DNA of 64,000 bases from Alphaproteobacteria bacterium (GTDB taxonomy: Bacteria > Pseudomonadota > Alphaproteobacteria > UBA8366 > Aestuariispiraceae): contig JAWPMN010000001.1 of the NCBI GenBank assembly GCA_033344895.1, forward strand, positions 310,001 to 374,000, written 5' to 3'. A program made the translations under genes and the position numbers. Each line of letters opens with the position of its first letter. Position 1 is the stretch's first letter. Shown piece after piece: positions 1 to 64,000 of this stretch. The notes below the pieces were generated by a model that saw only the letters and a list, made by a program, of their open reading frames with translations, did not search any database and was not told the origin of the DNA.

Positions 1-473
1 CCGTGGAAGACCTGAAACGGGCAAAAGACGGTATCGCGGCCATCATGGATGTGGAACTGAACCTGCATGTCGGGTTCTGCCGGAAATGGGGCATTGATCC
101 GGCCGACCTGGAGAACCTTCCCGAAGACCCGGCCAACATGGCCTATACACGCTATGTCCTGGAATGCGGCATGGCGGGCGATCTTTTGGACCTTCACGTG
201 GCGCTGCTGCCCTGCATGCTGGGCTATGGCGAAATCGGTCCGGCACTGGATTCCGAAACGAAGGCACGGGGTGTCGACACGCCCTATGCCGACTGGATCG
301 CGATGTATGCCGGATCCGACTATCAGGACGCCTGTGCCGATGAACGCCGGTATATCGACCGCCTTGCAGGGCCCCAGCTGTCGGACACGCGCTTCGACGA
401 TCTGGCCCGGACCTTTCGCGACGCGACCCGGCTGGAAATCAAGTTCTGGCAGATGGGGCTGGACGCGGCCTGA
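1..473 (+). CDS. tenA: TenA family thiaminase II / aminopyrimidine hydrolase, 5' end outside window
   Basis: TenA enzymes hydrolyse aminopyrimidines (thiamine salvage) or thiamine itself in the cytoplasm. The visible 156 residues are the C-terminal two thirds of a TenA/PQQC-fold helical bundle. The active-site cysteine lies in LLPCMLGYGEIG (Cys about 71 of the visible part, with the following Tyr), and the family's late glutamate lies in RLEIKFWQM near the C-terminus. Family members are about 220 residues, so roughly 65 N-terminal residues lie to the left of the window. The GTG at position 3 is an internal codon, not the start. The gene converges on the DUF2062 gene with about 20 bp between the stops. 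Confidence 0.85.
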   Translation, partial: VEDLKRAKDGIAAIMDVELNLHVGFCRKWGIDPADLENLPEDPANMAYTRYVLECGMAGDLLDLHVALLPCMLGYGEIGPALDSETKARGVDTPYADWIAMYAGSDYQDACADERRYIDRLAGPQLSDTRFDDLARTFRDATRLEIKFWQMGLDAA

Positions 474-494
474 ACTCCGAAACGGGCGGCCCGG

Positions 495-1163
495 CTATTC
501 GGTCTGGGTCGCCCGCGCGCGTTCCTTGGCAGCGCGCTTGCGGGCTCGGCGGGCATGCCGCGCCAGCATCTGACGGCGCTGCCGCTCCCGCAACTTGGCG
601 AGAAACTTCAGGGTCAGGACATATCCCGCCCAGGTTCCGGCAACGGCCCAAGGGATGCAACCGACAAACAGCGGCACGCCCCAGGTTCGGAATATCTCGT
701 GCGTATAGACCCAAAGCGATTCGACGAAAGTCGCATCCTTCGACAGGACACTTTCCACATGGGCCTGAAAGACATCGAAGCCCAGATCGGTGCTGTCGCC
801 CATCATCAACCGCCCTGTCAGCAGGCAGAGATAGTAGTAGGCCGGGGCGGTCAGCACATTCGTCGGCCAGGTCCAGGCCAGCGCCACGATCAGATTGAAT
901 TTCCAACTGGGCTTCAGCCATTTGATGGCGGCCCAGAAAACAAGAATCATCGGCATCTGGATGCCGACCGTGGGCGTTAGTCCGAAGGCAAGCCCGATCG
1001 CCGTACCGCGCGCCGTCGGAACGCCGTTATGGCGCCCTCGCGCAATCGGAATAACCAACTTGTACTGCAGAAGGCGCGCCAGACCGGTCAGCCGCTTCTT
1101 GCCGTTCGGCTGGGCAGCTTCCGTTTCCGGCTCGCTTGGGGGCGGCGTTTCTGTCTCGGCCAT
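495..1163 (-). CDS. DUF2062 domain membrane protein
   Basis: A 222-residue protein with a Pro/Glu-rich N-terminus, three hydrophobic segments (about residues 52-82, 88-120 and 160-190) and a strongly basic, Arg/Ala-rich C-terminal tail. The stretch GTAIGLAFGLTPTVGIQMP is typical of DUF2062, a small inner-membrane family common in alphaproteobacteria whose function is unknown. The ATG at 1163 fits the family length. It is divergent from the FAD dehydrogenase gene. The family assignment is from recognition and no biochemical role is claimed. Confidence 0.8.
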   Translation of the reverse strand: MAETETPPPSEPETEAAQPNGKKRLTGLARLLQYKLVIPIARGRHNGVPTARGTAIGLAFGLTPTVGIQMPMILVFWAAIKWLKPSWKFNLIVALAWTWPTNVLTAPAYYYLCLLTGRLMMGDSTDLGFDVFQAHVESVLSKDATFVESLWVYTHEIFRTWGVPLFVGCIPWAVAGTWAGYVLTLKFLAKLRERQRRQMLARHARRARKRAAKERARATQTE

Positions 1164-1323
1164 GCCTTTTGCGTTTGACTATGCGGACCAATTTGGGCGC
1201 ACCATATCGCGTAATCGATGACAGGCAACGGTGTTATCGACGCACCGCGCTCTGATATCGTGGTCGGCGGCATCGCGCGGAAAACCGGCGCCGATCTTCG
1301 ATCGTGATCTCGCCCGATCGAAA

Positions 1324-1334
1324 TGGTATGACCT
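1324..1334. promoter_or_regulatory. Possible GntR-type operator upstream of the FAD dehydrogenase
   Basis: The sequence holds GGT-ATG-ACC inside AA-T-GGT-ATG-ACC-T-TT, symmetric except for one pair. It resembles the TGGTNNNACCA consensus of GntR/FadR-subfamily regulators such as LldR and PdhR, which often control lactate and glycolate oxidation. It lies about 42 bp before the ATG at 1376. The short half-sites make a chance match possible. Confidence 0.25.
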
Positions 1335-1375
1335 TTCCAGGTATCTCATACAGCGGAAATTTCCGGAGCAGCACC

Positions 1376-2773
1376 ATGGCCAGATCAGCAGAATCCAAGC
1401 ACGCGGCGAACCCCGGCATCGGCATCCTGCAGCAACGGTTCGGCGACCGTGCCTCCACCTCGGCGGCCGTGCGCGAACAGCACGGCCACGGCGAAGGCTG
1501 GTTTCCCGGCGCACCGCCGGACCTGGTGATCTTCGCCCATTCCACCGAGGAGGTGGCAGAAATCGCCAAGGTCTGTTCCGAGCACAAGATTCCGATGATC
1601 CCCTTCGGCACCGGCACGTCGCTTGAGGGCCATGTGGCGGCGCTGGAAGGCGGCGTGTCGATCGACGTTTCGCAGATGAATGCAGTGCTGGAAGTCAACA
1701 ATGAAGACCTGGATTGCCGCGTCCAGGCGGGTGTGACGCGCAAGCAGCTGAACGAATACCTGCGCGACACCGGCCTGTTCTTCCCGATTGATCCCGGGGC
1801 GGACGCGTCGCTGGGCGGCATGGCGTCGACCCGTGCTTCGGGGACCAACGCCGTGCGCTACGGCACCATGCGCGAAAATGTTCTGGGCCTGACGGTGGTC
1901 ATGGCCGACGGCCGCATCATCAAGACCGGCGGTCGGGCCCGTAAGTCCGCTGCGGGATACGATCTGACCCGGATTTTTGTCGGCGCCGAAGGCACGCTGG
2001 GCATCATCACCGAAGTGCAGCTGCGCCTGTACGGCATTCCGGAGGCCGTCACCTCCGCCGTTTGTCAGTACCCGGACCTGGAAAGCGCGGTGAACACCGT
2101 CATTCTGACGATCCAGTCGGGTATTCCGGTGGCCCGGATCGAGCTGCTGGACGATGTTCAGATGGGCGCCTGCATCGACTATTCGAAACTGGATGGGTTC
2201 GAACGGAAGGTGACCCTGTTCTTCGAGTTTCACGGCTCGGAGGCGTCCACGGCCGAACAGGCCGAACAGGTTCAGGCCCTGTCCGACGAATTTGGCGGCA
2301 GCGCCTTCCGGTGGACGAGTCAGGCGGAGGAGCGCACGAAACTGTGGGAGGCCCGTCACAACGCCTTCTATGCGGCCTGCGCCGCCGCGCCGGGCAAGAA
2401 GGGCATGGCGACCGATGCCTGCGTGCCGATTTCGAAACTGGCCGACTGCATTCTGGATACCAAGCGGGACATCCAGGATTCCGGCATCTATGCACCGATC
2501 GTCGGTCATGTCGGGGACGGCAACTATCATCTGTGCCTGATGTTTGACCCCGATGACGCGGACGAGTTGAAGCGCGCCAAGGATATGGTTGAGCGGCTGA
2601 ATCAGCGCGCCATCGCCTATGGCGGAACCTGTACCGGCGAACACGGCATCGGCTACGGCAAGAAGCATTTCCTGACCGCGGAACACGGTGAGGCGGTGGC
2701 CGTCATGCGTCAGTTGAAGCAGGCTTTCGATCCGGACAACCTGATGAACCCGGGAAAGATTCTGAGCGCCTGA
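1376..2773 (+). CDS. FAD-linked D-lactate dehydrogenase / glycolate oxidase GlcD-type
   Basis: A 465-residue flavoprotein of the PCMH/vanillyl-alcohol-oxidase fold that oxidises a 2-hydroxy acid, most likely D-lactate or glycolate, passing electrons to the respiratory chain. The FAD-binding half shows PFGTGTSLEGHV and later GAEGTLGIITEV. The C-terminal FAD-oxidase domain shows GHVGDGNYH and GTCTGEHGIGYGK, both conserved in D-lactate dehydrogenases (cytochrome). The ATG at 1376 is chosen over an upstream in-frame start at 1304 because GGAG at 1365-1368 sits seven bases before it. No GlcE or GlcF partner is adjacent, which favours the single-subunit D-lactate type. The 3' end overlaps the convergent MFS gene by 71 bp. 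Confidence 0.8.
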   Translation: MARSAESKHAANPGIGILQQRFGDRASTSAAVREQHGHGEGWFPGAPPDLVIFAHSTEEVAEIAKVCSEHKIPMIPFGTGTSLEGHVAALEGGVSIDVSQMNAVLEVNNEDLDCRVQAGVTRKQLNEYLRDTGLFFPIDPGADASLGGMASTRASGTNAVRYGTMRENVLGLTVVMADGRIIKTGGRARKSAAGYDLTRIFVGAEGTLGIITEVQLRLYGIPEAVTSAVCQYPDLESAVNTVILTIQSGIPVARIELLDDVQMGACIDYSKLDGFERKVTLFFEFHGSEASTAEQAEQVQALSDEFGGSAFRWTSQAEERTKLWEARHNAFYAACAAAPGKKGMATDACVPISKLADCILDTKRDIQDSGIYAPIVGHVGDGNYHLCLMFDPDDADELKRAKDMVERLNQRAIAYGGTCTGEHGIGYGKKHFLTAEHGEAVAVMRQLKQAFDPDNLMNPGKILSA

Positions 2774-3992
2774 TTGCGAAGACGGCCCGGTCGAGCCGCG
2801 CAAAAACAATTACACAGAGTGCTGCCACACCAGTCAGACCAGCCACCAGGAAGGCGACCGATGGCCAGCCGAATGTGGTCGCGAGGCCCCCGGCCAGCGG
2901 CGGCCCGACCAGCAGGCCGATATTGTTGCCCTGCATGATCAATCCCATGGTGGCCCCGACCAGCGATCCGCCGCCCGATCCCCCGGGCGCGAAACGTGGC
3001 GCGGCGTCAAAGAGGACGACCGGAACCACGCCACCGACCAACGCAAACAGAATGCAGAGGATCAAGGCCGGTAGCGCCGGCAGCGGCATCCAGAAGAAAA
3101 GACATCCCGTTACCGCCATTACGGCGAATCCGGCAATCAGGATATGCGCCGGCGGCGCAGTCCCCCTGAGCATCCTTCCACAGGCGAGGTTCCCGACAAT
3201 GCCGGACGCTATCGTCAGTCCGGCGACCGGTCCCGCAAGCTCAGGCCCCAAGGCCAGCCGCTCCGACAGGAGGGACGGAAGAAAGCCGAACACTGCAAAG
3301 AACAGGGCCGCGTAGATAGAGAATATTACAGCAAGCAGAAGGGGAGGCCCGGTCCGCAACGCGGCTGCAAGATCCGCCAGGATCGATCTCTCAATCCCCG
3401 GAACCTGAACCACGGCTGGTGGGCTGGGTATGGTCGCCGCCACAATTACCGCATAGGCACCGAGCAGCGCTGCATTGCCGAGCCACAGGTCGCGCCAGGA
3501 TATTGCCGACAGCAGCGGGGTCGCCGCCATGATCAGGGCGAGCCCGACCGGCATGAAGGTCGCCCACAGCGCCATCGCACCGTTCAACCGGCCCGGCGGC
3601 GCCAGACGAGCGATCATGGCCGGCGCAGCCACGACCACCGCCAGAAATCCAAGTCCCTCCAGAACCCTGGCCGCCAGCAGAACCGATTCCTCCGGCGCCA
3701 ATCCGCCGATCGCCGCCCCCAGTGCCTGCAAGACGAGGCCGGCAATCGCCATCCGACGGTCACCGATCCTGTCGACCGCCATTCCGATGGCGGCACCGCC
3801 CAGGGCGCCGATCAACGCAAAGACGGAAAGAATCATGGATGCCGTGCCAATATCCAGCATCAGATCTGCGCGGATTTCGTCCATTGCGGCCGTTGCCTTG
3901 CCGACCTGGATGGCGGACACCACGCCAGCGCCGACGATGACGGCAACCGCGCCCCATCCCCTGTGCGCGCCGCCCTGCTCCACTCGGTCCAT
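2703..3992 (-). CDS. MFS transporter
   Basis: A 429-residue major facilitator superfamily protein with about twelve hydrophobic segments and a short cytoplasmic N-terminus. The loop between TM2 and TM3 carries a family-like motif (GMAVDRIGDRRMAIAG). The overall pattern resembles the cyanate/nitroimidazole (CynX/NimT) branch, but the substrate cannot be read from sequence. The ATG at 3990-3992 overlaps the TGA of wrbA in the arrangement TGATG, so the two genes are translationally coupled in one transcript. The last 71 bp overlap the end of the convergent FAD dehydrogenase gene. Confidence 0.8.
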   Translation of the reverse strand: MDRVEQGGAHRGWGAVAVIVGAGVVSAIQVGKATAAMDEIRADLMLDIGTASMILSVFALIGALGGAAIGMAVDRIGDRRMAIAGLVLQALGAAIGGLAPEESVLLAARVLEGLGFLAVVVAAPAMIARLAPPGRLNGAMALWATFMPVGLALIMAATPLLSAISWRDLWLGNAALLGAYAVIVAATIPSPPAVVQVPGIERSILADLAAALRTGPPLLLAVIFSIYAALFFAVFGFLPSLLSERLALGPELAGPVAGLTIASGIVGNLACGRMLRGTAPPAHILIAGFAVMAVTGCLFFWMPLPALPALILCILFALVGGVVPVVLFDAAPRFAPGGSGGGSLVGATMGLIMQGNNIGLLVGPPLAGGLATTFGWPSVAFLVAGLTGVAALCVIVFARLDRAVFAIRRSESFPGSSGCPDRKPASTDA

Positions 3993-4627
3993 CAAGCCGC
4001 TTCCGGTTCGGGAAGGAACGACCCGGCGCGAAGCGCCGCGGCGACCCTGGCAATATGCCGGCCCTGAAAGAATGCGCCGTCCAGTTCGTTATCGCTGGGC
4101 CGCCGGTCTCCCCCCTGCCCGTCATCGGCCATCGTCGTCGCCCCGTAGGGCGAACCACCGGTGATTTCATCCATGCGGGATTGCCCCTTGAAGGTATAGG
4201 GCAGTCCAACCACCACCATGCCGAGATGCATCAGCACGATATGCGTCGACAGGATCGTGCTTTCCTGACCGCCATGCTGGCTGCCCGTCGAGGTGAAGAC
4301 CCCGCCCGCCTTTCCGACAAACCGATCCGAGAACCAAAGCCCGCCCATCTGATCGAAGAAGTTCTTCATCTGACTGGCCATGTTCCCGAACCGCGTCGGC
4401 GTGCCGAAGAGAATGGCGTCATACTCCGGCAGTTCATCGATCCGGCAGACCGGAACATCATCCTCGGTCACATAGCCGGCCTTTACCGCAACCTCGGGCG
4501 GCACGAGTTCAGGCACCCGGCGTAGGGCGACTTCGGCCCCTGCGTCCCGTGCACCATCGGCGGCATGTCGGGCCATCTGTGCGATGTGACCGTAGGAAGA
4601 ATAGTAAAGTACCAGGACACGGGTCAT
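3992..4627 (-). CDS. wrbA: NAD(P)H:quinone oxidoreductase, WrbA family
   Basis: A 211-residue flavodoxin-fold FMN protein that reduces quinones by two electrons, avoiding semiquinone radicals. The FMN phosphate loop is YYSSYGHI at residues 8-15. The family blocks GTPTRFGNM and FFDQMGGLW in the middle and [11 protein letters not shown] near the C-terminus are intact. The ATG at 4627 is preceded by a GGAGG ribosome-binding site, while an in-frame start 14 codons upstream is less good. The gene is divergent from a LysR regulator, which is therefore the likely controller, and is coupled to an MFS exporter. A quinone or electrophile stress role is an inference. Confidence 0.88.
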
Positions 4628-4675
4628 TGAGTTGCCTCCGTTTGCGATGATCGACGGCATAGATGGCACTCAGTA

Positions 4676-4708
4676 TCAATCTATTGAACTGTTGTAATTT
4701 TGATCAAA
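4676..4708. promoter_or_regulatory. AT-rich divergent wrbA/LysR promoter with two palindromes
   Basis: The wrbA-LysR gap contains two small dyads in a markedly AT-rich patch: TCAAT-CT-ATTGA at 4676-4687 and TTTGATCAAA at 4699-4708. A third near-palindrome (ATCGAT-TTA-ATAGAT) runs up to the LysR start codon. Sites like these are what a LysR-type regulator would be expected to bind when controlling itself and the divergent gene. Confidence 0.4.
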
Positions 4709-4727
4709 TTGATCGATTTAATAGATC

Positions 4728-5648
4728 ATGTTGGATGCTCTCACCCTTGACCAGATCCGGGTCTTCGTCGCCGTGGCCGAGGCAGGCAGCTTCCGCCAGG
4801 GCGCCCGTCGGCTATCGCGCGTTCAATCCGCAATCAGTCACGCCATTGCCAATCTGGAGGCGGAACTGGGCGTCACCCTGTTTGACCGATCGGGACATAA
4901 ACCTGTCCTGACCCGCGCCGGCACCGCCCTGCTGGAGGATTCCCGCGCCATCCTGCTGAAAGCGGATTCCCTTCGAGCCAGGGCCAGGGGGCTTGGCGAA
5001 GGCGTCGAGCTCTCGCTCTCGCTTTGTGTCGACGTTCTGTATTCCCTTCCGGCGATTTCCGATGCGCTGTATCGGATGCGCGAGATGTACCCATCGGTCG
5101 CCATCCGCCTGGAAACCGCCGCACTGGGCGGACCGCTGACGTCGCTGCTGAACGGTCGCTGCCAGATCGCGATCACTGCCGGCGAAGAGTTTCGCGATCC
5201 CCATGTCACGCTTGAGGCGCTGCGCCCCGTTGTCTTTGTAGCCGTTGCCGCCCCGATGCACCCGCTGGCAAGGCGGGGGGCGGGCGTTTCCCTGGACGCG
5301 GCGGATCTGGTGGATCATCTGCAGATCGTCCAGGAGGACCCAACCGCCTGGTCGGAGGGGCGCGATATCGGGGTCCTGTCGCCTTCGACCTGGCGGGTTG
5401 CCGGACAGGATTCCAAACACGCGCTCATCCGGGCCGGTCTGGGGTGGGGGCGCCTGCCGCTCTGGGCAGCGGAGGAGGACCTGGAATCCGGCCGTCTGGT
5501 AAGGCTTAACGCAGTCGCTCTGGGACTGAATGGCGCGTCGATCATGGGGTGCTATCTGGCGCACCGCAACGATGCGCCGCTGGGCCCGGCCGCCCGCACG
5601 CTCCGTCAGATTCTCCTGACTAAGGATGACAGGGAGTCCGGCGGTTAA
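4728..5648 (+). CDS. LysR family transcriptional regulator
   Basis: A 306-residue LysR-type regulator. Residues about 5-64 form the winged helix-turn-helix (LDQIRVFVAVAEAGSFRQGA, then VQSAISHAIANLEAELG), followed by a linker helix and a periplasmic-binding-protein-like effector domain. It is divergent from wrbA with about 100 bp between the starts, the classic arrangement in which the regulator controls both genes. The inducer is unknown, but quinones or related electrophiles would fit the neighbour. Its stop overlaps the convergent smc stop by four bases. Confidence 0.88.
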   Translation: MLDALTLDQIRVFVAVAEAGSFRQGARRLSRVQSAISHAIANLEAELGVTLFDRSGHKPVLTRAGTALLEDSRAILLKADSLRARARGLGEGVELSLSLCVDVLYSLPAISDALYRMREMYPSVAIRLETAALGGPLTSLLNGRCQIAITAGEEFRDPHVTLEALRPVVFVAVAAPMHPLARRGAGVSLDAADLVDHLQIVQEDPTAWSEGRDIGVLSPSTWRVAGQDSKHALIRAGLGWGRLPLWAAEEDLESGRLVRLNAVALGLNGASIMGCYLAHRNDAPLGPAARTLRQILLTKDDRESGG

Positions 5649-8600
5649 CCCGCTTCCCGCATCCGTTCGGCCTGCCGCAGATCGACGGATACGAGCTGCG
5701 AAACGCCGCGTTCCGCCATGGTCACCCCGAACAGCCGGTCGACACGGGCCATGGTCATGCGGTGGTGGGTGACGACCAGGAAACGGGTCGTCCCGGCCTT
5801 GGCTATCTTGTCCAGCATCTGACAGAAGCGGTCGACATTCGTATCGTCCAGCGGCGCATCGACCTCGTCCAGCACACAGATCGGCGCGGGATTGGTCAGG
5901 AAGACACCGAACAGCAGCGCCAGCGCGGTCAGCGCCTGTTCTCCCCCGGACAGAAGCGACAGGATCTGCATCTTCTTGCCGGGCGGGCTCGCCATGATCT
6001 CCAGTCCGGCCTGAAGCGGATCGTCGGATTCCGTCAGTTTCAGATGCGCCTCTCCGCCACCGAACAGTTCGACGAACAACTGCCGGAAATGGGTGTCGAC
6101 TTCCTCGAAGGCGCGCAGCAGACGCTCCCGACCTTCGCGGTTCAGCGCATTGATTCCTTGGCGCAGCCGGCTGATCGCACCGATCAGGTCGTCGCGTTCC
6201 GTCTTCATCGACGCGATCTGTTCTTCCAGTTCCTGCGCTTCCTGTTCGGCGCGCAGGTTGACCGGTCCGATGTTGTCCCGCTCACGGCTTAACCGTTCGA
6301 TGCGCTGCTCGACATCGGCCTGATCGGGTAATTCGGCATCTTCCGACAGGCCGGACTGGGACAACGCCTCTTCCGGGGTGCATTCCAGTTTCTCGGCGAC
6401 CCGTTCCGTCACGGTCGCCATGGCCTGTTCGGCCTGCTCCACCTCCGCCTCGCGGCGCACGCGGGTTTCACGTGCCTCCGCCAGCGCCTGCTCGGCGGCC
6501 TTCAGCGCATGGTCCATATCGCGCTGGGCCAGTTCTGCCTCGGCCAGGCGGTCGGCCGCCGCCTTCCGCTCCTCTTCCAGTTCGGCAATCTTGCCCTGAA
6601 GGAAAGCCCGCTGCTCGGCGATCTCCGCCGGCCGTGCCTCCAGGGAGGTCAGTTCCCGCCCGGCCGCCAGATGCCGTTCCTTCAGATCGTTCTGCCGCCG
6701 TGCCGCCCCTTCGGAGCGTGCTGTCCAGGACTGCTCCTCGGCCAGGATCGCATTCAGCCGTTCGCCACGGGCCTTCGCTTCCCGTTCCAGCCGGTCATAG
6801 GTCGAGCGTTTCTCGACCTGCCGCGCACGCAGTTCGGCCAGTGCCGCGCGGGAAGACGACAGGCGTTCGCGCAGAATGTTGGCATCTTCCAGAACGGCGA
6901 CGGCCTTTTGCGCGGAGTCCACACGCTCGTTCGCGTCGGCCCTCTCGGTCTCGATCCGGTCCGTTTCCCCTTCCAGCGCCGCCAGACGGCTGCGGCTTTC
7001 GGAGACCTGCTGTTCCAACCGCGCCAGGGTCTTCCGTGCGGCACCGGCGGCGTCATAGGCATCCTGTTGCGCGCGGCGGGCCTCATTCGCCCGCGCGGCC
7101 GCCTCGGTGAGCGCTGCCGCAGCGGCCTCAGACGCGGCGCGCAAATCGTCCAGCTTGCCTTCCGCCTGCTCCTCGGCCTCGGCGACAAGCTTCTCAGCCG
7201 CGTCACGCGCGGCCGACAGGGATTGCTCCGCCGACTGCTTCGCATCCGCGATCTTGCTTTCCGCCTCTTCGCGAATGCGCGCCAGATCACTCTCGGCCCG
7301 TGCCAACGCCTCACTGACATCCGCGAGCCGATTGCGTTGTTCCAGGCGCTTCGCCGCTGCCGTCGCCGTTCCCGGCCGGATACGCAATCCGTCCCAGCGC
7401 CACAGTCCGCCATCCCGGCTGACCAGGCGCTGACCGACCGTCAGTTCCTTTTGCAGGCGTACCGCCGTTTCGGCATCCGCAACGACGCCGATCTGAGACA
7501 AGCGTCGGGACAGGGCGGCCGGGGCCCTCACTTCGTCGGCCAAAGACGTCACGCCATCCGGCAGTGCCGGCGCACCTTCCAGCGTGCCCAGATCGGTCCA
7601 GTGACGGGACGCCTCCTCATCCAGCGCTGCATCCAGATCATCGCCCAGGGCGGCGCCCAGAGCGGTCTCATAACCGGCCGCCACCTGAATTTCTTCCAGG
7701 ACCGGCGCGCCGCCATCGTCATCCTGGGCCAGAAGATCGCTCAGCGCCGCCTCTTCGGCCGCTAGGCGACCGCGCAGCCGATCCGCTTCCTCGACACTCT
7801 CCCGGGCAGACTTCTCCGCCGAAGCCACCTTGTCGCGCGCGTCCCGCTCGGCTGTGCTCAGGCTCTCGCGCGCCTGATTGCGCGCCGCATCAAGATCCCG
7901 CCGCAAAGCCTGATCGGCTTCGGCCAGCGCATTGCGCGTCTCGGTCGCTTTCGCCTCAGCGAGCGCACGGCCCTCCTCAGCGGTTTCCGCCGCCGTCCGG
8001 GCCGCGACAAGGGCCTGCTCCGCCGCGTCGACCGCTGCCCTGGCGCCCTCGACATCCCCGGCCTCTGCGATCCGCGCGTTCAGGGTCTCCGTCTCCGATG
8101 CGATGGCCGCCGAACGTTGCTCCAGCGCCGCGAGGCGTTTCCGGGCATCATCGATCTGGCGCGTCAGCGCGGCCCGTTGAGCCTCCACGGCGGCGACATG
8201 CTCATTCAACTCGTCCAGTTTCGCCTCTTCCCGGGCGACGGACTTGTCGGCTTCATCCCGTTCGGCACGCAGCTTTTCAGTCTCGGCCTTCTCGGACGCC
8301 TGGAGCTCCTGGATGCGCTTACGCTCCTGGCCGAGGCGTTCGAGCGCCTCAATCGCGTCGGATGCCAGCGTTTCCTCCCGCACCATGTCCGAGGAAATCT
8401 GATCCAGTCGCTTGCGCAGGTCCGCCAGTTGCTCGGTGATGCGTTCGCCTTCGGCTTCCAATTGCCGTTCGGCGATGACCTGCGACTGCAGGCGTGCCGC
8501 AGCCTCGGCTTCGGCCTCGCGCAGTTTCGGCATCTTGTCATGCGCATGGGCCTGCAGGTTGGCACCCTGTGCAGCCATCTGCGTGCGTTCGGTGACGACG

Positions 8601-9367
8601 GCCTGCGCCTCGTTCAGCTTCAGGCGCGCCGATTCCAGTTTCGCCGTTGCCTCCGTCCAGCGGAGGTGCAGCAGGATGGCCTCCTGCGCGCGCAGTTGCT
8701 CCGCGATGCGACGATAGCGGTTCGCCTGTCTCGCCTGCCTTTGCAGACCGCCGAACTGGCTCTCCAGGGCGCCGATGACGTCTTCCAGACGTTCCAGGTT
8801 GCTCTCGGCCGCCTTAAGGCGCAGTTCCGCCTCGTGGCGGCGAGAATGCAGTCCCCGGATTCCGGCGGCCTCCTCCAGAAGGGTTCGCCGATCCTGAGGC
8901 TTCGCACCGATCAGCGCACCGACCCGTCCCTGGCTGACAATGGCGGTCGAATTCGCGCCGGTCGCAAGATCCGCGAACAGCAGTTGGACGTCCCGGGCCC
9001 GGACCTCCTTGCCGTTGATTCGGTACGTCGATCCCTGGCCACGATCGATACGGCGCATGATTTCCAGCTCATCCGTATCGTTGAAGGCGGCAGGGGCCTT
9101 ACGTTCTGAATTGTCGAGATAAACGGTAACTTCCGCGCTGTTCCGCTGCGGCCGGCTGGACGATCCACCGAAGATGACGTCGTCCATCTCGCCGCCCCGC
9201 ATGCGCTTGGCCGAAGCCTCGCCCATGACCCAGCGCAGCGATTCGATGACATTGGATTTGCCGCAGCCGTTCGGGCCCACAACGCCTGTGATCCCGGACG
9301 AGATCATCAGCTCGACCGGGTCGACGAAGGACTTGAAACCGTGGACTTTCAGCTTCTTGAAATGCAC
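5645..9367 (-). CDS. smc: Chromosome segregation ATPase Smc
   Basis: A 1240-residue SMC protein, somewhat longer than the usual 1150-1190. The Walker A motif GPNGCGKS lies at residues 31-38. Two long Ala/Glu/Arg-rich coiled-coil arms flank a hinge around residues 555-680. The ATPase signature LLSGGEQALTALAL and the Walker B region CVLDEVDAPLDD lie near the C-terminus. Smc organises and compacts the nucleoid with ScpA and ScpB, which are not in this window. The start is GTG at 9367 (GTG CAT TTC AAG), which places the conserved FKSF motif at the normal distance from the N-terminus. It follows the DsbA-like gene on the same strand, a common alphaproteobacterial order. Confidence 0.95.
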   Translation of the reverse strand: MHFKKLKVHGFKSFVDPVELMISSGITGVVGPNGCGKSNVIESLRWVMGEASAKRMRGGEMDDVIFGGSSSRPQRNSAEVTVYLDNSERKAPAAFNDTDELEIMRRIDRGQGSTYRINGKEVRARDVQLLFADLATGANSTAIVSQGRVGALIGAKPQDRRTLLEEAAGIRGLHSRRHEAELRLKAAESNLERLEDVIGALESQFGGLQRQARQANRYRRIAEQLRAQEAILLHLRWTEATAKLESARLKLNEAQAVVTERTQMAAQGANLQAHAHDKMPKLREAEAEAAARLQSQVIAERQLEAEGERITEQLADLRKRLDQISSDMVREETLASDAIEALERLGQERKRIQELQASEKAETEKLRAERDEADKSVAREEAKLDELNEHVAAVEAQRAALTRQIDDARKRLAALEQRSAAIASETETLNARIAEAGDVEGARAAVDAAEQALVAARTAAETAEEGRALAEAKATETRNALAEADQALRRDLDAARNQARESLSTAERDARDKVASAEKSARESVEEADRLRGRLAAEEAALSDLLAQDDDGGAPVLEEIQVAAGYETALGAALGDDLDAALDEEASRHWTDLGTLEGAPALPDGVTSLADEVRAPAALSRRLSQIGVVADAETAVRLQKELTVGQRLVSRDGGLWRWDGLRIRPGTATAAAKRLEQRNRLADVSEALARAESDLARIREEAESKIADAKQSAEQSLSAARDAAEKLVAEAEEQAEGKLDDLRAASEAAAAALTEAAARANEARRAQQDAYDAAGAARKTLARLEQQVSESRSRLAALEGETDRIETERADANERVDSAQKAVAVLEDANILRERLSSSRAALAELRARQVEKRSTYDRLEREAKARGERLNAILAEEQSWTARSEGAARRQNDLKERHLAAGRELTSLEARPAEIAEQRAFLQGKIAELEEERKAAADRLAEAELAQRDMDHALKAAEQALAEARETRVRREAEVEQAEQAMATVTERVAEKLECTPEEALSQSGLSEDAELPDQADVEQRIERLSRERDNIGPVNLRAEQEAQELEEQIASMKTERDDLIGAISRLRQGINALNREGRERLLRAFEEVDTHFRQLFVELFGGGEAHLKLTESDDPLQAGLEIMASPPGKKMQILSLLSGGEQALTALALLFGVFLTNPAPICVLDEVDAPLDDTNVDRFCQMLDKIAKAGTTRFLVVTHHRMTMARVDRLFGVTMAERGVSQLVSVDLRQAERMREAG

Positions 9368-9504
9368 TGAGGCGCGGTCCGTAAAGCCTTAGACGACAAT
9401 CTGTGCCGGGCGCCGAATCGCGCCCAACAGGTAAGGCAATACGGATTCTCCGGGAAGAGTCGAGTCGTTCCCGGAGCCCGCTGGAATCGCGAAACGATTC
9501 GGCG

Positions 9505-10194
9505 TCAGTTCAATTCGCTGTCGATGATCTTCTGGAATTCCGAGAAAGGCTGGGCGCCGGAAACCTTCGATCCGTTGACGATGAAGGTCGGCGTCGAGGA
9601 GATCTCGTGCAGATTCGACCAGACCTGACGCTGTTCGCGAATCGCACGGAACAGTTCTTCGTTCTCGAAGCAGGCCTGAATGCTCTCTTCCGACATGCCG
9701 GCAAAGCCGCCGAGACGCGCCAGTTCGCCGACAAGATTTTCCGACCTGGCCCAGCTGCGCTGCTGCAGGAACAGCAGGTCGACCAGCGCGAAATACCGGT
9801 CTTCCGGGGCACAACGGGCCAGCAGAGCACCCAGCGTCGCACCGTCGTCCAGCGGGAAATCGCGCAGTTCCAGCTTCGCCTTGCCGGTATCGATGTAGGT
9901 TTCCTTCAACTGCGGCAGCGTCTCGCGGTGGAACGCCGCGCAATGCGGACAGGTGAGCGAGGAATATTCGATGATCGTGACCGGCGCGTCCGGATCCCCC
10001 AGCACCCGCGGCTTGATCAGCGGGTTCGTGTCCGGCGATGCGGCGGAAGCGTCCGCGTTGGCCAGATTGGAATCGACCTGGCTGGCGATCGGGGCTTCCG
10101 GAGACCGGTTCACGTAGTAGATCAGGCCGCCAATGGCCGCGACGACCGCGACGACAACGACAGGAAGAGCGGCTTTGTGCTGGAACAGGCTCAT
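9505..10194 (-). CDS. DsbA-family thioredoxin-fold protein
   Basis: A 229-residue membrane-anchored or exported thiol-disulfide protein. An N-terminal hydrophobic segment (about residues 9-28) precedes a DsbA/Com1-like thioredoxin domain. The redox-active motif CPHC lies in YSSLTCPHCAAF, and the cis-proline region STPTFIVNG is near the C-terminus. It probably oxidises or isomerises cysteines in periplasmic proteins. The ATG at 10194 is preferred over GTG at 10209 because GAGG lies about nine bases upstream of it, inside the longer version. It sits between DUF721 and smc, as in many alphaproteobacteria. Confidence 0.88.
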   Translation of the reverse strand: MSLFQHKAALPVVVVAVVAAIGGLIYYVNRSPEAPIASQVDSNLANADASAASPDTNPLIKPRVLGDPDAPVTIIEYSSLTCPHCAAFHRETLPQLKETYIDTGKAKLELRDFPLDDGATLGALLARCAPEDRYFALVDLLFLQQRSWARSENLVGELARLGGFAGMSEESIQACFENEELFRAIREQRQVWSNLHEISSTPTFIVNGSKVSGAQPFSEFQKIIDSELN

Positions 10195-10294
10195 GGACGC
10201 GATCCTCACCCTCGCATTGAATCATGTCCGGCTTACCTATGGACTTCCCGCGTCGATGGCAACCCTCACATGGCGCAAGAACGGGGACGCGGCG

Positions 10295-10840
10295 TCACTT
10301 TTGAGCGTTCCGGCGCAGAATCCCCTCCCCCAGGCGCCGCAGGATGACCCGCAGCTCCGGATCGTCGACACTCTCCAGCCGGCGATCCAGATCGGCCAAC
10401 TCCCGGGAATCCGCGGGCCGCGGGGGCGGCTTGCGTTGTTCGGTGCGCCGCGACGTCGCCGGAGTCCGGGTCGGTGGCGCCTGAAGCAACTTGATTCCCG
10501 CCACCGCGCGATAACCGAAATGTGAATTGATGCGGTCGACCAGAACCGGCTCGAGATGCTGCAACTCGGTCGCCATCGGTCCCATCGCGCGGATGTGCAG
10601 TGTCCCGCCATCCCGCTTCCCACGCGGAAAGGTCAGGCGGTCCGGATGGGCATGCCTGGACAGATCGGTGCCAACGATCATCGGCCATTCGTTCAGGATG
10701 CGGGCATCCATGAATCCACGCTTGCCGACGGCCTTTCGGGCCAGCCTGGGGACAATGGCGGCCAGCGACTGGGTGCCGCCGTAACGCATGTCGTCCGTCT
10801 TCTTTCGCTTGTCCTTCGGCGCGCCGTCGTCTTTGGTCAT
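10295..10840 (-). CDS. DUF721 protein, DciA-like
   Basis: A 181-residue DUF721 protein. The conserved domain covers about residues 24-115, with LNEWPMIVG and a basic RLTFPRGKRDGGTLHIRA stretch. A charged, probably disordered linker and a short C-terminal helix follow. DUF721 includes DciA, the replicative-helicase operator found in bacteria without a DnaC-type loader, so a role in loading DnaB is likely by family. The gene is divergent from mutY with about 60 bp between the starts. The alphaproteobacterial subgroup is less well characterised than the tested DciA proteins. Confidence 0.72.
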   Translation of the reverse strand: MTKDDGAPKDKRKKTDDMRYGGTQSLAAIVPRLARKAVGKRGFMDARILNEWPMIVGTDLSRHAHPDRLTFPRGKRDGGTLHIRAMGPMATELQHLEPVLVDRINSHFGYRAVAGIKLLQAPPTRTPATSRRTEQRKPPPRPADSRELADLDRRLESVDDPELRVILRRLGEGILRRNAQK

Positions 10841-10899
10841 GATCGATTCCGGGGTTGCGGGGGCTGGTCTCTGCGCCGCCGCCGATTACACTGTGAACC

Positions 10900-11949
10900 A
10901 TGGCTGTCCAATCCGAAACCGATATCGCACCGGCCCTGCTGTCCTGGTATGACCGGCACGCCAGAAAGCTGCCCTGGCGCGCGCCGCCCGGCCGGGTCGC
11001 GGACCCGTACCATGTGTGGCTGTCCGAAGTGATGCTGCAGCAGACGACCGTAGCGACAGTCGGCGAATACTTCCGCCGCTTCCTGTCCCGCTGGCCGACT
11101 GTCCGCGATCTGGCGGCAGCCGATCTGGACGATGTCCTGACGGAATGGGCCGGCCTGGGCTATTACGCCCGGGCCAGAAACCTGCACAAATGCGCGATCC
11201 GTGTCGCCACAGAGCGTGACGGACAGTTCCCGGACACGGAGGACGCCCTGCGCGATCTGCCGGGAATCGGCCGCTACACCGCCGCGGCCATTGCCGCCAT
11301 CGCCTTCGACCGGCCGGCCGCCGTGATGGACGGCAACATCGAACGGGTGACAACCCGGCTTTTCAACATCGAAACGCCGCTGCCCGATTCCAAACCGGCG
11401 CTTTACGACTTCGTGACTGCGATGACGCCGACGCATCGCCCCGGCGATTTCGCCCAGGCGATGATGGATCTGGGCGCAACCGTCTGCACGCCGGGCCGTC
11501 CGAAGTGCATGCTGTGCCCGCTGACGGATTTCTGTAGCGGGCAGTCGATTGCGGAGACGTTGCCACGCAAGAAGCCGAAGAAGCCCAAGCCGACCCGGCG
11601 CGGCGCCGCCTTCTGGATCGAACGCGATGATGGGGCGATCCTGCTGCGCCGTCGCCCGGAAAGGGGGCTGCTGGGGGGCATGATGGAATTCCCCGGCACG
11701 GATTGGACGGAAGCCGGCAGCGACGCGTTTCACGATACCGGGCTGCCCGCGATGGCGACCGTTACCGGAATGGCCGGCGCGATCCGGCACACCTTCACCC
11801 ATTTTCATCTGGAACTGACCGTCTTTCGCGCGCGCGCAATTGACGAAACCGTACCCTCCGACTGTACTTGGTGCCTGCCGGACGGACTGGGCGATCGTGC
11901 CCTGCCGACGGTCATGCGCAAGGTCGCCAGGGCCGCCTTGTCCGACTGA
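10900..11949 (+). CDS. mutY: A/G-specific adenine glycosylase MutY
   Basis: A 349-residue base-excision repair enzyme that removes adenine mispaired with 8-oxoguanine. Visible features in order are the catalytic glutamate region SEVMLQQTTVATV (about residues 46-58), the helix-hairpin-helix LPGIGRYTAAAI, the catalytic aspartate in VMDGNIERV, the [4Fe-4S] cluster cysteines in CTPGRPKCMLCPLTDFC, and a C-terminal NUDIX-like domain that reads the 8-oxoG strand. Length and motif order match the family. It is followed after 25 bp by an MscS channel gene on the same strand. Confidence 0.95.
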   Translation: MAVQSETDIAPALLSWYDRHARKLPWRAPPGRVADPYHVWLSEVMLQQTTVATVGEYFRRFLSRWPTVRDLAAADLDDVLTEWAGLGYYARARNLHKCAIRVATERDGQFPDTEDALRDLPGIGRYTAAAIAAIAFDRPAAVMDGNIERVTTRLFNIETPLPDSKPALYDFVTAMTPTHRPGDFAQAMMDLGATVCTPGRPKCMLCPLTDFCSGQSIAETLPRKKPKKPKPTRRGAAFWIERDDGAILLRRRPERGLLGGMMEFPGTDWTEAGSDAFHDTGLPAMATVTGMAGAIRHTFTHFHLELTVFRARAIDETVPSDCTWCLPDGLGDRALPTVMRKVARAALSD

Positions 11950-11974
11950 CCAGCTGTTCAGGAGTTATTCGCCC

Positions 11975-13378
11975 GTGTCCCGATCCAGTACCGAACAAAT
12001 CGCGCAATCCGGGGAGGCGAAGACACCGGTCCTGGACGCTGCCACGGGCACGATGAGCCCGCCGCCGGCCACCGGAACCGGATGGACAGGGGTCGACAGT
12101 CTGGCGGATTTCTGGGCGCTGGTGCGCGAGGTTTGGTCCTATGGCGTCGGCGGCATTGATCTGGGCGAGATCCTGGTCGCGCTGACGATATTCTTCGTGT
12201 TCCTGATTTTCCGTCAGATCTTCAGTCGCTTCGTGTTGCATCGGGTTGAGGTTCTGGCCGAGAGATCGAGCAACCGGCTGGACAATACGATCACGACCGC
12301 GCTGGCCGGTCCGATCCGCATGATCCCGGCGGTGATGGGCGTCTTCTTCGCCACCGAATACCTGTCTCTGAGCGGCACGGCACAGGATATCGCGACCTCA
12401 CTGAACCGGTCGCTGATCGTGCTGGTGCTGTTCTGGGGCTTCTACCGGATGGTCGATCCCCTGTCCTTCCTGCTGAACCGGGTCGAGCGCGTCTTCACCT
12501 CCGCAATGGTCGAATGGCTGATCAAGGCGATCAAACTGATCATCGCCTTGATCGGGGTCGCGACGGTGCTTGAAATCTGGGGCATCCAGGTCGCCCCGAT
12601 CATTGCCGGGCTGGGCCTGTTCGGCGTTGCCGTCGCACTAGGGGCGCAGGACCTGTTCAAGAACCTGATCGCCGGGATCCTCATCCTGACGGAAAAACGC
12701 TTCTCCATCGGCGAATGGATCCGTGTCGACGGTGTGGTCGAAGGCACCGTGGAATCCATCGGCTTTCGCTCAACCTTCGTCCGGCGCTTCGACAAGGCCC
12801 CTGTCTTCGTCCCCAACGCGCAACTGTCGGACAGCGCGGTCACCAATTTCAGCCGCATGACCCATCGACGCATCTACTGGATGATCGGCGTCGAATACCG
12901 GACCACGGTGGCACAATTGAAGGAAATCCGAGACGGAATCGAGGCCTACATTCTGTCCCAGCCGGAATTCGTCCCGCCGGAGCGGGCGACCATGTTCGTG
13001 CGTGTCGATAGCTTCAACGCCAGTTCCATCGACATCATGCTGTATTGCTTCACCCACACGACGGTCTGGGGCGAATGGCTGGCGATCAAGGAAAAGCTGG
13101 CCTACGCCATCAAGGACATCGTGGAGGAAGCGGGAACCGGCTTCGCCTTCCCCAGCCAGTCGCTCTACATAGAATCCGTCCCGGGCGAAGCGCCGGAGGC
13201 CTTCAATCCGCCCACCGCTGGGAAAAACTCGGCGAAGAAGGCGGAAACGAAGAAGGCAGGCTCCAAGAAATCGGGATCTAAACGGATCAGTGCAAAACGG
13301 GTCGCGGCCCGGCGCGCCACGCGCAAGGGCTCGGACGGTCCTTCGGGCGACGGAGAGGACGAGGGCGAGGACACCTGA
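11975..13378 (+). CDS. MscS family mechanosensitive channel with Lys-rich tail
   Basis: A 467-residue small-conductance mechanosensitive channel that would open under membrane tension to release osmolytes. After a Pro/Ser/Thr-rich N-terminus come several membrane segments. The pore-lining helix and following beta domain are clear (IIAGLGLFGVAVALGAQDLF, then GEWIRVDGVVEGTVESIGFR and FVPNAQLSD). The C-terminal 50 residues are unusually rich in Lys, Arg, Ala and Ser and look disordered. The GTG at 11975 is chosen because GGAG at 11961-11964 precedes it and a longer frame from 11840 would overlap mutY heavily. Confidence 0.85.
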   Translation: MSRSSTEQIAQSGEAKTPVLDAATGTMSPPPATGTGWTGVDSLADFWALVREVWSYGVGGIDLGEILVALTIFFVFLIFRQIFSRFVLHRVEVLAERSSNRLDNTITTALAGPIRMIPAVMGVFFATEYLSLSGTAQDIATSLNRSLIVLVLFWGFYRMVDPLSFLLNRVERVFTSAMVEWLIKAIKLIIALIGVATVLEIWGIQVAPIIAGLGLFGVAVALGAQDLFKNLIAGILILTEKRFSIGEWIRVDGVVEGTVESIGFRSTFVRRFDKAPVFVPNAQLSDSAVTNFSRMTHRRIYWMIGVEYRTTVAQLKEIRDGIEAYILSQPEFVPPERATMFVRVDSFNASSIDIMLYCFTHTTVWGEWLAIKEKLAYAIKDIVEEAGTGFAFPSQSLYIESVPGEAPEAFNPPTAGKNSAKKAETKKAGSKKSGSKRISAKRVAARRATRKGSDGPSGDGEDEGEDT

Positions 13379-13381
13379 TCG

Positions 13382-14992
13382 TCACAGGACCCCATCGTAG
13401 GACCGGCGGTCGATTTCGCAGACGATCAAGGTGAATGTCTCGGCGGACAGAGCGTCCTTTACCGCCGCCGCGAGTGCCGCACGATCCCGAACGGTGGCGC
13501 ATTCGCCGCCAAACGCCTTTGCCAGGGCGCCATAGTCGTAGCCGCCTGCGAAATCCACGCCGGCATTGCCCAATTGCATGCCGCGCTGCTTCAATTCGAT
13601 CAGGGCCAGGCTGCGATCGGAGAACACGATGACGGGGATCGGCAGGCGATAATCGGCAAGGGTCGACAACTCCCCCAGCACCATCATCAGTCCACCGTCG
13701 CCGGTGAAGGCGACAACCGGCCGGGCCGGATCGGCGATCTTGGTACCAATGGCAAGTGGCAGGGCACATCCCATCGTGCACAGCCCCATCGACTGCAGCA
13801 GGCTGCGCGGTTCGAAACAGCGGTAGACCTGGGAAAGCACAATCCGATGAGCCCCGGAATCGACCGTCGCGACGGTATTGCGCGGCACCGCGGTGCGAAC
13901 CGTATCGGCGATGGCGCCTGGCCCCCATTCCGCCGTCGCACCATTGGACTGCCGAAGCCGGTCGCGCATCCCGGTCGGGGCCTGATCGGGCCAGGTCGCA
14001 CTGCCGGTCATGCCGCTCCTCAGGAGATCCAGGGTGCGGCCGATATCAGCGACAAAACTGACCGTGGCCTGATGCATGTACTGATCGTTCGGCCGGGCGA
14101 CGACTTCAATGACATCGGTTTTTGCCGGATTCCACAGATTGCGCCAGCCGACACGCATCTCGATCGGATCGTATCCGGCCAGCAGAATAAGATCGGCCTG
14201 TGCGACGAGCGGCTTCACGACGGCATCGGCGGACGGCGACAGGGCCGCGGCGCAGACGACACAGGCGTGGTCCTCCGGCACCAGCCCCTTTGCCTTATAG
14301 GTCGTGATCAGCGGCACATTGAGCGTTTCGCAGAACCGCCGCACGGCATCGCCCGCATCGTCGCAGACCGCGTCGAACCCGGCGATCATCAAAGGCCGCC
14401 GCGCCCCGGACAGCATGGACTGCGCCCGCGCCAGCTCCGGCCCCTCTGCGGGCACGGACGGCGACGGCTCCGGATGCCGCAGCGCATAGCCGACACCGCA
14501 TTCGGCTTCGGCCACGGTAATCGGCACATCGATGAAGACAGGACCGGAGCGGGGCGACATTGCAGCCTGAACCGCCTTTTCGGCGGCCTCTCCCGGGGCC
14601 TCCGCCGTCAGGGTGAACACCGCCTTGCAGATCGGATCGAAGACCTTCGTATGGTCCAGGACCTGATGGGAATAGGTCAGTCGCTCGGCCGGATCGACGC
14701 AGCCGGCAATGGCGATGAGCGGAACCCTGTCCTGCTCGGCATTCGCCACCACGTTCACGGCATTCAGGATTCCGGGTCCGACCGTGCCCAGAAGAATGCC
14801 CGGCGCGCCGGTCCGGTGCCAGGTCGCCTCCGCCATGAAACCGGCCGCGTTCTCATGCTTTGCCAGAATGAAGCGAATGCCGGCCCGCTCCATCGCATCC
14901 AGCAGGGTCAGAACCTCCCCCCCCGGCATACCGAAGGCAAAGCGGCATCCGGCCTCGTAGAGGCGTCGGGCGAGTATATCGGCGGCGCGCAT
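13382..14992 (-). CDS. Acetolactate synthase-like ThDP-dependent enzyme
   Basis: A 536-residue thiamine-diphosphate enzyme of the acetohydroxyacid synthase / pyruvate oxidase superfamily. The pyrimidine-binding domain has the cofactor-activating glutamate in KHENAAGFMAE (about residue 47). A central domain follows, then the pyrophosphate-binding domain with GDGGLMMVLGELSTL. It is annotated as large-subunit acetolactate-synthase-like by family, but no regulatory small subunit is adjacent and the real substrate pair is uncertain. The ATG at 14992 has a strong AGGGAGG site. It is divergent from the leuA leader, which would suit branched-chain amino acid synthesis but does not prove it. Confidence 0.7.
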   Translation of the reverse strand: MRAADILARRLYEAGCRFAFGMPGGEVLTLLDAMERAGIRFILAKHENAAGFMAEATWHRTGAPGILLGTVGPGILNAVNVVANAEQDRVPLIAIAGCVDPAERLTYSHQVLDHTKVFDPICKAVFTLTAEAPGEAAEKAVQAAMSPRSGPVFIDVPITVAEAECGVGYALRHPEPSPSVPAEGPELARAQSMLSGARRPLMIAGFDAVCDDAGDAVRRFCETLNVPLITTYKAKGLVPEDHACVVCAAALSPSADAVVKPLVAQADLILLAGYDPIEMRVGWRNLWNPAKTDVIEVVARPNDQYMHQATVSFVADIGRTLDLLRSGMTGSATWPDQAPTGMRDRLRQSNGATAEWGPGAIADTVRTAVPRNTVATVDSGAHRIVLSQVYRCFEPRSLLQSMGLCTMGCALPLAIGTKIADPARPVVAFTGDGGLMMVLGELSTLADYRLPIPVIVFSDRSLALIELKQRGMQLGNAGVDFAGGYDYGALAKAFGGECATVRDRAALAAAVKDALSAETFTLIVCEIDRRSYDGVL

Positions 14993-15055
14993 GGAACCTC
15001 CCTCTATCGTTTCCCGGTGCTACTTTTCCGGTGGAAGCGGAGCGGCGCAAGCCGC

Positions 15056-15084
15056 TTGACCGCGCCCGCAGCCATCGATAGCCT
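15056..15084 (+). promoter_or_regulatory. Predicted leuL-leuA promoter
   Basis: TTGACC at 15056-15061 and TAGCCT at 15079-15084 are separated by 17 bp, matching a housekeeping sigma factor. Transcription from this promoter would start about 7 bases after the -10 element, at or next to the A of the leader-peptide ATG at 15091. The -10 match is only moderate. Confidence 0.45.
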
Positions 15085-15090
15085 GATCCC

Positions 15091-15150
15091 ATGACGACTT
15101 CCGGCGGCATGCTGCTTCTATCGAAGCTACTAGGCCACGCTCTAATCTGA
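15091..15150 (+). CDS. leuL: leuA leader peptide (attenuator), Leu-rich
   Basis: A 19-codon reading frame encoding MTTSGGMLLLSKLLGHALI. Six of 19 residues are leucine, and four of those use CTA, a codon that is rare in GC-rich genomes. It is the only plausible coding feature of the 437-bp gap before leuA. By analogy with known branched-chain amino acid and trp leaders, ribosome stalling on the Leu codons when charged leucyl-tRNA is scarce would favour read-through into leuA. No Shine-Dalgarno sequence precedes the ATG, and the predicted transcription start falls on the ATG, so the message may be leaderless, as described for trpL of Sinorhizobium. Confidence 0.75.
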   Translation: MTTSGGMLLLSKLLGHALI

Positions 15151-17103
<1,953 letters not shown>

Positions 17104-17117
17104 TCACGCCAGGAACG

Positions 17118-17154
17118 CGGCCCGCCCCTTCCAAAAGGAAGAGCGGGCCGTTTT
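17118..17154 (+). terminator. Rho-independent terminator of leuA
   Basis: CGGCCCGC at 17118-17125 pairs with GCGGGCCG at 17143-17150. An inner CTTCC/GGAAG stem closes on an AAAA loop. TTTT follows directly. It lies 15 bp after the leuA stop. Confidence 0.88.
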
Positions 17155-17271
17155 CATTATTTCGACAGCATCTGCCCAACCTACCGGTCGCGTGTTCGTA
17201 TCGGTCAGGCGCTAATGCGTTTCATACTCGCGAGTTTCTATATTGGCGACGCAATACAATTGGGGGCACGT

Positions 17272-17949
17272 ATGAGTAAGGTTGCAGCCATTCTGTTCAG
17301 CATTGCTGCACTCGCAGGATGTAAACTTAACTACTGGAATGTCGATCCCACCACCAAGGGTCCTACCGATTGGGCGATTGTGGTATTTTCAGTGGGTGAA
17401 CACGGCACGGATACCGAATGGGTCGCCGACAATGGCCCATACATGTGGTGGTGCCGCATAGTCGACGAGTTATCCGACCTTACCCATGTGGGCTTTATGT
17501 CCAGGATCGACGTGGCCGACCAAGGGATTGGATATCGTGCGTTCGAAATCAAGCCCGGAACCTATGTCTTCTCGTATTTTGGAATTGGCTGGGGCGGAAT
17601 ACATGCCACTTTCCGCGACGATCAAACCCATAGCTTTGCCGTAAAAGCTGGCGAGGTTGTCTATCTGGGCCACTTTGAATGGGAAGTCCTACCCAAGAGC
17701 GAACTCAAGGATCCTGAGCGTCCGCCTTTTCTCACAACGAGTTCTGGCGAAAAGTTTTGGGAGGCTCCAGCGCTATACTCGCTGGAAGACCGATACCAGG
17801 AGGCGGTCGACTGGGTTGCGGCGAACTATCCGGGTCTTTCGGGAAAAGTACAGAAAAGATTGGTAACACAAGGGTTTCATCCTCGAGCAGGCTTCCATAC
17901 ATACGAGGATGCTCGGGAAGAAGGATGGGGGAAATTCGTTTGCCGCTAA
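17272..17949 (+). CDS. Orphan lipoprotein
   Basis: A 225-residue predicted lipoprotein. The signal peptide ends in the lipobox LAGC, with the lipidated cysteine at residue 17. I do not recognise the mature domain, which is rich in aromatic residues (Trp, Tyr, Phe) and may be a beta-sandwich (inference). The ATG at 17272 is chosen because it places the signal peptide at the N-terminus, although the frame is open from 17215. The gene is visibly richer in A/T and in codons uncommon in its neighbours, and it is bounded by terminators on both sides. Both points suggest a separately acquired cassette. Confidence 0.65.
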   Translation: MSKVAAILFSIAALAGCKLNYWNVDPTTKGPTDWAIVVFSVGEHGTDTEWVADNGPYMWWCRIVDELSDLTHVGFMSRIDVADQGIGYRAFEIKPGTYVFSYFGIGWGGIHATFRDDQTHSFAVKAGEVVYLGHFEWEVLPKSELKDPERPPFLTTSSGEKFWEAPALYSLEDRYQEAVDWVAANYPGLSGKVQKRLVTQGFHPRAGFHTYEDAREEGWGKFVCR

Positions 17950-18034
17950 GGTTGGCAAACAGTGCTCCGCCTCCCACTGTCTGTGACAAGCTGAAAGCCC
18001 TCACAGTCAATCTGAATTGCGTTGGCTAAGCGGG

Positions 18035-18070
18035 CCGCCCCGGATGGTCTTCCGGGGCGGTTCCGTTTTT
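18035..18070 (+). terminator. Rho-independent terminator after the orphan lipoprotein
   Basis: CCGCCCCGGA at 18035-18044 pairs perfectly with TCCGGGGCGG at 18051-18060 across a 6-base loop. After TTCCG comes TTTTT at 18066-18070. It serves the plus-strand lipoprotein gene. Confidence 0.85.
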
Positions 18071-18085
18071 AATCCGTCGAGGTCT

Positions 18086-18826
18086 TTAATGCGGCAGCAT
18101 CTGGCCGATCTGGCGTTCGACCGCTTTCGGGTCGGCGCGCAGGCCGCTGTGCAGTTCCAGCGCCTGGGCGTCCGGATAGATGTCCTCGCTGCCGACCGCG
18201 ATTCCCTGAAGGACCGCGGCCACAACGTCCTCCGGGGACGTCTTGTCGATATCCAGCGCCTGGGCCATGTCGGTATCGACCGGTCCTGGATAGACGCCGA
18301 CGACCTTGGTACCGGACTCTTTCAGTTCCGCCCGGATCGCCTGGGTCAGGGAATGCACCGCCGCCTTTGACGCGCTGTAGGAGCCGAGCAGCGGGAAATT
18401 CACATGGGACGCGATGGAAGCCAGATTGACGATCATCCCGCCGCCGTTCCGCGCCAGCACCGGCGCGAAGGCCCGCACCATGTTCAAGGTTCCGAAATAG
18501 TTGGTTTCCATATCCGCCCGTGCCGCCTCGAGGCTGTCCGCCTGGATGAACCCGGCCAGGGCCGCGGTGCCGGCATTGTTGATCAGGATGTCGACATCGG
18601 CGTGATCCGCAGCCGCGGCGGAAACCTGATCCGCATCGGTGATGTCCAGGCGTACCGCCCTCACCCGTCCGGACCCGTTGGCAACCAGGTCATTCAGCGA
18701 TTCAGGCTTGCGCGCGGCGGCCAGGACCTTGCCGGCCCCCGCCTTCAACAGGGTTTCCACAAAGGCCCGGCCGATGCCGCGATTGGCGCCGGTAACCAGG
18801 ATCGTCTTGCCATGGAAGGAATTCAT
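18086..18826 (-). CDS. Short-chain dehydrogenase/reductase
   Basis: A 246-residue classical SDR enzyme with a Rossmann fold that oxidises or reduces an alcohol/carbonyl with NAD(P)H. Visible motifs are the cofactor loop TGANRGIG near the N-terminus, NNAG in the middle, the catalytic serine in LASIAS, and the Tyr-Lys pair in YSASKAAV. The start at 18826 is preferred over 18832 because GGAGG then sits nine bases upstream rather than three. It is divergent from a TetR regulator with duplicate operators, so it is almost certainly that regulator's target. The substrate is unknown. Confidence 0.85.
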   Translation of the reverse strand: MNSFHGKTILVTGANRGIGRAFVETLLKAGAGKVLAAARKPESLNDLVANGSGRVRAVRLDITDADQVSAAAADHADVDILINNAGTAALAGFIQADSLEAARADMETNYFGTLNMVRAFAPVLARNGGGMIVNLASIASHVNFPLLGSYSASKAAVHSLTQAIRAELKESGTKVVGVYPGPVDTDMAQALDIDKTSPEDVVAAVLQGIAVGSEDIYPDAQALELHSGLRADPKAVERQIGQMLPH

Positions 18827-18864
18827 TCTCATTTACCTCCGAAGTCAGGCGGCAGGTTATTTCC

Positions 18865-18876
18865 TACCGTTCGGTA
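18865..18876. promoter_or_regulatory. TetR operator copy 1
   Basis: TACCG-TT-CGGTA, a palindrome with 5-base half-sites, lies 39 bp upstream of the SDR start. It is identical to the copy at 18917-18928, with 52 bp between centres. Confidence 0.75.
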
Positions 18877-18916
18877 CATAAATGGGTGCTTGAACTTCGG
18901 GTTCAACGCTTCAAAA

Positions 18917-18928
18917 TACCGTTCGGTA
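18917..18928. promoter_or_regulatory. TetR operator copy 2
   Basis: A second identical TACCGTTCGGTA, 35 bp upstream of the TetR start and followed by an AT-rich run. Between the two copies, TTGAAC-TTCGG-GTTCAA at 18890-18906 forms a separate perfect dyad. The layout suits repression of both divergent genes. Confidence 0.75.
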
Positions 18929-18962
18929 TAAAAATTCCATTTGACGGGAAGAGTCCTCCATC

Positions 18963-19571
18963 ATGGTTCGCGGACGACCAAGAAAGACCGACCCCGATTG
19001 CGCATTGGCAAGCGCCATGCAGGTCTTCTGGACCAAGGGTTTCGAAGGGACGTCGCTGGCCGACCTTGTCGAGGCGACAGGCATGGCGAAACCCAGCCTC
19101 TACGCCACTTTCGGCGACAAAGAGGCACTCTATACCAAGGCGCTGACGCGCTACATGGAAGGGGTCGGGGACGAGATTCTGGGCCGGATCGGCAGCGACG
19201 ACCGCCCCATCCGCGCAGTCATGCGCAGCTATCTGGAAGACGTGGCGGACCGGGCGACCGACCGGACGGGTCCCTGCGGCTGCTTCGTCGTGAACAGCAT
19301 CGTCGATGCGGAAAACCTGCCGGAACAGACCCGGCGCATGATGGATCTGGCAAAAGAAAAGCGTTCAGCGATCATGGTCCAGGTCTTCGACAAGGCCAAG
19401 GCGCGGGGCGACCTGCCGTCGTCGTCCAGCTCCATGGCGCTGGCCGACTATTTCTGGGGGCAGACCCTGGCGATCGCCCTCATGGCCCGGTCCGGCGAAA
19501 GCCGCGATTCCATCGGTCGCTTCATCGACCTCGCTCTCGCCGTTCTGGGGCCGGAACCGGTCAGCGGCTGA
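18963..19571 (+). CDS. TetR family transcriptional regulator
   Basis: A 202-residue TetR/AcrR-type repressor. The helix-turn-helix covers about residues 8-55 (AMQVFWTKGFEGTSLADLVE, then KPSLYATFGDKEALY). A helical ligand-binding domain with Cys-rich GPCGCFVVN follows, a pattern common in the subgroup that senses small electrophiles or aldehydes. It is divergent from an SDR gene, with two identical palindromes between them. It probably represses both until a substrate of the SDR binds. Confidence 0.88.
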   Translation: MVRGRPRKTDPDCALASAMQVFWTKGFEGTSLADLVEATGMAKPSLYATFGDKEALYTKALTRYMEGVGDEILGRIGSDDRPIRAVMRSYLEDVADRATDRTGPCGCFVVNSIVDAENLPEQTRRMMDLAKEKRSAIMVQVFDKAKARGDLPSSSSSMALADYFWGQTLAIALMARSGESRDSIGRFIDLALAVLGPEPVSG

Positions 19572-20283
19572 TCACCGTCACCGGATAGTCGAAAGGAACG
19601 GCATCGCCTGAAATCCGGTCGCTGATGTCCTGCCGATATGCCTCGTCGCGGACGAGGTCCAATACGAAAGTATCCGCATCCTGACGCGCCGTGACGCGCG
19701 CCCGGATCAACTCCAGCACCTCGCCCGTCGCGGCCGCGGGATGCTGACGGCCGGAAGCCTGTACCGCCAGCAGGGGGATGGTGCCGCCATCCTCCGACAC
19801 CAGATGGCCGCGTGTCCCGACATAGCAGAAGGCGTGATCTGCTCCGCCGCCGGTCGACAGTTCCAGGGATACGCCGTCGAGCCGCGCATAGACGTAATTG
19901 GCGGCGCTCATCTCGCTGTCATGCATGATGGTGAGCTGCGCGGCATCAAGCCAGGTTATGGCGATGTTCACCGTCACGCCCGGCACCCGCTGCAGCATCG
20001 CCGGCACTGCGCCGTATGACGTGATATGGGCCGCATAAACCACGTCGAAATCGGTCAGCCTAGCGGCTTCGACCGGGATTCGGTGATCGCCCAAATGCGC
20101 GAATTTCTGGTGCAGTCGCTCCGGCGCCCGGTTGGACCCGAAGGCCAGAACCGGTGTCCGTCCGGCCCGGTCCTCCGGTGCGAAATCCCGGACTTCACCG
20201 TGATGCCAGGTGTAGCTGCCCGATGGCGCTTCGTAGGGATAGGTCCGCGCGCGCCGAAGGATTTCGGCGGTCGCGTCGCTCAA
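19561..20283 (-). CDS. Uncharacterised protein with a FGSN motif
   Basis: A 240-residue cytoplasmic protein that I do not recognise confidently. VLAFGSNRAPERL resembles the YGSN loop of gamma-glutamylcyclotransferase-fold proteins, but no other landmark of that fold was verified. The start is TTG at 20283: the TTGA overlap places the start codon on the TGA stop of the upstream DUF4170 gene, indicating translational coupling. A longer frame to 20346 would run into DUF4170. The 3' end overlaps the tetR stop region by 11 bp. Confidence 0.55.
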   Translation of the reverse strand: MSDATAEILRRARTYPYEAPSGSYTWHHGEVRDFAPEDRAGRTPVLAFGSNRAPERLHQKFAHLGDHRIPVEAARLTDFDVVYAAHITSYGAVPAMLQRVPGVTVNIAITWLDAAQLTIMHDSEMSAANYVYARLDGVSLELSTGGGADHAFCYVGTRGHLVSEDGGTIPLLAVQASGRQHPAAATGEVLELIRARVTARQDADTFVLDLVRDEAYRQDISDRISGDAVPFDYPVTVISR

Positions 20284-20654
20284 AGTTTTTCGATCCGGAA
20301 GCGGGCGTAGGCGTCGTCGATCGCGGCCATGGATTGCGCCTTCCATTCCCGCTGGGCGTCGTCATAGGTCTCGAACGGCCCGAACTTCCTTTCCTCTCCG
20401 CCATCCGCCAGTTCATGGAAATTGGTGTCGGTATAGACGCCACCGATCACCCAGTATTCCTCATGACTTTCCTTCTCGATGGAGTAGCGCGCGTGGGCGT
20501 CGTCCACCGTCTCCATCGCCTTGGCGCGCCAGACAGCCTTGGCCTGTGCGTAATCGTCGAATGGCCCCAGCCGCGTTTCCTTGCCGCCGCTGGCGATATC
20601 CGTGAAACCTGTATCGGCGTATACGCCGCCGACGACCCAATAGCGTGCGGACAT
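20280..20654 (-). CDS. Tandem DUF4170 protein
   Basis: A 124-residue protein made of two DUF4170 copies of about 60 residues. Each begins with a Y-W-V-[IV]-G-G-V-Y-[AT]-D-T strand ([11 protein letters not shown] and [11 protein letters not shown]) and contains a GP-F-[DE]-[DT]-Y element followed by an alpha helix. The family is small, alphaproteobacterial and of unknown function. The ATG at 20654 has a GGGAG-type ribosome-binding site, and the extra residues of the longer frame have no family match. It is coupled to the downstream FGSN-motif gene through a TTGA overlap. Confidence 0.75.
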
Positions 20655-20802
20655 GGAGCTTCTCCCGCCTATTGAAAATGCGCGCTCTATTTCGCACAGA
20701 CGCACCGGCTGCTCAACCGGAACAGGGTGTCTATTCCTCGACACCGGTAGGCTTATCCGATATCGCATTGATCTGACATCGACATGCCCTAGAACGGAAC
20801 GT

Positions 20803-22320
20803 ATGCCCTATTCATCCCTTCGCGACTTCTTGGAGATGCTGGAAAGCCGGGGTGCTCTGCACCGGGTGACAGCGCCGGTTTCGACCGAACTGGAAATGAC
20901 TGAGATCCAGACCCGGCTGCTGAAGGATCGCGGGCCGGCCGTGCTGTTCGAAAACCCGACCGTGTCCGGCGGCAAGCCCTCGGAGATGCCCGTCCTGGTC
21001 AATCTTTTCGGTTCGGTGGGACGGGTCGCGTTGGGCATGGACCGGACGCCGGAGGAACTGCGTGCCGTCGGCGAGACGCTGGCCTTCCTGCGCCAGCCGG
21101 AACCTCCGGGCGGCTTGAAGGAGGCGATCGGACTTCTGCCACTGGTCAAGCAGGTCCTGGCGATGAAGCCGAGAAGCGTCAGCCGCGCCCCCGTTCACGA
21201 AGTCGTTCTGCAGGGCGACGAGATCGACCTGTCCCGCCTGCCGGTTCAGACCTGCTGGCCAGGTGAGCCGGCGCCACTGATTACCTGGCCCCTGGTCGTG
21301 ACGCAGGGCCCCAATCCGGGCGGCGACAAGACGGATGCATTCAATCTGGGCATCTATCGCATGCAGGTCACCGGCCGCGATACGACACTGATGCGCTGGC
21401 TGAAGCATCGCGGCGGGGCCCAGCACTACGCCCGCTGGAAGAAGCAACGCCCGGAGCCACTGCCCGCCGCCGCGGTGATCGGCGCAGACCCGGGCACCAT
21501 CCTGGCGGCGGTGACGCCAGTGCCCGATACCTTGTCCGAATATCAGTTCGCGGGTCTGCTGCGCGGCAAGAAGGTCGACCTTGTCGACTGCAAGACGGTA
21601 CCGCTGAAAGTGCCTGCCGAGGCGGAGATCGTCCTTGAGGGCCATGTCATGCTGGATGAATACGGCGACGAAGGCCCCTATGGCGACCATACCGGATACT
21701 ACAACTCGGTAGAGCCCTTCCCTGTCTTCAAGGTCAGCGCCATCACCATGCGCAAGGACCCGATCTACCTGTCGACCTTCACCGGCCGGCCGCCGGACGA
21801 GCCATCGATCCTGGGGGAGGCCCTGAACGAGGTCTTCATTCCGCTGCTGCAGCAGCAATTCCCGGAGATAACGGATTTCTGGCTGCCGCCGGAGGGATGT
21901 TCCTACCGCATCGCGGTGATCTCCATGAAGAAGGCTTATCCCGGTCATGCCAAGCGCGTCATGCTGGGTGCCTGGTCCTATCTGCGCCAGTTCATGTACA
22001 CGAAATGGCTGATTGTCGTGGACGACAAGATCGACGCCCGCGACTGGAAGGATGTCATGTGGGCCATCTCGACCAAGATGGATCCCGCCCGCGACATTAC
22101 CGTGATCGAGAACACGCCCATCGATTATCTGGACTTTGCTTCGCCGGAAAGTGGCCTTGGTTCCAAGATCGGGCTGGATGCGACCGACAAATGGCCGCCG
22201 GAAACCAAACGAGAATGGGGCGAGGAAATCCGGATGGACCAGGCGGTAATCGACCGGATCGACAGGCTGTGGCCCGATCTCGGTTTGCCCGGCGACGGCA
22301 AGAGCATCTGGAAGGCATGA
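20803..22320 (+). CDS. ubiD: UbiD family prenylated-FMN decarboxylase
   Basis: A 505-residue (de)carboxylase that needs prenylated FMN made by a UbiX partner, which is not in this window. Family landmarks include [27 protein letters not shown], and the acidic active-site block [22 protein letters not shown], which provides the conserved glutamates. The classic role is decarboxylation of 3-polyprenyl-4-hydroxybenzoate in ubiquinone synthesis, and length and motifs fit that branch. The ATG at 20803 is used because the in-frame upstream extension to 20653 lacks similarity and overlaps the divergent gene's promoter. Confidence 0.85.
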
Positions 22321-22443
22321 CACGGCACAGCCGCTTCGAATAGAGTTTGCTTATCCGAGGCATGAATTTTTTCGGCTTCTGTTCTCACTAGGCCACTGCT
22401 AACTTTCCAAAGTATTTACTTTCGAAAGCCGGGGGAGAAGCCA

Positions 22444-23646
22444 ATGGCCGCTATACAATCCGACACAGCGCCGAAGGACCGGCTTCCCTACTGGTTCAGT
22501 GCCGGACATCTGTGCATCGACTGGCCGTTCGGTGCCCTTTACATGATCGCACCGGCGGCCGGACTGTCGTTCGGCTGGTCTCCCGCGCAGGTCGGCCTGC
22601 TGCTGACGATTCAGAGCATCGGGGCATCGCTTGCCTATCTGCCGGCGGGCCTGCTGATGGATCGGGTGTCCAATCGTGGCCGCATCCTGATGTCGACATT
22701 TTTCTGGGTCTCCTTCGGATACATCCTGGCCAGCTACGCGCAGGGGTTCTGGCCCCTGGCGATCCTGATGGCGGTGGCCAGCATGGGGGACGCCGCCTGG
22801 CATCCCATGGCTACCGGCATTCTGGTCAAGGCCGCACCGGGTCAGCGCGCACGTGTTCTCGGCATCCACGCCATCGGCGGAGCCATGGCGGGGGTCTTTG
22901 CACCACTGTTTGCCAGTCACCTGCTCGATCACGGCCTGTTCGGGATGGAAATGGACTGGCGCGACACGCTGATCGTTGTCGTGTTGCCGACAGCAGTCAT
23001 GGGTTTCCTGTTCCTGATCCATGTTTCCCGGCAGGTGCCCAAGGTCGAACCCGGCACGGTCGCACGCCCTGATTTCCGCGGCCTGATACGTGACTGGGGC
23101 ACGCCCTTCGGCGCCGGTCTGGTCGCCATGATGGTGCTCTACAACCTCGGCCTGATCGGTGCGACGGCCATGACGCCGCTGTTCCTGCAGACCGATCAGG
23201 GCATGGATGTCTGGCAGGCCGGGCAGATCTTTGCCGGGGTTCTGCTGGTCGGTGCCGTGCTGCAACCGCGGCTGGGCCGCCTGGCGGATGACGTCGGGCG
23301 TCGCCCCTTGATCTTTGCCGCGGCGGTACTTTCCGCCATCGGTGGGGTGGTCGTCTTCCTGTCGACGGACACCTATTGGGTCGTGGGCGGTCTGGTTCTG
23401 TGTCTGGGCGCGCTGACATCGGTGCGGTCGGTGGTTCTGGCCTGCGCGGTCGATCTGTCCGGGCGCAGCGAAGCAACCACTCTGGGCATCGCCTTCGCGC
23501 TTCTGGACGGGGTCGGGGCTTTCGGTGCGGTGCTCGCCGGGCTGATCGGTGAGACGGACCTGAGCCGGGCCTACCTGATGACGGCGGTCTGCGCCGGCGC
23601 CGCAGGCATCGCGGCGGTGATGCTGCCGCGTCGCCCTGTCCGTTGA
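22444..23646 (+). CDS. MFS transporter
   Basis: A 400-residue major facilitator with about twelve membrane segments. The N-terminal motif SAGHLCIDWPFGALYMIAP and the AGLLMDR loop resemble the fosmidomycin-resistance (Fsr)-like branch of exporters, but the substrate cannot be assigned. GGGGGAGAA immediately before the ATG is a strong ribosome-binding site. The 123-bp gap from ubiD and the lack of overlap suggest its own promoter. The next gene follows after about 90 bp. Confidence 0.82.
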   Translation: MAAIQSDTAPKDRLPYWFSAGHLCIDWPFGALYMIAPAAGLSFGWSPAQVGLLLTIQSIGASLAYLPAGLLMDRVSNRGRILMSTFFWVSFGYILASYAQGFWPLAILMAVASMGDAAWHPMATGILVKAAPGQRARVLGIHAIGGAMAGVFAPLFASHLLDHGLFGMEMDWRDTLIVVVLPTAVMGFLFLIHVSRQVPKVEPGTVARPDFRGLIRDWGTPFGAGLVAMMVLYNLGLIGATAMTPLFLQTDQGMDVWQAGQIFAGVLLVGAVLQPRLGRLADDVGRRPLIFAAAVLSAIGGVVVFLSTDTYWVVGGLVLCLGALTSVRSVVLACAVDLSGRSEATTLGIAFALLDGVGAFGAVLAGLIGETDLSRAYLMTAVCAGAAGIAAVMLPRRPVR

Positions 23647-23737
23647 GATCTGGCACGGATTACTCTTGCCAGAATCCGGAACCGACGGCATATCAGCCGC
23701 GCGGCGCAACCGGCGTCGTTTCTTCGGATATCCGGAC

Positions 23738-24703
23738 ATGCAGGATGATCGTTTGCGCGCCGAGCGCCGCTTGAATCTCGGCCTGGCACTGGTGGATGAG
23801 GGCGACCTCGCCGGTGCCGGAGAAGCATTGACCGAGGCCTGCGCCATCGCGCCGAATTGGGCCGACGCGCATTTCGCCCTGGGCGACGTTCTGGAGAAAC
23901 TGGGACGTCTCCGCGAAGCCGAAACGGCGTATCGCGCCTATCTGAAATGCGATCCGGACGACCGGATGGGCGCCCGGATTCGCCTGGGCCTGATGGGCGC
24001 CGCCCCGGTTCCGAAGCGTCTTCCCGCGGCCTATGTCGAAGCCTTGTTCGATCAGGAGGCCCACCGCTTCGACCGCAAGATGGTGGACACGTTGCAGTAT
24101 CGCGGCCCCGATCATATTGCCCGCGCCGTTGAGAAGATCGCCGGCGCCCTGCCTGATGCCGCCCGTGCCTTGGATCTGGGATGCGGCACCGGACTGAGCG
24201 GTCGCGCCCTGAAACTCGTTGCGTCGGAGTTGCATGGCATCGACCTGTCGGCGGGCATGCTGAGCCAGGCGGCGGCGACCGGTCTTTATGACCGCGTCAC
24301 GCAGGCCGATCTTCTGACCACCCCGTGGACAGAGCCGGACCGGGCCTATCATCTGATCGCGGCGGCCGATGTCCTGAACTATATTGGCGATCTGGCACCG
24401 GTCTTTCGAATGGCTGCGGAAGCGCTCGTCCCCGGCGGTTACTTTGTCTTCACGGTAGAGGCCGGGACACGCCACGACATCGACCTCAGCGAGGGGCACC
24501 GCTACCGCCACGCGCTGTCTCGTCTACGCCCGTGGATCGCCGCAGCGTTGCTCGACATCGTGGCGCTGGAACGCTGCGTCCTGCGTCAGGAAAAGGGGCG
24601 CCCCGTTCAGGCCATGGTGCTGACATTGCGCAAACCGGATCTGACATCGGAACAACTCATCCCCACGGCACGGAACCACGGCGGGGCGCGCAACCCCGTG
24701 TGA
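23738..24703 (+). CDS. TPR-containing SAM-dependent methyltransferase
   Basis: A 321-residue protein with a small N-terminal tetratricopeptide region (about residues 8-85, with WADAHFALGDVLEKLGRLREAE) fused to a class I methyltransferase. The SAM loop is LDLGCGTGLSG at about residues 145-155. The combination is seen in several bacterial methyltransferases that act on proteins or bound cofactors, and the substrate here is unknown. The ATG at 23738 is preferred to a TTG at 23666, which would add an Arg-rich stretch with no domain. Confidence 0.72.
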   Translation: MQDDRLRAERRLNLGLALVDEGDLAGAGEALTEACAIAPNWADAHFALGDVLEKLGRLREAETAYRAYLKCDPDDRMGARIRLGLMGAAPVPKRLPAAYVEALFDQEAHRFDRKMVDTLQYRGPDHIARAVEKIAGALPDAARALDLGCGTGLSGRALKLVASELHGIDLSAGMLSQAAATGLYDRVTQADLLTTPWTEPDRAYHLIAAADVLNYIGDLAPVFRMAAEALVPGGYFVFTVEAGTRHDIDLSEGHRYRHALSRLRPWIAAALLDIVALERCVLRQEKGRPVQAMVLTLRKPDLTSEQLIPTARNHGGARNPV

Positions 24704-24786
24704 TAGCTTTCACCGTGTCTTGATTGGCGCATCATTCAGTTCCAGATCATATGCTGACCCCGGAATCGTCAGTCAGGAGAGATGCG

Positions 24787-25449
24787 ATGTTCTTCAACTT
24801 CCGTCAGGACAAGGCAGAAATGCCCGACCCGCGCGATGCGCTGGCCGGCCGGGTCGAGGCCATGCGGGTCAATCCGATCCACCACCATCTGGGCACCCGG
24901 ATTGTTGCGCCCTTCCCCGACGGAACGGAGAAGGCGGTCTTCGGTCTTGGCTGTTTCTGGGGGGCGGAGCGCGTTTTCTGGCGGACCCGCGGTGTGTATT
25001 CGACCGCCGTCGGATATGCGGGCGGATTTACACCGAACCCAACTTATGAGGAAGTCTGCAGCGGCAAGACCGGCCATAACGAGGTTGTGCAGGTGGTCTA
25101 CGACCCGGGCGCGGTTCGCTACGCGGATCTGCTGAAGGTCTTTTTCGAAGCACACGATCCGACCCAGGGCATGCGCCAGGGCAACGATGTCGGCACGCAA
25201 TACCGATCCGGCATCTATGTTTTCGATTCCGTCCAGCGGGCGGAGGCCGAAGCGGCAAAGGCCGCCTATCAGGAGGTGCTTCGCGCTCGCGGCCTGGGAC
25301 CGGTGACCACCGAAATCGTCGATGCGCCGGACTTCTACTACGCCGAGGACTACCACCAGGGCTATCTCAGCAAGAATCCTGGCGGATATTGCGGGCTGGG
25401 TGGGACGGGAATCGCCTGCCCCGCTATTCCGGATCAGACAGTGGCGTAA
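24787..25449 (+). CDS. msrA: Peptide methionine sulfoxide reductase MsrA
   Basis: Repairs S-methionine sulfoxide in proteins. The 220-residue product carries the catalytic cysteine in GCFWGAE (Cys56) and the conserved [12 protein letters not shown] and QYRSGIY blocks. The C-terminal [13 protein letters not shown] provides resolving cysteines. CAGGAGAG lies a few bases upstream of the ATG at 24787, so the longer in-frame version from 24724 is rejected. The 3' end overlaps the convergent XRE regulator by 26 bp. Confidence 0.94.
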
Positions 25450-25699
25450 CCGAACCCGCGACCTCGAGGGCGGGGTTATGGGGCGTCCGGCCTTTGGGCG
25501 GACCGTCATAGTCCCGAATGCCCGAGGCATAGGCCGCGCAGGCCAGGCGGATATAGAGCGGGATTTCGATTTTCTTTCCGTCCCGCTCCCCCTTTTCATA
25601 ATACTGAACGACGCGACGCTTCAGCCCCAACGCGTGGGCGGCCTCTTTCTGTGAAAGGTCCAGGCTCTTACGCCAATTCTTGAAGTCGTGCGGTTTCAA
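25424..25699 (-). CDS. XRE-type helix-turn-helix regulator
   Basis: A 91-residue DNA-binding protein. Residues about 4-40 form a Cro/CI-type helix-turn-helix ([20 protein letters not shown], then [13 protein letters not shown]). The rest is a short helix plus a loose tail. The start is a TTG at 25699 because no ATG fits; AGGG lies just upstream. Three copies of a 15-bp palindrome lie between this gene and the divergent 80-aa gene, so it is the natural candidate to bind them (inference). The size is that of a stand-alone repressor or an antitoxin-like protein, but no toxin gene is adjacent. Confidence 0.72.
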
Positions 25700-25768
25700 T
25701 ACCCTGCCCCTGCTCTTCCGTTACCCAAGACGGATTCCGACCCCTGACACTTGACTATTTATCACAAA

Positions 25769-25783
25769 GCGCACTTTGTGCGC
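25769..25783. promoter_or_regulatory. Palindromic operator site 1
   Basis: GCGCAC-TTT-GTGCGC, a perfect 6+3+6 inverted repeat. It also overlaps a second dyad, CACAAAG-CGCA-CTTTGTG at 25763-25780. It lies 70 bp upstream of the XRE start. Confidence 0.75.
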
Positions 25784-25799
25784 ATTTTTTCCTTGCCCT

Positions 25800-25814
25800 G
25801 CGCACATAGTGCGC
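25800..25814. promoter_or_regulatory. Palindromic operator site 2
   Basis: GCGCAC-ATA-GTGCGC, with the same half-sites as sites 1 and 3 and a different spacer. Its centre is 31 bp from site 1 and 32 bp from site 3, close to three helical turns each. Confidence 0.75.
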
Positions 25815-25831
25815 CTAGGTAACTATCAGAG

Positions 25832-25846
25832 GCGCACCACGTGCGC
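25832..25846. promoter_or_regulatory. Palindromic operator site 3
   Basis: GCGCAC-CAC-GTGCGC, the third identical-arm palindrome, 77 bp upstream of the 80-aa gene. TTGACA at 25852-25857 follows and could be a -35 element, but no good -10 element is seen at the right distance. Confidence 0.72.
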
Positions 25847-25922
25847 AACCTTTGACAAATTGGTCGGGTCACCGCTTCGGGAATTCCTCCCGACTCCGCC
25901 CGGCCGGAAGGAGGCTGAAATC

Positions 25923-26165
25923 ATGGCCACTCTCTATGTCGGTGAAAAACATGCCTATCGCGATGAAGTGTCGGCCGCCCGCGCCGAATCCGCCCACATC
26001 GCCGTCCATGCCGCCCGTGCGCATACACTGGACTGGGATGCGAAGCTGGTGTTTCGCGTCGATTTCGAAGATGGGCGCAGACATTTCACGACGGACGATA
26101 TCGAGGTCCGCAAACTGGTCGAGAAGCACCCGGATTGCCATGTGCATGTGATCACGGTCGCCTGA
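25923..26165 (+). CDS. Uncharacterised 80-aa protein
   Basis: A small acidic/His-containing soluble protein with a probable beta-alpha-beta pattern (MATLYVGEK..., KLVFRVDFEDGRRHFTTDDIEVRKLVEKHP..., HVHVITVA). I do not recognise a family. The ATG at 25923 has an AGGAGG site at the right distance. It is divergent from the XRE gene across the triple palindrome and is therefore probably regulated by it. A strong hairpin follows about 45 bp after the stop. Confidence 0.6.
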   Translation: MATLYVGEKHAYRDEVSAARAESAHIAVHAARAHTLDWDAKLVFRVDFEDGRRHFTTDDIEVRKLVEKHPDCHVHVITVA

Positions 26166-26205
26166 TCAACACGGCGCTCGAATTCAGCGCGTTCAGAAAG
26201 CACAC

Positions 26206-26238
26206 CAAAAATCGCCCCCTTTTCCGGAAGGGGGCGAT
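26206..26238 (-). terminator. Terminator of the minus-strand Gln/Ala-rich gene
   Basis: ATCGCCCCCTT at 26211-26221 pairs perfectly with AAGGGGGCGAT at 26228-26238. On the minus strand the stem is followed by TTTTT (AAAAA at 26206-26210 on the plus strand). It can also slow transcription from the plus-strand 80-aa gene, though without a U-tract. Confidence 0.85.
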
Positions 26239-26289
26239 ACGCATTTCAGGGTAGATATCATTGGGCCGGGCAGCCGCCCGGCCATCCGA

Positions 26290-26607
26290 TCATGCCAGCA
26301 GATTCACCGCGGACCCGCGCGGCGGCGCATTGTTTCCGCTGCGTTCGATCGCGGCACGGGCCGTCGCCTGAGCATCGCTGGGCAGGTCCTGACGGCTTTG
26401 CCCGGACCGACCGGAATCTTCGCCGTCGACCGGCGCAACGGCGGCGCGCTGCTGCGGGGCCTCTGCTTCGCCCTGGCGCGACACCTGCTGCGTATCCGCC
26501 GCACGATCACGCTGTTGCGCGGCGGCGGCGTCCTGGGCGGGTTGTCGCTGGACGGAGGCGGCCTGAGCCGCCAAAAGCGTGTTCGGTTCGGTGCCTGTTA
26601 CAATCAT
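26290..26607 (-). CDS. Small Gln/Ala-rich protein of unknown function
   Basis: A 105-residue low-complexity protein rich in Ala, Gln, Arg and Ser with no cysteine and no signal peptide or membrane segment. It is probably largely disordered. No family is recognised. The reading frame is supported by a GGGATG-type ribosome-binding site and by a strong rho-independent terminator 50 bp beyond its stop. That makes it more likely to be an expressed gene than a chance frame. Confidence 0.5.
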   Translation of the reverse strand: MIVTGTEPNTLLAAQAASVQRQPAQDAAAAQQRDRAADTQQVSRQGEAEAPQQRAAVAPVDGEDSGRSGQSRQDLPSDAQATARAAIERSGNNAPPRGSAVNLLA

Positions 26608-26687
26608 GGCGTTTCATCCCATTGCGGCGGACTTCTGTCCATGGAGCCACTTGTAACGCCGATAAATTAAGAAATCCCTAAGACAAA

Positions 26688-27929
26688 CTAGGGTTTTCTT
26701 GTTATTCGCCAAATCGTTCCGCCGATTTCATCACCAATATAGATTGCACCGTCAGGCCCGATCGCGACCCCGACCGGTCGGCCCCATACCCTGGCCGGGC
26801 CCGGTGTCGCCGGGTTGGGAACATCGATCCGGAAGCCGGTGGCAAAGTTAACATAGCGTCCGGTCGGCCGGCCGTTCTCGAATTCAATCCGGACAACCTT
26901 GTATCCTGTCGGCTCCGCCGCATTCCAACTGCCGCGAAGGGTGACCAGGGCGTCATCGCGCCATGCCTCCGGGACATCGGCATCGGCCAGGAAGGCCAGT
27001 CCGATCGGCGCGCTGTGGGATTGAATGAGGACGTCCGGCACCACGGACTGGGCCACAAGGTCCGGACGCTCCTCACCGAAACCGGGCTGCGGGTGGGCGC
27101 CGATATAGGCATAGGGCCAACCATAGAAAGCGCCCTGCCGAACCTCGGTGAAGTAATCCGGCACCAGGCCGTCCCCCATACCGTCGCGCTCATTCACGAC
27201 CGTATAGAGGCGGCCATCTTCCGGGCGCACCGCGATTCCGACCGGGTTGCGCAGCCCCGCGGCAAATGTCTCGCCAGGCCCGAGCAACCCATCCTCGTCG
27301 ACCTCAAACCGCTGGATGGTGGCGCGAGGCGGATCCTCTCGGGATATGTTGCCGCGCGATCCGATGCTGGCGTAGAGATACCTGCCGTCCGGAGAGAACG
27401 CGATGTTTCGGGTCCAGTGCCCGCTGCCCGACCCGAATACGCCGTCGCGGCTTACCGCCTCCACATCATCGGCCGGACCGCCGCCGTCCCGCCAGGGAAC
27501 GCGATAGAGACGGTTCGTGTCCGCGATCCAAAGATACCCGTCATGCAGGGCCAGACCATGGGGTCTGCTCAGGCCACGCACGACATCGACGATCTCGTCC
27601 GCGCGGCCGTTTCCGTCTTCGTCCGGCAACACGCTGACCGTCCCGGCGCGACTGCGCGCGACGATTACCAACCCGCCGGCATCCACCAGCATCTTGCGTG
27701 GCCCACCGACCTGCTGCGCGAAAAGGCGGATTTCGAAACCGTCGGGAACATCCGGCTCGCGCCCGCCACGGGGTACGGTATCGGAACTGTTGGAGACGGA
27801 TTCCGTGGCGTAAGGTGCAGGCATGTCCTCCGGGGGCAGATGAAAGACCTGCCCCGGCCGGTCCTGGGCCTCGGCCGGTGCCGCAAGCACCAATGCCATG
27901 CCGAACAGTGACGCCGCGGCCGATTTCAT
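26688..27929 (-). CDS. Sorbosone dehydrogenase-like beta-propeller oxidoreductase
   Basis: A 413-residue exported protein of the glucose/sorbosone dehydrogenase family, which are six-bladed propellers that often use PQQ to oxidise aldose sugars in the periplasm. A signal peptide (residues 1-20, ending ...APAEA) precedes the propeller. Typical blade segments include PHGLALHDGYLWIADT, RNIAFSPDGRYLYASIGSRG, GLRNPVGIAVRPEDG and GVAIGPDGAIYIGDE. The ATG at 27929 has GGAGGGG upstream, and the longer frame starts on a TTG inside that site. PQQ dependence and substrate are family-level inference. Confidence 0.8.
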   Translation of the reverse strand: MKSAAASLFGMALVLAAPAEAQDRPGQVFHLPPEDMPAPYATESVSNSSDTVPRGGREPDVPDGFEIRLFAQQVGGPRKMLVDAGGLVIVARSRAGTVSVLPDEDGNGRADEIVDVVRGLSRPHGLALHDGYLWIADTNRLYRVPWRDGGGPADDVEAVSRDGVFGSGSGHWTRNIAFSPDGRYLYASIGSRGNISREDPPRATIQRFEVDEDGLLGPGETFAAGLRNPVGIAVRPEDGRLYTVVNERDGMGDGLVPDYFTEVRQGAFYGWPYAYIGAHPQPGFGEERPDLVAQSVVPDVLIQSHSAPIGLAFLADADVPEAWRDDALVTLRGSWNAAEPTGYKVVRIEFENGRPTGRYVNFATGFRIDVPNPATPGPARVWGRPVGVAIGPDGAIYIGDEIGGTIWRITRKP

Positions 27930-28007
27930 TCTCCGCCCCTCCAATTCGTAGTCATGGACGACCTAAGAGTAAGGGCCCGGGCGCCAATGTCGACGGTTCG
28001 TAAGTGA

Positions 28008-29195
28008 TCAGCCTTCCAACGCGGCGACCCCGGGCAGTTCGCGCCCTTCCATCCACTCCAGGAATGCACCGCCGGCCGTGGAGACATAACTGAACTGGTC
28101 GGATACGCCGGCCGCCGCCAAAGCCGCCACCGTATCCCCGCCCCCGGCGACGGAGACCAGCGTCCCGGCCTTGGTAAGTTCCGCAGCCTTCCGGGCCAGC
28201 GCTACGGTTCCGGCATCGAAGGGCGGAATTTCAAAGGCCCCCATCGGACCGTTCCAAATCAGCGTTCGACAATCTTCCAGTTCCGCGGACAACGCACGGG
28301 CGGTATCCGGTCCGATGTCGAGAATCATCTTGTCGGCCTGCACGGCGTCCAGCCGTACGGTATCGCTCGCGGCGCCGGCGGCGAATTCGGAGGCCACCGT
28401 CACATCGCTGGGCAGGCCGATCCGACAACCGGCCGCATCGGCGCGTCCCAGGATTTCACGGGCAGTATTGGCCAGGTCCTTTTCACACAAGCTCTTGCCG
28501 ACATCCTTGCCCATCGCATGCAGAAAGGTGTTCGCCATCCCGCCACCGATGATGAGCAGATCGACCTTCTCGACCAGATGGTTCAGCACCGCCAGTTTCG
28601 TGGAAACTTTCGCACCGCCGACAATCGCCGCGACCGGGCGTTTCGGGTCTCCAAGCGCCGCATCCAGTGCTTCCAGTTCCGCCTGCATGTTGCGCCCGGC
28701 CAACGCGGGCAGGCATTTGGCGATGGCATGGGTGGAGGCATGGGCGCGGTGAGCGGCCGAGAAGGCGTCATTCACATACACATCGCCCAAATCGGCGAGG
28801 GCCTTCGCGAACTCCGCATCGTTGCCTTCTTCCTCGGCGTGGTAGCGCAGGTTCTCCAGTACAACGATGCCATCCTGCGGCGCCGCGGCAATGGCGGCAG
28901 AAGCAGCGTCGCCGACGCATTCCTCGGCGAAGGTCACCGGACGGCCCAACACTTCTTCAACGGCCTTCGCGACCGGCGCCAGGGACATTTCGGGGACGCG
29001 CTGGCCCTTCGGTCGTCCGAAATGGGATAGCAGGACAACCTTCGCCCCTGCCCCGATCAGGGAATCCACCGTCGGACGCAGGCGTTCTATACGCGTTGCA
29101 TCGCTGACCACGCCATCGCGCATCGGCACATTGAGGTCCGCCCGGACCAGTGCCGTCTTGCCGGAAAGATCGATATCGTCGAGGGTCTTGAACAT
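28008..29195 (-). CDS. pgk: Phosphoglycerate kinase
   Basis: The glycolytic/gluconeogenic enzyme that transfers phosphate between 1,3-bisphosphoglycerate and ADP. The 395-residue product shows VRADLNVPM at the N-terminus, [26 protein letters not shown] and the nucleotide-binding GGGDTVAAL near the C-terminus. The ATG at 29195 places VRADLNVPM at the usual position. The longer frame to 29372 would run into the promoter of the divergent methyltransferase. The usual gap and fba neighbours are not in this window. Confidence 0.95.
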
Positions 29196-29364
29196 GCTGC
29201 GCCGCCTCTGAAGAGTTGGAAAATCCGCTATTCCTCTATCGGATCGGTCCCGGCTGGGAAAGCCCGCGATGCCCGGTCGAAGTGTCGCGCAATCGATGCT
29301 GGTCGATTTCCCCGACAGACACCAGATTGTATGGGTCGGGTCATGAGGACAAGGAGGGCCGGTT

Positions 29365-30402
29365 ATGTCCATTTTTGGGCGCGCCCTGTTCAGCGCCGGT
29401 CAGGCGTCCCGTGCCGTATGGTTCGGAGCACAGTACAGTATCGCCCAGAAACTTGCACCGCCGCTTGATGGGCCGGTGCCGGCGCCGGGTAGCATTCCGG
29501 GCTGGCCCTACATCCTGAAGGATCTGCGTCGGCTGCAACAGCGCGACTGGTCGAACGTCGAGGCCGGCTACTATCCCCCGCCCGCGGATCTACTCGTTCC
29601 GCCCGGCAAGATGCTGCGCAATGCTGCGCGTTTCCTGCGCGATGTCCCGGCCGTCAACCTGCGCCGCCGCCTGAAGGCGAACAGCGAGACGTTCAACGAG
29701 CAGTACCGGGGCAGACGACCGCGATACTATCTCCAGAACTTCCACTATCAGTCCGGCGGCTGGATGACGGAGGACAGCGCAGCGCTGTACGACCATCAGG
29801 TCGAGGTCCTGTTCACGGGTGGGGCGGATGCGATGCGGCGGCAGGCCCTGGTTCCGATCGGCGACTGGATCCGGGCAAACGGGATCGAGAACAAGCGCCT
29901 CCTGGATGTCGCCTGCGGCACGGCACGGTTTCTGTTCGACGTCAAACGTGCCCATCCCGGTCTATCGGTCGTCGGGCTGGATCTCAGCGAAGCCTATCTG
30001 GCACGGGCATGTCGCAACCTAAGACGCTGGCGCGGGGATTTCCGTCCGATCCTGTCGAAGGCCGAGGCGATGCCGTTGCGCGACCGCGAAGGCGCCGATC
30101 TGATCACAGCGATCTTCCTGTTTCATGAGTTGCCGGCAAAGGTCCGTCGGTCCGTCCTTCGCGAAGTCGCCCGGGTCCTGCGGCCCGGCGGTCGGTTCGT
30201 TCTGGTGGATTCGATCCAGATCGGCGACCACCCGGCCTATGACAGGCTGTTGGACCGGTTCCCGCTGGCCTTCCACGAGCCCTATTACAAGGATTATATC
30301 CGGGACGATCTGGTCACGGCGGCAGCAGAAGCGGGGCTGGTTCATCGATCGACCGCGCGGGCATTCTTCGCGCGGGTCATGACCTTCGATCGACCGAAAT
30401 GA
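29365..30402 (+). CDS. Class I SAM-dependent methyltransferase
   Basis: A 345-residue methyltransferase. The first 140 residues are basic and include a region that looks membrane-associated or DNA/lipid-binding. The catalytic domain begins with the SAM loop [15 protein letters not shown] (about residue 181), then [11 protein letters not shown] and the acidic strand [20 protein letters not shown] precedes the ATG. Substrate unknown; ubiquinone/menaquinone-type methyltransferases are the nearest pattern. The stop lies 2 bp from the stop of the convergent DUF393 gene. Confidence 0.75.
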
Positions 30403-30404
30403 GG

Positions 30405-30800
30405 TCAGCGGCCCCGGTGGCGATTCCAGGCGTACAGTGCGGGCGCGAGCACCCAATCGTAAAGCGCTGCGCCCAGATGGTAGACGCCCGGCAATGCCAC
30501 AAGGCGCGCCAGAGTGCGATAGCGCGGCATCTGTCGCCAGAGCACGAGAAACGCGTCCACCCCGCGATGGACGTTGCCTTCGGCGTCGAGGACCGTCATG
30601 CGGCGCTTCACATCTTCCCGATCCAGCCCCAGTTCTTCCAGGATCGGGGCATCGACACCCGATGAGATGTCCGCCCAGCCAATGACAACGGCCTGCCGCT
30701 CGCAATATCCCTGGTAATGGGAGATTTCGGCGCTGCAGACCGGACAGGCCCCGTGATAGAGGGCTGTTACACGGCCAGATGACGGTGTCGTTTCAGTCAT
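30405..30800 (-). CDS. DCC-family (DUF393) thiol-disulfide protein
   Basis: A 131-residue thioredoxin-fold protein with the motif GACPVC (Cys19 and Cys22), typical of the DCC/DUF393 family of predicted thiol-disulfide oxidoreductases. A C-terminal hydrophobic stretch (VYHLGAALYDWVLAPALYAW) follows. The family is often found beside membrane or redox genes and its targets are unknown. It lies immediately downstream of the MscS fusion gene on the same strand. Confidence 0.8.
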   Translation of the reverse strand: MTETTPSSGRVTALYHGACPVCSAEISHYQGYCERQAVVIGWADISSGVDAPILEELGLDREDVKRRMTVLDAEGNVHRGVDAFLVLWRQMPRYRTLARLVALPGVYHLGAALYDWVLAPALYAWNRHRGR

Positions 30801-30854
30801 AGGACAGATGTCGGGCGCATTCCCCTGCCCGGCAAGGGGAGCGGACCTCCTGTG

Positions 30855-33800
30855 CTACTCCGCCGCACCGCCGGCGGGCTGGGCCTTTCCGACGACCGGA
30901 TGCGGCGCCGACTTCTTGTGACGGATCAGATCGATTTCCATCGGGGCCGGCCCCTGCTCGATACCGTCCTCCCCGAACTGCTCGAAGACTTCGATATAGA
31001 CGGTATCGCGGACGATCTCGAAATCGAAGTATTCGTCGATCCAGAAGTCCACACGATAGCGGTGGAACAGGCCCAGTTCGAACACCTTCACGCCGTCATA
31101 GCGCCAAGTGTAGTCGTCCAGCGCATCGTCCCGCCCCAGGACCTCGACCAGACGGGCCCGAATGCGGGCCTCCGCTGCACGAATGGATTCCTCCACCTGG
31201 CGCGGCTGATAGCGTTCCGGCACGAAAAACTCCGCACTGAACCGAACCATGTCCCCGGTCGAATAGTTCTGGATCAGGGCTTCGGACACCTGCCCGTTCG
31301 GGATGCTGACATGGTAGCCGTCGCGGGTCATCAGACGCATCGTTCGCCAGGTGATATCCGTCACCTGACCGATCATCTCATCCACCATCACCCAGTCACC
31401 GACCTTGAACGGCCGCTCGATGTTGAGAACGATCCCGGAAAAGATGTTCGCGATATTCGCCTGGATCGCCAGACCGATGATCATGGCCAGCAAGCCGGAC
31501 GTGGCCAGCAGGCTGGTCAGTTTCTGATCGAACACGAAGGCCACGACGCCGAAGATTGCCAGCAAGTAAACGCTGCCCGATGCGAAGAGACGCACGACAT
31601 TGGGGATCCTGCGGCCTGAGCGCTCCTCGATCGGAACCCACAGGAACCGTTCCAGCGAAATCACCAGCAGCCGTGCCGGGATCAGCCACCACAGCGTGTC
31701 GAAAATCATCACGAACGTATCGGTGACGGCGTCCGGCATGTTCTGCGCCGAATAGTCGAGCACCAGCGTTCCGAGCGAGACCAGCAGGATCGGCCAGCAG
31801 ATCACTCGAATCCCCAGGGTCTGGAAGCGCCAGAACTGCCCGCGGTCCTTGCGGTCCATGACGGCCGCGAAGAGCAGACCGACGATTGCAAAGATCAACA
31901 GGTAGACGAACCAGTTGTAAGGAACGGCATCGGCAGGATCGACCCCGGCCTGGCCCAGGATGACGCCCAGATCGATGCGGGTGAATTCCGGTGCCTGCTT
32001 TCCGAAGCCAATGAATGCCGGATCCCCCTCCCCGGTGCCTTCGTAGACTTCCTGGGAAATCCAGCTGCGCTCCGCAGTCCACTCCGGCAATGCGGCGAAG
32101 ACACGGCGCTCGCGAAGTCCGTCCAGCAGCGGATCGCCACTCGGCCCTTCGCCCAGGAGCGAGGCCAGATCGATATCGCCCAGCCCCAGGACATCCAACC
32201 AGCCCTCCGCCTCAGCCACTTCCGCGGCCGCCGGCTGAGCTGGGCCCGCCGTCGCGGCATCGTTGCGGGACTTCACCAATCCCATGCCGAGCACGTCGGT
32301 GACATACATGAGGTTGTTGCGGCTGAGCAGTCGGTGATGGAAGCCCAACCCGGTCAGAAGCGTGCCGTAGGCATGCTTGATGTCGGAAAATTCGAGCTTG
32401 AATGTCCCCGACACCCGGTAGGATTCGTATTTCAGGTCGCCGTCGACCCCGGTCTTGTCCGGTTCGCCCAAGCTGATCGGCTCCACCGCGTTCACGAACA
32501 CGATGTCCTGCGGCTCAAAATCGCCGCGATAGCGGAACCAGATCAGGAAATCGATCTTGAACCGGTCTTCCAGAACGACAGTGTCCTCGCCCTGCTGTTC
32601 GAAGACCTTCTCGACATTCTGAAGCTGGACGCCGGTATAGACGACATTGGTTCGATACATGAACCGGTCGTTGACATAGAGAACCTTGCCTTGCTGCACC
32701 AGATCCAGGAAGCCTGTCACGCCGCGTTCCAGAATGGGCTGCAACTGCGTCAGCGCCGAGATCATGCTGGCGCCGTTGTAGAGACCGATCTGAACGCTCG
32801 TCGTGTTCTCGCCGGCCGGCCCGAAATACCGTTCGCCGCCGACCACACGCGTGGCGCGTTCGGGATGGTCGAACCCGTTCAGGTAATCCCGGACGGCACC
32901 GCGCAGCACCTCAATCGGGGCGAGTTCCGCCTCTGCCTCGTCAGCCGGTGCCTGCCCGATATCGGAAAGAATGCCCGCGATGGCCAGATGCGCCGCATCA
33001 AAGGCGAAGGCGGCGGTCCAGTCGGGCGTGATCCCATATTCCGAGATGTGATCCGTTCGGAAATTCTGCGCGACCTCGGTCGCCGTATCGAAGAGAAGCG
33101 GCGTTGTGACAAAGATGCCGTTGGTCACAGACGCGGCAGGTTCACCGTCCGGCAGAACCGCCTGGACCTCGGATACAAAGGCCCCGGTGGCCATGTCGGA
33201 CAGTCCCACGATCCCGTTTCGGACCCGCCCCTGGCGCAGGGCCGTAACAATGCGCGCGGCCTGCGGCGCGCCGCCCTGGACGAAGATATGGCCCGTCAGC
33301 TTCTTGTCCCGCATTTCCTGCGCGATCGCTTCCGCACGACGCGTCAGGCCGTCCAGATTCGCCGGATCATAGGCCCAGAAGTTCAGCACCTTGGTGCCGA
33401 ACCGTCGGTAGGTCTTGTCGAACGCATCGGCCAGCTCACGACCGCGGGCGGTGTCGGCATGAATGATCGACACCGTTTCCTGTCCGACGACGTTGCGCAG
33501 ATAGTTCGCCAGAAAGCGGGTCTGCTCCAGATCGTCATAGACCGTACGGAACTGCCATTGCGGCTGGTCCCCTTCGGACCGGGCCTCGGCCGGTGCGGTG
33601 GTCAGAAGCGGAATTCCGGCGGCTTCATAGATCGGGGCAGCGGCGGCCGTCGCCTCCGGGGACCAATGACCGATGACGGCGGTGATGCCTTCGCGTCCGG
33701 CGATTTCCTGGGCGGCGGCGACAGCGCCTTCCGCCGAATTGAAGTCATCGAACTTTTCGATCACCACGGCGCGACCACGGATGCCGCCGCTCTCGTTAGT

Positions 33801-34043
33801 CTGTTCTGCGGCGAGGCTCGCCCCGCGCAGCATCGCCGCCCCGGATGCGGAATCCACCCCGTCCAGAGGACCGACAACCGCAATACGGACCGGATTCGAA
33901 TAGTTCAGGTCCAGAACAGTGACACGGGTCAGCAGCGAGAACACGGCCGATGTCCCGGCCATCATCAGCAGGATGACCAGGAACATATTCCGCTTGGTCA
34001 TCGGCCAGTTGCCGAAAACCGTCCGCCAAATTTTCTGAAACAC
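30855..34043 (-). CDS. Periplasmic-sensor / MscS fusion channel
   Basis: A 1062-residue membrane protein with an unusual domain order. Residues 19-40 are a membrane anchor. Residues 50-440 resemble a type I periplasmic binding protein of the Leu/Ile/Val (LivJ) class (IAVVGPLDGVDSASGAAMLRG..., VIGHWSPEATAAAAPIYEA). Residues 445-595 form a domain with YRTNVVYTGVQLQNVEKV, DFLIWFRYRGDFEPQDI and FVNAVEP, which resembles the beta-sandwich ligand-binding domain of Cys-loop (pentameric) receptors. A linker leads to about five membrane helices (residues 715-880) whose last, LLAMIIGLAIQANIANIFSG, is the MscS pore helix. The MscS beta and C-terminal domains (880-1035) follow. The product would be an inner-membrane channel gated or modulated by a periplasmic solute; this is inference from architecture. 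The Cys-loop resemblance is from pattern memory only. It lies 59 bp downstream of the adhesin stop on the same strand. Confidence 0.78.
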   Translation of the reverse strand: MFQKIWRTVFGNWPMTKRNMFLVILLMMAGTSAVFSLLTRVTVLDLNYSNPVRIAVVGPLDGVDSASGAAMLRGASLAAEQTNESGGIRGRAVVIEKFDDFNSAEGAVAAAQEIAGREGITAVIGHWSPEATAAAAPIYEAAGIPLLTTAPAEARSEGDQPQWQFRTVYDDLEQTRFLANYLRNVVGQETVSIIHADTARGRELADAFDKTYRRFGTKVLNFWAYDPANLDGLTRRAEAIAQEMRDKKLTGHIFVQGGAPQAARIVTALRQGRVRNGIVGLSDMATGAFVSEVQAVLPDGEPAASVTNGIFVTTPLLFDTATEVAQNFRTDHISEYGITPDWTAAFAFDAAHLAIAGILSDIGQAPADEAEAELAPIEVLRGAVRDYLNGFDHPERATRVVGGERYFGPAGENTTSVQIGLYNGASMISALTQLQPILERGVTGFLDLVQQGKVLYVNDRFMYRTNVVYTGVQLQNVEKVFEQQGEDTVVLEDRFKIDFLIWFRYRGDFEPQDIVFVNAVEPISLGEPDKTGVDGDLKYESYRVSGTFKLEFSDIKHAYGTLLTGLGFHHRLLSRNNLMYVTDVLGMGLVKSRNDAATAGPAQPAAAEVAEAEGWLDVLGLGDIDLASLLGEGPSGDPLLDGLRERRVFAALPEWTAERSWISQEVYEGTGEGDPAFIGFGKQAPEFTRIDLGVILGQAGVDPADAVPYNWFVYLLIFAIVGLLFAAVMDRKDRGQFWRFQTLGIRVICWPILLVSLGTLVLDYSAQNMPDAVTDTFVMIFDTLWWLIPARLLVISLERFLWVPIEERSGRRIPNVVRLFASGSVYLLAIFGVVAFVFDQKLTSLLATSGLLAMIIGLAIQANIANIFSGIVLNIERPFKVGDWVMVDEMIGQVTDITWRTMRLMTRDGYHVSIPNGQVSEALIQNYSTGDMVRFSAEFFVPERYQPRQVEESIRAAEARIRARLVEVLGRDDALDDYTWRYDGVKVFELGLFHRYRVDFWIDEYFDFEIVRDTVYIEVFEQFGEDGIEQGPAPMEIDLIRHKKSAPHPVVGKAQPAGGAAE

Positions 34044-34101
34044 GACCCGCCCCCACTTGTCTGAACGCGGTCAGGGGCGCAGCGTCGAACGCGAAACGGC
34101 C

Positions 34102-37100
34102 TCAGACCACGGTAACGTCGATTTGTTCGGTTACTGTATCCGTTCCGTCGGAAATCTCCACAATGAAGCTGTCATCCGACCCGCTGCCGTCGTGATCATA
34201 GACGAATGTGTTGCCGTTGAAACTGACCGATCCATGCTGCGGGCCCTGCGCAAGGCTGTAGGAAAGCTGGTCTCCGTCCGGATCCGAGCCCATCAGCAGG
34301 CCCTTGTAGACCTCATTGTTGCTGATCGACAGCTCAATCAGATTTTCGCGTGCCGCATTCGCGCTCATCGTGCCGTCATGACCGTTTCCGGTCAGATCGG
34401 TCACCGCCGTGCCTACCGATTCGTTGAACGTCCAGTAACCGGACAGCCCCGTCTCGTTGCCGCTCAGCTGCTGGTGCATGGTCTGATTGATTTCCAGTTC
34501 GGTTCGGGCGGTATCCCAGATCCGAACTTCATCCATCGGATAGGTGTATCCCGTTCCTTGCGCGCTCGGGGAATGCGCCGGGTCGCCGATCATCAGCGAA
34601 TCCGAGGTCGAGGAGATGTTGCCCTTCGTCCAGACATCGTCGTAACCGCCGCCCGCAATGGTCCAGCCGTTTTCGCTTCCGTCCAGATAGGCGCTCAACT
34701 GACCGTCCGTGGGATGGCTGCCCTGATCGATGACCATGGCGACATGATGCCAGCCGGAATCGACCCCTGACATGTCCAGTTCCAGCTCGCCCTGGCCCGT
34801 GCCTGTCGACGTCCGCGCAATCAGCGTGTTTCCATTCATGAACAGGGAATATCCCGGGTCCGTCGACCCGTCGGTATTGCCTTTGGACATCAGGAACTGC
34901 AGCCCCGCAACACCGCCGGCGCCCGGCCAGTAGAACCACATTTCGGCCGTCATATCCCCGGTTCCGGGCTCCAGATCGGCGTGGTGGCCGATTTCGACGT
35001 AATCCGCGGTGCCGAGACTGACCGCATTCTGCGTTCCGTGGATCGTGAAACTGCGGCTGCCAGCCGTCGCCGCGCCATGCTCGTCGATCACGTCGTAGGT
35101 AACGGTAACGACCTCGCTCTGTCCGGCCCCCAGATTGGCGAACTGCGCGGTATCGATGCTCAATGCTCCCGACGCGCCGTCGAGTGTGTAGGAGACAGTG
35201 CGTGCCCCATTGCTGGAAACGACAGAGGCGTTCGACACTGTGAGCACGTCGCCATCCGGATCGCTGGCATCGCTCAGCAGATTGGAACTGAGTGTACCGG
35301 ACCCTGACTCGATCCCGCCAACCGGGATTTCCGCAGAAATGACCAGATTGTCGATCCCCCAGCTTTCATCGCTGATGTCCTGGTCCAGCGTGGAGGTAAA
35401 GCCAAGCTGCAGCATCGGATTGCCATTTGCGTCGACCGGCAGGGCCGCGATCTGCTGCTGTGTCAGGGTCATATCGACCCGGAAGGAATGGTCGTCCCAT
35501 CCGCCGTTGAAACCGGGCCCCTGGTTCACCCCCTGGGCGAACGTGACGGCGACCGTATCATCGATGCCGGGTACCGGGCCCGCGACAGTCGTGTTGTAGA
35601 CGAAGGAGCGCGCGGCAACAGTCTGGCCACCGATCTGGATCTGGAAGTTTTCGCCGTCCCAGGTATCCATCTTGTAGAAATCGAAACTGATTGTCGTCTC
35701 GTTGGCGCCGGCCGGCAAGGTGAAGGTCTTTGACGTCGACGCGCCGTTGCCGAAAGCCCCCATGAATTCGGTCTGAACGGTCGCCGTATCCGTCGTCGTG
35801 GAATTGCTCCAGCCGGACGCCCCGTTTTCGAAATCTTCCGACGCAATGTTGAAAGTCATGGTTTCGCTGAAGGTCGCCGAGACATTGGCGGAGACCCCGT
35901 CGAAGTTTCCGGTCGCGTCTGCAACAACCTCGCCAGGCGCGAAGCCGTCCCTGAAATTGTATAGCGCGCGCAATCCGGCTTCATCGCCGACCAAGCTGGC
36001 TTGATAATTGTCTGCGATTTCGGTGTCCGTCCGAGCATGATCCCAGATCCGGAATTCGGACATCTGACCGTCGAAATAACGGCCGCTGCCATCGCCGAGC
36101 CAGGCACCGATGGCAGTGCCCGTGATCTGACCGCCGGACGCCCCGACAATGGAGAAGTTCCCGGCCACAGTCGCATCAAGCTGTCCGTCGATATACAGGT
36201 TCGCCTGCGTGTTATCGAAGGTAATGGCGACATGGTGCCACTCGCCGGTCGGGATGGTCGTGTTGCTGCTGATCGTACCGCTCTGGTTCGATCCCTGGAA
36301 CAGGACCTGACCCGGGGTGCCGTCGCCGATCCGGAAAATGGCCAGGCTGTTTACGCCATTGGCCTGCTGCGTGAAGATGGCTTCCTGGTTGTTCGTATCC
36401 AGATAGACCCATGTCTCGATCGTGCCCGCCGTCAGGCCGTTCACTGTCGCGTCGGGCACGTCGATATGGGCATTGGCGCCGTTGAATTCGGCGACCGCCG
36501 AGACATTTGTGGCCTCTCCGGCAATCAGCGGCGCGTTGTTGATCAGGTTCACGGTCACGGAAATCTGCTGGACGGTCTCACCGCCGTTACCGTCGGTGAC
36601 CCGTACCGCGAAAGCATCCACCCCGGAAAAGCCCGGATCGGGCGTATAGGAATAGGTTCCGTCCGCATTGACCACTGCCGTGCCATGGGCGCCATCGGCG
36701 GACAACGAGTAGGACAGCGCATCCCCGTCCGCGTCCCCGGCCACGATGGTGCCCTGCAGCACACTGTCGGCCTCGAGCGAAACCGAATTGGAGACCGTGG
36801 CGTAGACGCCAACGCCGGGCGCGATCGACGCACCGCCGGACATCGTCCCATCATTGCCATGGCCCGTCGCGTCGGTGACGGTCGCGCCGTCGGCCCCGTC
36901 GAAGCTCAGGTTCATGACCAGACCGGGCTCGTACCACGGTTCCGCCAGTTCGCCGTTCATCGACGCCTGGATTTCCGCCTGACTGCGCGCCGTGTTCCAG
37001 ACCCGCACATCGTCGATCAGTCCGTCGAAGTTTCGGCCGGCGATAACGTCGTCGCCGATGGTCCAGGGATCGCTGTTGGCCGACCCCAGCGTAAAGGGTG

Positions 37101-37362
37101 CGGAGGCCGTAAGCTGGCCGTCGATATAGGCGTTCATCGTCGTACCGTCATAGGTGAAGGCGACGTGCTGCCACTGACCGGCGACGATGGGTCCCGAATA
37201 GGGAATGCTGGTAGCCCCGTTCCACAGGCCGATCGTGCCGTCGATGATATGCATGCGATAGGTCGAATAATCGGCCTGCGATAGGTCGAATAATCGGCCT
37301 GCGACCGGTCCGACTTGTCGAATATGGTTGTCAGCCCGCTGACACTGTCCGGGTTCAGCCAC
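34102..37362 (-). pseudogene. C-terminal part of giant LamG/cadherin-like adhesin, out of frame with its start
   Basis: The 3' portion of the adhesin gene, in a different frame from the 5' part because of the 23-bp duplication at 37254-37304. It encodes three or four LamG/concanavalin-like modules (for example QADYSTYRMHIIDGTIGLW, then WQHVAFTYDGTTMNAYIDGQL) interleaved with cadherin-like/Ig-like VCBS domains (DGDALSYSLSADGAHGTAVV). It ends in a cadherin-like domain (YSLAQGPQHGSVSFNG). The apparent start near 37362 is only a GTG in the duplicated region, so this part is not expected to be made unless the frame is restored. The frame itself is intact over more than a thousand codons, which argues for recent or reversible damage. 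Confidence 0.75.
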
Positions 37363-40300
37363 ATTTCGACCGTGATCGGCGAATTCCCGCCGACCGTGAA
37401 ATCAGGCACATCCGCGATTTCCACGCGGCCGTCATTGCCATCCAGCGCCAGGGCCGAATGCCCGGTGACACCCAGAATGTCCGGCGCGTCGTTGTCCGGC
37501 GTGACCGTCACCTCGACCGTCCGGGTTTCAGTCGGCGCCGTGCCGTCGTCGACACTCACCGTGACATTGGCTGTGCCGAAGAAGTCGGGGGCACCGGTAA
37601 AGGTCGCGGTTCCCATCGCAGCCTGCACATCGGCCGGCGTACCGGTGATGCTGATACCGTTGGCGACCGCCTGAACCGTTGCGCCGCCGAAGCCTGGATT
37701 TGCCGCCAGCGACCCCTGGGCGGAGGTCAGGGTAACCGTCAGAACATCGCCGTCGGCATCCGCAACCACGATCCCCGTCAGTGGGATCGCGGTGTCCTCC
37801 ACACCGGACTGCAGGGCATCGCCGCTGCTAATCTCGGCATTGTTCAGCGTAATCGGCGGTGCGCCGGGTACGCTGCTTTCCAGCGACCCATCGAAGCCGT
37901 ATTCGGCAATGAGATCCGGATGATCCAGCGGATCCAGCGGCGCGGACATGGTCGCCTGGATATTGGCCTCTGACCGCACACTGTTCCAGACGCGCAGCCC
38001 GTCGAATTCAGCATCCAATGCCTGGCTGGATTCAAAGGAACCGCCGACAGCATCCTGATCGGAGCCCAGGACCAGCGTCCCGCCGGTGGTCAGCGCACCG
38101 GTCGCCCCCAGCGACAGGACGGGCTGACCGTCGACATGGAGCACCGTGTCGTCAACGCCGGGGCCGAAGCTCAGCGCCACGTGATGCCAATTGCCGTCGG
38201 TCAGGCTGCCGGCACCGACCGATCCTAGGTTACTGTTATTGAGCCAGACCTGCAAATTGCCGCCGCTCAGCGTGACCCACAACTCGTTCGGCGATCCCGG
38301 AACCGCATAGGATAACAGGGCGCCATTCGAATCCGTCGTCTTGACCCATGTCTCGATCGTGCCCGCCTCGGTCGGGAAGGTATCGAAATCGGCCACAGCC
38401 GCGTAGGAGAAGCTTGAATCGTTCCCGTTCGTCCCCGTACCGGTGGTCGACAGCGCACCCGGAACGAACAGCGTCGGCGCATCGTTGGTGCCGGTTATCG
38501 TGACCGAAACGGTGTTCTGCGTTGTTGTCGTGCCATCGGACACGCCATAGGTGAAAGACAGCACCTCGCTTTGGCCTGCCGCAAGATCCTCGAACTGACC
38601 GGCTGCGAAGACCAGATTGCCGTCCGCATCGATCGTTGCACCAACATCGCGACTGCCATTCGCGACCTGCTGAAGGTTCACCGCCGACAGGGGTTCCCCG
38701 TCAACGTCGCTTTGCCCGGCCAACAGATCGACCGTGAAGGTCGCGCTGTCCTCACCGAACGTGCGCGTCACGGCGGAAACAACCGGTGCATCATTCGAAC
38801 CGTTGATCGTCACCTGCACTGTGTTCTGGGTCGTCGTCGTCCCGTCGGACACATCATAGGTGAAGGAGAGAACTTCCGACTCCCCGTCATCCAGGTCCTC
38901 GAACTGACCGGCCGCAAAAACCAGATTGCCGTTCGCATCAATCGTCGCGCCGACATTCCGGCCGCCGGTCTGTGCAAGCGAAGCCGCGGACAGGGCCTCG
39001 ACATCGACATCCGTCTGGCCCGTAAGCAGATTGACGGAGACCGCACCGGAATCCTCACCGCGGGTCGTCGCAATCGCCGCAACCGACGGCGCATCATTCG
39101 AACCGGTAATCGTCACCTGCACCGTGTTCTGCGTCGTCGTCGTCCCGTCGGACACATCATAGGTGAACGAGAGAACTTCGGACTCGCCGTCATCCAGGTT
39201 CTCGAACTGGCCGGCTGTAATGATCAGATTGCCATCTGCATCGATCGACGCATTAACAATGCGGCTGCCATTCGCGACCTGCTGGAGGTTCACCGCCGAC
39301 AAAGGCTCCCCGTCAACGTCGCTTTGCCCGGCCAACAGATCGACCGTGAAGGTCGCGCTGTCCTCACCGAACGTGCGCGTCACGGCGGAAACAACCGGTG
39401 CATCATTCGACCCGTTGATCGTCACCTGCACCGTATTCTGGGTCGTCGTCGTCCCGTCGGACACATCATAGGTGAAGGAGAGAACTTCCGACTCCCCGTC
39501 ATCCAGGTCCTCGAACTGACCGGCCGCAAAAACCAGATTGCCGTTCGCATCAATCGTCGCGCCGACAATGCGGCTGCCATTCGCGACCTGCTGAAGGTTC
39601 ACCGCCGACAGGGTGTCTGATGCATCAACATCGGACTGATCGATCAGAAGGTCGATCGCGAAGACGGGGTTGTCCTCACCAAAAACCCGAATGATCTGCA
39701 CCACATCGGGGGCATCGTTTCGCCCCTCGATCACCACCTGCGCGGTATTGGCGACGACACCGCCATTTCCATCGACCACGTTGTAGGACACGGAAAGCGT
39801 CACCTGCTGACCGTTCGGCAGGTCCTGGAACAGGAACGGTGCGATTTCCAGTATGCCGGTATCGTCATCCACCACAAAATGCGGCGGACTGGTGATCGGC
39901 CGGTTGTCGCTGGAGGTAATCACGACGGAATCCGTGTCCAGATCGTCGCTCGTATCGAGGTCGCTTGCGACAGACAGCAGTTCTATGCGGATCGGGTCCG
40001 GGTCGTCTTCGTTTGTAACTCCGGCGTCGATTGCCTGCGACACGGTGGGGACATCGTTCGTGCCGGTTACCGTGACGGTCAGGATGGCCGTATCCGTCGC
40101 ACCGGATGGATCCGATACTGTGTAGCTGATCTGGACATCCCGGTCTTCGCCAACCGCCAGGTCGTCGAAATCCGCGCCCGGATCAAAGGTGATGGAGCCG
40201 CCGCTGAAGGTAACCGTGCCGGAATTGGCGCCGACGGTCGCGGCGGTTACGGACAATGCATCGCTATCCGGGTCGGAATCGTTGCCGGCCACATTGACGG

Positions 40301-42833
40301 TCAGGATCGCATTCTCCGCCGACGTTTCGAAGTCGTCATCGGCAACGGGGGCGCTGTTCGGCGTGACGTCGTTGGTGTCGACGACGGTCGTGCCGCCGTT
40401 GCTATCGTCCTCGTCCCGGGATTGGCGGGTTGTGGTCGTTGTTGTCGTGGTGCGCGTGGTCGACTGCGTCGACGTCCCGCCCAGGCCGGAATTTCCGATG
40501 GTCGGGTTCAGCAACTGGTTGAAGCCCAGATTGGACGACGGGCCACCGCTCTGATTGCCGCCAGCCGCCGTGGCGATGTTCTGAAGGGCCTCAATCTCCT
40601 CCTCGGTCGGCAGATCGCCGCCGCCGCCCTGCTGCGCCGTCGGGGTCACGGGCGTACCGCCGTTGGTCTCGTCCGGCTCCGGAACGACCTCTGTTTCATC
40701 TTCGCTGGCGGCGTTCCCGCTCGCCGTCTGGATCGTTTCGGTGACCTCCTCTTCGGTGACCTTCTCTTCGGTGGCCTCCTTCGTCTGGCCAGGCGGGCTG
40801 CCGGAGGTCGTTTCAACAACCTCCTCAACGGTCTCGACAACTTCCTCGGTGGCAGGGCCGCCGGTCTGCGCGGTCTGCGTCTGATCATTGCCCGGTTCGG
40901 TGCCTTCGGTCCCGGTGCCGGACGAATCCTGTGCCTGCTGCTGCGGCTCCCCGCCCTGGGCGGGTTGCTGGCCCCCCTGTGGCTGCTCTTGCGGCTGATC
41001 GTCAGCGGTCTGTTGCTGACCCTGCGGTTGGCCCTGTGGTTGATCGCCACCGGCGGGCTGTCCACCCTGAGGGCCGGACTGAGATTGGCCCTGCGTGTCC
41101 GCTGCCGCGGTCTGCTGCGGCGGTTGCTGACCGCCCGCGCCACCGTCGGAAGGCGGTCCGGATTGCGGCCCGCCCTGATCCGCTGTTTGGGTTTGCGGTG
41201 CGCCGCCCCCGTTACCGGGACCGCCTTGCGGGGCCCCACCGGCCTCACCGCCGGCGGGTTGGCCGGATTGCGGCTGCCCCTGCTCGGCCGTCTGCGACTG
41301 TTGCGGCGGAGGATTGCCGCCGGGTTGCGGCCCGGGTTCTCCGGTCGTGCCGGTGACCTCCGAAATGGCATTCGCCATTTCCTGACCGGACGCGCCGCCG
41401 CCGCCCTGGGCAAGCGCCTGCATTGCCGGATCCGCCGGAACATTCTGCTGAGATGCCGCCGTATTTGCAGCCTGCTGTGCGGCACCGGCCTGGGCCATGG
41501 ACTGATCCGGCGACTGGCCGTTCGCCAGTGCGGCTTCCAACTCCGCCCCGAAGGCGTCGCCGCCACCGGCCTGGGAAAGTGTCTGATCGACATTGTTGCC
41601 GGAGGCCAGGGACGCTGCCATCTGATCGGCAGGCGACAGAGGCACGGATTGCTGCTGCGCCGTCTGCTGCGCCGCGTTGGCGGCCTGCTGACCGGACTGC
41701 ATGGCGTCACTGGGCGCCGCGCCATCGGCCAGACTCTGTTCCAGCGCGGCCGCGAAATTCTCATTGCCGCCTGCGGCCTGCATGACCTGATCGACATTTT
41801 CGCCGGAGGCTAGGGACGCCGCCATCTGATCGGCAGGCGACAACGGCACGGATTGCTGCTGCGCCACGGTGTTCTGCTGCTGCTGCGCCTGATCGGCCTG
41901 GTTCATGGCCTCACCGGCACCGGCGCCATTCGCCAGCGCGTCTTCCAGTGCGGCGGCAAATGCGTCCCCGCCCCCGGTCTGTCCCAGTGCCTGATCCACA
42001 CTATCACCGGAAGCCAGGGCGGCGGCCAGTTGATCCGCCGCGTTCAGTTCGACTTCGGCATCCTGACGCGCCTGAGCGGAATCGACCGCCGCCTGCTGGG
42101 CGTCGTTCATCGCCTGATTGGCATTGGTCCCGTTCGCGAGGGAGTCCTCAAGCCCGTTGATGAACGCATCGGCGTCTCCGCCCGAACGCTGCGCCGCGTC
42201 CTGAAGCACCTCGTCGACATTCTCACCACCGGCCAGCGCCGACAGGACGGGGTTATCGACCGGCACTTCGGCCTGCTGCAGGCTCTGCAGCCCGGTTTGT
42301 GCAGCCTGGGTGGCCGAATTGACCGCCGCGTCAGGGCTGTCGCCGCGCGCCAGGGACGACTGCAATTCATCCAGAAATACATTCTCGACCTGGCCGGACT
42401 GCGCATCGTTCATGTCGCCGCCCATCTCGGCAACAACGCGCGACACGGCCTCCTCGACACCGTTGCCGGAGGCGATTGCCGCCAGCAGGGCATCGGAGGG
42501 CGAGACATTCTGCGCTGATGGATCATAAGTATCGATCGCGGTCTGCATCGCCTGACCGGCATAGTCGGCCGCGTCGGTCAGCGGACGACTGCCGTCGAAA
42601 AGCTCATCGCGAAACGTGTTGATGAAGACGTTGGCGGCGTGATCCGCAGCACCTGCAGAACCGCCGGCATCGAGCACCGACTGACGCACCGTGTCCTGAA
42701 GTTTGGACAAGGCCTCCTCGGCATCGCTGCCGCCCGCGAGGGCCGCCAACACAGCTTCGAAAGCCCCTTGAGGCAATTGCGGATTGACCGGCAGATCAGT
42801 GCCGGCCGTGTTCTGCTGAAGATCGTCAGCCAT
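37134..42833 (-). CDS. Giant secreted adhesin, N-terminal and central part (frameshifted at the end)
   Basis: From the ATG at 42833 the frame encodes 1899 residues. In order these are six and a half copies of an Ala/Asn/Asp/Gly-rich repeat of about 60-70 residues (residues 20-490), a Gly/Pro/Gln-rich low-complexity stretch (490-740), then cadherin/VCBS-type Ig-like domains (NSAPVADDD..., SNDAP boundaries), four near-identical 100-residue repeats and a LamG module. The last about 40 residues are out-of-frame nonsense after the 23-bp duplication. It is a predicted type I-secreted surface adhesin for biofilm or substrate attachment, encoded directly downstream of its own TolC/ABC/HlyD genes. No GGxGxDxxx RTX nonapeptides are seen. 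Removing one duplicated copy gives a single product of about 2,902 residues. Confidence 0.8.
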   Translation of the reverse strand: MADDLQQNTAGTDLPVNPQLPQGAFEAVLAALAGGSDAEEALSKLQDTVRQSVLDAGGSAGAADHAANVFINTFRDELFDGSRPLTDAADYAGQAMQTAIDTYDPSAQNVSPSDALLAAIASGNGVEEAVSRVVAEMGGDMNDAQSGQVENVFLDELQSSLARGDSPDAAVNSATQAAQTGLQSLQQAEVPVDNPVLSALAGGENVDEVLQDAAQRSGGDADAFINGLEDSLANGTNANQAMNDAQQAAVDSAQARQDAEVELNAADQLAAALASGDSVDQALGQTGGGDAFAAALEDALANGAGAGEAMNQADQAQQQQNTVAQQQSVPLSPADQMAASLASGENVDQVMQAAGGNENFAAALEQSLADGAAPSDAMQSGQQAANAAQQTAQQQSVPLSPADQMAASLASGNNVDQTLSQAGGGDAFGAELEAALANGQSPDQSMAQAGAAQQAANTAASQQNVPADPAMQALAQGGGGASGQEMANAISEVTGTTGEPGPQPGGNPPPQQSQTAEQGQPQSGQPAGGEAGGAPQGGPGNGGGAPQTQTADQGGPQSGPPSDGGAGGQQPPQQTAAADTQGQSQSGPQGGQPAGGDQPQGQPQGQQQTADDQPQEQPQGGQQPAQGGEPQQQAQDSSGTGTEGTEPGNDQTQTAQTGGPATEEVVETVEEVVETTSGSPPGQTKEATEEKVTEEEVTETIQTASGNAASEDETEVVPEPDETNGGTPVTPTAQQGGGGDLPTEEEIEALQNIATAAGGNQSGGPSSNLGFNQLLNPTIGNSGLGGTSTQSTTRTTTTTTTTRQSRDEDDSNGGTTVVDTNDVTPNSAPVADDDFETSAENAILTVNVAGNDSDPDSDALSVTAATVGANSGTVTFSGGSITFDPGADFDDLAVGEDRDVQISYTVSDPSGATDTAILTVTVTGTNDVPTVSQAIDAGVTNEDDPDPIRIELLSVASDLDTSDDLDTDSVVITSSDNRPITSPPHFVVDDDTGILEIAPFLFQDLPNGQQVTLSVSYNVVDGNGGVVANTAQVVIEGRNDAPDVVQIIRVFGEDNPVFAIDLLIDQSDVDASDTLSAVNLQQVANGSRIVGATIDANGNLVFAAGQFEDLDDGESEVLSFTYDVSDGTTTTQNTVQVTINGSNDAPVVSAVTRTFGEDSATFTVDLLAGQSDVDGEPLSAVNLQQVANGSRIVNASIDADGNLIITAGQFENLDDGESEVLSFTYDVSDGTTTTQNTVQVTITGSNDAPSVAAIATTRGEDSGAVSVNLLTGQTDVDVEALSAASLAQTGGRNVGATIDANGNLVFAAGQFEDLDDGESEVLSFTYDVSDGTTTTQNTVQVTINGSNDAPVVSAVTRTFGEDSATFTVDLLAGQSDVDGEPLSAVNLQQVANGSRDVGATIDADGNLVFAAGQFEDLAAGQSEVLSFTYGVSDGTTTTQNTVSVTITGTNDAPTLFVPGALSTTGTGTNGNDSSFSYAAVADFDTFPTEAGTIETWVKTTDSNGALLSYAVPGSPNELWVTLSGGNLQVWLNNSNLGSVGAGSLTDGNWHHVALSFGPGVDDTVLHVDGQPVLSLGATGALTTGGTLVLGSDQDAVGGSFESSQALDAEFDGLRVWNSVRSEANIQATMSAPLDPLDHPDLIAEYGFDGSLESSVPGAPPITLNNAEISSGDALQSGVEDTAIPLTGIVVADADGDVLTVTLTSAQGSLAANPGFGGATVQAVANGISITGTPADVQAAMGTATFTGAPDFFGTANVTVSVDDGTAPTETRTVEVTVTPDNDAPDILGVTGHSALALDGNDGRVEIADVPDFTVGGNSPITVEMWLNPDSVSGLTTIFDKSDRSQADYSTYRRPIIRPIACISSTARSACGTGLPAFPIRDPSSPVSGSTSPSPMTVRR
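37254..37304. repeat. 23-bp tandem duplication inside the adhesin gene
   Basis: Two perfect 23-bp copies (37254-37276 and 37277-37299) are followed by five more bases of the same period, 51 bp in all. The second copy is absent in the reading logic of the protein: both flanking frames contain the same QADYSTYR peptide. Because 23 is not a multiple of three, the extra copy shifts the frame. The full gene minus 23 bp is 8,709 bp, exactly 2,903 codons including the stop. Confidence 0.92.
38485..39725 (-). repeat. Four tandem VCBS/Ig-like repeats, about 300 bp each
   Basis: The adhesin segment between the RNDAP and TNDAP boundaries consists of four units of about 100 codons. Shared blocks include LSAVNLQQVANGSR, GESEVLSFTYDVSDGTTTTQ and NTVQVTI[TN]GSNDAP. 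DNA identity between units is high over long stretches, so recombination could change repeat number. Confidence 0.8.
41357..42810 (-). repeat. N-terminal Ala/Asp/Gly repeats of the adhesin
   Basis: Six and a half units of about 60-70 residues. Each holds two copies of an [AL]-L-A-[SN]-G-x(5)-[AM] motif, as in MAASLASGENVDQVM then LEQSLADGAAPSDAM. The inner units (fourth to sixth) are most alike and the outer ones more diverged. I do not recognise this repeat. Confidence 0.7.
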
Positions 42834-43076
42834 CGCTTTTCGTCCCTCTCCCCCGGAGACGTCGCGACCCTGCCCTCGTCGCATCCCCCGGAATCTCAGC
42901 AAATTTAGCCGAAAACGGACTAAATTGGCGACTCTAATGTAAGCGCAAAATTTCAATGCGCTACATATTTTTTTCAAATTTCTCTAAAATTTTATATATT
43001 GAGACACCTATTTATCCTACCCCAGTAGGGCACAACCAAATTAGAGAGGCAGAATCAATTGGTTGCGCTGACGCCT
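42834..43076 (-). promoter_or_regulatory. AT-rich adhesin promoter region
   Basis: The 243-bp gap between hlyD and the adhesin is strikingly AT-rich from about 42900 to 43015, unlike its surroundings. On the minus strand CCTAC-TGGG-GTAGG (43016-43029) forms a dyad between a TTGTGC and an ATAAAT element, which could be a regulated promoter. The adhesin therefore probably has its own promoter in addition to read-through from the secretion genes. There is no obvious terminator in the gap. Confidence 0.45.
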
Positions 43077-44375
43077 CTAGCGCTCTCGCATTGCAGCACG
43101 CATCGAGCTGACATAGGGGTCCAGGATGTACTGGGCGATCCTGCGTTCCCCAATGACGATCGAACTGGCGACGCGCAACCCCGGATAGAGGCGATATTCA
43201 AGGTCACCATCATTGAAACCCTGGGCATCCGGCTCGATCCGGACTGAATAGTAAGGCACCCCTTCGTCATCCAGCAGCGCATCCGGGCTGACCCCGGCCA
43301 CGGTCCCTTCCAGCTTACCGAAACGCGCGGCGTCCGCGGAGGTCAGGGTGATCTGCGCCCGCTGTCCGGTCCGCACGAAACCGATGTCCTCCAGCGGCAT
43401 CCGGGCATCGATGACGAGACGGTCGTCCAGCGGCACGATCTCCGCCAGCACGTCCCCCGGCTTGATGACACCGCCGACCGTCGACACCGCAATGGTCTTC
43501 ACGATCCCGGCCACGGGCGAGCGGATGACCATGCGGGACTGGCTGTCCTGAAACTTGCGCAGCCGCTCCGTCAGTTCATCGAACTCCCGGCGGGCGGTGG
43601 ACAGTTCTGCGCGCCCCTCCTCCGTGAAGCGCTCAGCGATTTCGGAGAGTTTCGCGCGAGCCTCTTCCAGCGCGGCCCGTGTCCGCTGCAGAAGGGCCCG
43701 ATCCTCTTTCACCTGACCGTCCAGCGTCGCCAGATCCTTCAACAGGTTGATATGCGTCATGCGGTTGGTGATGTTCTGCTTCAGCAGCGTGTCGGAGATT
43801 TTGATCTGCTCATCCAGGAAGCCGCGCGTCGCTTCGGCGGTTTCAAGCCGGGCCGACACTTCGACGATCTCCTGGCGGCGCTGCGCAATCAGCTGCCTTT
43901 GAACATTGAACTCCGCGGCCAGACGCTTGCGGCGCGTTTCCATGATGGCCCGTGCGGCCTCGACCTGCTCCGGCACGCGCGCGATCAGGTCCTCGGGATA
44001 GTCGGCGGCGTTGTTGCCGGCCAGTTCCGCTTCCAGACGCGCGATATCGATGCGCAGGCTGGTAACGCGGGACTGCAGTTCCGCCACCTCGGCGTCGATC
44101 TGCGTGGAATCCAGCGTGACGATGATTTGACCGGCCTCCACGACCTCGCGTTCCTGCGCGCGAATCTCGGAAACGATGCCGCCTTCCAGATGCTGTATCT
44201 GGCGCACCTTGCTGCCCGGGACGACCTCGCCCACCGTGGCGCTGACAATGTCCAGCGTTCCGTACCAGGCCCACGCCCCCAGCGCGCAAACGAACAGCGT
44301 CGCCAGAAGAATGAAGGATACCGTGCCGCGGCCGGCATCAGGCATCGGGGCAATCAGATCGTCATGTCCTGCCAT
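43077..44375 (-). CDS. HlyD family type I secretion membrane-fusion protein
   Basis: A 432-residue periplasmic adaptor linking the ABC exporter to TolC. One membrane segment at about residues 20-42 is followed by the barrel-sandwich/lipoyl half (VGEVVPGSKVRQIQHLEGGIV, the usual HlyD signature), a long coiled coil (about 85-290), the second lipoyl half (VIRSPVAGIVKTIAVSTVGG) and a beta-barrel end. The gene ends 243 bp before the adhesin, the likely cargo, and begins 12 bp after the ABC gene. Confidence 0.93.
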   Translation of the reverse strand: MAGHDDLIAPMPDAGRGTVSFILLATLFVCALGAWAWYGTLDIVSATVGEVVPGSKVRQIQHLEGGIVSEIRAQEREVVEAGQIIVTLDSTQIDAEVAELQSRVTSLRIDIARLEAELAGNNAADYPEDLIARVPEQVEAARAIMETRRKRLAAEFNVQRQLIAQRRQEIVEVSARLETAEATRGFLDEQIKISDTLLKQNITNRMTHINLLKDLATLDGQVKEDRALLQRTRAALEEARAKLSEIAERFTEEGRAELSTARREFDELTERLRKFQDSQSRMVIRSPVAGIVKTIAVSTVGGVIKPGDVLAEIVPLDDRLVIDARMPLEDIGFVRTGQRAQITLTSADAARFGKLEGTVAGVSPDALLDDEGVPYYSVRIEPDAQGFNDGDLEYRLYPGLRVASSIVIGERRIAQYILDPYVSSMRAAMRER

Positions 44376-44387
44376 GCCGGGCGCCCC

Positions 44388-46115
44388 CTATTCCGCCGCC
44401 TTGGGCTTGACCGGCGGACCGCCTCTGGCGCCGGCATTCCAGGTCTGCGACGCGGCGGCACCATCCTTGGATAAGGTCCTGATCTCGGGGCGCGGCTTGG
44501 CGTCCAGATCAATCATCATCTGCGCGCCGCGAATGATCTGCGGATCGTGCGAGGAGACGATGATCGTCCGCCCGGCGCGGGCCAACTGGACCAGCGTTTC
44601 ATAGATCTGGCGAACCCCTTCCTCGTCCATGCCCTCGGTCGGCTCGTCAAAGACGACAAGACGCCCGCCGCTGGCCAGAGCCCGCGCCACGGCAAGCCGC
44701 CGTCTTTCCCCCCGCGCCATGGACAGGCCGTTATTCACGACCATGGTGTCCAACCCTTTCTCGGTCTCGTGCACGAAACGCGCCGCGCCGCTGCGTTCCA
44801 GCATTGCTTCCAGGGCCTCATCGGTCAGATCGGGGTTGAGGAGCTTCAGATTGTCCCGGATCGTCGCGTTGATGAAGGTCGGCTCCTGCGGCAGATAGAC
44901 GATCTGGCGCCGCCACCACGCCGGCACGATCTGACGGAGATCCACGTCATCCGCCAGAATCTGGCCGCGGGACGGTTCGATCAGGCCAGCGATCAGCCGC
45001 GCCAGGGTTGTCTTGCCCGCACCGTTCCGCCCAATCAAGGCGACAACGGAACCCGGCTCCAGGACTACATTCAGATCCTCGAACAGGGGCGCCGGCGCGC
45101 CCGGGGCAGTATAGGCGAGGTCGCGCAGTTCCAGCTTCCCCGAATAGGTCCTCAGCGCCGCGCCCTCGCCCGGTTCGACCGGCAGTTCGGCCAGCGATTT
45201 GGCACGATCCAGCGCCTGCCGGGACTTCACGATCGATTCCGAAAGCTGCGCAAACCGGGTCACAGGCTGCATGGCCCGGGCCGCCAGCAGGTTCGCACCG
45301 ATCATCATGCCGACATCCAGCTCACCGACCACGACCAGGGTCGCGCCCACCGCAATGACCCCCGCGCTCATCAGGCCCTGAATGCTCTGTGTCAGGGACT
45401 GCAGGCCGCCCTGCCGGCGGGCGAGACGACGGCGCAATCCCTGGACGACCGCCAGATTTTTGGCCCAGTCGCCGATCAGCCTTTCCCCGGCGCCGAAGGC
45501 CCGGACACTTTCCGCCGTGGACGTCGTGGTGCCGATCAGGCCGTGTCCGATCGCCTGATGCTCTGCCAATTGCCGTGTCATCGGCCGCAACGCGATCTGG
45601 TTGATTAGTCCCAGCAACATCACCGCGCAGATCGCGATCAGCACGATCAGCGCCAACGGTGGGCTGAAAATGAAGATCGCGCCGAGGAAAAGCAGCGCGA
45701 AGGGAAGATCCATCATTGCCGTCAGGTTCGGCGCCGAATAGGCACTTTCCACCTGTTCCAGCCCCGAGATCGCCTCGCGACGATCGCCGGAGGACATGCG
45801 CTCGAGAAAGCCGAGCTTAGCCGTTGTCAGCACGCCGAACGCCCCAATCCCGGCGCGATGATCCGGCTCCCCGGAAACCGACGCGGCAAGGCGCATGCGG
45901 CTCCACCGGAACCCCAGTTCGAAAAGGATGGCGATCCCGACGCCGACGGTCAGCGTCACCAGGGTCGCGTCGACACCGTTGGAGACATACCGGTTCAGGA
46001 CCTGAATGACATAAAGTGAAGACGCCAGGCCGAGAAGGTTGGCCAGGACGGATGCAACGATCATCAAGGCCGTCTGTGACGGCCGACGCCGAAGCCTGGC
46101 CAAAAGCTCACCCAT
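44388..46115 (-). CDS. Type I secretion ABC transporter, PrtD-like
   Basis: A 575-residue half-transporter that powers export of the adhesin. Five or six membrane helices occupy about residues 17-300. The ATPase domain follows with Walker A GRNGAGKTTLARLI, Q-loop region VYLPQEPTF, and Walker B RLVVFDEPTEGMD. The signature is LSMARGERRRLAVARAL instead of the usual LSGGQ. It lacks the N-terminal C39-like domain found in LapB-type adhesin exporters, so the PrtD/HasD-like group is the better match. It is followed after 12 bp by hlyD. Confidence 0.9.
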   Translation of the reverse strand: MGELLARLRRRPSQTALMIVASVLANLLGLASSLYVIQVLNRYVSNGVDATLVTLTVGVGIAILFELGFRWSRMRLAASVSGEPDHRAGIGAFGVLTTAKLGFLERMSSGDRREAISGLEQVESAYSAPNLTAMMDLPFALLFLGAIFIFSPPLALIVLIAICAVMLLGLINQIALRPMTRQLAEHQAIGHGLIGTTTSTAESVRAFGAGERLIGDWAKNLAVVQGLRRRLARRQGGLQSLTQSIQGLMSAGVIAVGATLVVVGELDVGMMIGANLLAARAMQPVTRFAQLSESIVKSRQALDRAKSLAELPVEPGEGAALRTYSGKLELRDLAYTAPGAPAPLFEDLNVVLEPGSVVALIGRNGAGKTTLARLIAGLIEPSRGQILADDVDLRQIVPAWWRRQIVYLPQEPTFINATIRDNLKLLNPDLTDEALEAMLERSGAARFVHETEKGLDTMVVNNGLSMARGERRRLAVARALASGGRLVVFDEPTEGMDEEGVRQIYETLVQLARAGRTIIVSSHDPQIIRGAQMMIDLDAKPRPEIRTLSKDGAAASQTWNAGARGGPPVKPKAAE

Positions 46116-46151
46116 TGGGAATCCGCCCGTTCCTACCCCATTCCGCTGTTT

Positions 46152-48029
46152 CTATTGTGCCCAATCAAACAGCGGGTTGTCGAGATCGCCGTCATCACGC
46201 CCGGAAGGAGGCGTCGGTTCGGACGGTTCCTCGGCGGCGGGGTCTTCCTGCGGTGCCGACGCGGCGGGCCCCTCGTCGCGGACAGGCTGATCCGGCGGCT
46301 CCGGTCGCGGCAGGGTATCGAAGCTGGGCGGGGATTCCAGAGCGTCAAGGAAGGGCTGACTTTCGGCGGGCGCCGGTTCCGCGGTTCCCGGCTCTGTGGC
46401 TCCTGGTTCGGCAGGGGCTGTTTCCAGGATAGGGGCATCCGGTGTCAGGGTGGAAAGGGGCGGTTCCGACGGCGCGGTTTCGCCGGAAGGAGGCGTTGGC
46501 GAGGCGCCGGGTGTCGGGCTGGCTCCGGACGGCGGCGGCGTGAAGACACCGCCCGAACTCTCACCGTCCTGGATCAGGGCCGATGGGTCGAGCTGCGTTC
46601 CGAGGTCGGAATCCGGCCCCAGAAGCTGCATCGAAGGATCGGGCGCGCCACCGAACAACCCGGCAATGGGCGCCAGCATCTCACTACGATCCGGACGCGG
46701 AACGGTTTCGATGACGCCATAGTCGAGCGAACCGGAAGCGGCGAGCAATTCGACCAGGGCCAGTTGAACCTCGGCTTCCGCCGCGATGGCATCGCTCTGG
46801 GCGTTGATCAGCGACGTTTCCCCGGAAAGGACATCGATCAGCGACCGCTGCCCCAACTGCCGCTCCTGGATCGCCACTTCCAGAAAGGCCCGCGCAATCC
46901 CGGCCTGATCAAACAGATATCCGGATCGCTGCCGCGCGGTCTCCAACTGTTTCCAGGCATTCCGTACGCGTTCCTCGACCTGCCGCTTCAGGTCACCCAT
47001 GGTTCGGGTCGCCGCGACGACATCGGATTGCGCAGCCCGCAGGGTATTGATGGACGTGAACCCGAGATTGAAAGGGAAGTTCATCTCCAGCTTGATGGAC
47101 GATTCCAGTCGGCGTCCGATCGTGCCGCCGTCGTTCTTGGTCATGGTGCGCTCGCCGACGACTTCGAAAGTCGGGGCAAAACTGTCACTACGGGCGCTGA
47201 TGCGGTCCTGCTGAGACAGGGAAACGTCAATGGCTGTCAGGCGCAGTTCCGGGTTGCCCTTGAAGGCCAGGTCCAATGCGTGTTCCAGCGTGTCGGGCAA
47301 ACTGGAATGATCGACCTTCAATCCGGGCAGCGCGCCAATATCTTCCGGCACGTCGCCGAATACGGATCGATAGCGGTTCAGGGCCAGTTCATACGCCCCT
47401 TCCGCATCGACGCGCCGGGCCTGAGCGCCCGCCAGTTGTGTCTTGGCCTGCAGAAGGTCGGTCGACAGACCGGATCCGGCTTCAATCCGCGCCTCTTCCA
47501 GACCGGTCTGACGGCGGATATTCTCTTCGGACCGCCGCGCAAACAGCACCACTTCCGCACTGCGCAGCAGATTGATGTAGGCAGTCAGCGCCTCCGCGAT
47601 CAGGGTCTGCCGTGTCTGAACAAGGGCGATCTCGGACTGAACCAGTTGAAGGCGCGCGCGCTCTACCGTCGCATTCGCCCCGCCGAAATCCCAGAGAAGC
47701 TGGGTGATCGTCGCGGTGAGTTCCTGCGCCGGCGCAATCACCGTATTGGTGTTGGTTCGCTCAAGCCGGTAGCGCTCGACATTGGCGGTCACGTCCAGGG
47801 CCGGATACCAGACGCCCAGGGCTTCTTGGGATCTCTCGCGGGCCGCTGTCACCTGGGCCTGACCGGCCAGAAGCCTGTCATGGGATTCAACGGTCTCGGA
47901 AATCAGGGCTTCCAGAGAATTCGCGCGCACGTCTATGGCCCCGCTGAAGCAGGCAACCGCACACAGTGCGGCAACTCGCAGGAAGCGCGCTCTCTTCATA
48001 CCCAACAATCCGCGAGCCTCGACCCGCAT
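46152..48029 (-). CDS. TolC family outer membrane channel with Pro-rich tail
   Basis: The outer-membrane exit duct of the type I secretion system. A signal peptide begins at the second Met (residue 11, 47999) and is followed by two outer-membrane-efflux repeats (about residues 40-430) with the helix-rich pattern QEALGVWYPALDV and SEIALVQTRQTL. After the channel part the protein continues for some 180 residues as a Pro/Ser/Glu/Ala-rich low-complexity tail ending in LFDWAQ, unusual for TolC. The start may be the ATG at 47999 rather than 48029. It is the first gene of the secretion-adhesin unit. Confidence 0.85.
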   Translation of the reverse strand: MRVEARGLLGMKRARFLRVAALCAVACFSGAIDVRANSLEALISETVESHDRLLAGQAQVTAARERSQEALGVWYPALDVTANVERYRLERTNTNTVIAPAQELTATITQLLWDFGGANATVERARLQLVQSEIALVQTRQTLIAEALTAYINLLRSAEVVLFARRSEENIRRQTGLEEARIEAGSGLSTDLLQAKTQLAGAQARRVDAEGAYELALNRYRSVFGDVPEDIGALPGLKVDHSSLPDTLEHALDLAFKGNPELRLTAIDVSLSQQDRISARSDSFAPTFEVVGERTMTKNDGGTIGRRLESSIKLEMNFPFNLGFTSINTLRAAQSDVVAATRTMGDLKRQVEERVRNAWKQLETARQRSGYLFDQAGIARAFLEVAIQERQLGQRSLIDVLSGETSLINAQSDAIAAEAEVQLALVELLAASGSLDYGVIETVPRPDRSEMLAPIAGLFGGAPDPSMQLLGPDSDLGTQLDPSALIQDGESSGGVFTPPPSGASPTPGASPTPPSGETAPSEPPLSTLTPDAPILETAPAEPGATEPGTAEPAPAESQPFLDALESPPSFDTLPRPEPPDQPVRDEGPAASAPQEDPAAEEPSEPTPPSGRDDGDLDNPLFDWAQ

Positions 48030-48267
48030 CTCATTTGGGAAGCCCCCCTCCGTCTTCCGCGCGAAGACGGTACCGGACCTGCCCTGTTACAGGTTTACCC
48101 AATGCCGTGCCTCCGTACTAGCCCCGGCTGTGACCAGTTCACTACGAGTCGGGGCGTTTAGCGAAGACCTATTGCAAAAAAATCGTACGCGGCGGCGGTG
48201 GCGCGAGGCGATGTAAGCCTCTATCTTGGAACCAATCGTCGAAAACGTGACAGGCAATGGGTGGAAC

Positions 48268-50034
48268 ATGACCAGATTTCAGCGAGATGCGGTGCGACAC
48301 GGCGCGACAGGCAGCCTTGGAAAGGTCGTAATGGCCGCGCTGCTCGCTGTCCTGCCGATCGCTATGCCCAGCGCCCAGGCCGACCGCGCGAGCGGCGAGG
48401 TCCAGATTGGCACGGCCTCGCAGGAAAACACGGTCTTCGGCGCCTACATGGCGGCCGGCCACGCGGAGGCCGTGTATGACTTTCAGCATGCGGCGGATCT
48501 TCTGGACCGCGTTCTGGAGGCCGAGCCCGACGACCCTCTCCTTCAACGCCGCGGCATGCTGGCCAACCTGCATGCAGGACGGATCGAGCGCGCCGCACAA
48601 CTGGCCCGCCCCCAGATCATTGTCTACCCCAGTGAGGTCGACATCGCGGCGCTGACGCTGGCCGCCGTCGCGATGCGCAACGACGAATGGGAACGGGCGG
48701 TCAAGATCCTGAAACCGGCGCGCCGTATCGCCTTGGCCCGCTTCTCGTCCCCTATCCTTGCCGCCTGGGCCGAATTCGGTCGAGGCGACACCGACGCCGC
48801 CATCGAGTCGCTGGAGGCGCTGCGCACGGAATCACAGGCACAGGGGCTGCATGATTTTCACGCCGCCCTGATCTTTATGGCCGCCGACCGACATGCCGAA
48901 GCCGAAGCCCTGCTGGCAGGTCAAACCGACAACCTGGAATCCGTACCGATCGGCGTCGTGCGCGCCATGGCCCGTGCGAAATTGGGCCTGGGCGAAAGCG
49001 AGGCGGCGGAGGATCTGCTGCGCGGCTATGACGCCCTGAATCCCGGCGTCACCTATATCGAAGAAGACATCGCTTCCCTGGAGTCCGAAGGCGCCCTGGC
49101 GCCGATCGTGCCCGGCCCGAAGGCCGGTGCCGCGGAGGCCTTTGTCGATCTGGCACGTCAGGTGCGCGATCAGGCCCCGTTGATCGCACTGCGCTATGCC
49201 CGGCTCGGCGTGTTCCTGGACCCCCAGAACGATCTGGGCCGGATGGTGACCGCGGCCATTCTCGAACGCCTGCAGCGCCATGACGCCGCCATCGTCGCCC
49301 TCAGCGAGGTTCGTGAGGACTCCGCCTTCGATTGGGATGCACGCATGCAGATCGCTGACAATCTGATTTCGCTGAAGCGGGATGAGGAAGCGATCGAGCA
49401 CCTGGAAGCCATGGCGAAGGAACGGCCGGAAGACATCGATGCACTGGACCGGCTTGGCTACCTGATGCGCGCGCGGGAACGCTTCGCCGAGGGTACCGAT
49501 TACTACGACCGTGCCGTCGAACGGATCGACCAGGTGAACGATCAGCATTGGCGGCTGTTCTATTTCCGCGGCATCACGCTGGAACGCACTCAGCGCTGGC
49601 CGGAGGCGGAAGCCGATTTCCGCAAGTCGCTGGAGCTGAAACCCGACGATCCCTATGTGCTGAATTATCTCGGCTACAGCTGGATCGACCAGGGCATCAA
49701 TATCGAAGAAGGCATGGACATGATCCGGACGGCCGTCTCGCAGCGCCAGAATGACGGCAACATCGTCGACAGTCTGGGCTGGGCCCATTATCGCCTGGGC
49801 GAGTATGAGGATGCCGTGATCCAGCTGGAACGCGCCGTTCAACTGCGCCCCTCGGAACCAGTGATCAATGACCACCTTGGCGACGCCTATTGGAAGGTCG
49901 GGCGCAAGCTGGAGGCAACCTATCAGTGGCGCCACGCGCTCAGCCTGGAGCCTGATGACGACCTGCGCGCGACCATCGAGCGCAAGCTGGAAGAAGGCCT
50001 GGACGCGGTCGAGGCCGCATCCGGCAACAACTGA
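48268..50034 (+). CDS. TPR-repeat protein, probably exported
   Basis: A 588-residue protein with a hydrophobic stretch near the N-terminus (about residues 22-37, VMAALLAVLPIAMPSAQA) that looks like a signal peptide, followed by many tetratricopeptide repeats, clearest in the C-terminal half (DDPYVLNYLGYSWIDQGIN, LGWAHYRLGEYEDAVIQLE, NDHLGDAYWKVGRKLEATYQW). Such alphaproteobacterial proteins are thought to be periplasmic scaffolds. The ATG at 48268 is preferred over a TTG at 48226 or an ATG at 48331, but the signal-peptide logic would also allow 48331. It is divergent from tolC, and the next gene, ispE, follows within 20 bp. Confidence 0.75.
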   Translation: MTRFQRDAVRHGATGSLGKVVMAALLAVLPIAMPSAQADRASGEVQIGTASQENTVFGAYMAAGHAEAVYDFQHAADLLDRVLEAEPDDPLLQRRGMLANLHAGRIERAAQLARPQIIVYPSEVDIAALTLAAVAMRNDEWERAVKILKPARRIALARFSSPILAAWAEFGRGDTDAAIESLEALRTESQAQGLHDFHAALIFMAADRHAEAEALLAGQTDNLESVPIGVVRAMARAKLGLGESEAAEDLLRGYDALNPGVTYIEEDIASLESEGALAPIVPGPKAGAAEAFVDLARQVRDQAPLIALRYARLGVFLDPQNDLGRMVTAAILERLQRHDAAIVALSEVREDSAFDWDARMQIADNLISLKRDEEAIEHLEAMAKERPEDIDALDRLGYLMRARERFAEGTDYYDRAVERIDQVNDQHWRLFYFRGITLERTQRWPEAEADFRKSLELKPDDPYVLNYLGYSWIDQGINIEEGMDMIRTAVSQRQNDGNIVDSLGWAHYRLGEYEDAVIQLERAVQLRPSEPVINDHLGDAYWKVGRKLEATYQWRHALSLEPDDDLRATIERKLEEGLDAVEAASGNN

Positions 50035-50051
50035 GGCAAAGCACCCCGGCC

Positions 50052-50909
50052 ATGGACGCGACCGTTCTAGAGGAACTCGCCCCGGCCAAGGTCAATCTGT
50101 CCCTTCGCATCACGGGACGCCGTGCCGATGGCTATCACCTGCTGGACAGCATCGTCGCCTTCACCGATTTCGGAGATACCGTATCGGTCGGTGCGGCGGA
50201 AGCGCTGTCCCTCTCGGTCGATGGCCCGCATGCGGACGGCGTGCCGACGGATGACAGTAATCTGGTCCTTCGGGCCGCAAGGGCTCTGGCCACGGCAACC
50301 GGCGTCGACTCCGGCGCGGCAATCCGGCTGACAAAGGCGCTGCCATCGGCGGGCGGCATCGGCGGGGGCTCCTCCGACGCCGCGGCAACGCTGCGACTTC
50401 TGTGCCGATTATGGGATGTTTCGCCATCCCGGACGGTCCTGTCGGAGATCGCCCTGAATCTCGGCGCGGACGTGCCGGTCTGCCTGGAGCGGCGCCCCCG
50501 CCACATGTCCGGGATCGGTGAGAAACTGGGGGTCCTGCCCCCCTTCCCCAAGGCTGGAATCCTGTTGGCCAATCCGGGGCTTCCCTGCCCCACACCGGCA
50601 GTTTTCAAGGCCCGCAGCGGACAGTTCTCGACCCCCGGAATGCCGATGATGCCCGGGCATTCGGCCCATGCGCTGGCCCGTGCCCTCGCCCGGGAACGCA
50701 ACGACCTGACCGAGGCCGCGGTTGCCGTCTGCCCGGAAATTCGGGAAGTACTCTCCGCATTACGCGACGCGCCGGGAACGCTGCTCTATCGCATGTCCGG
50801 CAGCGGCGCGACTTGCTTCGGACTCTATGAAACGCCGGAAAAGGCAAGACTGGCCGCGGACAGGGTTGCCCGCGACGGCTGGTGGGTTGCGGCCGGCGGG
50901 CTGACATGA
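50052..50909 (+). CDS. ispE: 4-diphosphocytidyl-2-C-methyl-D-erythritol kinase
   Basis: The GHMP-family kinase of the non-mevalonate isoprenoid pathway. The 285-residue protein starts with APAKVNLSLRITGRRADGYH, the IspE signature, and has the ATP loop PSAGGIGGGSSDAAA at about residues 97-111. A C-terminal Gly-rich motif MSGSGATCFGL completes the family pattern. It follows the TPR gene after 17 bp and overlaps the next start by ATGA. Confidence 0.93.
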   Translation: MDATVLEELAPAKVNLSLRITGRRADGYHLLDSIVAFTDFGDTVSVGAAEALSLSVDGPHADGVPTDDSNLVLRAARALATATGVDSGAAIRLTKALPSAGGIGGGSSDAAATLRLLCRLWDVSPSRTVLSEIALNLGADVPVCLERRPRHMSGIGEKLGVLPPFPKAGILLANPGLPCPTPAVFKARSGQFSTPGMPMMPGHSAHALARALARERNDLTEAAVAVCPEIREVLSALRDAPGTLLYRMSGSGATCFGLYETPEKARLAADRVARDGWWVAAGGLT

Positions 50910-51238
50910 CGGAAGGCGAACTGAGGCTCCTGGTCTGCGTCAATCCGGTCGGCAGCAACAAGCCCTCCTGCGGCGGCGACAGAGAATCGGAACAACTTGT
51001 CCGGCTACTCGAACAGGGTATCGCAGAGCGCAATCTGGCCGTCGCCGTGGAACGCGTTCACTGCCTGAACCGATGCCTGCGCGGCCCCGCCATGCGGATA
51101 GCCCCGGGCGGGAAATTCTATCTGGAATACGGCGCGGCCGACATCCCGCGCATCCTGGACGAACTGGAGGGCGAGGCTGGAAAGCGGGAGACGAGCGATC
51201 CGGATTTCGACCTCGGCGACGCCGCACCGGGGAGCTAG
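50906..51238 (+). CDS. Thioredoxin-like [2Fe-2S] protein (DUF1636)
   Basis: A 110-residue protein with four cysteines in a thioredoxin-like ferredoxin arrangement: one in LLVCVNPVG, one in SCGG and two in the CLNRC motif. This matches the DUF1636/Shethna-type [2Fe-2S] fold. The ATG at 50906 overlaps the TGA of ispE (ATGA), so it is co-translated with the isoprenoid kinase. The role is unknown; electron supply to a nearby oxidoreductase or to IspG/IspH is a guess only. Confidence 0.75.
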   Translation: MTEGELRLLVCVNPVGSNKPSCGGDRESEQLVRLLEQGIAERNLAVAVERVHCLNRCLRGPAMRIAPGGKFYLEYGAADIPRILDELEGEAGKRETSDPDFDLGDAAPGS

Positions 51239-52578
51239 AGCAGACCGCTTTCGAACGGATAGCTTGTCAGGTTCTCGAAACCCGTTTCGGTCACGACGAC
51301 CTGGTCCTCCAGCTTGATGCCGACGCCCCCGCCTACCTTCCCGGCATAGACTTCGACACACAGGCACATGCCCGGCTCAAGCTCGCCGGCGTAACCGACG
51401 GCCTCCCAATCCTCCGGATAGAAGATCGCGGGATATTCGTCACACAGGCCGACGCCGTGGAACTTCACCCCGTAGCGCAGGTCTCTGTAGGCTTCCGGCA
51501 GACGATGCCCGCCCTCCATCAGTTCCTGGAAACTGACACCCGGCTTGATCAACTCGCGGTTCGTCATGATGTGTTCATAACCGATCTGATAGGCTTCGCG
51601 CTCGTTGTCGGTGGGCTTTCCGCCACCGATCTTGAAGGTCCGTGACAGGTCGGCGCAGAAGCCATACGGGCCGATCATGTCGGTGTCATAGGCCAGGATA
51701 TCGCCCTCCTGCATCACGCGCGGACCGCATTCCTGGAACCAGGGATTCGTGCGCGGCCCCGAAGACAGAATGCGCGTTTCGATCCATTCGCCACCACGGA
51801 TATGGCTGGCGCGGTTCAGTTCGGCCCAGGCTTCGACTTCGGTCATGCCCGGCCGCACCATGTCCTGCATGGACCGCATCGCCGACTCGCAGGACGCGAC
51901 GGCGCAGCGCATGGCGTTGAGTTCGTCCGGACTTTTGACCTTGCGGGCATGCTCGGTCAGTTCCTGTCCCAGTTTCAGTTCGAAGCCCCGTTCCTCCAGG
52001 GCCCAGATCATGGCCAGTTCGGCCTTGTCGACGGCGATGCGCTTATTTTCACCGGCATGGGTTCTGACCAGATCCTCGAACTCAGCGGCGAATTTCTTCG
52101 CCCGCTCTTCGCCACGATCACCGGCGTCGAAGTAGAAAACGTCGGCACCGTGCCGGACCTCCTTCACCAGCGGCAAATGTGCCGAAAGGTGATCGCAGGA
52201 ATGAAAGTCCCAGAGCACCATATAGCCGTCGGCCAGAACCAGACAGGCACGGCACATGTTGTGCGTGACCCATAGCTGCATGTTCGTGCTGTCGGTCGCA
52301 TAGCGGATGTTCAGCGGGTCGAACATCAGGACACCGGCATAGCCGCGCGCATTGACGTGATCCACCAATCGCTTCAGCCGGTATTCACGCATGCGCGGCA
52401 GGTTCGGCAGCGTCAGGCCCAGCGCGGCCCATTCCTCGAAGGCGAGGTCGGTCGGACCGATCTCCACCCGGTCGTTCTCGTTCGGTGTGCCATCCGGCAG
52501 GAAAGCGCCCTGTGCGATGCGGCGGCGATAGGGATCGATCTTGCGATTGGATCCAAGGATCAGACGGTCATCCGGCAT
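51235..52578 (-). CDS. dddP: DddP-like dimethylsulfoniopropionate lyase (M24 fold)
   Basis: A 447-residue protein of the M24 metallopeptidase fold. The N-terminal 150 residues closely resemble DddP from marine Roseobacters as I remember it (DGTPNENDRVEIGPTDLAF, LMFDPLNIRYATDSTNMQLW). DddP cleaves DMSP to acrylate and dimethyl sulfide. Candidate metal ligands Asp298, Asp300, Asp310, His374, Glu409 and Glu424, and the catalytic base Asp380 in HGVGLCD, all lie exactly three residues later than the published DddP ligands (295, 297, 307, 371, 406, 421; base 377). That constant offset is strong support for true DddP rather than a peptidase. Its stop lies 4 bp inside the convergent [2Fe-2S] gene's end. 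No other ddd or acu genes are adjacent. Confidence 0.78.
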   Translation of the reverse strand: MPDDRLILGSNRKIDPYRRRIAQGAFLPDGTPNENDRVEIGPTDLAFEEWAALGLTLPNLPRMREYRLKRLVDHVNARGYAGVLMFDPLNIRYATDSTNMQLWVTHNMCRACLVLADGYMVLWDFHSCDHLSAHLPLVKEVRHGADVFYFDAGDRGEERAKKFAAEFEDLVRTHAGENKRIAVDKAELAMIWALEERGFELKLGQELTEHARKVKSPDELNAMRCAVASCESAMRSMQDMVRPGMTEVEAWAELNRASHIRGGEWIETRILSSGPRTNPWFQECGPRVMQEGDILAYDTDMIGPYGFCADLSRTFKIGGGKPTDNEREAYQIGYEHIMTNRELIKPGVSFQELMEGGHRLPEAYRDLRYGVKFHGVGLCDEYPAIFYPEDWEAVGYAGELEPGMCLCVEVYAGKVGGGVGIKLEDQVVVTETGFENLTSYPFESGLL

Positions 52579-52736
52579 TCGACAGCACTCCGTAAGCCCC
52601 GGGACCGAGGCGCAGCTTCAATTTCTGAACGGAGTTTGAAGCCGACCCGCAACAATCGACAATGCAGAAAGCGTCAGAAACTGGACCGAACTGTCCACGA
52701 TGCGACGAATACCGACCTGCAGCACCGAACCCCGCG

Positions 52737-53642
52737 CTATTCCACGCGCCAGGCCAGACCGCCGTCGAGATCGGCGACCAGAAAATCGATGAAGCTTCGC
52801 ACCTTGCCGGCCAGCAGGCGATTGTGGAGGTAAAGCGCGTAGATGCCGAGTTCCTGCACGGCGCAGTCCGGCAACAGTCGGATCAGCCGTCCCGCCCGTA
52901 GATCGTCTGCAACTGCATAGGATGGGATCAGTCCGATTCCGAGCCCCCGGCGCACCATGGACCGCACCGCCCGGGCGCTGTTGACCCGGAACCGACCGTT
53001 CACGCGGATTGTCTCCCTCGCGCCGCCGATGTCGAATATCCAATCCCGGCCGTCCCGGTGATTGCTGTCGACGATGCAGTCATGGCCGGACAGATCGGTT
53101 GGGCTCAAGGGCGCTTCCCGCTGCGCAAGATAGCTCGGCGCGGCGCAGGGTATGACCGACGACACCCCCAGTTTTCGCGCCACCATGGCGGAATCCGGCA
53201 GATTGGAAATGCGGATGGCGAGGTCGACCCCCTCATCCGCAATGCTGACGAAACGGTCAGTCAGACGCAGGTCAATGCTGACCCCGGAATGGGCCGCAAG
53301 GAAACGTGCGACCGCGTCGGTCAGGTGCATTTCCCCGAACGTCATCGGGGCGGTAACAACCAGCTTCCCCCGTGGTTCCGCATGACGATCGCGCATCGTC
53401 TCGTCGAGCATGTCCATATCTTCGACGATGCCCCCGGCCCGGTCGTAATAGGCACGCCCAAGCTCCGTCGGGGAAACCGCACGGGTTGTCCGGTTCAGCA
53501 GCCGAACACCGAGACGTTCCTCCAGCCGCAGTACCTGCTTGCTGGCGACTGCCTTGGAGAGACCCAGCCGTTCCGCCGCGGCGGTGAAGGACCCTGCCTC
53601 GACGACGGCAATGAAAGTGCGGATTTCCTGCAAGGGATCCAT
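52737..53642 (-). CDS. LysR family transcriptional regulator
   Basis: A 301-residue LysR-type regulator with an N-terminal winged helix (residues about 3-60: MDPLQEIRTFIAVVEAGSFT, then KAVASKQVLRLEERLG) and a ligand-binding domain. It is divergent from doxX and a glutathionyl-hydroquinone reductase, so it probably senses a quinone or similar electrophile and controls both (inference). The ATG at 53642 is used because the longer frame to 53849 lacks similarity and would cover the divergent promoter. Confidence 0.88.
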   Translation of the reverse strand: MDPLQEIRTFIAVVEAGSFTAAAERLGLSKAVASKQVLRLEERLGVRLLNRTTRAVSPTELGRAYYDRAGGIVEDMDMLDETMRDRHAEPRGKLVVTAPMTFGEMHLTDAVARFLAAHSGVSIDLRLTDRFVSIADEGVDLAIRISNLPDSAMVARKLGVSSVIPCAAPSYLAQREAPLSPTDLSGHDCIVDSNHRDGRDWIFDIGGARETIRVNGRFRVNSARAVRSMVRRGLGIGLIPSYAVADDLRAGRLIRLLPDCAVQELGIYALYLHNRLLAGKVRSFIDFLVADLDGGLAWRVE

Positions 53643-53656
53643 CTGTATCCATTTTT

Positions 53657-53686
53657 TTGACAGTGTTTTAATATCATAACTATTTA
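53657..53686 (+). promoter_or_regulatory. Predicted doxX promoter
   Basis: TTGACA at 53657-53662 and TATTTA at 53681-53686 are separated by 18 bp in an AT-rich stretch between the divergent lysR and doxX genes, with an untranslated leader of roughly 85 bases. Confidence 0.5.
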
Positions 53687-53774
53687 TCAATTTTTTGGAA
53701 ACAGCAATCCTCTCCTCATTCGAAATCGTCAGCCCGGCCGCCCTGTTCGCGGCCCGACAACAAGGAGAGTTGAG

Positions 53775-54200
53775 ATGATTGATGCAAAGCCCGGCGCCTA
53801 TGCCGCCCTGATTCTGCGGGTATCCCTCGGGTCGATGTTTCTGGCCCATGGGCTCCTGAAACTGCTCGTTTTCACACCGGCCGGCGCGGCCGGATACTTC
53901 GAATCGCTCGGACTGCCTGCAGCGCTTGCCTACCTCACCATCGTACTCGAACTGGTCGGTGGCGGTGCGTTGATTGCCGGCGTTCTCACGCGGTGGTTCT
54001 CACTCGCCCTCGCCCCGATCCCCCTGGGCGCCGCGCTGTTCGCCCATGCCGGCAATGGCTGGCTGTTCAGCAATGAAGGCGGCGGATGGGAGTTTCCGGT
54101 CTTCTGGACGATCGCCCTCATCGTGCAGGCCCTCATCGGCGCCGGCGCGTTTGCACTGCCCCGTCCGGCGCCTCTCACGGCGCTGCCCTATTCCGACTGA
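53775..54200 (+). CDS. DoxX family inner-membrane protein
   Basis: A 141-residue four-helix membrane protein of the DoxX family (LRVSLGSMFLAHGLLKL, ILAVLELVGGGALIAGVLTRW-like pattern). DoxX proteins are associated with oxidative stress and with terminal-oxidase or redox chemistry in various bacteria. AGGAG precedes the ATG. It forms a likely operon with the downstream glutathionyl-hydroquinone reductase and is divergent from a LysR gene. Confidence 0.85.
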   Translation: MIDAKPGAYAALILRVSLGSMFLAHGLLKLLVFTPAGAAGYFESLGLPAALAYLTIVLELVGGGALIAGVLTRWFSLALAPIPLGAALFAHAGNGWLFSNEGGGWEFPVFWTIALIVQALIGAGAFALPRPAPLTALPYSD

Positions 54201-54241
54201 CCGCCGACGTTCGAACGCGACATTCACACGGGAGAAAGAGA

Positions 54242-55204
54242 ATGCTGAGAAATGGAAAATGGGTCGCACAATGGCAGCCGATCCAGGGCAAGGACGCGGA
54301 TGGACGTTTCCTGAGGCAGGAATCCGCCTTCCGCCACTGGGTCACACCGGACGGTTCCCGGGGCCCGACTGGTGAGGGGGGCTTCGCGGCAGAGGCAGGA
54401 CGCTATCATCTTTATGTTGCGCTGATCTGCCCCTGGGCATCCCGAACCCTGATCGCACGGGCCATGAAGGGGCTTCGCAACGCCATCGGCGTCACGGTTC
54501 TGTCGCCTGTACTGACAGATCAGGGATGGGCCTTCGGTGGATTTCCTGGTGCCGAAACAGACCCCTACTCAGGCGCGGGGCATCTGCATCAGGTCTATAC
54601 GAACGCGGATCCGAACTATACGGGTCGGGCGACTGTCCCGGTCCTTTGGGACAGGCAGCGGCGGACGATCGTGAACAATGAATCCGCGGATATCCTGCGA
54701 ATGCTCAACAGCGGGTTCGGCGCCCTCGCCGAGGGCGCGGTTGATCTCTATCCCGCCGATCTGCGCGCCGATATCGATACGCTCAACGCATCGCTCTACG
54801 CCTCACTCAACAACGGCGTCTACCGGGCGGGCTTTGCTTCCAGCCAGAAGGCATACGACGAGGCCGTCCGGGAGGTCTTTGCGATGCTCGACATTCTGGA
54901 GGACCGGCTGTCGGACGGACGGCGTTATCTCATGGGGGACCGGTTCACGGAATCCGACATCCGGCTGTTCGTGACCCTGGCCCGGTTCGACGCGGCCTAT
55001 TTTGGTCTGTTCAAATGCAATCTCCGCCGTCTCTCGGATTACCGTCACCTGTCGGATTACACGACCCGTATCGCCGCACTGCCCGCGGTACGCGACACGG
55101 TCAATCTCGACCACATCAAGGCAGGCTACTATTCGGTGAAGGCCATCAATCCCAGCGGCATAATTCCCGCGGGACCGGCGGTAGGATTGCCGCTGGCAGC
55201 CTGA
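54242..55204 (+). CDS. Glutathionyl-hydroquinone reductase
   Basis: A 320-residue xi-class glutathione transferase-like enzyme (YqjG/PcpF type) that reduces glutathionyl-hydroquinones to free hydroquinones. The catalytic motif CPWA is at residues 63-66, in LICPWASRTLIAR. The TVPVLWD and NNESADI segments are typical of the fold, with a helical C-terminal domain. The ATG at 54242 is preferred over the longer frame from 54086, which overlaps doxX. Together with DoxX and LysR it forms a small quinone-stress unit. Confidence 0.88.
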   Translation: MLRNGKWVAQWQPIQGKDADGRFLRQESAFRHWVTPDGSRGPTGEGGFAAEAGRYHLYVALICPWASRTLIARAMKGLRNAIGVTVLSPVLTDQGWAFGGFPGAETDPYSGAGHLHQVYTNADPNYTGRATVPVLWDRQRRTIVNNESADILRMLNSGFGALAEGAVDLYPADLRADIDTLNASLYASLNNGVYRAGFASSQKAYDEAVREVFAMLDILEDRLSDGRRYLMGDRFTESDIRLFVTLARFDAAYFGLFKCNLRRLSDYRHLSDYTTRIAALPAVRDTVNLDHIKAGYYSVKAINPSGIIPAGPAVGLPLAA

Positions 55205-55463
55205 TCCGGATGGCGAAGCGATCCCGGCGAACCGGACCGCCCCCAGCGGCAAGGACCGCCGGGATCGCGCGCCAGCCATATCCCCTGCCATACCCCTTGC
55301 CATACCCCCAGCCCCTCCCCCGGGACAAACTTTCCCGAATCCGACACTGTTGGCAGAATTGAGATAATTCGCGTCGCTGACCGATGTTCGCCCCAGGCGG
55401 GTCTGCGGCATGTGTCGAAACAGGCCGGATCGCGGTCGACCAATATTGTCGGAAGGTTGTTTC

Positions 55464-57899
55464 ATGAAATCGCATGCGCAGGCCGTCGTGATCGGCGGGG
55501 GTGTCGTCGGGTGTTCCGTTCTCTATCACCTGACGAAAATGGGCTGGAAGGACGTGGTCCTGATCGAACGGTCCGAACTGACCTCCGGCTCCACCTGGCA
55601 TGCGGCGGGCGGCTTTCACACCATCAATGGCGACCCGCAGGTCGCCAAGCTGCAGTCCTACACGATCGACCTTTACAAGGAGATCGAGGAAATCTCCGGC
55701 CAGTCGACGGGTTTCCATCTGACCGAGGGGGTTTTCCTGGCGGCGACGCCGGAACGGATGGAACTGCTGAAGGTCATGCAGTCGCAGGAAAAGCTGCTGG
55801 GCATCGAAACCCAGCTTATGACACCCGAAGAGGCCGAGAAGATCCTGCCGATCATGGACCCGAAGGAGTTCCTGGGCGCGCTGTGGACGCCGATGCACGG
55901 TCATCTGGATCCCTCCGGCACGACCCACGCCTATGCCAAGGCGGCGAAGGTCCAGGGCGCGGAAATCTATCTGCGAAACCGGGTCACGGACCTGCAGCAG
56001 AATCCGGACGGTTCCTGGACCGTGGTGACCGAACAGGGAACCATTCAGGCCGAGCATGTCGTCAATGCCGGCGGTCTGTGGGCACGTGAGGTCGGCCGCA
56101 TGGTCGGACTGGAACTGCCGGTCCTGGCGATGGAGCACATGTATCTGATCACCGAGGACATGCCCGAGGTCGAGGAAATCAACCGGTCGACCGGAAAGGA
56201 AGTCCTGCATGTCGTCGATCCGGATGGCGAGATCTATATGCGCCAGGAGCGCAAGGGCATGCTGATGGGGACCTATGAAAAGGCCTGCGTCCCGTGGTCG
56301 CCGAAGGAAACGCCGTGGGATTTCGGCCACGAGCTTCTGCAGGAAGACATCGACCGGATCGCGCCGTCGCTGGAAGTCGGCTTCCGTCACTTCCCGCCGT
56401 TCCAGCGCACCGGCATCAAGCAGATCATCAATGGTCCGTTCACTTTCGCGCCCGATGGCAATCCGCTGGTCGGCCCGGTGCGCGGCCTGAAAAACTACTG
56501 GTGCGCCTGCGGCGTGATGGCCGGGTTCAGTCAGGGTGGCGGGGTCGGTCTGGCGCTGGCCAACTGGATGACCGGCGGCGATCCGGGCTTCGATATCTGG
56601 GGCATGGACGTTGCCCGCTTCGGCGACTGGACGACCATGGCCTACACCAACGCCAAGGTCCGCGAGAACTATTCGCGCCGCTTCAAGGTCCGCTTCCCCA
56701 ATGAGGAACTGCCGGCGGCACGGCCGCTGCGCACGACACCGATCTATGAGCGACAGAAAGCCGCCAATGCCGTCTTTGGCGTCGCCTATGGCATGGAACA
56801 GGCTCTCTGGTACGCCCCGGAAGGCGTGGAACCGGTGGAAAACATCACCTTCCTGCGGTCCAACGCCTTTGATCCGATCAAGGAGGAGTGCAAGGCGGTG
56901 CGCGGCGGCGTCGGCATGGCCGACATTTCCTCCTTCGCGAAATACGAGGTCACGGGACCGGGCGCGGAAAGCTGGCTGTCCCATGTCATGGCGAACAAGA
57001 TTCCCCGCACCGGGCGCCTGACCCTGTCGCCGATGCTGAACGAAAAGGGCAAGGTCATCGGCGATTTTACCGTCGGGAAATTGGCCGAGGAACGCTTCTT
57101 CATTTTCGGATCCGGCGCGGGCGAGATGTACCATATGCGCTGGTTCGAACGGCATCTGCCGGAGGACGGCAGCGTTACGATCAAGGCGCATGGTTTGGGT
57201 CTGGTCGGACTGACCATAGCCGGTCCAAAATCCCGTGAGGTATTGGCCGCGCTGACCGATCAGGACGTCTCCGGCGGGGCCTTCAAGTTCCTGGATTTCC
57301 GCGCCATGGATCTCGGCATGGTCCCTGCGCTGGTCGGCCGGGTCAGCTTCACCGGCGATCTCGGCTATGAGATGTGGGTGAAGCCGGAGTTTCAGGGCCG
57401 CCTTTTTGACGATATTCTCAAGGCTGGCGCCGCACACGGCATCAAGCTGTTCGGGTCGCGCGCCATGCGATCCATGAGCCTGGAGAAGGGCTTCGGGTCC
57501 TGGGCGACCGAGTATCGGCCGATCTATGGCCCCTTCGCAGCCGGAATGGGACGTTTCATAGACCTGACCAAGAACGACTTTATCGGCCGCGAAGCCGCCG
57601 CCCGCGAAAAGGCCGACGGCCCGACCAAACGGCTCGTCACCTTCGATGTCGCCGCAAGGGAGATCGACGTGATGGGGAACGAGCCGATCTATCGCGATGG
57701 CAAAATCGTCGGCTATGTCACGTCCGGCATGTACGCGCATCATGCCGACCGTTCCGTCGCCATGGGGTATGTCCCAGCCGATCAGGCCGAGGATACCGAC
57801 GACGGCACCTTTCGGATCGAGGTTTTCGGAGAGATGCTGCCCGCGACGATCCTGCCCGAGCCGCTGTTCGATCCGAAGGCGGAACGCATGCGGGGTTAG
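55464..57899 (+). CDS. Dimethylglycine/sarcosine dehydrogenase-type FAD-GcvT enzyme
   Basis: An 811-residue enzyme with an N-terminal FAD-dependent amine dehydrogenase (DAO) domain (VVIGGGVVGCSVL at residues 8-20) and a C-terminal GcvT/tetrahydrofolate domain (about residues 430-810). The conserved histidine in TWHAAGG (His46) is where FAD is attached covalently in dimethylglycine dehydrogenase. The enzyme would demethylate dimethylglycine or sarcosine and pass one-carbon units to folate. GGAAGG precedes the ATG at 55464, and an overlapping antisense frame of 953 codons is rejected. Confidence 0.85.
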   Translation: MKSHAQAVVIGGGVVGCSVLYHLTKMGWKDVVLIERSELTSGSTWHAAGGFHTINGDPQVAKLQSYTIDLYKEIEEISGQSTGFHLTEGVFLAATPERMELLKVMQSQEKLLGIETQLMTPEEAEKILPIMDPKEFLGALWTPMHGHLDPSGTTHAYAKAAKVQGAEIYLRNRVTDLQQNPDGSWTVVTEQGTIQAEHVVNAGGLWAREVGRMVGLELPVLAMEHMYLITEDMPEVEEINRSTGKEVLHVVDPDGEIYMRQERKGMLMGTYEKACVPWSPKETPWDFGHELLQEDIDRIAPSLEVGFRHFPPFQRTGIKQIINGPFTFAPDGNPLVGPVRGLKNYWCACGVMAGFSQGGGVGLALANWMTGGDPGFDIWGMDVARFGDWTTMAYTNAKVRENYSRRFKVRFPNEELPAARPLRTTPIYERQKAANAVFGVAYGMEQALWYAPEGVEPVENITFLRSNAFDPIKEECKAVRGGVGMADISSFAKYEVTGPGAESWLSHVMANKIPRTGRLTLSPMLNEKGKVIGDFTVGKLAEERFFIFGSGAGEMYHMRWFERHLPEDGSVTIKAHGLGLVGLTIAGPKSREVLAALTDQDVSGGAFKFLDFRAMDLGMVPALVGRVSFTGDLGYEMWVKPEFQGRLFDDILKAGAAHGIKLFGSRAMRSMSLEKGFGSWATEYRPIYGPFAAGMGRFIDLTKNDFIGREAAAREKADGPTKRLVTFDVAAREIDVMGNEPIYRDGKIVGYVTSGMYAHHADRSVAMGYVPADQAEDTDDGTFRIEVFGEMLPATILPEPLFDPKAERMRG

Positions 57900-57940
57900 A
57901 GCCGGCCAGCTTGGCACACCGATAGCAGGAGGGTAGGATG

Positions 57941-57965
57941 CGGTCACTCGCAAAGGGAGTGACCG
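57941..57965 (+). promoter_or_regulatory. Hairpin over the ribosome-binding site of the 2OG oxygenase
   Basis: CGGTCACTC at 57941-57949 pairs perfectly with GAGTGACCG at 57957-57965 over a 7-base loop. The 3' arm contains the GGGAG that serves as the ribosome-binding site of the ATG at 57967, so the site would be masked when the hairpin forms. An overlapping 33-codon frame with its own AGGAGG starts at 57938. Confidence 0.55.
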
Positions 57966-57966
57966 G

Positions 57967-58698
57967 ATGGGCCCCACGATCTTCGACCGGCTGCGGCCTT
58001 CTGACATCCGGACCGACCCGTTCCCGCATGCGGTGGTAAACGCGGCGTTGCCGCCGGACCTATGCGCGAGACTGATCGAAACCCGCCCGGGCCGAAATCA
58101 GGGATCATTCCGGCCGGCCACGCGATCCGTGGTGCCGGCGTGGATGATGTGTGAACTGGACTTTTTCGACCCAGCCTGGCGAGCCTTTGCCGAACGCCAT
58201 ACCGGAGGCGGGACCACACAGCAGGTTCGGACGCGGTTCAACGGTCACTGGCCGGACCACCTACCCGATCCGCCGGACGATCCCGAAGCCTATGGCCTGC
58301 ATGGCAGGGACGACCATGACAGTCACCCGGTGCTGTGCGATGCGCGACTGGAAACGATATCGCCCAACCCCGCGAGCCCTGCAAGCCATCGCGGCCCGCA
58401 CCTGGACAGCGGCAATCGCCTGTTTTCCGCGCTCTATTACCTGCGCTCCCCCGATGACGATTCCGACGGTGGCGGCCTGACACTGTTCCGGTTCCGGAAC
58501 CGGCCGGAACGCCTGGATGTCTTCGCCTTTTCAGATCAAGACGTTTCCGCCGCCGTCACGATCCCCTATGCGGCGAACACATTGGTCGTCTTTCCGAACA
58601 GACCGGACGCAATCCATGGAGCGGAACCACGAGGGCCGACGCCGCACGACCGCGCCTATATCTTCGTCACCGCCGAAGTGAGGGACGATCTTTTCTGA
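57967..58698 (+). CDS. 2-oxoglutarate/Fe(II)-dependent oxygenase-like protein
   Basis: A 243-residue protein with a double-stranded beta-helix pattern. The iron-binding triad is His145 and Asp147 in GPHLDSGN and His217 in DAIHGAE, with a downstream Arg that could bind 2-oxoglutarate. The family hydroxylates small molecules or peptides; the substrate is unknown. It follows the dehydrogenase gene by 67 bp and its ribosome-binding site lies within a hairpin. The stop abuts that of the convergent VOC gene. Confidence 0.78.
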   Translation: MGPTIFDRLRPSDIRTDPFPHAVVNAALPPDLCARLIETRPGRNQGSFRPATRSVVPAWMMCELDFFDPAWRAFAERHTGGGTTQQVRTRFNGHWPDHLPDPPDDPEAYGLHGRDDHDSHPVLCDARLETISPNPASPASHRGPHLDSGNRLFSALYYLRSPDDDSDGGGLTLFRFRNRPERLDVFAFSDQDVSAAVTIPYAANTLVVFPNRPDAIHGAEPRGPTPHDRAYIFVTAEVRDDLF

Positions 58699-59151
58699 TC
58701 AGGAGTCTTTCACCGGGACACTGGGAACCCAGAGATACCAGTCGGGATCGAATATGTAGCATTCCCTCAGGCCGTGCGGCTTGTCGATCGTGCCTTCCAG
58801 CATCTGATATCCCCATTCGCGCGCCCTGGCCTCGGCCTGATCGGGGTCAACGCCATAGAGACGGAACTCCGCCCCGACACCGCGCCCCTGTACCGATCGG
58901 ACGAGACCCGACAGGCGATGGTCGCTGTAGCTGTGGTCGGCATGCAGGATCCACGTCGCGCCACTGACCGGTTCCCGCATGAAGGCAAAATCCTCGTCGT
59001 CATAGACGCTTTCCGCACCGAAGACATGCTTCGCAAAACCGACGGAGGCCTCGACATGTTTCACAAGCAGATTGATGCCCAGTCCCTTCGGCAGCGATTT
59101 GCCGAATTCAGCGGCGTCCATCCAGGGTTCCTTGGTCCGTTTCGATGTCAT
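58699..59151 (-). CDS. Glyoxalase/VOC superfamily protein
   Basis: A 150-residue protein with the paired beta-alpha-beta-beta-beta pattern of the vicinal-oxygen-chelate fold (GINLLVKHVEASVGFAKHVFG, then ATWILHADH and ECYIFDPDWYLWVPS). Such proteins include glyoxalases, dioxygenases and antibiotic-binding proteins; the substrate is unknown. The ATG at 59151 or an internal ATG at 59121 is possible. It converges on the 2OG oxygenase gene without overlap. Confidence 0.78.
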   Translation of the reverse strand: MTSKRTKEPWMDAAEFGKSLPKGLGINLLVKHVEASVGFAKHVFGAESVYDDEDFAFMREPVSGATWILHADHSYSDHRLSGLVRSVQGRGVGAEFRLYGVDPDQAEARAREWGYQMLEGTIDKPHGLRECYIFDPDWYLWVPSVPVKDS

Positions 59152-59258
59152 GGCGGCAGCTTTCGATCTTATTGTTCAGCGCGAACGACGCGACCATGTC
59201 CTCGTCCGCACCCGACTACAAGGGCCGTATTGTACAAATCGGGCTGGCCAATTCGCGA

Positions 59259-59774
59259 CTATGCGTTCGTCTGCAGCGGCGTCGCCGTGAAATAGAATTC
59301 GTGCGTCTTCGGATCCATCGCCTTGTAGACATTCGGTCCCTGAAGCTGGGCGAAAAATTCTTTCTTCTCCGCGATATCGGTCAATTCCCGAAAGGCGGCG
59401 CGCGAGCGGTGCAGGCTGGCGCCACCACCATCCACGGCAACCACTTCGAACAGGGCTTTCTTGCCGCCGCCACCAGGCGCCTTCCAGTTCTTCTCCTGAA
59501 GTTCACGGGCGACACTGTTCCAGGACCGGGCCGATGCCTTTCCGTCGGCCCCGGACTTCAGAAACATGGCCGCCGGAACGTTGCCAAAGAATAGGTGCTG
59601 CCCCTTGGCAGGATGATATCCGATATTGTCGGGATTCTTGTGCCGCTGCGTAAAGCGCGTGATGTGCCCGTCCACGTCCTGAAAGTAGACGGTCGGCTGG
59701 GACGATCCTTCCGTAACACCAATGATATGCGCCGCGGTCAGATTGCCCGGCACGTGCCGTTCGGTTTTCGCCAT
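59259..59774 (-). CDS. Uncharacterised cytoplasmic protein
   Basis: A 171-residue protein with no recognisable family. It has no signal peptide, no membrane segment and no cysteine. A beta-strand-rich first half (PTVYFQDVDGHITRFTQR) is followed by a Gly-rich linker and a charged helical C-terminus. It lies between the VOC gene and a lipoprotein gene, all on the minus strand but separated by about 80-110 bp on each side, so an operon is possible but unproven. Confidence 0.5.
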   Translation of the reverse strand: MAKTERHVPGNLTAAHIIGVTEGSSQPTVYFQDVDGHITRFTQRHKNPDNIGYHPAKGQHLFFGNVPAAMFLKSGADGKASARSWNSVARELQEKNWKAPGGGGKKALFEVVAVDGGGASLHRSRAAFRELTDIAEKKEFFAQLQGPNVYKAMDPKTHEFYFTATPLQTNA

Positions 59775-59851
59775 AGGACCTCCGATGGATCAGTCCCGCG
59801 CCCATCCCCATGACGAATCGATTCGGCGTTTCTGTAAACGGATTGCCGGTA

Positions 59852-60781
59852 TCAGTTCTGCCTGGGCTCCGTGGCGGAACGCTGCACCTCACGGATCTCA
59901 TCGATGCGGTCCAGAATTTCCTGCACGGCAGCGACATTGGCCAGCGCGGCGTCATAGGCAGCGCCGCCCCATCGCTTGCTCAGCGCGCCCATCGGCACGA
60001 CGTTTTCCTGATCCAGCTTGCCCAGGACAGTGCCGTCGCCATCCATGAGCCACCATCGGATCGTGACCAGTTCCCGGTCGTCGCCCAAGGGTTCAAGCGT
60101 CACCGCCCCCGCCAGAAGCAGAGCCGCATCCTCCGGGGTCCCGGCCAGCGGCACGCCCGCCTCCTTCAGAACTGCCGCCATGGCGCGCGACAAGGCCCTG
60201 TCGCCATCACCCGGCGCCCCCTCCACACCGACCACGGCGACGGTCGGTGCCCCTTCCGGCAGGGCCGAGATCGCGTGTTCCGTCCCAAGCGACGCCCCCA
60301 CCAGGGCAGCACCGCGTTCCGCGAGTATCTTCACAAGCGACGGATCGCCATCGTCGAAGGCACTGCGCGTCGCCGCGGCATTGGCCGACACGGTCGCAAC
60401 CTCCGCTCCATCCGGGTCGGTCAGCACCCAGAGGACATCGGCCCGACCGTCACGCCATTCCGCGACACCTTCCATCAGGATGCCGTGGGTTAGGGCCGCA
60501 CCGGACGACGCGGGAACACCCAGGCGCTGAAGTTGGGCAACCATGGCCTCGGTGAGCGGACCGGACAGGGCCGGTGCAGCGCCCTCCACCGGCGCGACTG
60601 TCACGCCGGATCCGTCCGGAATCGCCAAAAGGGGGTTTGAATCCTTCGCCCCCGGGGCAGTCTTGAACGGCTTGGGGACGGGTCCGCATGCTGCCACGAC
60701 CAGAGCCAGCGCGAAAACGGCGAGAATGCGCAATCGATCAAACAATGCAGAACGCCAGAAGCAGCAGCATTGTGATCGCAA
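59852..60781 (-). CDS. Predicted lipoprotein of unknown function
   Basis: A roughly 300-residue exported lipoprotein. A hydrophobic signal segment ends with the lipobox VVAAC followed by Gly. The mature part is Ala/Gly/Val-rich with acidic patches (VAPVEGAAPALSGPLTE, DALLLAGAVTLEPLG) and may bind cell wall or assembly factors, but no family is recognised. Start choice is unsure: TTG codons at 60781, 60745 and 60733 are in frame and none has a good ribosome-binding site. The shorter ones give a more normal signal peptide. Confidence 0.6.
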   Translation of the reverse strand: MRSQCCCFWRSALFDRLRILAVFALALVVAACGPVPKPFKTAPGAKDSNPLLAIPDGSGVTVAPVEGAAPALSGPLTEAMVAQLQRLGVPASSGAALTHGILMEGVAEWRDGRADVLWVLTDPDGAEVATVSANAAATRSAFDDGDPSLVKILAERGAALVGASLGTEHAISALPEGAPTVAVVGVEGAPGDGDRALSRAMAAVLKEAGVPLAGTPEDAALLLAGAVTLEPLGDDRELVTIRWWLMDGDGTVLGKLDQENVVPMGALSKRWGGAAYDAALANVAAVQEILDRIDEIREVQRSATEPRQN

Positions 60782-60876
60782 GCATTTGGATCAGCCAGGG
60801 CATGGGCGGTCGGTTCGATCTTCAGTCTCAACTGCCGGTCATATAGGGATGGAACCCCTGACAGGAAAGGCGCGTT

Positions 60877-62028
60877 TTACAGGACCACCAGGTCCAGCGG
60901 CGCCTTCGACACGCTTTCCGACCCGTTCTGCGTAACGATGGAGGAACGACCCAGGCACATTGCCAGTCCCTTGTCGGAATTCATGATGATAATGTGAATG
61001 AAGAAGGACATGTCCGGTGCCAGTTCCACCGGGTTGCCTTCATAGAACATCGGCCAGTCCATCCAGCACGGGGTGTACCGCGCGCCCATCCCGTAGCCAC
61101 AGGCGTTCAAGCGGTGCGCGCGCAATCCGTGATCATCCAGCACACGGGCATGCGCCTGGAAGACATCATCCATGCGATTGCCGGGTTTCAGCGCCGCCTC
61201 ACAGGCCAACAGCGCTTCCTTCGCCGCCGCATGCATTGCCACATGCTCAGGGTCCGGTTCCCCCACGATGAAGGTATTCATCATCGCGGCGTGATAATGC
61301 CGGTAGGCCCCGGCCCATTCCAGGGTCATCTGGTCCTTCGCGGACAGGGTTCGGCGCCCGGCCTTGTAACGGCACAGCAGCGCGTCGCGGTCGGACCCGA
61401 TGATGAACTCATTGCCCGGATAGTCGCCGCCGCCTTCGAAGATCGCGCCCTGCATTCGCGACAGGATCAACCCCTCGTCGACGCCGGCGGCGGTAACATC
61501 GACTGCTGCTTTGTAGGCGTCATCGGCCAGTTCCCCGGCACGACGGACATAGGCCAGTTCCGTTTCGCTTTTCACCAGGCGCAGGCGGCTGATCAGGTTG
61601 TTCGCCTCGACCAGGGTCGCAAACCCGTCCATCGCCGCATCAAGCTGCTTACCCCGATAGGCCGTCAGGCCGGCAGACTCGTATTCGACTCCCAGCCGCT
61701 TGCCCCTGGCGCCATAGCTGTCCAGCAGATCGCGCAATTGCTCGCACGGGTTCACCCCTTCGCGGTCGACCCAGATCTGAATATCTTCAATGACACTGGT
61801 ATGTTGGGCCTGTCGGAGGTCCGGTGCACGGGTCAGCAGGAAGTGTTTTCCATCGGCGCCGAGATAGAGGCACTGGAAGAAGCAGAACCCGAATGTGTCA
61901 TAGCCGGTCAGCCAGTACATGCTTTCCTGAAGAAAGATCAGCATGCCGTCCAGGTCACTCTCCGCCATGGCGCGGCATGCCATGTCCCGACGCTGCGCCA
62001 GTTCTTCGACCGAGAAATGAATGGCCAT
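60877..62028 (-). CDS. M24-fold hydrolase with degenerate metal site
   Basis: A 383-residue protein of the creatinase/aminopeptidase P fold (N-terminal domain with MLIFLQESMYWLTGYDTFGF, then the pita-bread domain). In metal-dependent M24 enzymes the second domain carries Asp, Asp, His, Glu and Glu ligands. Here the corresponding blocks read LEWAGAYRHYHAAMMNTF and CGYGMGARYTPCWMDWP, so at least the first Asp pair and the His are replaced. That resembles the metal-free creatinase and ectoine-hydrolase (DoeA/EutD) branch, which opens small compatible solutes. GGAGAG precedes the ATG. It lies 12 bp downstream of pgeF on the same strand. Confidence 0.7.
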   Translation of the reverse strand: MAIHFSVEELAQRRDMACRAMAESDLDGMLIFLQESMYWLTGYDTFGFCFFQCLYLGADGKHFLLTRAPDLRQAQHTSVIEDIQIWVDREGVNPCEQLRDLLDSYGARGKRLGVEYESAGLTAYRGKQLDAAMDGFATLVEANNLISRLRLVKSETELAYVRRAGELADDAYKAAVDVTAAGVDEGLILSRMQGAIFEGGGDYPGNEFIIGSDRDALLCRYKAGRRTLSAKDQMTLEWAGAYRHYHAAMMNTFIVGEPDPEHVAMHAAAKEALLACEAALKPGNRMDDVFQAHARVLDDHGLRAHRLNACGYGMGARYTPCWMDWPMFYEGNPVELAPDMSFFIHIIIMNSDKGLAMCLGRSSIVTQNGSESVSKAPLDLVVL

Positions 62029-62040
62029 GTTTCCGCTCTC

Positions 62041-62841
62041 CTAATTCCGCAATGCAATTGTGGACAACAGCCGGCCGTAATCGATCGTGCCGTCCGTGCT
62101 GCGTTCTTCCAGATGGGTCGCCCGACGATAGCTGTAGTAGCGGTCGGGGTCTGAATAGGTGTCCTCGGCCACGTGACCGATTTCCGCCACCTGCGATGCC
62201 TCCAGCCGTCCCAGAACAAATCCCGGCAGGTCGAAACGGTAATGCCTGTCCCTGTCCGACGGCAGAAAGAAGACGTCGAAATCCGAAGTGACGTCCAGAA
62301 AGGCCTCCCGAAACTCGGGGCCTACTTCATAAGATTGCTGATGGATGCAGGGGCCCAGGACCGCAGCGATATCGGCCCGTTCCGCACCCAGTTTTTCCAT
62401 CGCCAGAACGGTGGTTTCCACCACACCGCCCAACGCGCCCTTCCATCCGGCATGGCAGGCCCCGACAATGCCGGACTTCGCATCGGCAAACAGGACCGGC
62501 GCGCAATCGGCCGTCGCGATACCCAATGCAAGCCCGGGTACCGATGAAACCATTCCATCCGCCCGGGGCAGGTTTTCGGGATCCAGTGGGCGGGCCACTT
62601 CGACGACATCGGCACTGTGAACCTGGTAGAGGGTGTTCAAGGCATCCGGCGGCAGTCCCAGCGCGACCATGGCCGAGGCGCGGTTGCGCTGCACTGTCAT
62701 TGGGTCGTCCGCCGACCCAATCCCAATGTTCAATCCCGCATAGATGCCGGTGCTGCCGCCGCCGAGCCTGGTGAAAAACCCATGTGCGATGCGGTCCGAT
62801 TCCAGCGCGGGGTGGGTCAGGTATGTCGGTTGGTCCGGCAT
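62041..62841 (-). CDS. pgeF: Peptidoglycan editing factor PgeF (DUF152/polyphenol oxidase family)
   Basis: A 266-residue protein of the YfiH/PgeF family, which corrects faulty muropeptide precursors and shows polyphenol-oxidase activity. Conserved copper-site or catalytic blocks are VHSADVV, TADCAPVL, CHAGWKG (with the family's Cys and His) and GPCIHQQSYEVG. Length is normal. The ATG overlaps the stop of the upstream midA by ATGA, a neighbourhood frequent in alphaproteobacteria. Confidence 0.9.
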   Translation of the reverse strand: MPDQPTYLTHPALESDRIAHGFFTRLGGGSTGIYAGLNIGIGSADDPMTVQRNRASAMVALGLPPDALNTLYQVHSADVVEVARPLDPENLPRADGMVSSVPGLALGIATADCAPVLFADAKSGIVGACHAGWKGALGGVVETTVLAMEKLGAERADIAAVLGPCIHQQSYEVGPEFREAFLDVTSDFDVFFLPSDRDRHYRFDLPGFVLGRLEASQVAEIGHVAEDTYSDPDRYYSYRRATHLEERSTDGTIDYGRLLSTIALRN

Positions 62842-63941
62842 CAGGCGGGCTCCAATCCTGGCAGCGGCGGGAGGTCGTTCGCCGCGAGGCCGACAACCTT
62901 GAACAAGGTGCCCATTCCATCCGCCCCGATCAAGCGGTCCCGCGCCTGCTCGATTTGCCGGGCCGTTGCCTCCGGCGCCGCACTCACCAGCGATTGGGCC
63001 CGCATCTCTATCCCCAATGCCCGCAGAAAATCGCCCTGTGTCGCTGTCGGGCTGACCCGGCAGCCGCCCGATGCGGCCGCTTTCGACAAGGCAGTGAAGT
63101 CGACATGAGCCGTCAGATCCGCCTCGCCCGGCGTCTCGAATATCGAACAGGGTTTGTGCGCCTTGACCGCCTGAAGCGTATCGCCGGTCGCCGGCCCCTC
63201 ATATCCATAGTCGATAGCCAGTGCCGCGCCGCCCTGCGCTGCGATTCGGGCGCCCATATCGCCGGCGATGCGCCAGGCGAACGGCGCCAGTTCCACGACC
63301 CGGCCAACCCTTGTTCTTTGTGCCAACCCTGGGTCGATCAGGCCTGAAATCGGCCCCGGACCGGGTGCAATCATCAGCGCCAACCGGTCCTTGGCGGGAT
63401 CGACCGCCACCAGCCTTTCACGCCAGCCCTCCTTCGTCTTCTGGACCTGGCGGATCGGCAGGGCGTCAAAGAACTCGTTGGCGACGATCAGCAGCGGTGC
63501 ATCGTCTGGCAAGGTTGCAATATCGCTGTGCCATGTCGGGGCCATCGGCGCCCGCTCCAGGGCGCGCGCCTGGGACTGCCGCAGGATCGGACTGGTTTCC
63601 ACCAGATGCAGATGGACCGCCTCCAGAAAGCCCGGCATGCGCTTCGCCGCGCGCAGAAGGTCGGCCATCAGGGTACCGCGCCCTGGACCGAACTCGACCA
63701 GGTGCACCTTTCGCGGCGTTCCCATCTGTGCCCAGATTTCGGCGCACCACAGACCGATCAATTCACCGAACATCTGCGAGATTTCAGGCGCCGTCGTGAA
63801 GTCCCCGGCGCGGCCGAACGGATCGCGGGTGATATAGTATCCAAGCTCCGGATGGCCCAGCGCGTCCCCCATGAAATCCGCCAACGTCAGCGGACCTTCG
63901 ATGGCGATCCGCCGTCGCAGATGCTGCTCCAGCGGGGTCAC
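62841..63941 (-). CDS. MidA/NDUFAF7-like SAM-dependent methyltransferase
   Basis: A 366-residue methyltransferase of the MidA/NDUFAF7 family, whose mitochondrial relative methylates an arginine of the complex I subunit NDUFS2 during assembly. Visible features are LADFMGDALGHPELGYY at the N-terminus, the SAM-binding LVEFGPGRGTLMADLL and the family block IVANEFFDALPIRQ. The start is GTG at 63941, overlapping the TGA of the preceding frame (GTGA), which indicates coupling. A role in respiratory complex I assembly is likely by family. Confidence 0.85.
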   Translation of the reverse strand: MTPLEQHLRRRIAIEGPLTLADFMGDALGHPELGYYITRDPFGRAGDFTTAPEISQMFGELIGLWCAEIWAQMGTPRKVHLVEFGPGRGTLMADLLRAAKRMPGFLEAVHLHLVETSPILRQSQARALERAPMAPTWHSDIATLPDDAPLLIVANEFFDALPIRQVQKTKEGWRERLVAVDPAKDRLALMIAPGPGPISGLIDPGLAQRTRVGRVVELAPFAWRIAGDMGARIAAQGGAALAIDYGYEGPATGDTLQAVKAHKPCSIFETPGEADLTAHVDFTALSKAAASGGCRVSPTATQGDFLRALGIEMRAQSLVSAAPEATARQIEQARDRLIGADGMGTLFKVVGLAANDLPPLPGLEPA

Positions 63942-64000
63942 GCGGCCGATTTCCCCTTACGCGCCTTCTCCGGCGCCACCGGCGGGCGGTGAATGGCCTG
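63938..64000 (-). CDS. C-terminal end of an upstream gene, probably lgt
   Basis: The last 20 codons and stop of a minus-strand gene that continues past the right edge. The visible residues (QAIHRPPVAPEKARKGKSAA) are a basic tail. The TGA overlaps the GTG start of the midA-like gene. In many alphaproteobacteria the gene at this place is lgt (prolipoprotein diacylglyceryl transferase), but 20 residues cannot confirm this. Confidence 0.5.
   Translation of the reverse strand, partial: QAIHRPPVAPEKARKGKSAA

Follow-up and report, generated by a model that had tools for sequence, protein, structure and literature searches.

The analysed window, a stretch of 64,000 nucleotides from contig JAWPMN010000001.1 of an Alphaproteobacteria bacterium, carries genes for type I secretion and for a giant surface protein, all on one strand, and the gene of a putative fusion channel lies at the end of this cluster. 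The genes concerned are:

46152..48029, minus strand: TolC-type outer membrane efflux protein (Pfam OEP, 3.4e-43)
44388..46115, minus strand: ABC transporter of the type I secretion kind (Pfam ABC_tran and ABC_membrane; secretion role suggested by the cluster)
43077..44375, minus strand: HlyD-type membrane fusion protein of type I secretion (Pfam HlyD_3, 3e-21)
37134..42977, minus strand: giant surface protein, upstream part, with cadherin-like, Ig-like and LamG domains (Pfam)
34102..37362, minus strand: giant LamG/cadherin-like surface protein, downstream part (Pfam), directly upstream of the channel gene with a 58-base gap
30855..34043, minus strand: whole gene of the PBP-LBD-MscS fusion, a candidate channel of 1062 aa with a GTG start (ORF, Pfam, relatives)
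30405..30800, minus strand: DCC1-like thiol-disulfide oxidoreductase (Pfam), next gene downstream of the channel gene with a 54-base gap

Within the fusion protein, the following parts can be distinguished:

33912..33995, minus strand: N-terminal transmembrane helix or uncleaved signal anchor, aa 17-44 (full-length model; presumed role)
32730..33908, minus strand: type I periplasmic binding protein (PBP) domain, aa 46-438 (Pfam, Foldseek)
31950..32681, minus strand: predicted Cys-loop receptor-type ligand-binding domain (LBD), aa 455-698 (model, Foldseek, profiles)
32355..32381, minus strand: place of the Pro-loop, aa 555-563, IKHAYGTLL, where the Pro-Phe-Asp of pentameric ligand-gated ion channels (pLGICs) is missing (alignment)
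32109..32276, minus strand: poorly conserved LBD insertion, about aa 590-645, short or missing in many relatives (alignment)
31416..31919, minus strand: five long predicted helices of the MscS module, presumed to span the membrane, the last being the pore helix (model, YnaI-type matches)
31260..31454, minus strand: MscS beta-domain (Pfam MS_channel_2nd)
30966..31247, minus strand: C-terminal alpha/beta domain, presumably cytoplasmic, aa 933-1026 (model)

The reading frame runs without interruption from a GTG at 34043 to the stop at 30855 over 1062 codons, and the original prediction that a PBP, a middle domain and an MscS pore are joined in one frame was borne out by the relatives: in 71 of the 79 loci from our search for related loci, one stop-free frame covers at least query residues 60-920. 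The exceptions are five loci that meet a contig end (L030, L045, L049, L072, L081), two with internal stops in the match (L013, L061) and one that is frame-split (L087). With the same one-frame fusion in 71 relatives, an assembly or annotation artefact or a chance fusion is ruled out. The start codon itself is less sure, as the alignment to many relatives begins no earlier than about residue 15. Our alignments comprised 65 out of 74 rows (A1), 45 out of 46 rows (A2) and 30 out of 40 references (A5). Of the 44 other A2 rows, 42 have the three domains in the same order while sharing 31-44% identity with the window protein, and the middle region shows a mean column identity of 51% with 22 invariant columns in A1. 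Both findings speak against the view that PBP and LBD are relics of domain shuffling with no sensory role; we regard this view as highly improbable, although the ligand cleft of the PBP is poorly conserved among the MscS types.

For the PBP domain, which had been expected to end at about residue 440 and does end at about residue 438, Pfam (Peripla_BP_6 at residues 51-358, E 5.3e-33) and Foldseek (LivJ-type PBPs as top PDB matches, E 2.2e-20) agree on the type I fold of the LivJ/HAAT amino-acid-binding PBPs. In LivJ, Ser79 and Thr102 are, as we assume, the residues that hold the amino-acid backbone. Our alignment places P129 and A152 of the window protein at these positions, and among all MscS types Ser and Thr are each found in 8/72 proteins (Ser in 5/25, Thr in 6/25 and both in 3/25 of the non-redundant ones); free PBPs are also variable at the Thr position (Thr in 1/13). 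The suggested amino-acid-like ligand, bound in the LivJ manner, is therefore rejected, and since the anchors are mostly lost, the PBP may bind no small molecule whatever.

The middle domain, originally placed at residues 445-595, is present with an end at about residue 698 instead of 595, as two extra strands (655-668 and 686-698 in the full-length model) lie past the poorly conserved insertion. Its proposed identity as the LBD of a Cys-loop receptor is supported by the predicted structure together with sequence profiles of a bridging family. By Foldseek, the best 50 of 1056 PDB matches (E<=0.001) of the middle-domain model are all AChBP, Cys-loop receptors or chimeras, with a best E of 2.8e-8, and an unrelated beta-sandwich is rejected on this basis. 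The geometric agreement is modest (TM-score by target at most 0.59; rmsd 7.5-15.1 Å in gapped alignments), and the model has low confidence at the start of the domain. Neither Pfam, including Neur_chan_LBD, nor NCBIfam recognised a family here; the profile of the MscS-type LBDs found nothing credible among PDB sequences (best E 0.12, a phage protein) and no match to the plain pLGICs of the same genome. Compared profile to profile with four plain bacterial pLGICs, it matched only in part (E 8.4e-5, probability 60, 53 columns). Therefore, the case for the LBD is built on channels that combine PBP and LBD with a four-helix pore: the MscS-type profile matches their LBD with E 1.8e-25 and 3.8e-22 (one pairwise comparison each), and a profile of eight such channels in turn matches solved pLGICs in the LBD as well as in the membrane region, with a best E of 4.1e-19.

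While the beta-sandwich LBD of pLGICs is thus indicated by Foldseek and profiles, two further hallmarks of this family are missing. The [F/Y]PxD Pro-loop, whose proline is absolutely conserved in pLGICs according to the accessible part of PMC4795631, is represented by Pro-Phe-Asp in 12/12 PBP-fused pLGICs and in 0/72 MscS types, and the place of the four pore helices M1-M4 is taken by the five long helices of the MscS module (aa 709-731, 736-768, 771-809, 815-837 and 842-876 in the full-length model). Since both Pro-loop and pore fail, membership in the pLGIC family is rejected.

The MscS superfamily is defined by a homologous pore helix and beta-domain of about 90 residues, as given in the accessible part of PMC4560390, and both are found here, with PF00924 (MS_channel_2nd) at residues 864-928 (E 1.4e-18, above cut-off) and a conserved pore helix, so that the anticipated complete MscS pore is present. 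The pore with its extra helices matches the E. coli multi-helix channels of the YnaI type over residues 735-927 (E 2e-12), which, unlike the fusion channel, have neither PBP nor LBD. The hydrophobic positions M854 (66/72) and L858 (64/72), presumably the equivalents of the MscS gate residues, are kept. In a tree of 19 fusions with cyclic-nucleotide (cNMP)-binding and other MscS proteins, the fusions group with three cNMP-binding MscS proteins (100/99), and six other MscS proteins of the same genome stand apart from this group. Homologues without the sensor in the same clade, named in advance as counter-evidence, are absent from this tree, where sensor-free MscS proteins form a separate neighbouring group.

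The conserved pore positions would also suit a tension-gated MscS valve that needs no ligand, with PBP and LBD as scaffolds that adjust its threshold and fix it close to the secretion machine or the surface protein. The loss of most amino-acid anchors from the PBP and the linkage to giant surface proteins fit such a valve as well. Nevertheless, we consider it unlikely: nine residues of LBD and linker (Y456, V457, N458, D459, F461, M462, Y463, W502, F503) are invariant in the 45 rows of A2 and thus among the best-conserved positions of the chain. Of the sensor-free pores that we found, the closest ones have cNMP-binding domains, which favours chemical gating. In the accessible part of PMC4560390, some superfamily members are described as being without observed mechanosensitivity and some pared-down ones as slightly mechanosensitive.

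As to the neighbourhood, which the original prediction missed, long genes resembling those of surface proteins, or type I secretion genes, lie next to the channel gene at 38 of the 45 non-redundant MscS-type loci, as counted by tblastn, ORF calls being mis-framed in GC-rich loci. No surface-protein neighbour was seen at the other seven, two of which have masked flanks and one only 602 bases upstream. In contrast, ABC plus TolC matches and a surface-protein match were each obtained at 1/10 pLGIC-type loci, of which seven adjoin an MCP-like gene (the MCP-like queries came from four of these seven). Since the neighbours of the MscS types belong to several export routes, namely type I, TPS-domain or MBG/YDG-repeat and PATR-repeat proteins (the latter at L147), the surface protein is implicated rather than one export machine. 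This variety is also what would be expected of a touch or attachment sensor, in which a giant surface protein held by the cell passes a force or conformational signal that becomes ion flux, with gating by a protein partner. The loss of the PBP anchors in most MscS types agrees with it, as does the divergent MscS-type L146, which keeps both anchors and has no surface-protein neighbour in view. However, the linkage can mean mere co-regulation, the contact is putative, and L061 has secretion genes and still keeps both anchors, so that anchor loss is not strictly tied to linkage. Taken by itself, protein-partner gating appears quite improbable to us; it overlaps with gating by a ligand, and the two probabilities are not additive. 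In the literature, no link between an ion channel and a giant bacterial surface protein was found among the matches listed.

Besides the LBD profiles, the PBPs connect the fusions to the PBP-pLGICs. In a tree of 25 MscS types, 12 PBP-pLGICs and 13 free PBPs, the 37 channel proteins of both pore types form one clade (100/99) against the free PBPs. The MscS types in it were sampled by taking one in two of the 45 non-redundant ones and adding the window protein, L146 and L126; L043, whose row was in a wrong reading frame, is not part of this tree, nor of A1 or A2. The free PBPs are 13 of the 15 PF13458 places of the genome, the window's own and one without a locus being left out. Since the LBD profiles match and the PBPs share one clade, the same sensor is present on two pores that are unrelated to each other. 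The LBD tree, which included four plain pLGICs out of those found, is in agreement with a single exchange of pore, whereas the PBP tree pairs the pLGIC-type L141 with the MscS-type L146 (99/97); this conflict gave p 0.052 in the AU test.

PBP-I-fused pLGICs are known as the ART-LGICs of Magnetospirillum and Bradyrhizobium, with the same order of PBP and Cys-loop-type LBD (Tasneem et al., PMC549065); the likeness in PBP clade and LBD profiles comes from our sampled PBP-pLGICs rather than from those proteins. The sampled PBP-pLGICs differ from the MscS fusions in their four-helix pore, in the presence of the Pro-loop and, at the seven loci mentioned, in an MCP-like neighbour, where the fusions mostly have giant surface proteins. 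DeCLIC likewise has an additional periplasmic domain N-terminal to a Cys-loop-type LBD; it keeps its own pLGIC pore, and its N-terminal lobes are described, in the accessible part of PMC12664993, as beta-sheet and calcium-binding-domain-like, with no PBP. On the MscS side, no cNMP-binding domain (PF00027) was found by Pfam in the fusion channel, which sets it apart from the bacterial cyclic-nucleotide-gated MscS-type channels (bCNG) that Caldwell et al. reportedly described in 2010. These combine an MscS pore with a cNMP-binding domain like the nearest sensor-free pores found here, and their sensor is cytoplasmic and C-terminal, whereas that of the fusion channel is N-terminal and presumably periplasmic. 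To our knowledge, the sensor domains of Cys-loop receptors are described in print either with the four-helix pore that belongs to them, and with an absolutely conserved proline in the coupling loop, or as the free AChBP. No published description of the PBP-LBD-MscS architecture was found in our literature search, one key MscS review lying outside it.

The combination of nutrient-binding and receptor-type domains with a giant surface protein as neighbour points to a channel that is probably chemically gated and tied to the cell surface. We therefore think it reasonably likely that, within the MscS superfamily, the fusion protein acts as a channel gated by a ligand, and coupling to surface-protein function is the best reading of its setting. 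Because the gene usually adjoins a giant exported surface protein, the signal is most likely the state of attachment or of this protein and not nutrient uptake. PBP and LBD would lie in the periplasm and the subunits would assemble as a ring. The PBP lobes would be closed, or the contact between PBP and LBD altered, by a small molecule or by part of the surface protein, upon which the LBD ring may turn or tilt and pull the first transmembrane helix, which follows directly after the last LBD strand; the opening of the pore helices would in turn allow an outflow of ions or small solutes. Known MscS channels are heptamers and pLGICs are pentamers, and this difference between sevenfold and fivefold symmetry is a point against the ligand-gated reading. 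Most likely, the fusion combines a PBP-LBD sensor that came from a PBP-type pentameric channel with an MscS pore of the cNMP-binding branch, and the Pro-loop contact, which the old pore required, would have been lost upon joining.

More tentatively, and with a rather low probability in our judgement, the proteins may form a separate channel class, in which a Cys-loop sensor without the Pro-loop drives an MscS pore and which would serve giant surface proteins as their receptor for touch or attachment; in this case, the LBD ring must work with sevenfold instead of fivefold symmetry. As a PBP-LBD sensor on an unrelated pore and without the proline, the fusion offers a natural experiment that bears on how much of a neurotransmitter-receptor-like sensor is needed for the gating of a pore. 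It represents a candidate for an MscS channel gated by a periplasmic ligand and links ion channels with the giant surface proteins of bacteria.

The window protein is read in a single frame that carries a periplasmic binding protein (PBP), a middle domain and an MscS pore. Its features, taken from a Pfam scan and from a full-length model (45 alignment rows, mean pLDDT 80.5, pTM 0.71), are:

34043 to 30855, minus strand: PBP-LBD-MscS fusion gene, one frame, 1062 aa, GTG start
residues 17-44: N-terminal helix (model)
residues 51-358: Peripla_BP_6 (Pfam, E 5.3e-33)
up to about residue 438: PBP (model)
residues 462 to 698: beta-domain (model)
residues 709 to 876: five long helices (model)
residues 864-928: MscS beta-domain (Pfam, E 1.4e-18)
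after the helices: MscS-like C-terminal part (model)

The middle region gave no family match in the Pfam scan. Because the five helices come after the periplasmic domain, the C-terminus would lie in the cytoplasm as in MscS. The original prediction that one frame joins a sensor to an MscS pore is borne out by the Pfam beta-domain and by a conserved family: relatives are encoded at 79 loci of bacterial genomes, with a single stop-free frame spanning at least residues 60-920 in 71 of them. Record titles of these loci include Rhodospirillales, Azospirillum, Magnetococcales, Desulfamplus and some gamma- and betaproteobacteria. Within the window's order the fusion was found in five of 43 genomes, all of the window's genus, and 43 of 398 sampled genomes of the phylum have a middle-domain match at E<=0.1, a rough count that pools fusion and pLGIC types, includes three weak matches (E 0.009-0.03) and rests on at most six scored candidates in most genomes. 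In PLSDB, nine records contain 80% or more of the query at a single place, and the best match (Azospirillum) is annotated simply as an ABC transporter substrate-binding protein.

For the middle domain, the proposed likeness to the Cys-loop receptor ligand-binding domain (LBD) held up in a predicted structure and in sequence. A model of residues 430-700 (65 sequences, mean pLDDT 76.5, ten-residue blocks of the first strands 84-96) had 1056 PDB matches at E<=0.001 (best E 2.8e-8), and each of the best 50 was an acetylcholine-binding protein (some of them engineered), a chain of a nicotinic or GABA-A receptor, or a chimera of these; the geometry is moderate, with TM by target length <=0.59 and rmsd 7.5-15.1 A. 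Independent support comes from sequence profiles. When PDB sequences were searched directly with the middle-domain profile, there was no credible match; the profile does match frames roughly 660-780 aa long from other genomes (E 1e-10 to 2e-17) and the 797-aa frame L127 (E 3.1e-34), a PBP-LBD-four-helix channel (pLGIC type). Five such frames scanned with Pfam show a PBP and a weak Neur_chan_memb below the curated cut-off, and the Pro-loop of the 12 extracted proteins reads YPFD or WPFD. Among the best 60 of 248 matches, a profile of eight pLGIC-type proteins aligns with solved pLGICs across LBD and membrane part (GLIC-GlyR chimera E 4.1e-19, GLIC from E 1.9e-12). The window-domain family profile in turn matches L127 (probability 99.7, E 1.8e-25, 206 columns) and the eight-sequence profile (E 3.8e-22, 125 columns), each E being for one comparison. 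By this two-step argument, from the middle domain to the pLGIC types and from these to solved pLGICs, the profiles indicate that the domain is a homologue of the Cys-loop receptor LBD. The genome of the window carries two apparent plain pLGICs as well (G000:C1:255184-255702 and 2829511-2830404; L089 and L097), the second scoring below the Pfam LBD cut-off.

One type of sensor is thus found on two pores. In the PBP tree, 25 MscS types and 12 pLGIC types form one clade (100/99) that excludes 13 free PBPs from the window's genome. In the LBD tree a 96/96 branch sets the MscS types apart, and the pLGIC-type L141 adjoins them with weak support (75/73); the PBP tree, unlike the LBD tree, groups L141 with the divergent MscS-type L146 (99/97), and the AU test does not clearly reject a PBP tree in which the MscS types stay together (p 0.052). 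From these trees, the pore was likely exchanged a single time. In pLGICs the Pro-loop provides the coupling between LBD and pore, and therefore loss of its PFD motif, present in 12/12 pLGIC types versus 0/72 MscS types (both sets including close relatives) and in none of the 25 readable MscS rows of the non-redundant listing, fits a change of pore. Across the pLGIC superfamily, the only residue reported as absolutely conserved lies in this loop (PMC4795631). When the family pore profile was searched against 14 genomes, the best out-of-family matches were L175, a 504-aa protein of the same genome (L007), its likely same-genus counterpart and L176. Pfam places a cNMP-binding domain in each of the three scanned (E 2.9e-18 to 1.4e-21) and in none of the genome's six other MscS proteins; the three cluster with 19 fusions in the pore tree (100/99). 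The fusion pore therefore appears to derive from a branch resembling bacterial cyclic-nucleotide-gated channels, and its members are candidates for such gating. A second, ordinary MscS gene of the window (12650-12856, plus strand; L002) has a 519-aa open frame and no extra sensor domain in Pfam.

As to the ligand, the PBP has a LivJ-like fold. In LivJ, Ser79 and Thr102 hold the amino-acid backbone. The window protein has P and A at these positions; S and T are each found in 8/72 MscS types (5/25 and 6/25 of the non-redundant ones), and in 11/12 and 10/12 pLGIC types, respectively. In the free PBPs of this genome the first position is S or T in 11/13, but the second is T in only 1/13. Since the anchors are mostly replaced, the amino-acid-like ligand of the original prediction is not upheld for the window protein, and a canonical amino acid is an improbable ligand of most MscS types but not of every one; in the non-redundant set L146, L126 and L061 retain both anchors.

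In the gene neighbourhood, the fusion gene follows a giant LamG/cadherin-like protein gene after 58 bases in the same direction, itself preceded by HlyD, ABC and TolC-type genes. Matches (tblastn) to components of this cluster lie near 34/45 non-redundant relatives, with TolC, ABC or HlyD in 28 of these and at 20/26 loci whose two flanks each reach 5 kb or more. Four more loci (L064, L067, L068, L085) stand beside long TPS/MBG/YDG-domain proteins, bringing surface-protein-like or secretion-gene neighbours to 38/45. Among the remaining seven, the flanks of L025 and L047 are masked, the upstream sequence of L065 is limited to 602 bases, L073 lies beside a 758-aa open frame to which Pfam assigns no family, and L057, L080 and L083 show no such neighbour in their flanks. 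Outside the 45, L147 is beside a 2641-aa PATR-repeat protein and L146 has no such neighbour. The common factor seems to be a giant exported protein rather than one export route. That the channel is a touch or attachment sensor driven by the surface protein is a less probable reading, and L061, with both PBP anchors kept, lowers its probability slightly. The surface-protein gene of the window occupies two overlapping minus-strand frames, divided at a short tandem duplication (37134-37362); the frame is open across the last ~1975 codons covered in the near relatives L009, L010, L011 and L056, and the split may be a real break, variation or an assembly error. The divergent fusion gene of L146 has as neighbours a gene for an ABC_sub_bind protein and one for an ion symporter fused to a cNMP-binding domain (L146:11233-14123).

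An MCP-like gene stands beside the channel at 7/10 pLGIC-type loci (L142, L143, L144, L148, L151, L153, L154; in the five scanned, Pfam MCPsignal scores no higher than its cut-off) and was matched at 0/79 MscS-type loci. ABC and TolC matches occur at one of the ten pLGIC-type loci and a surface-protein match at another. At L150:10902-12608, two short frames beside the channel gene resemble, by eye, pieces of a voltage-gated cation channel. The MCP-like neighbours fit the chemotaxis role that Tasneem et al. put forward for bacterial pLGICs, having described PBP-I fusions to them; their text never mentions MscS (PMC549065). DeCLIC is reported to be the only pLGIC with a partially characterised N-terminal domain (PMC12664993), and MscS is reported to comprise 15 subfamilies, some carrying ligand-binding domains (PMC4560390). 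Among the matches listed in our literature search, none described a Cys-loop LBD on an MscS pore; an earlier PBP-MscS listing in the analysis that underlies PMC4560390 (Malcolm & Maurer) is possible.

The order of the domains, the homologies of the sensor and of the pore, the lost Pro-loop motif and the genomic linkage are thus established, and a mechanism can be proposed. pLGICs are pentamers and MscS channels heptamers. The sensor domains of the fusion would reside in the periplasm and its subunits would assemble as a ring. A ligand or partner would then gate the channel via the short linker that joins the final LBD strand with the first helix of the pore module, and the channel may have a role in attachment.
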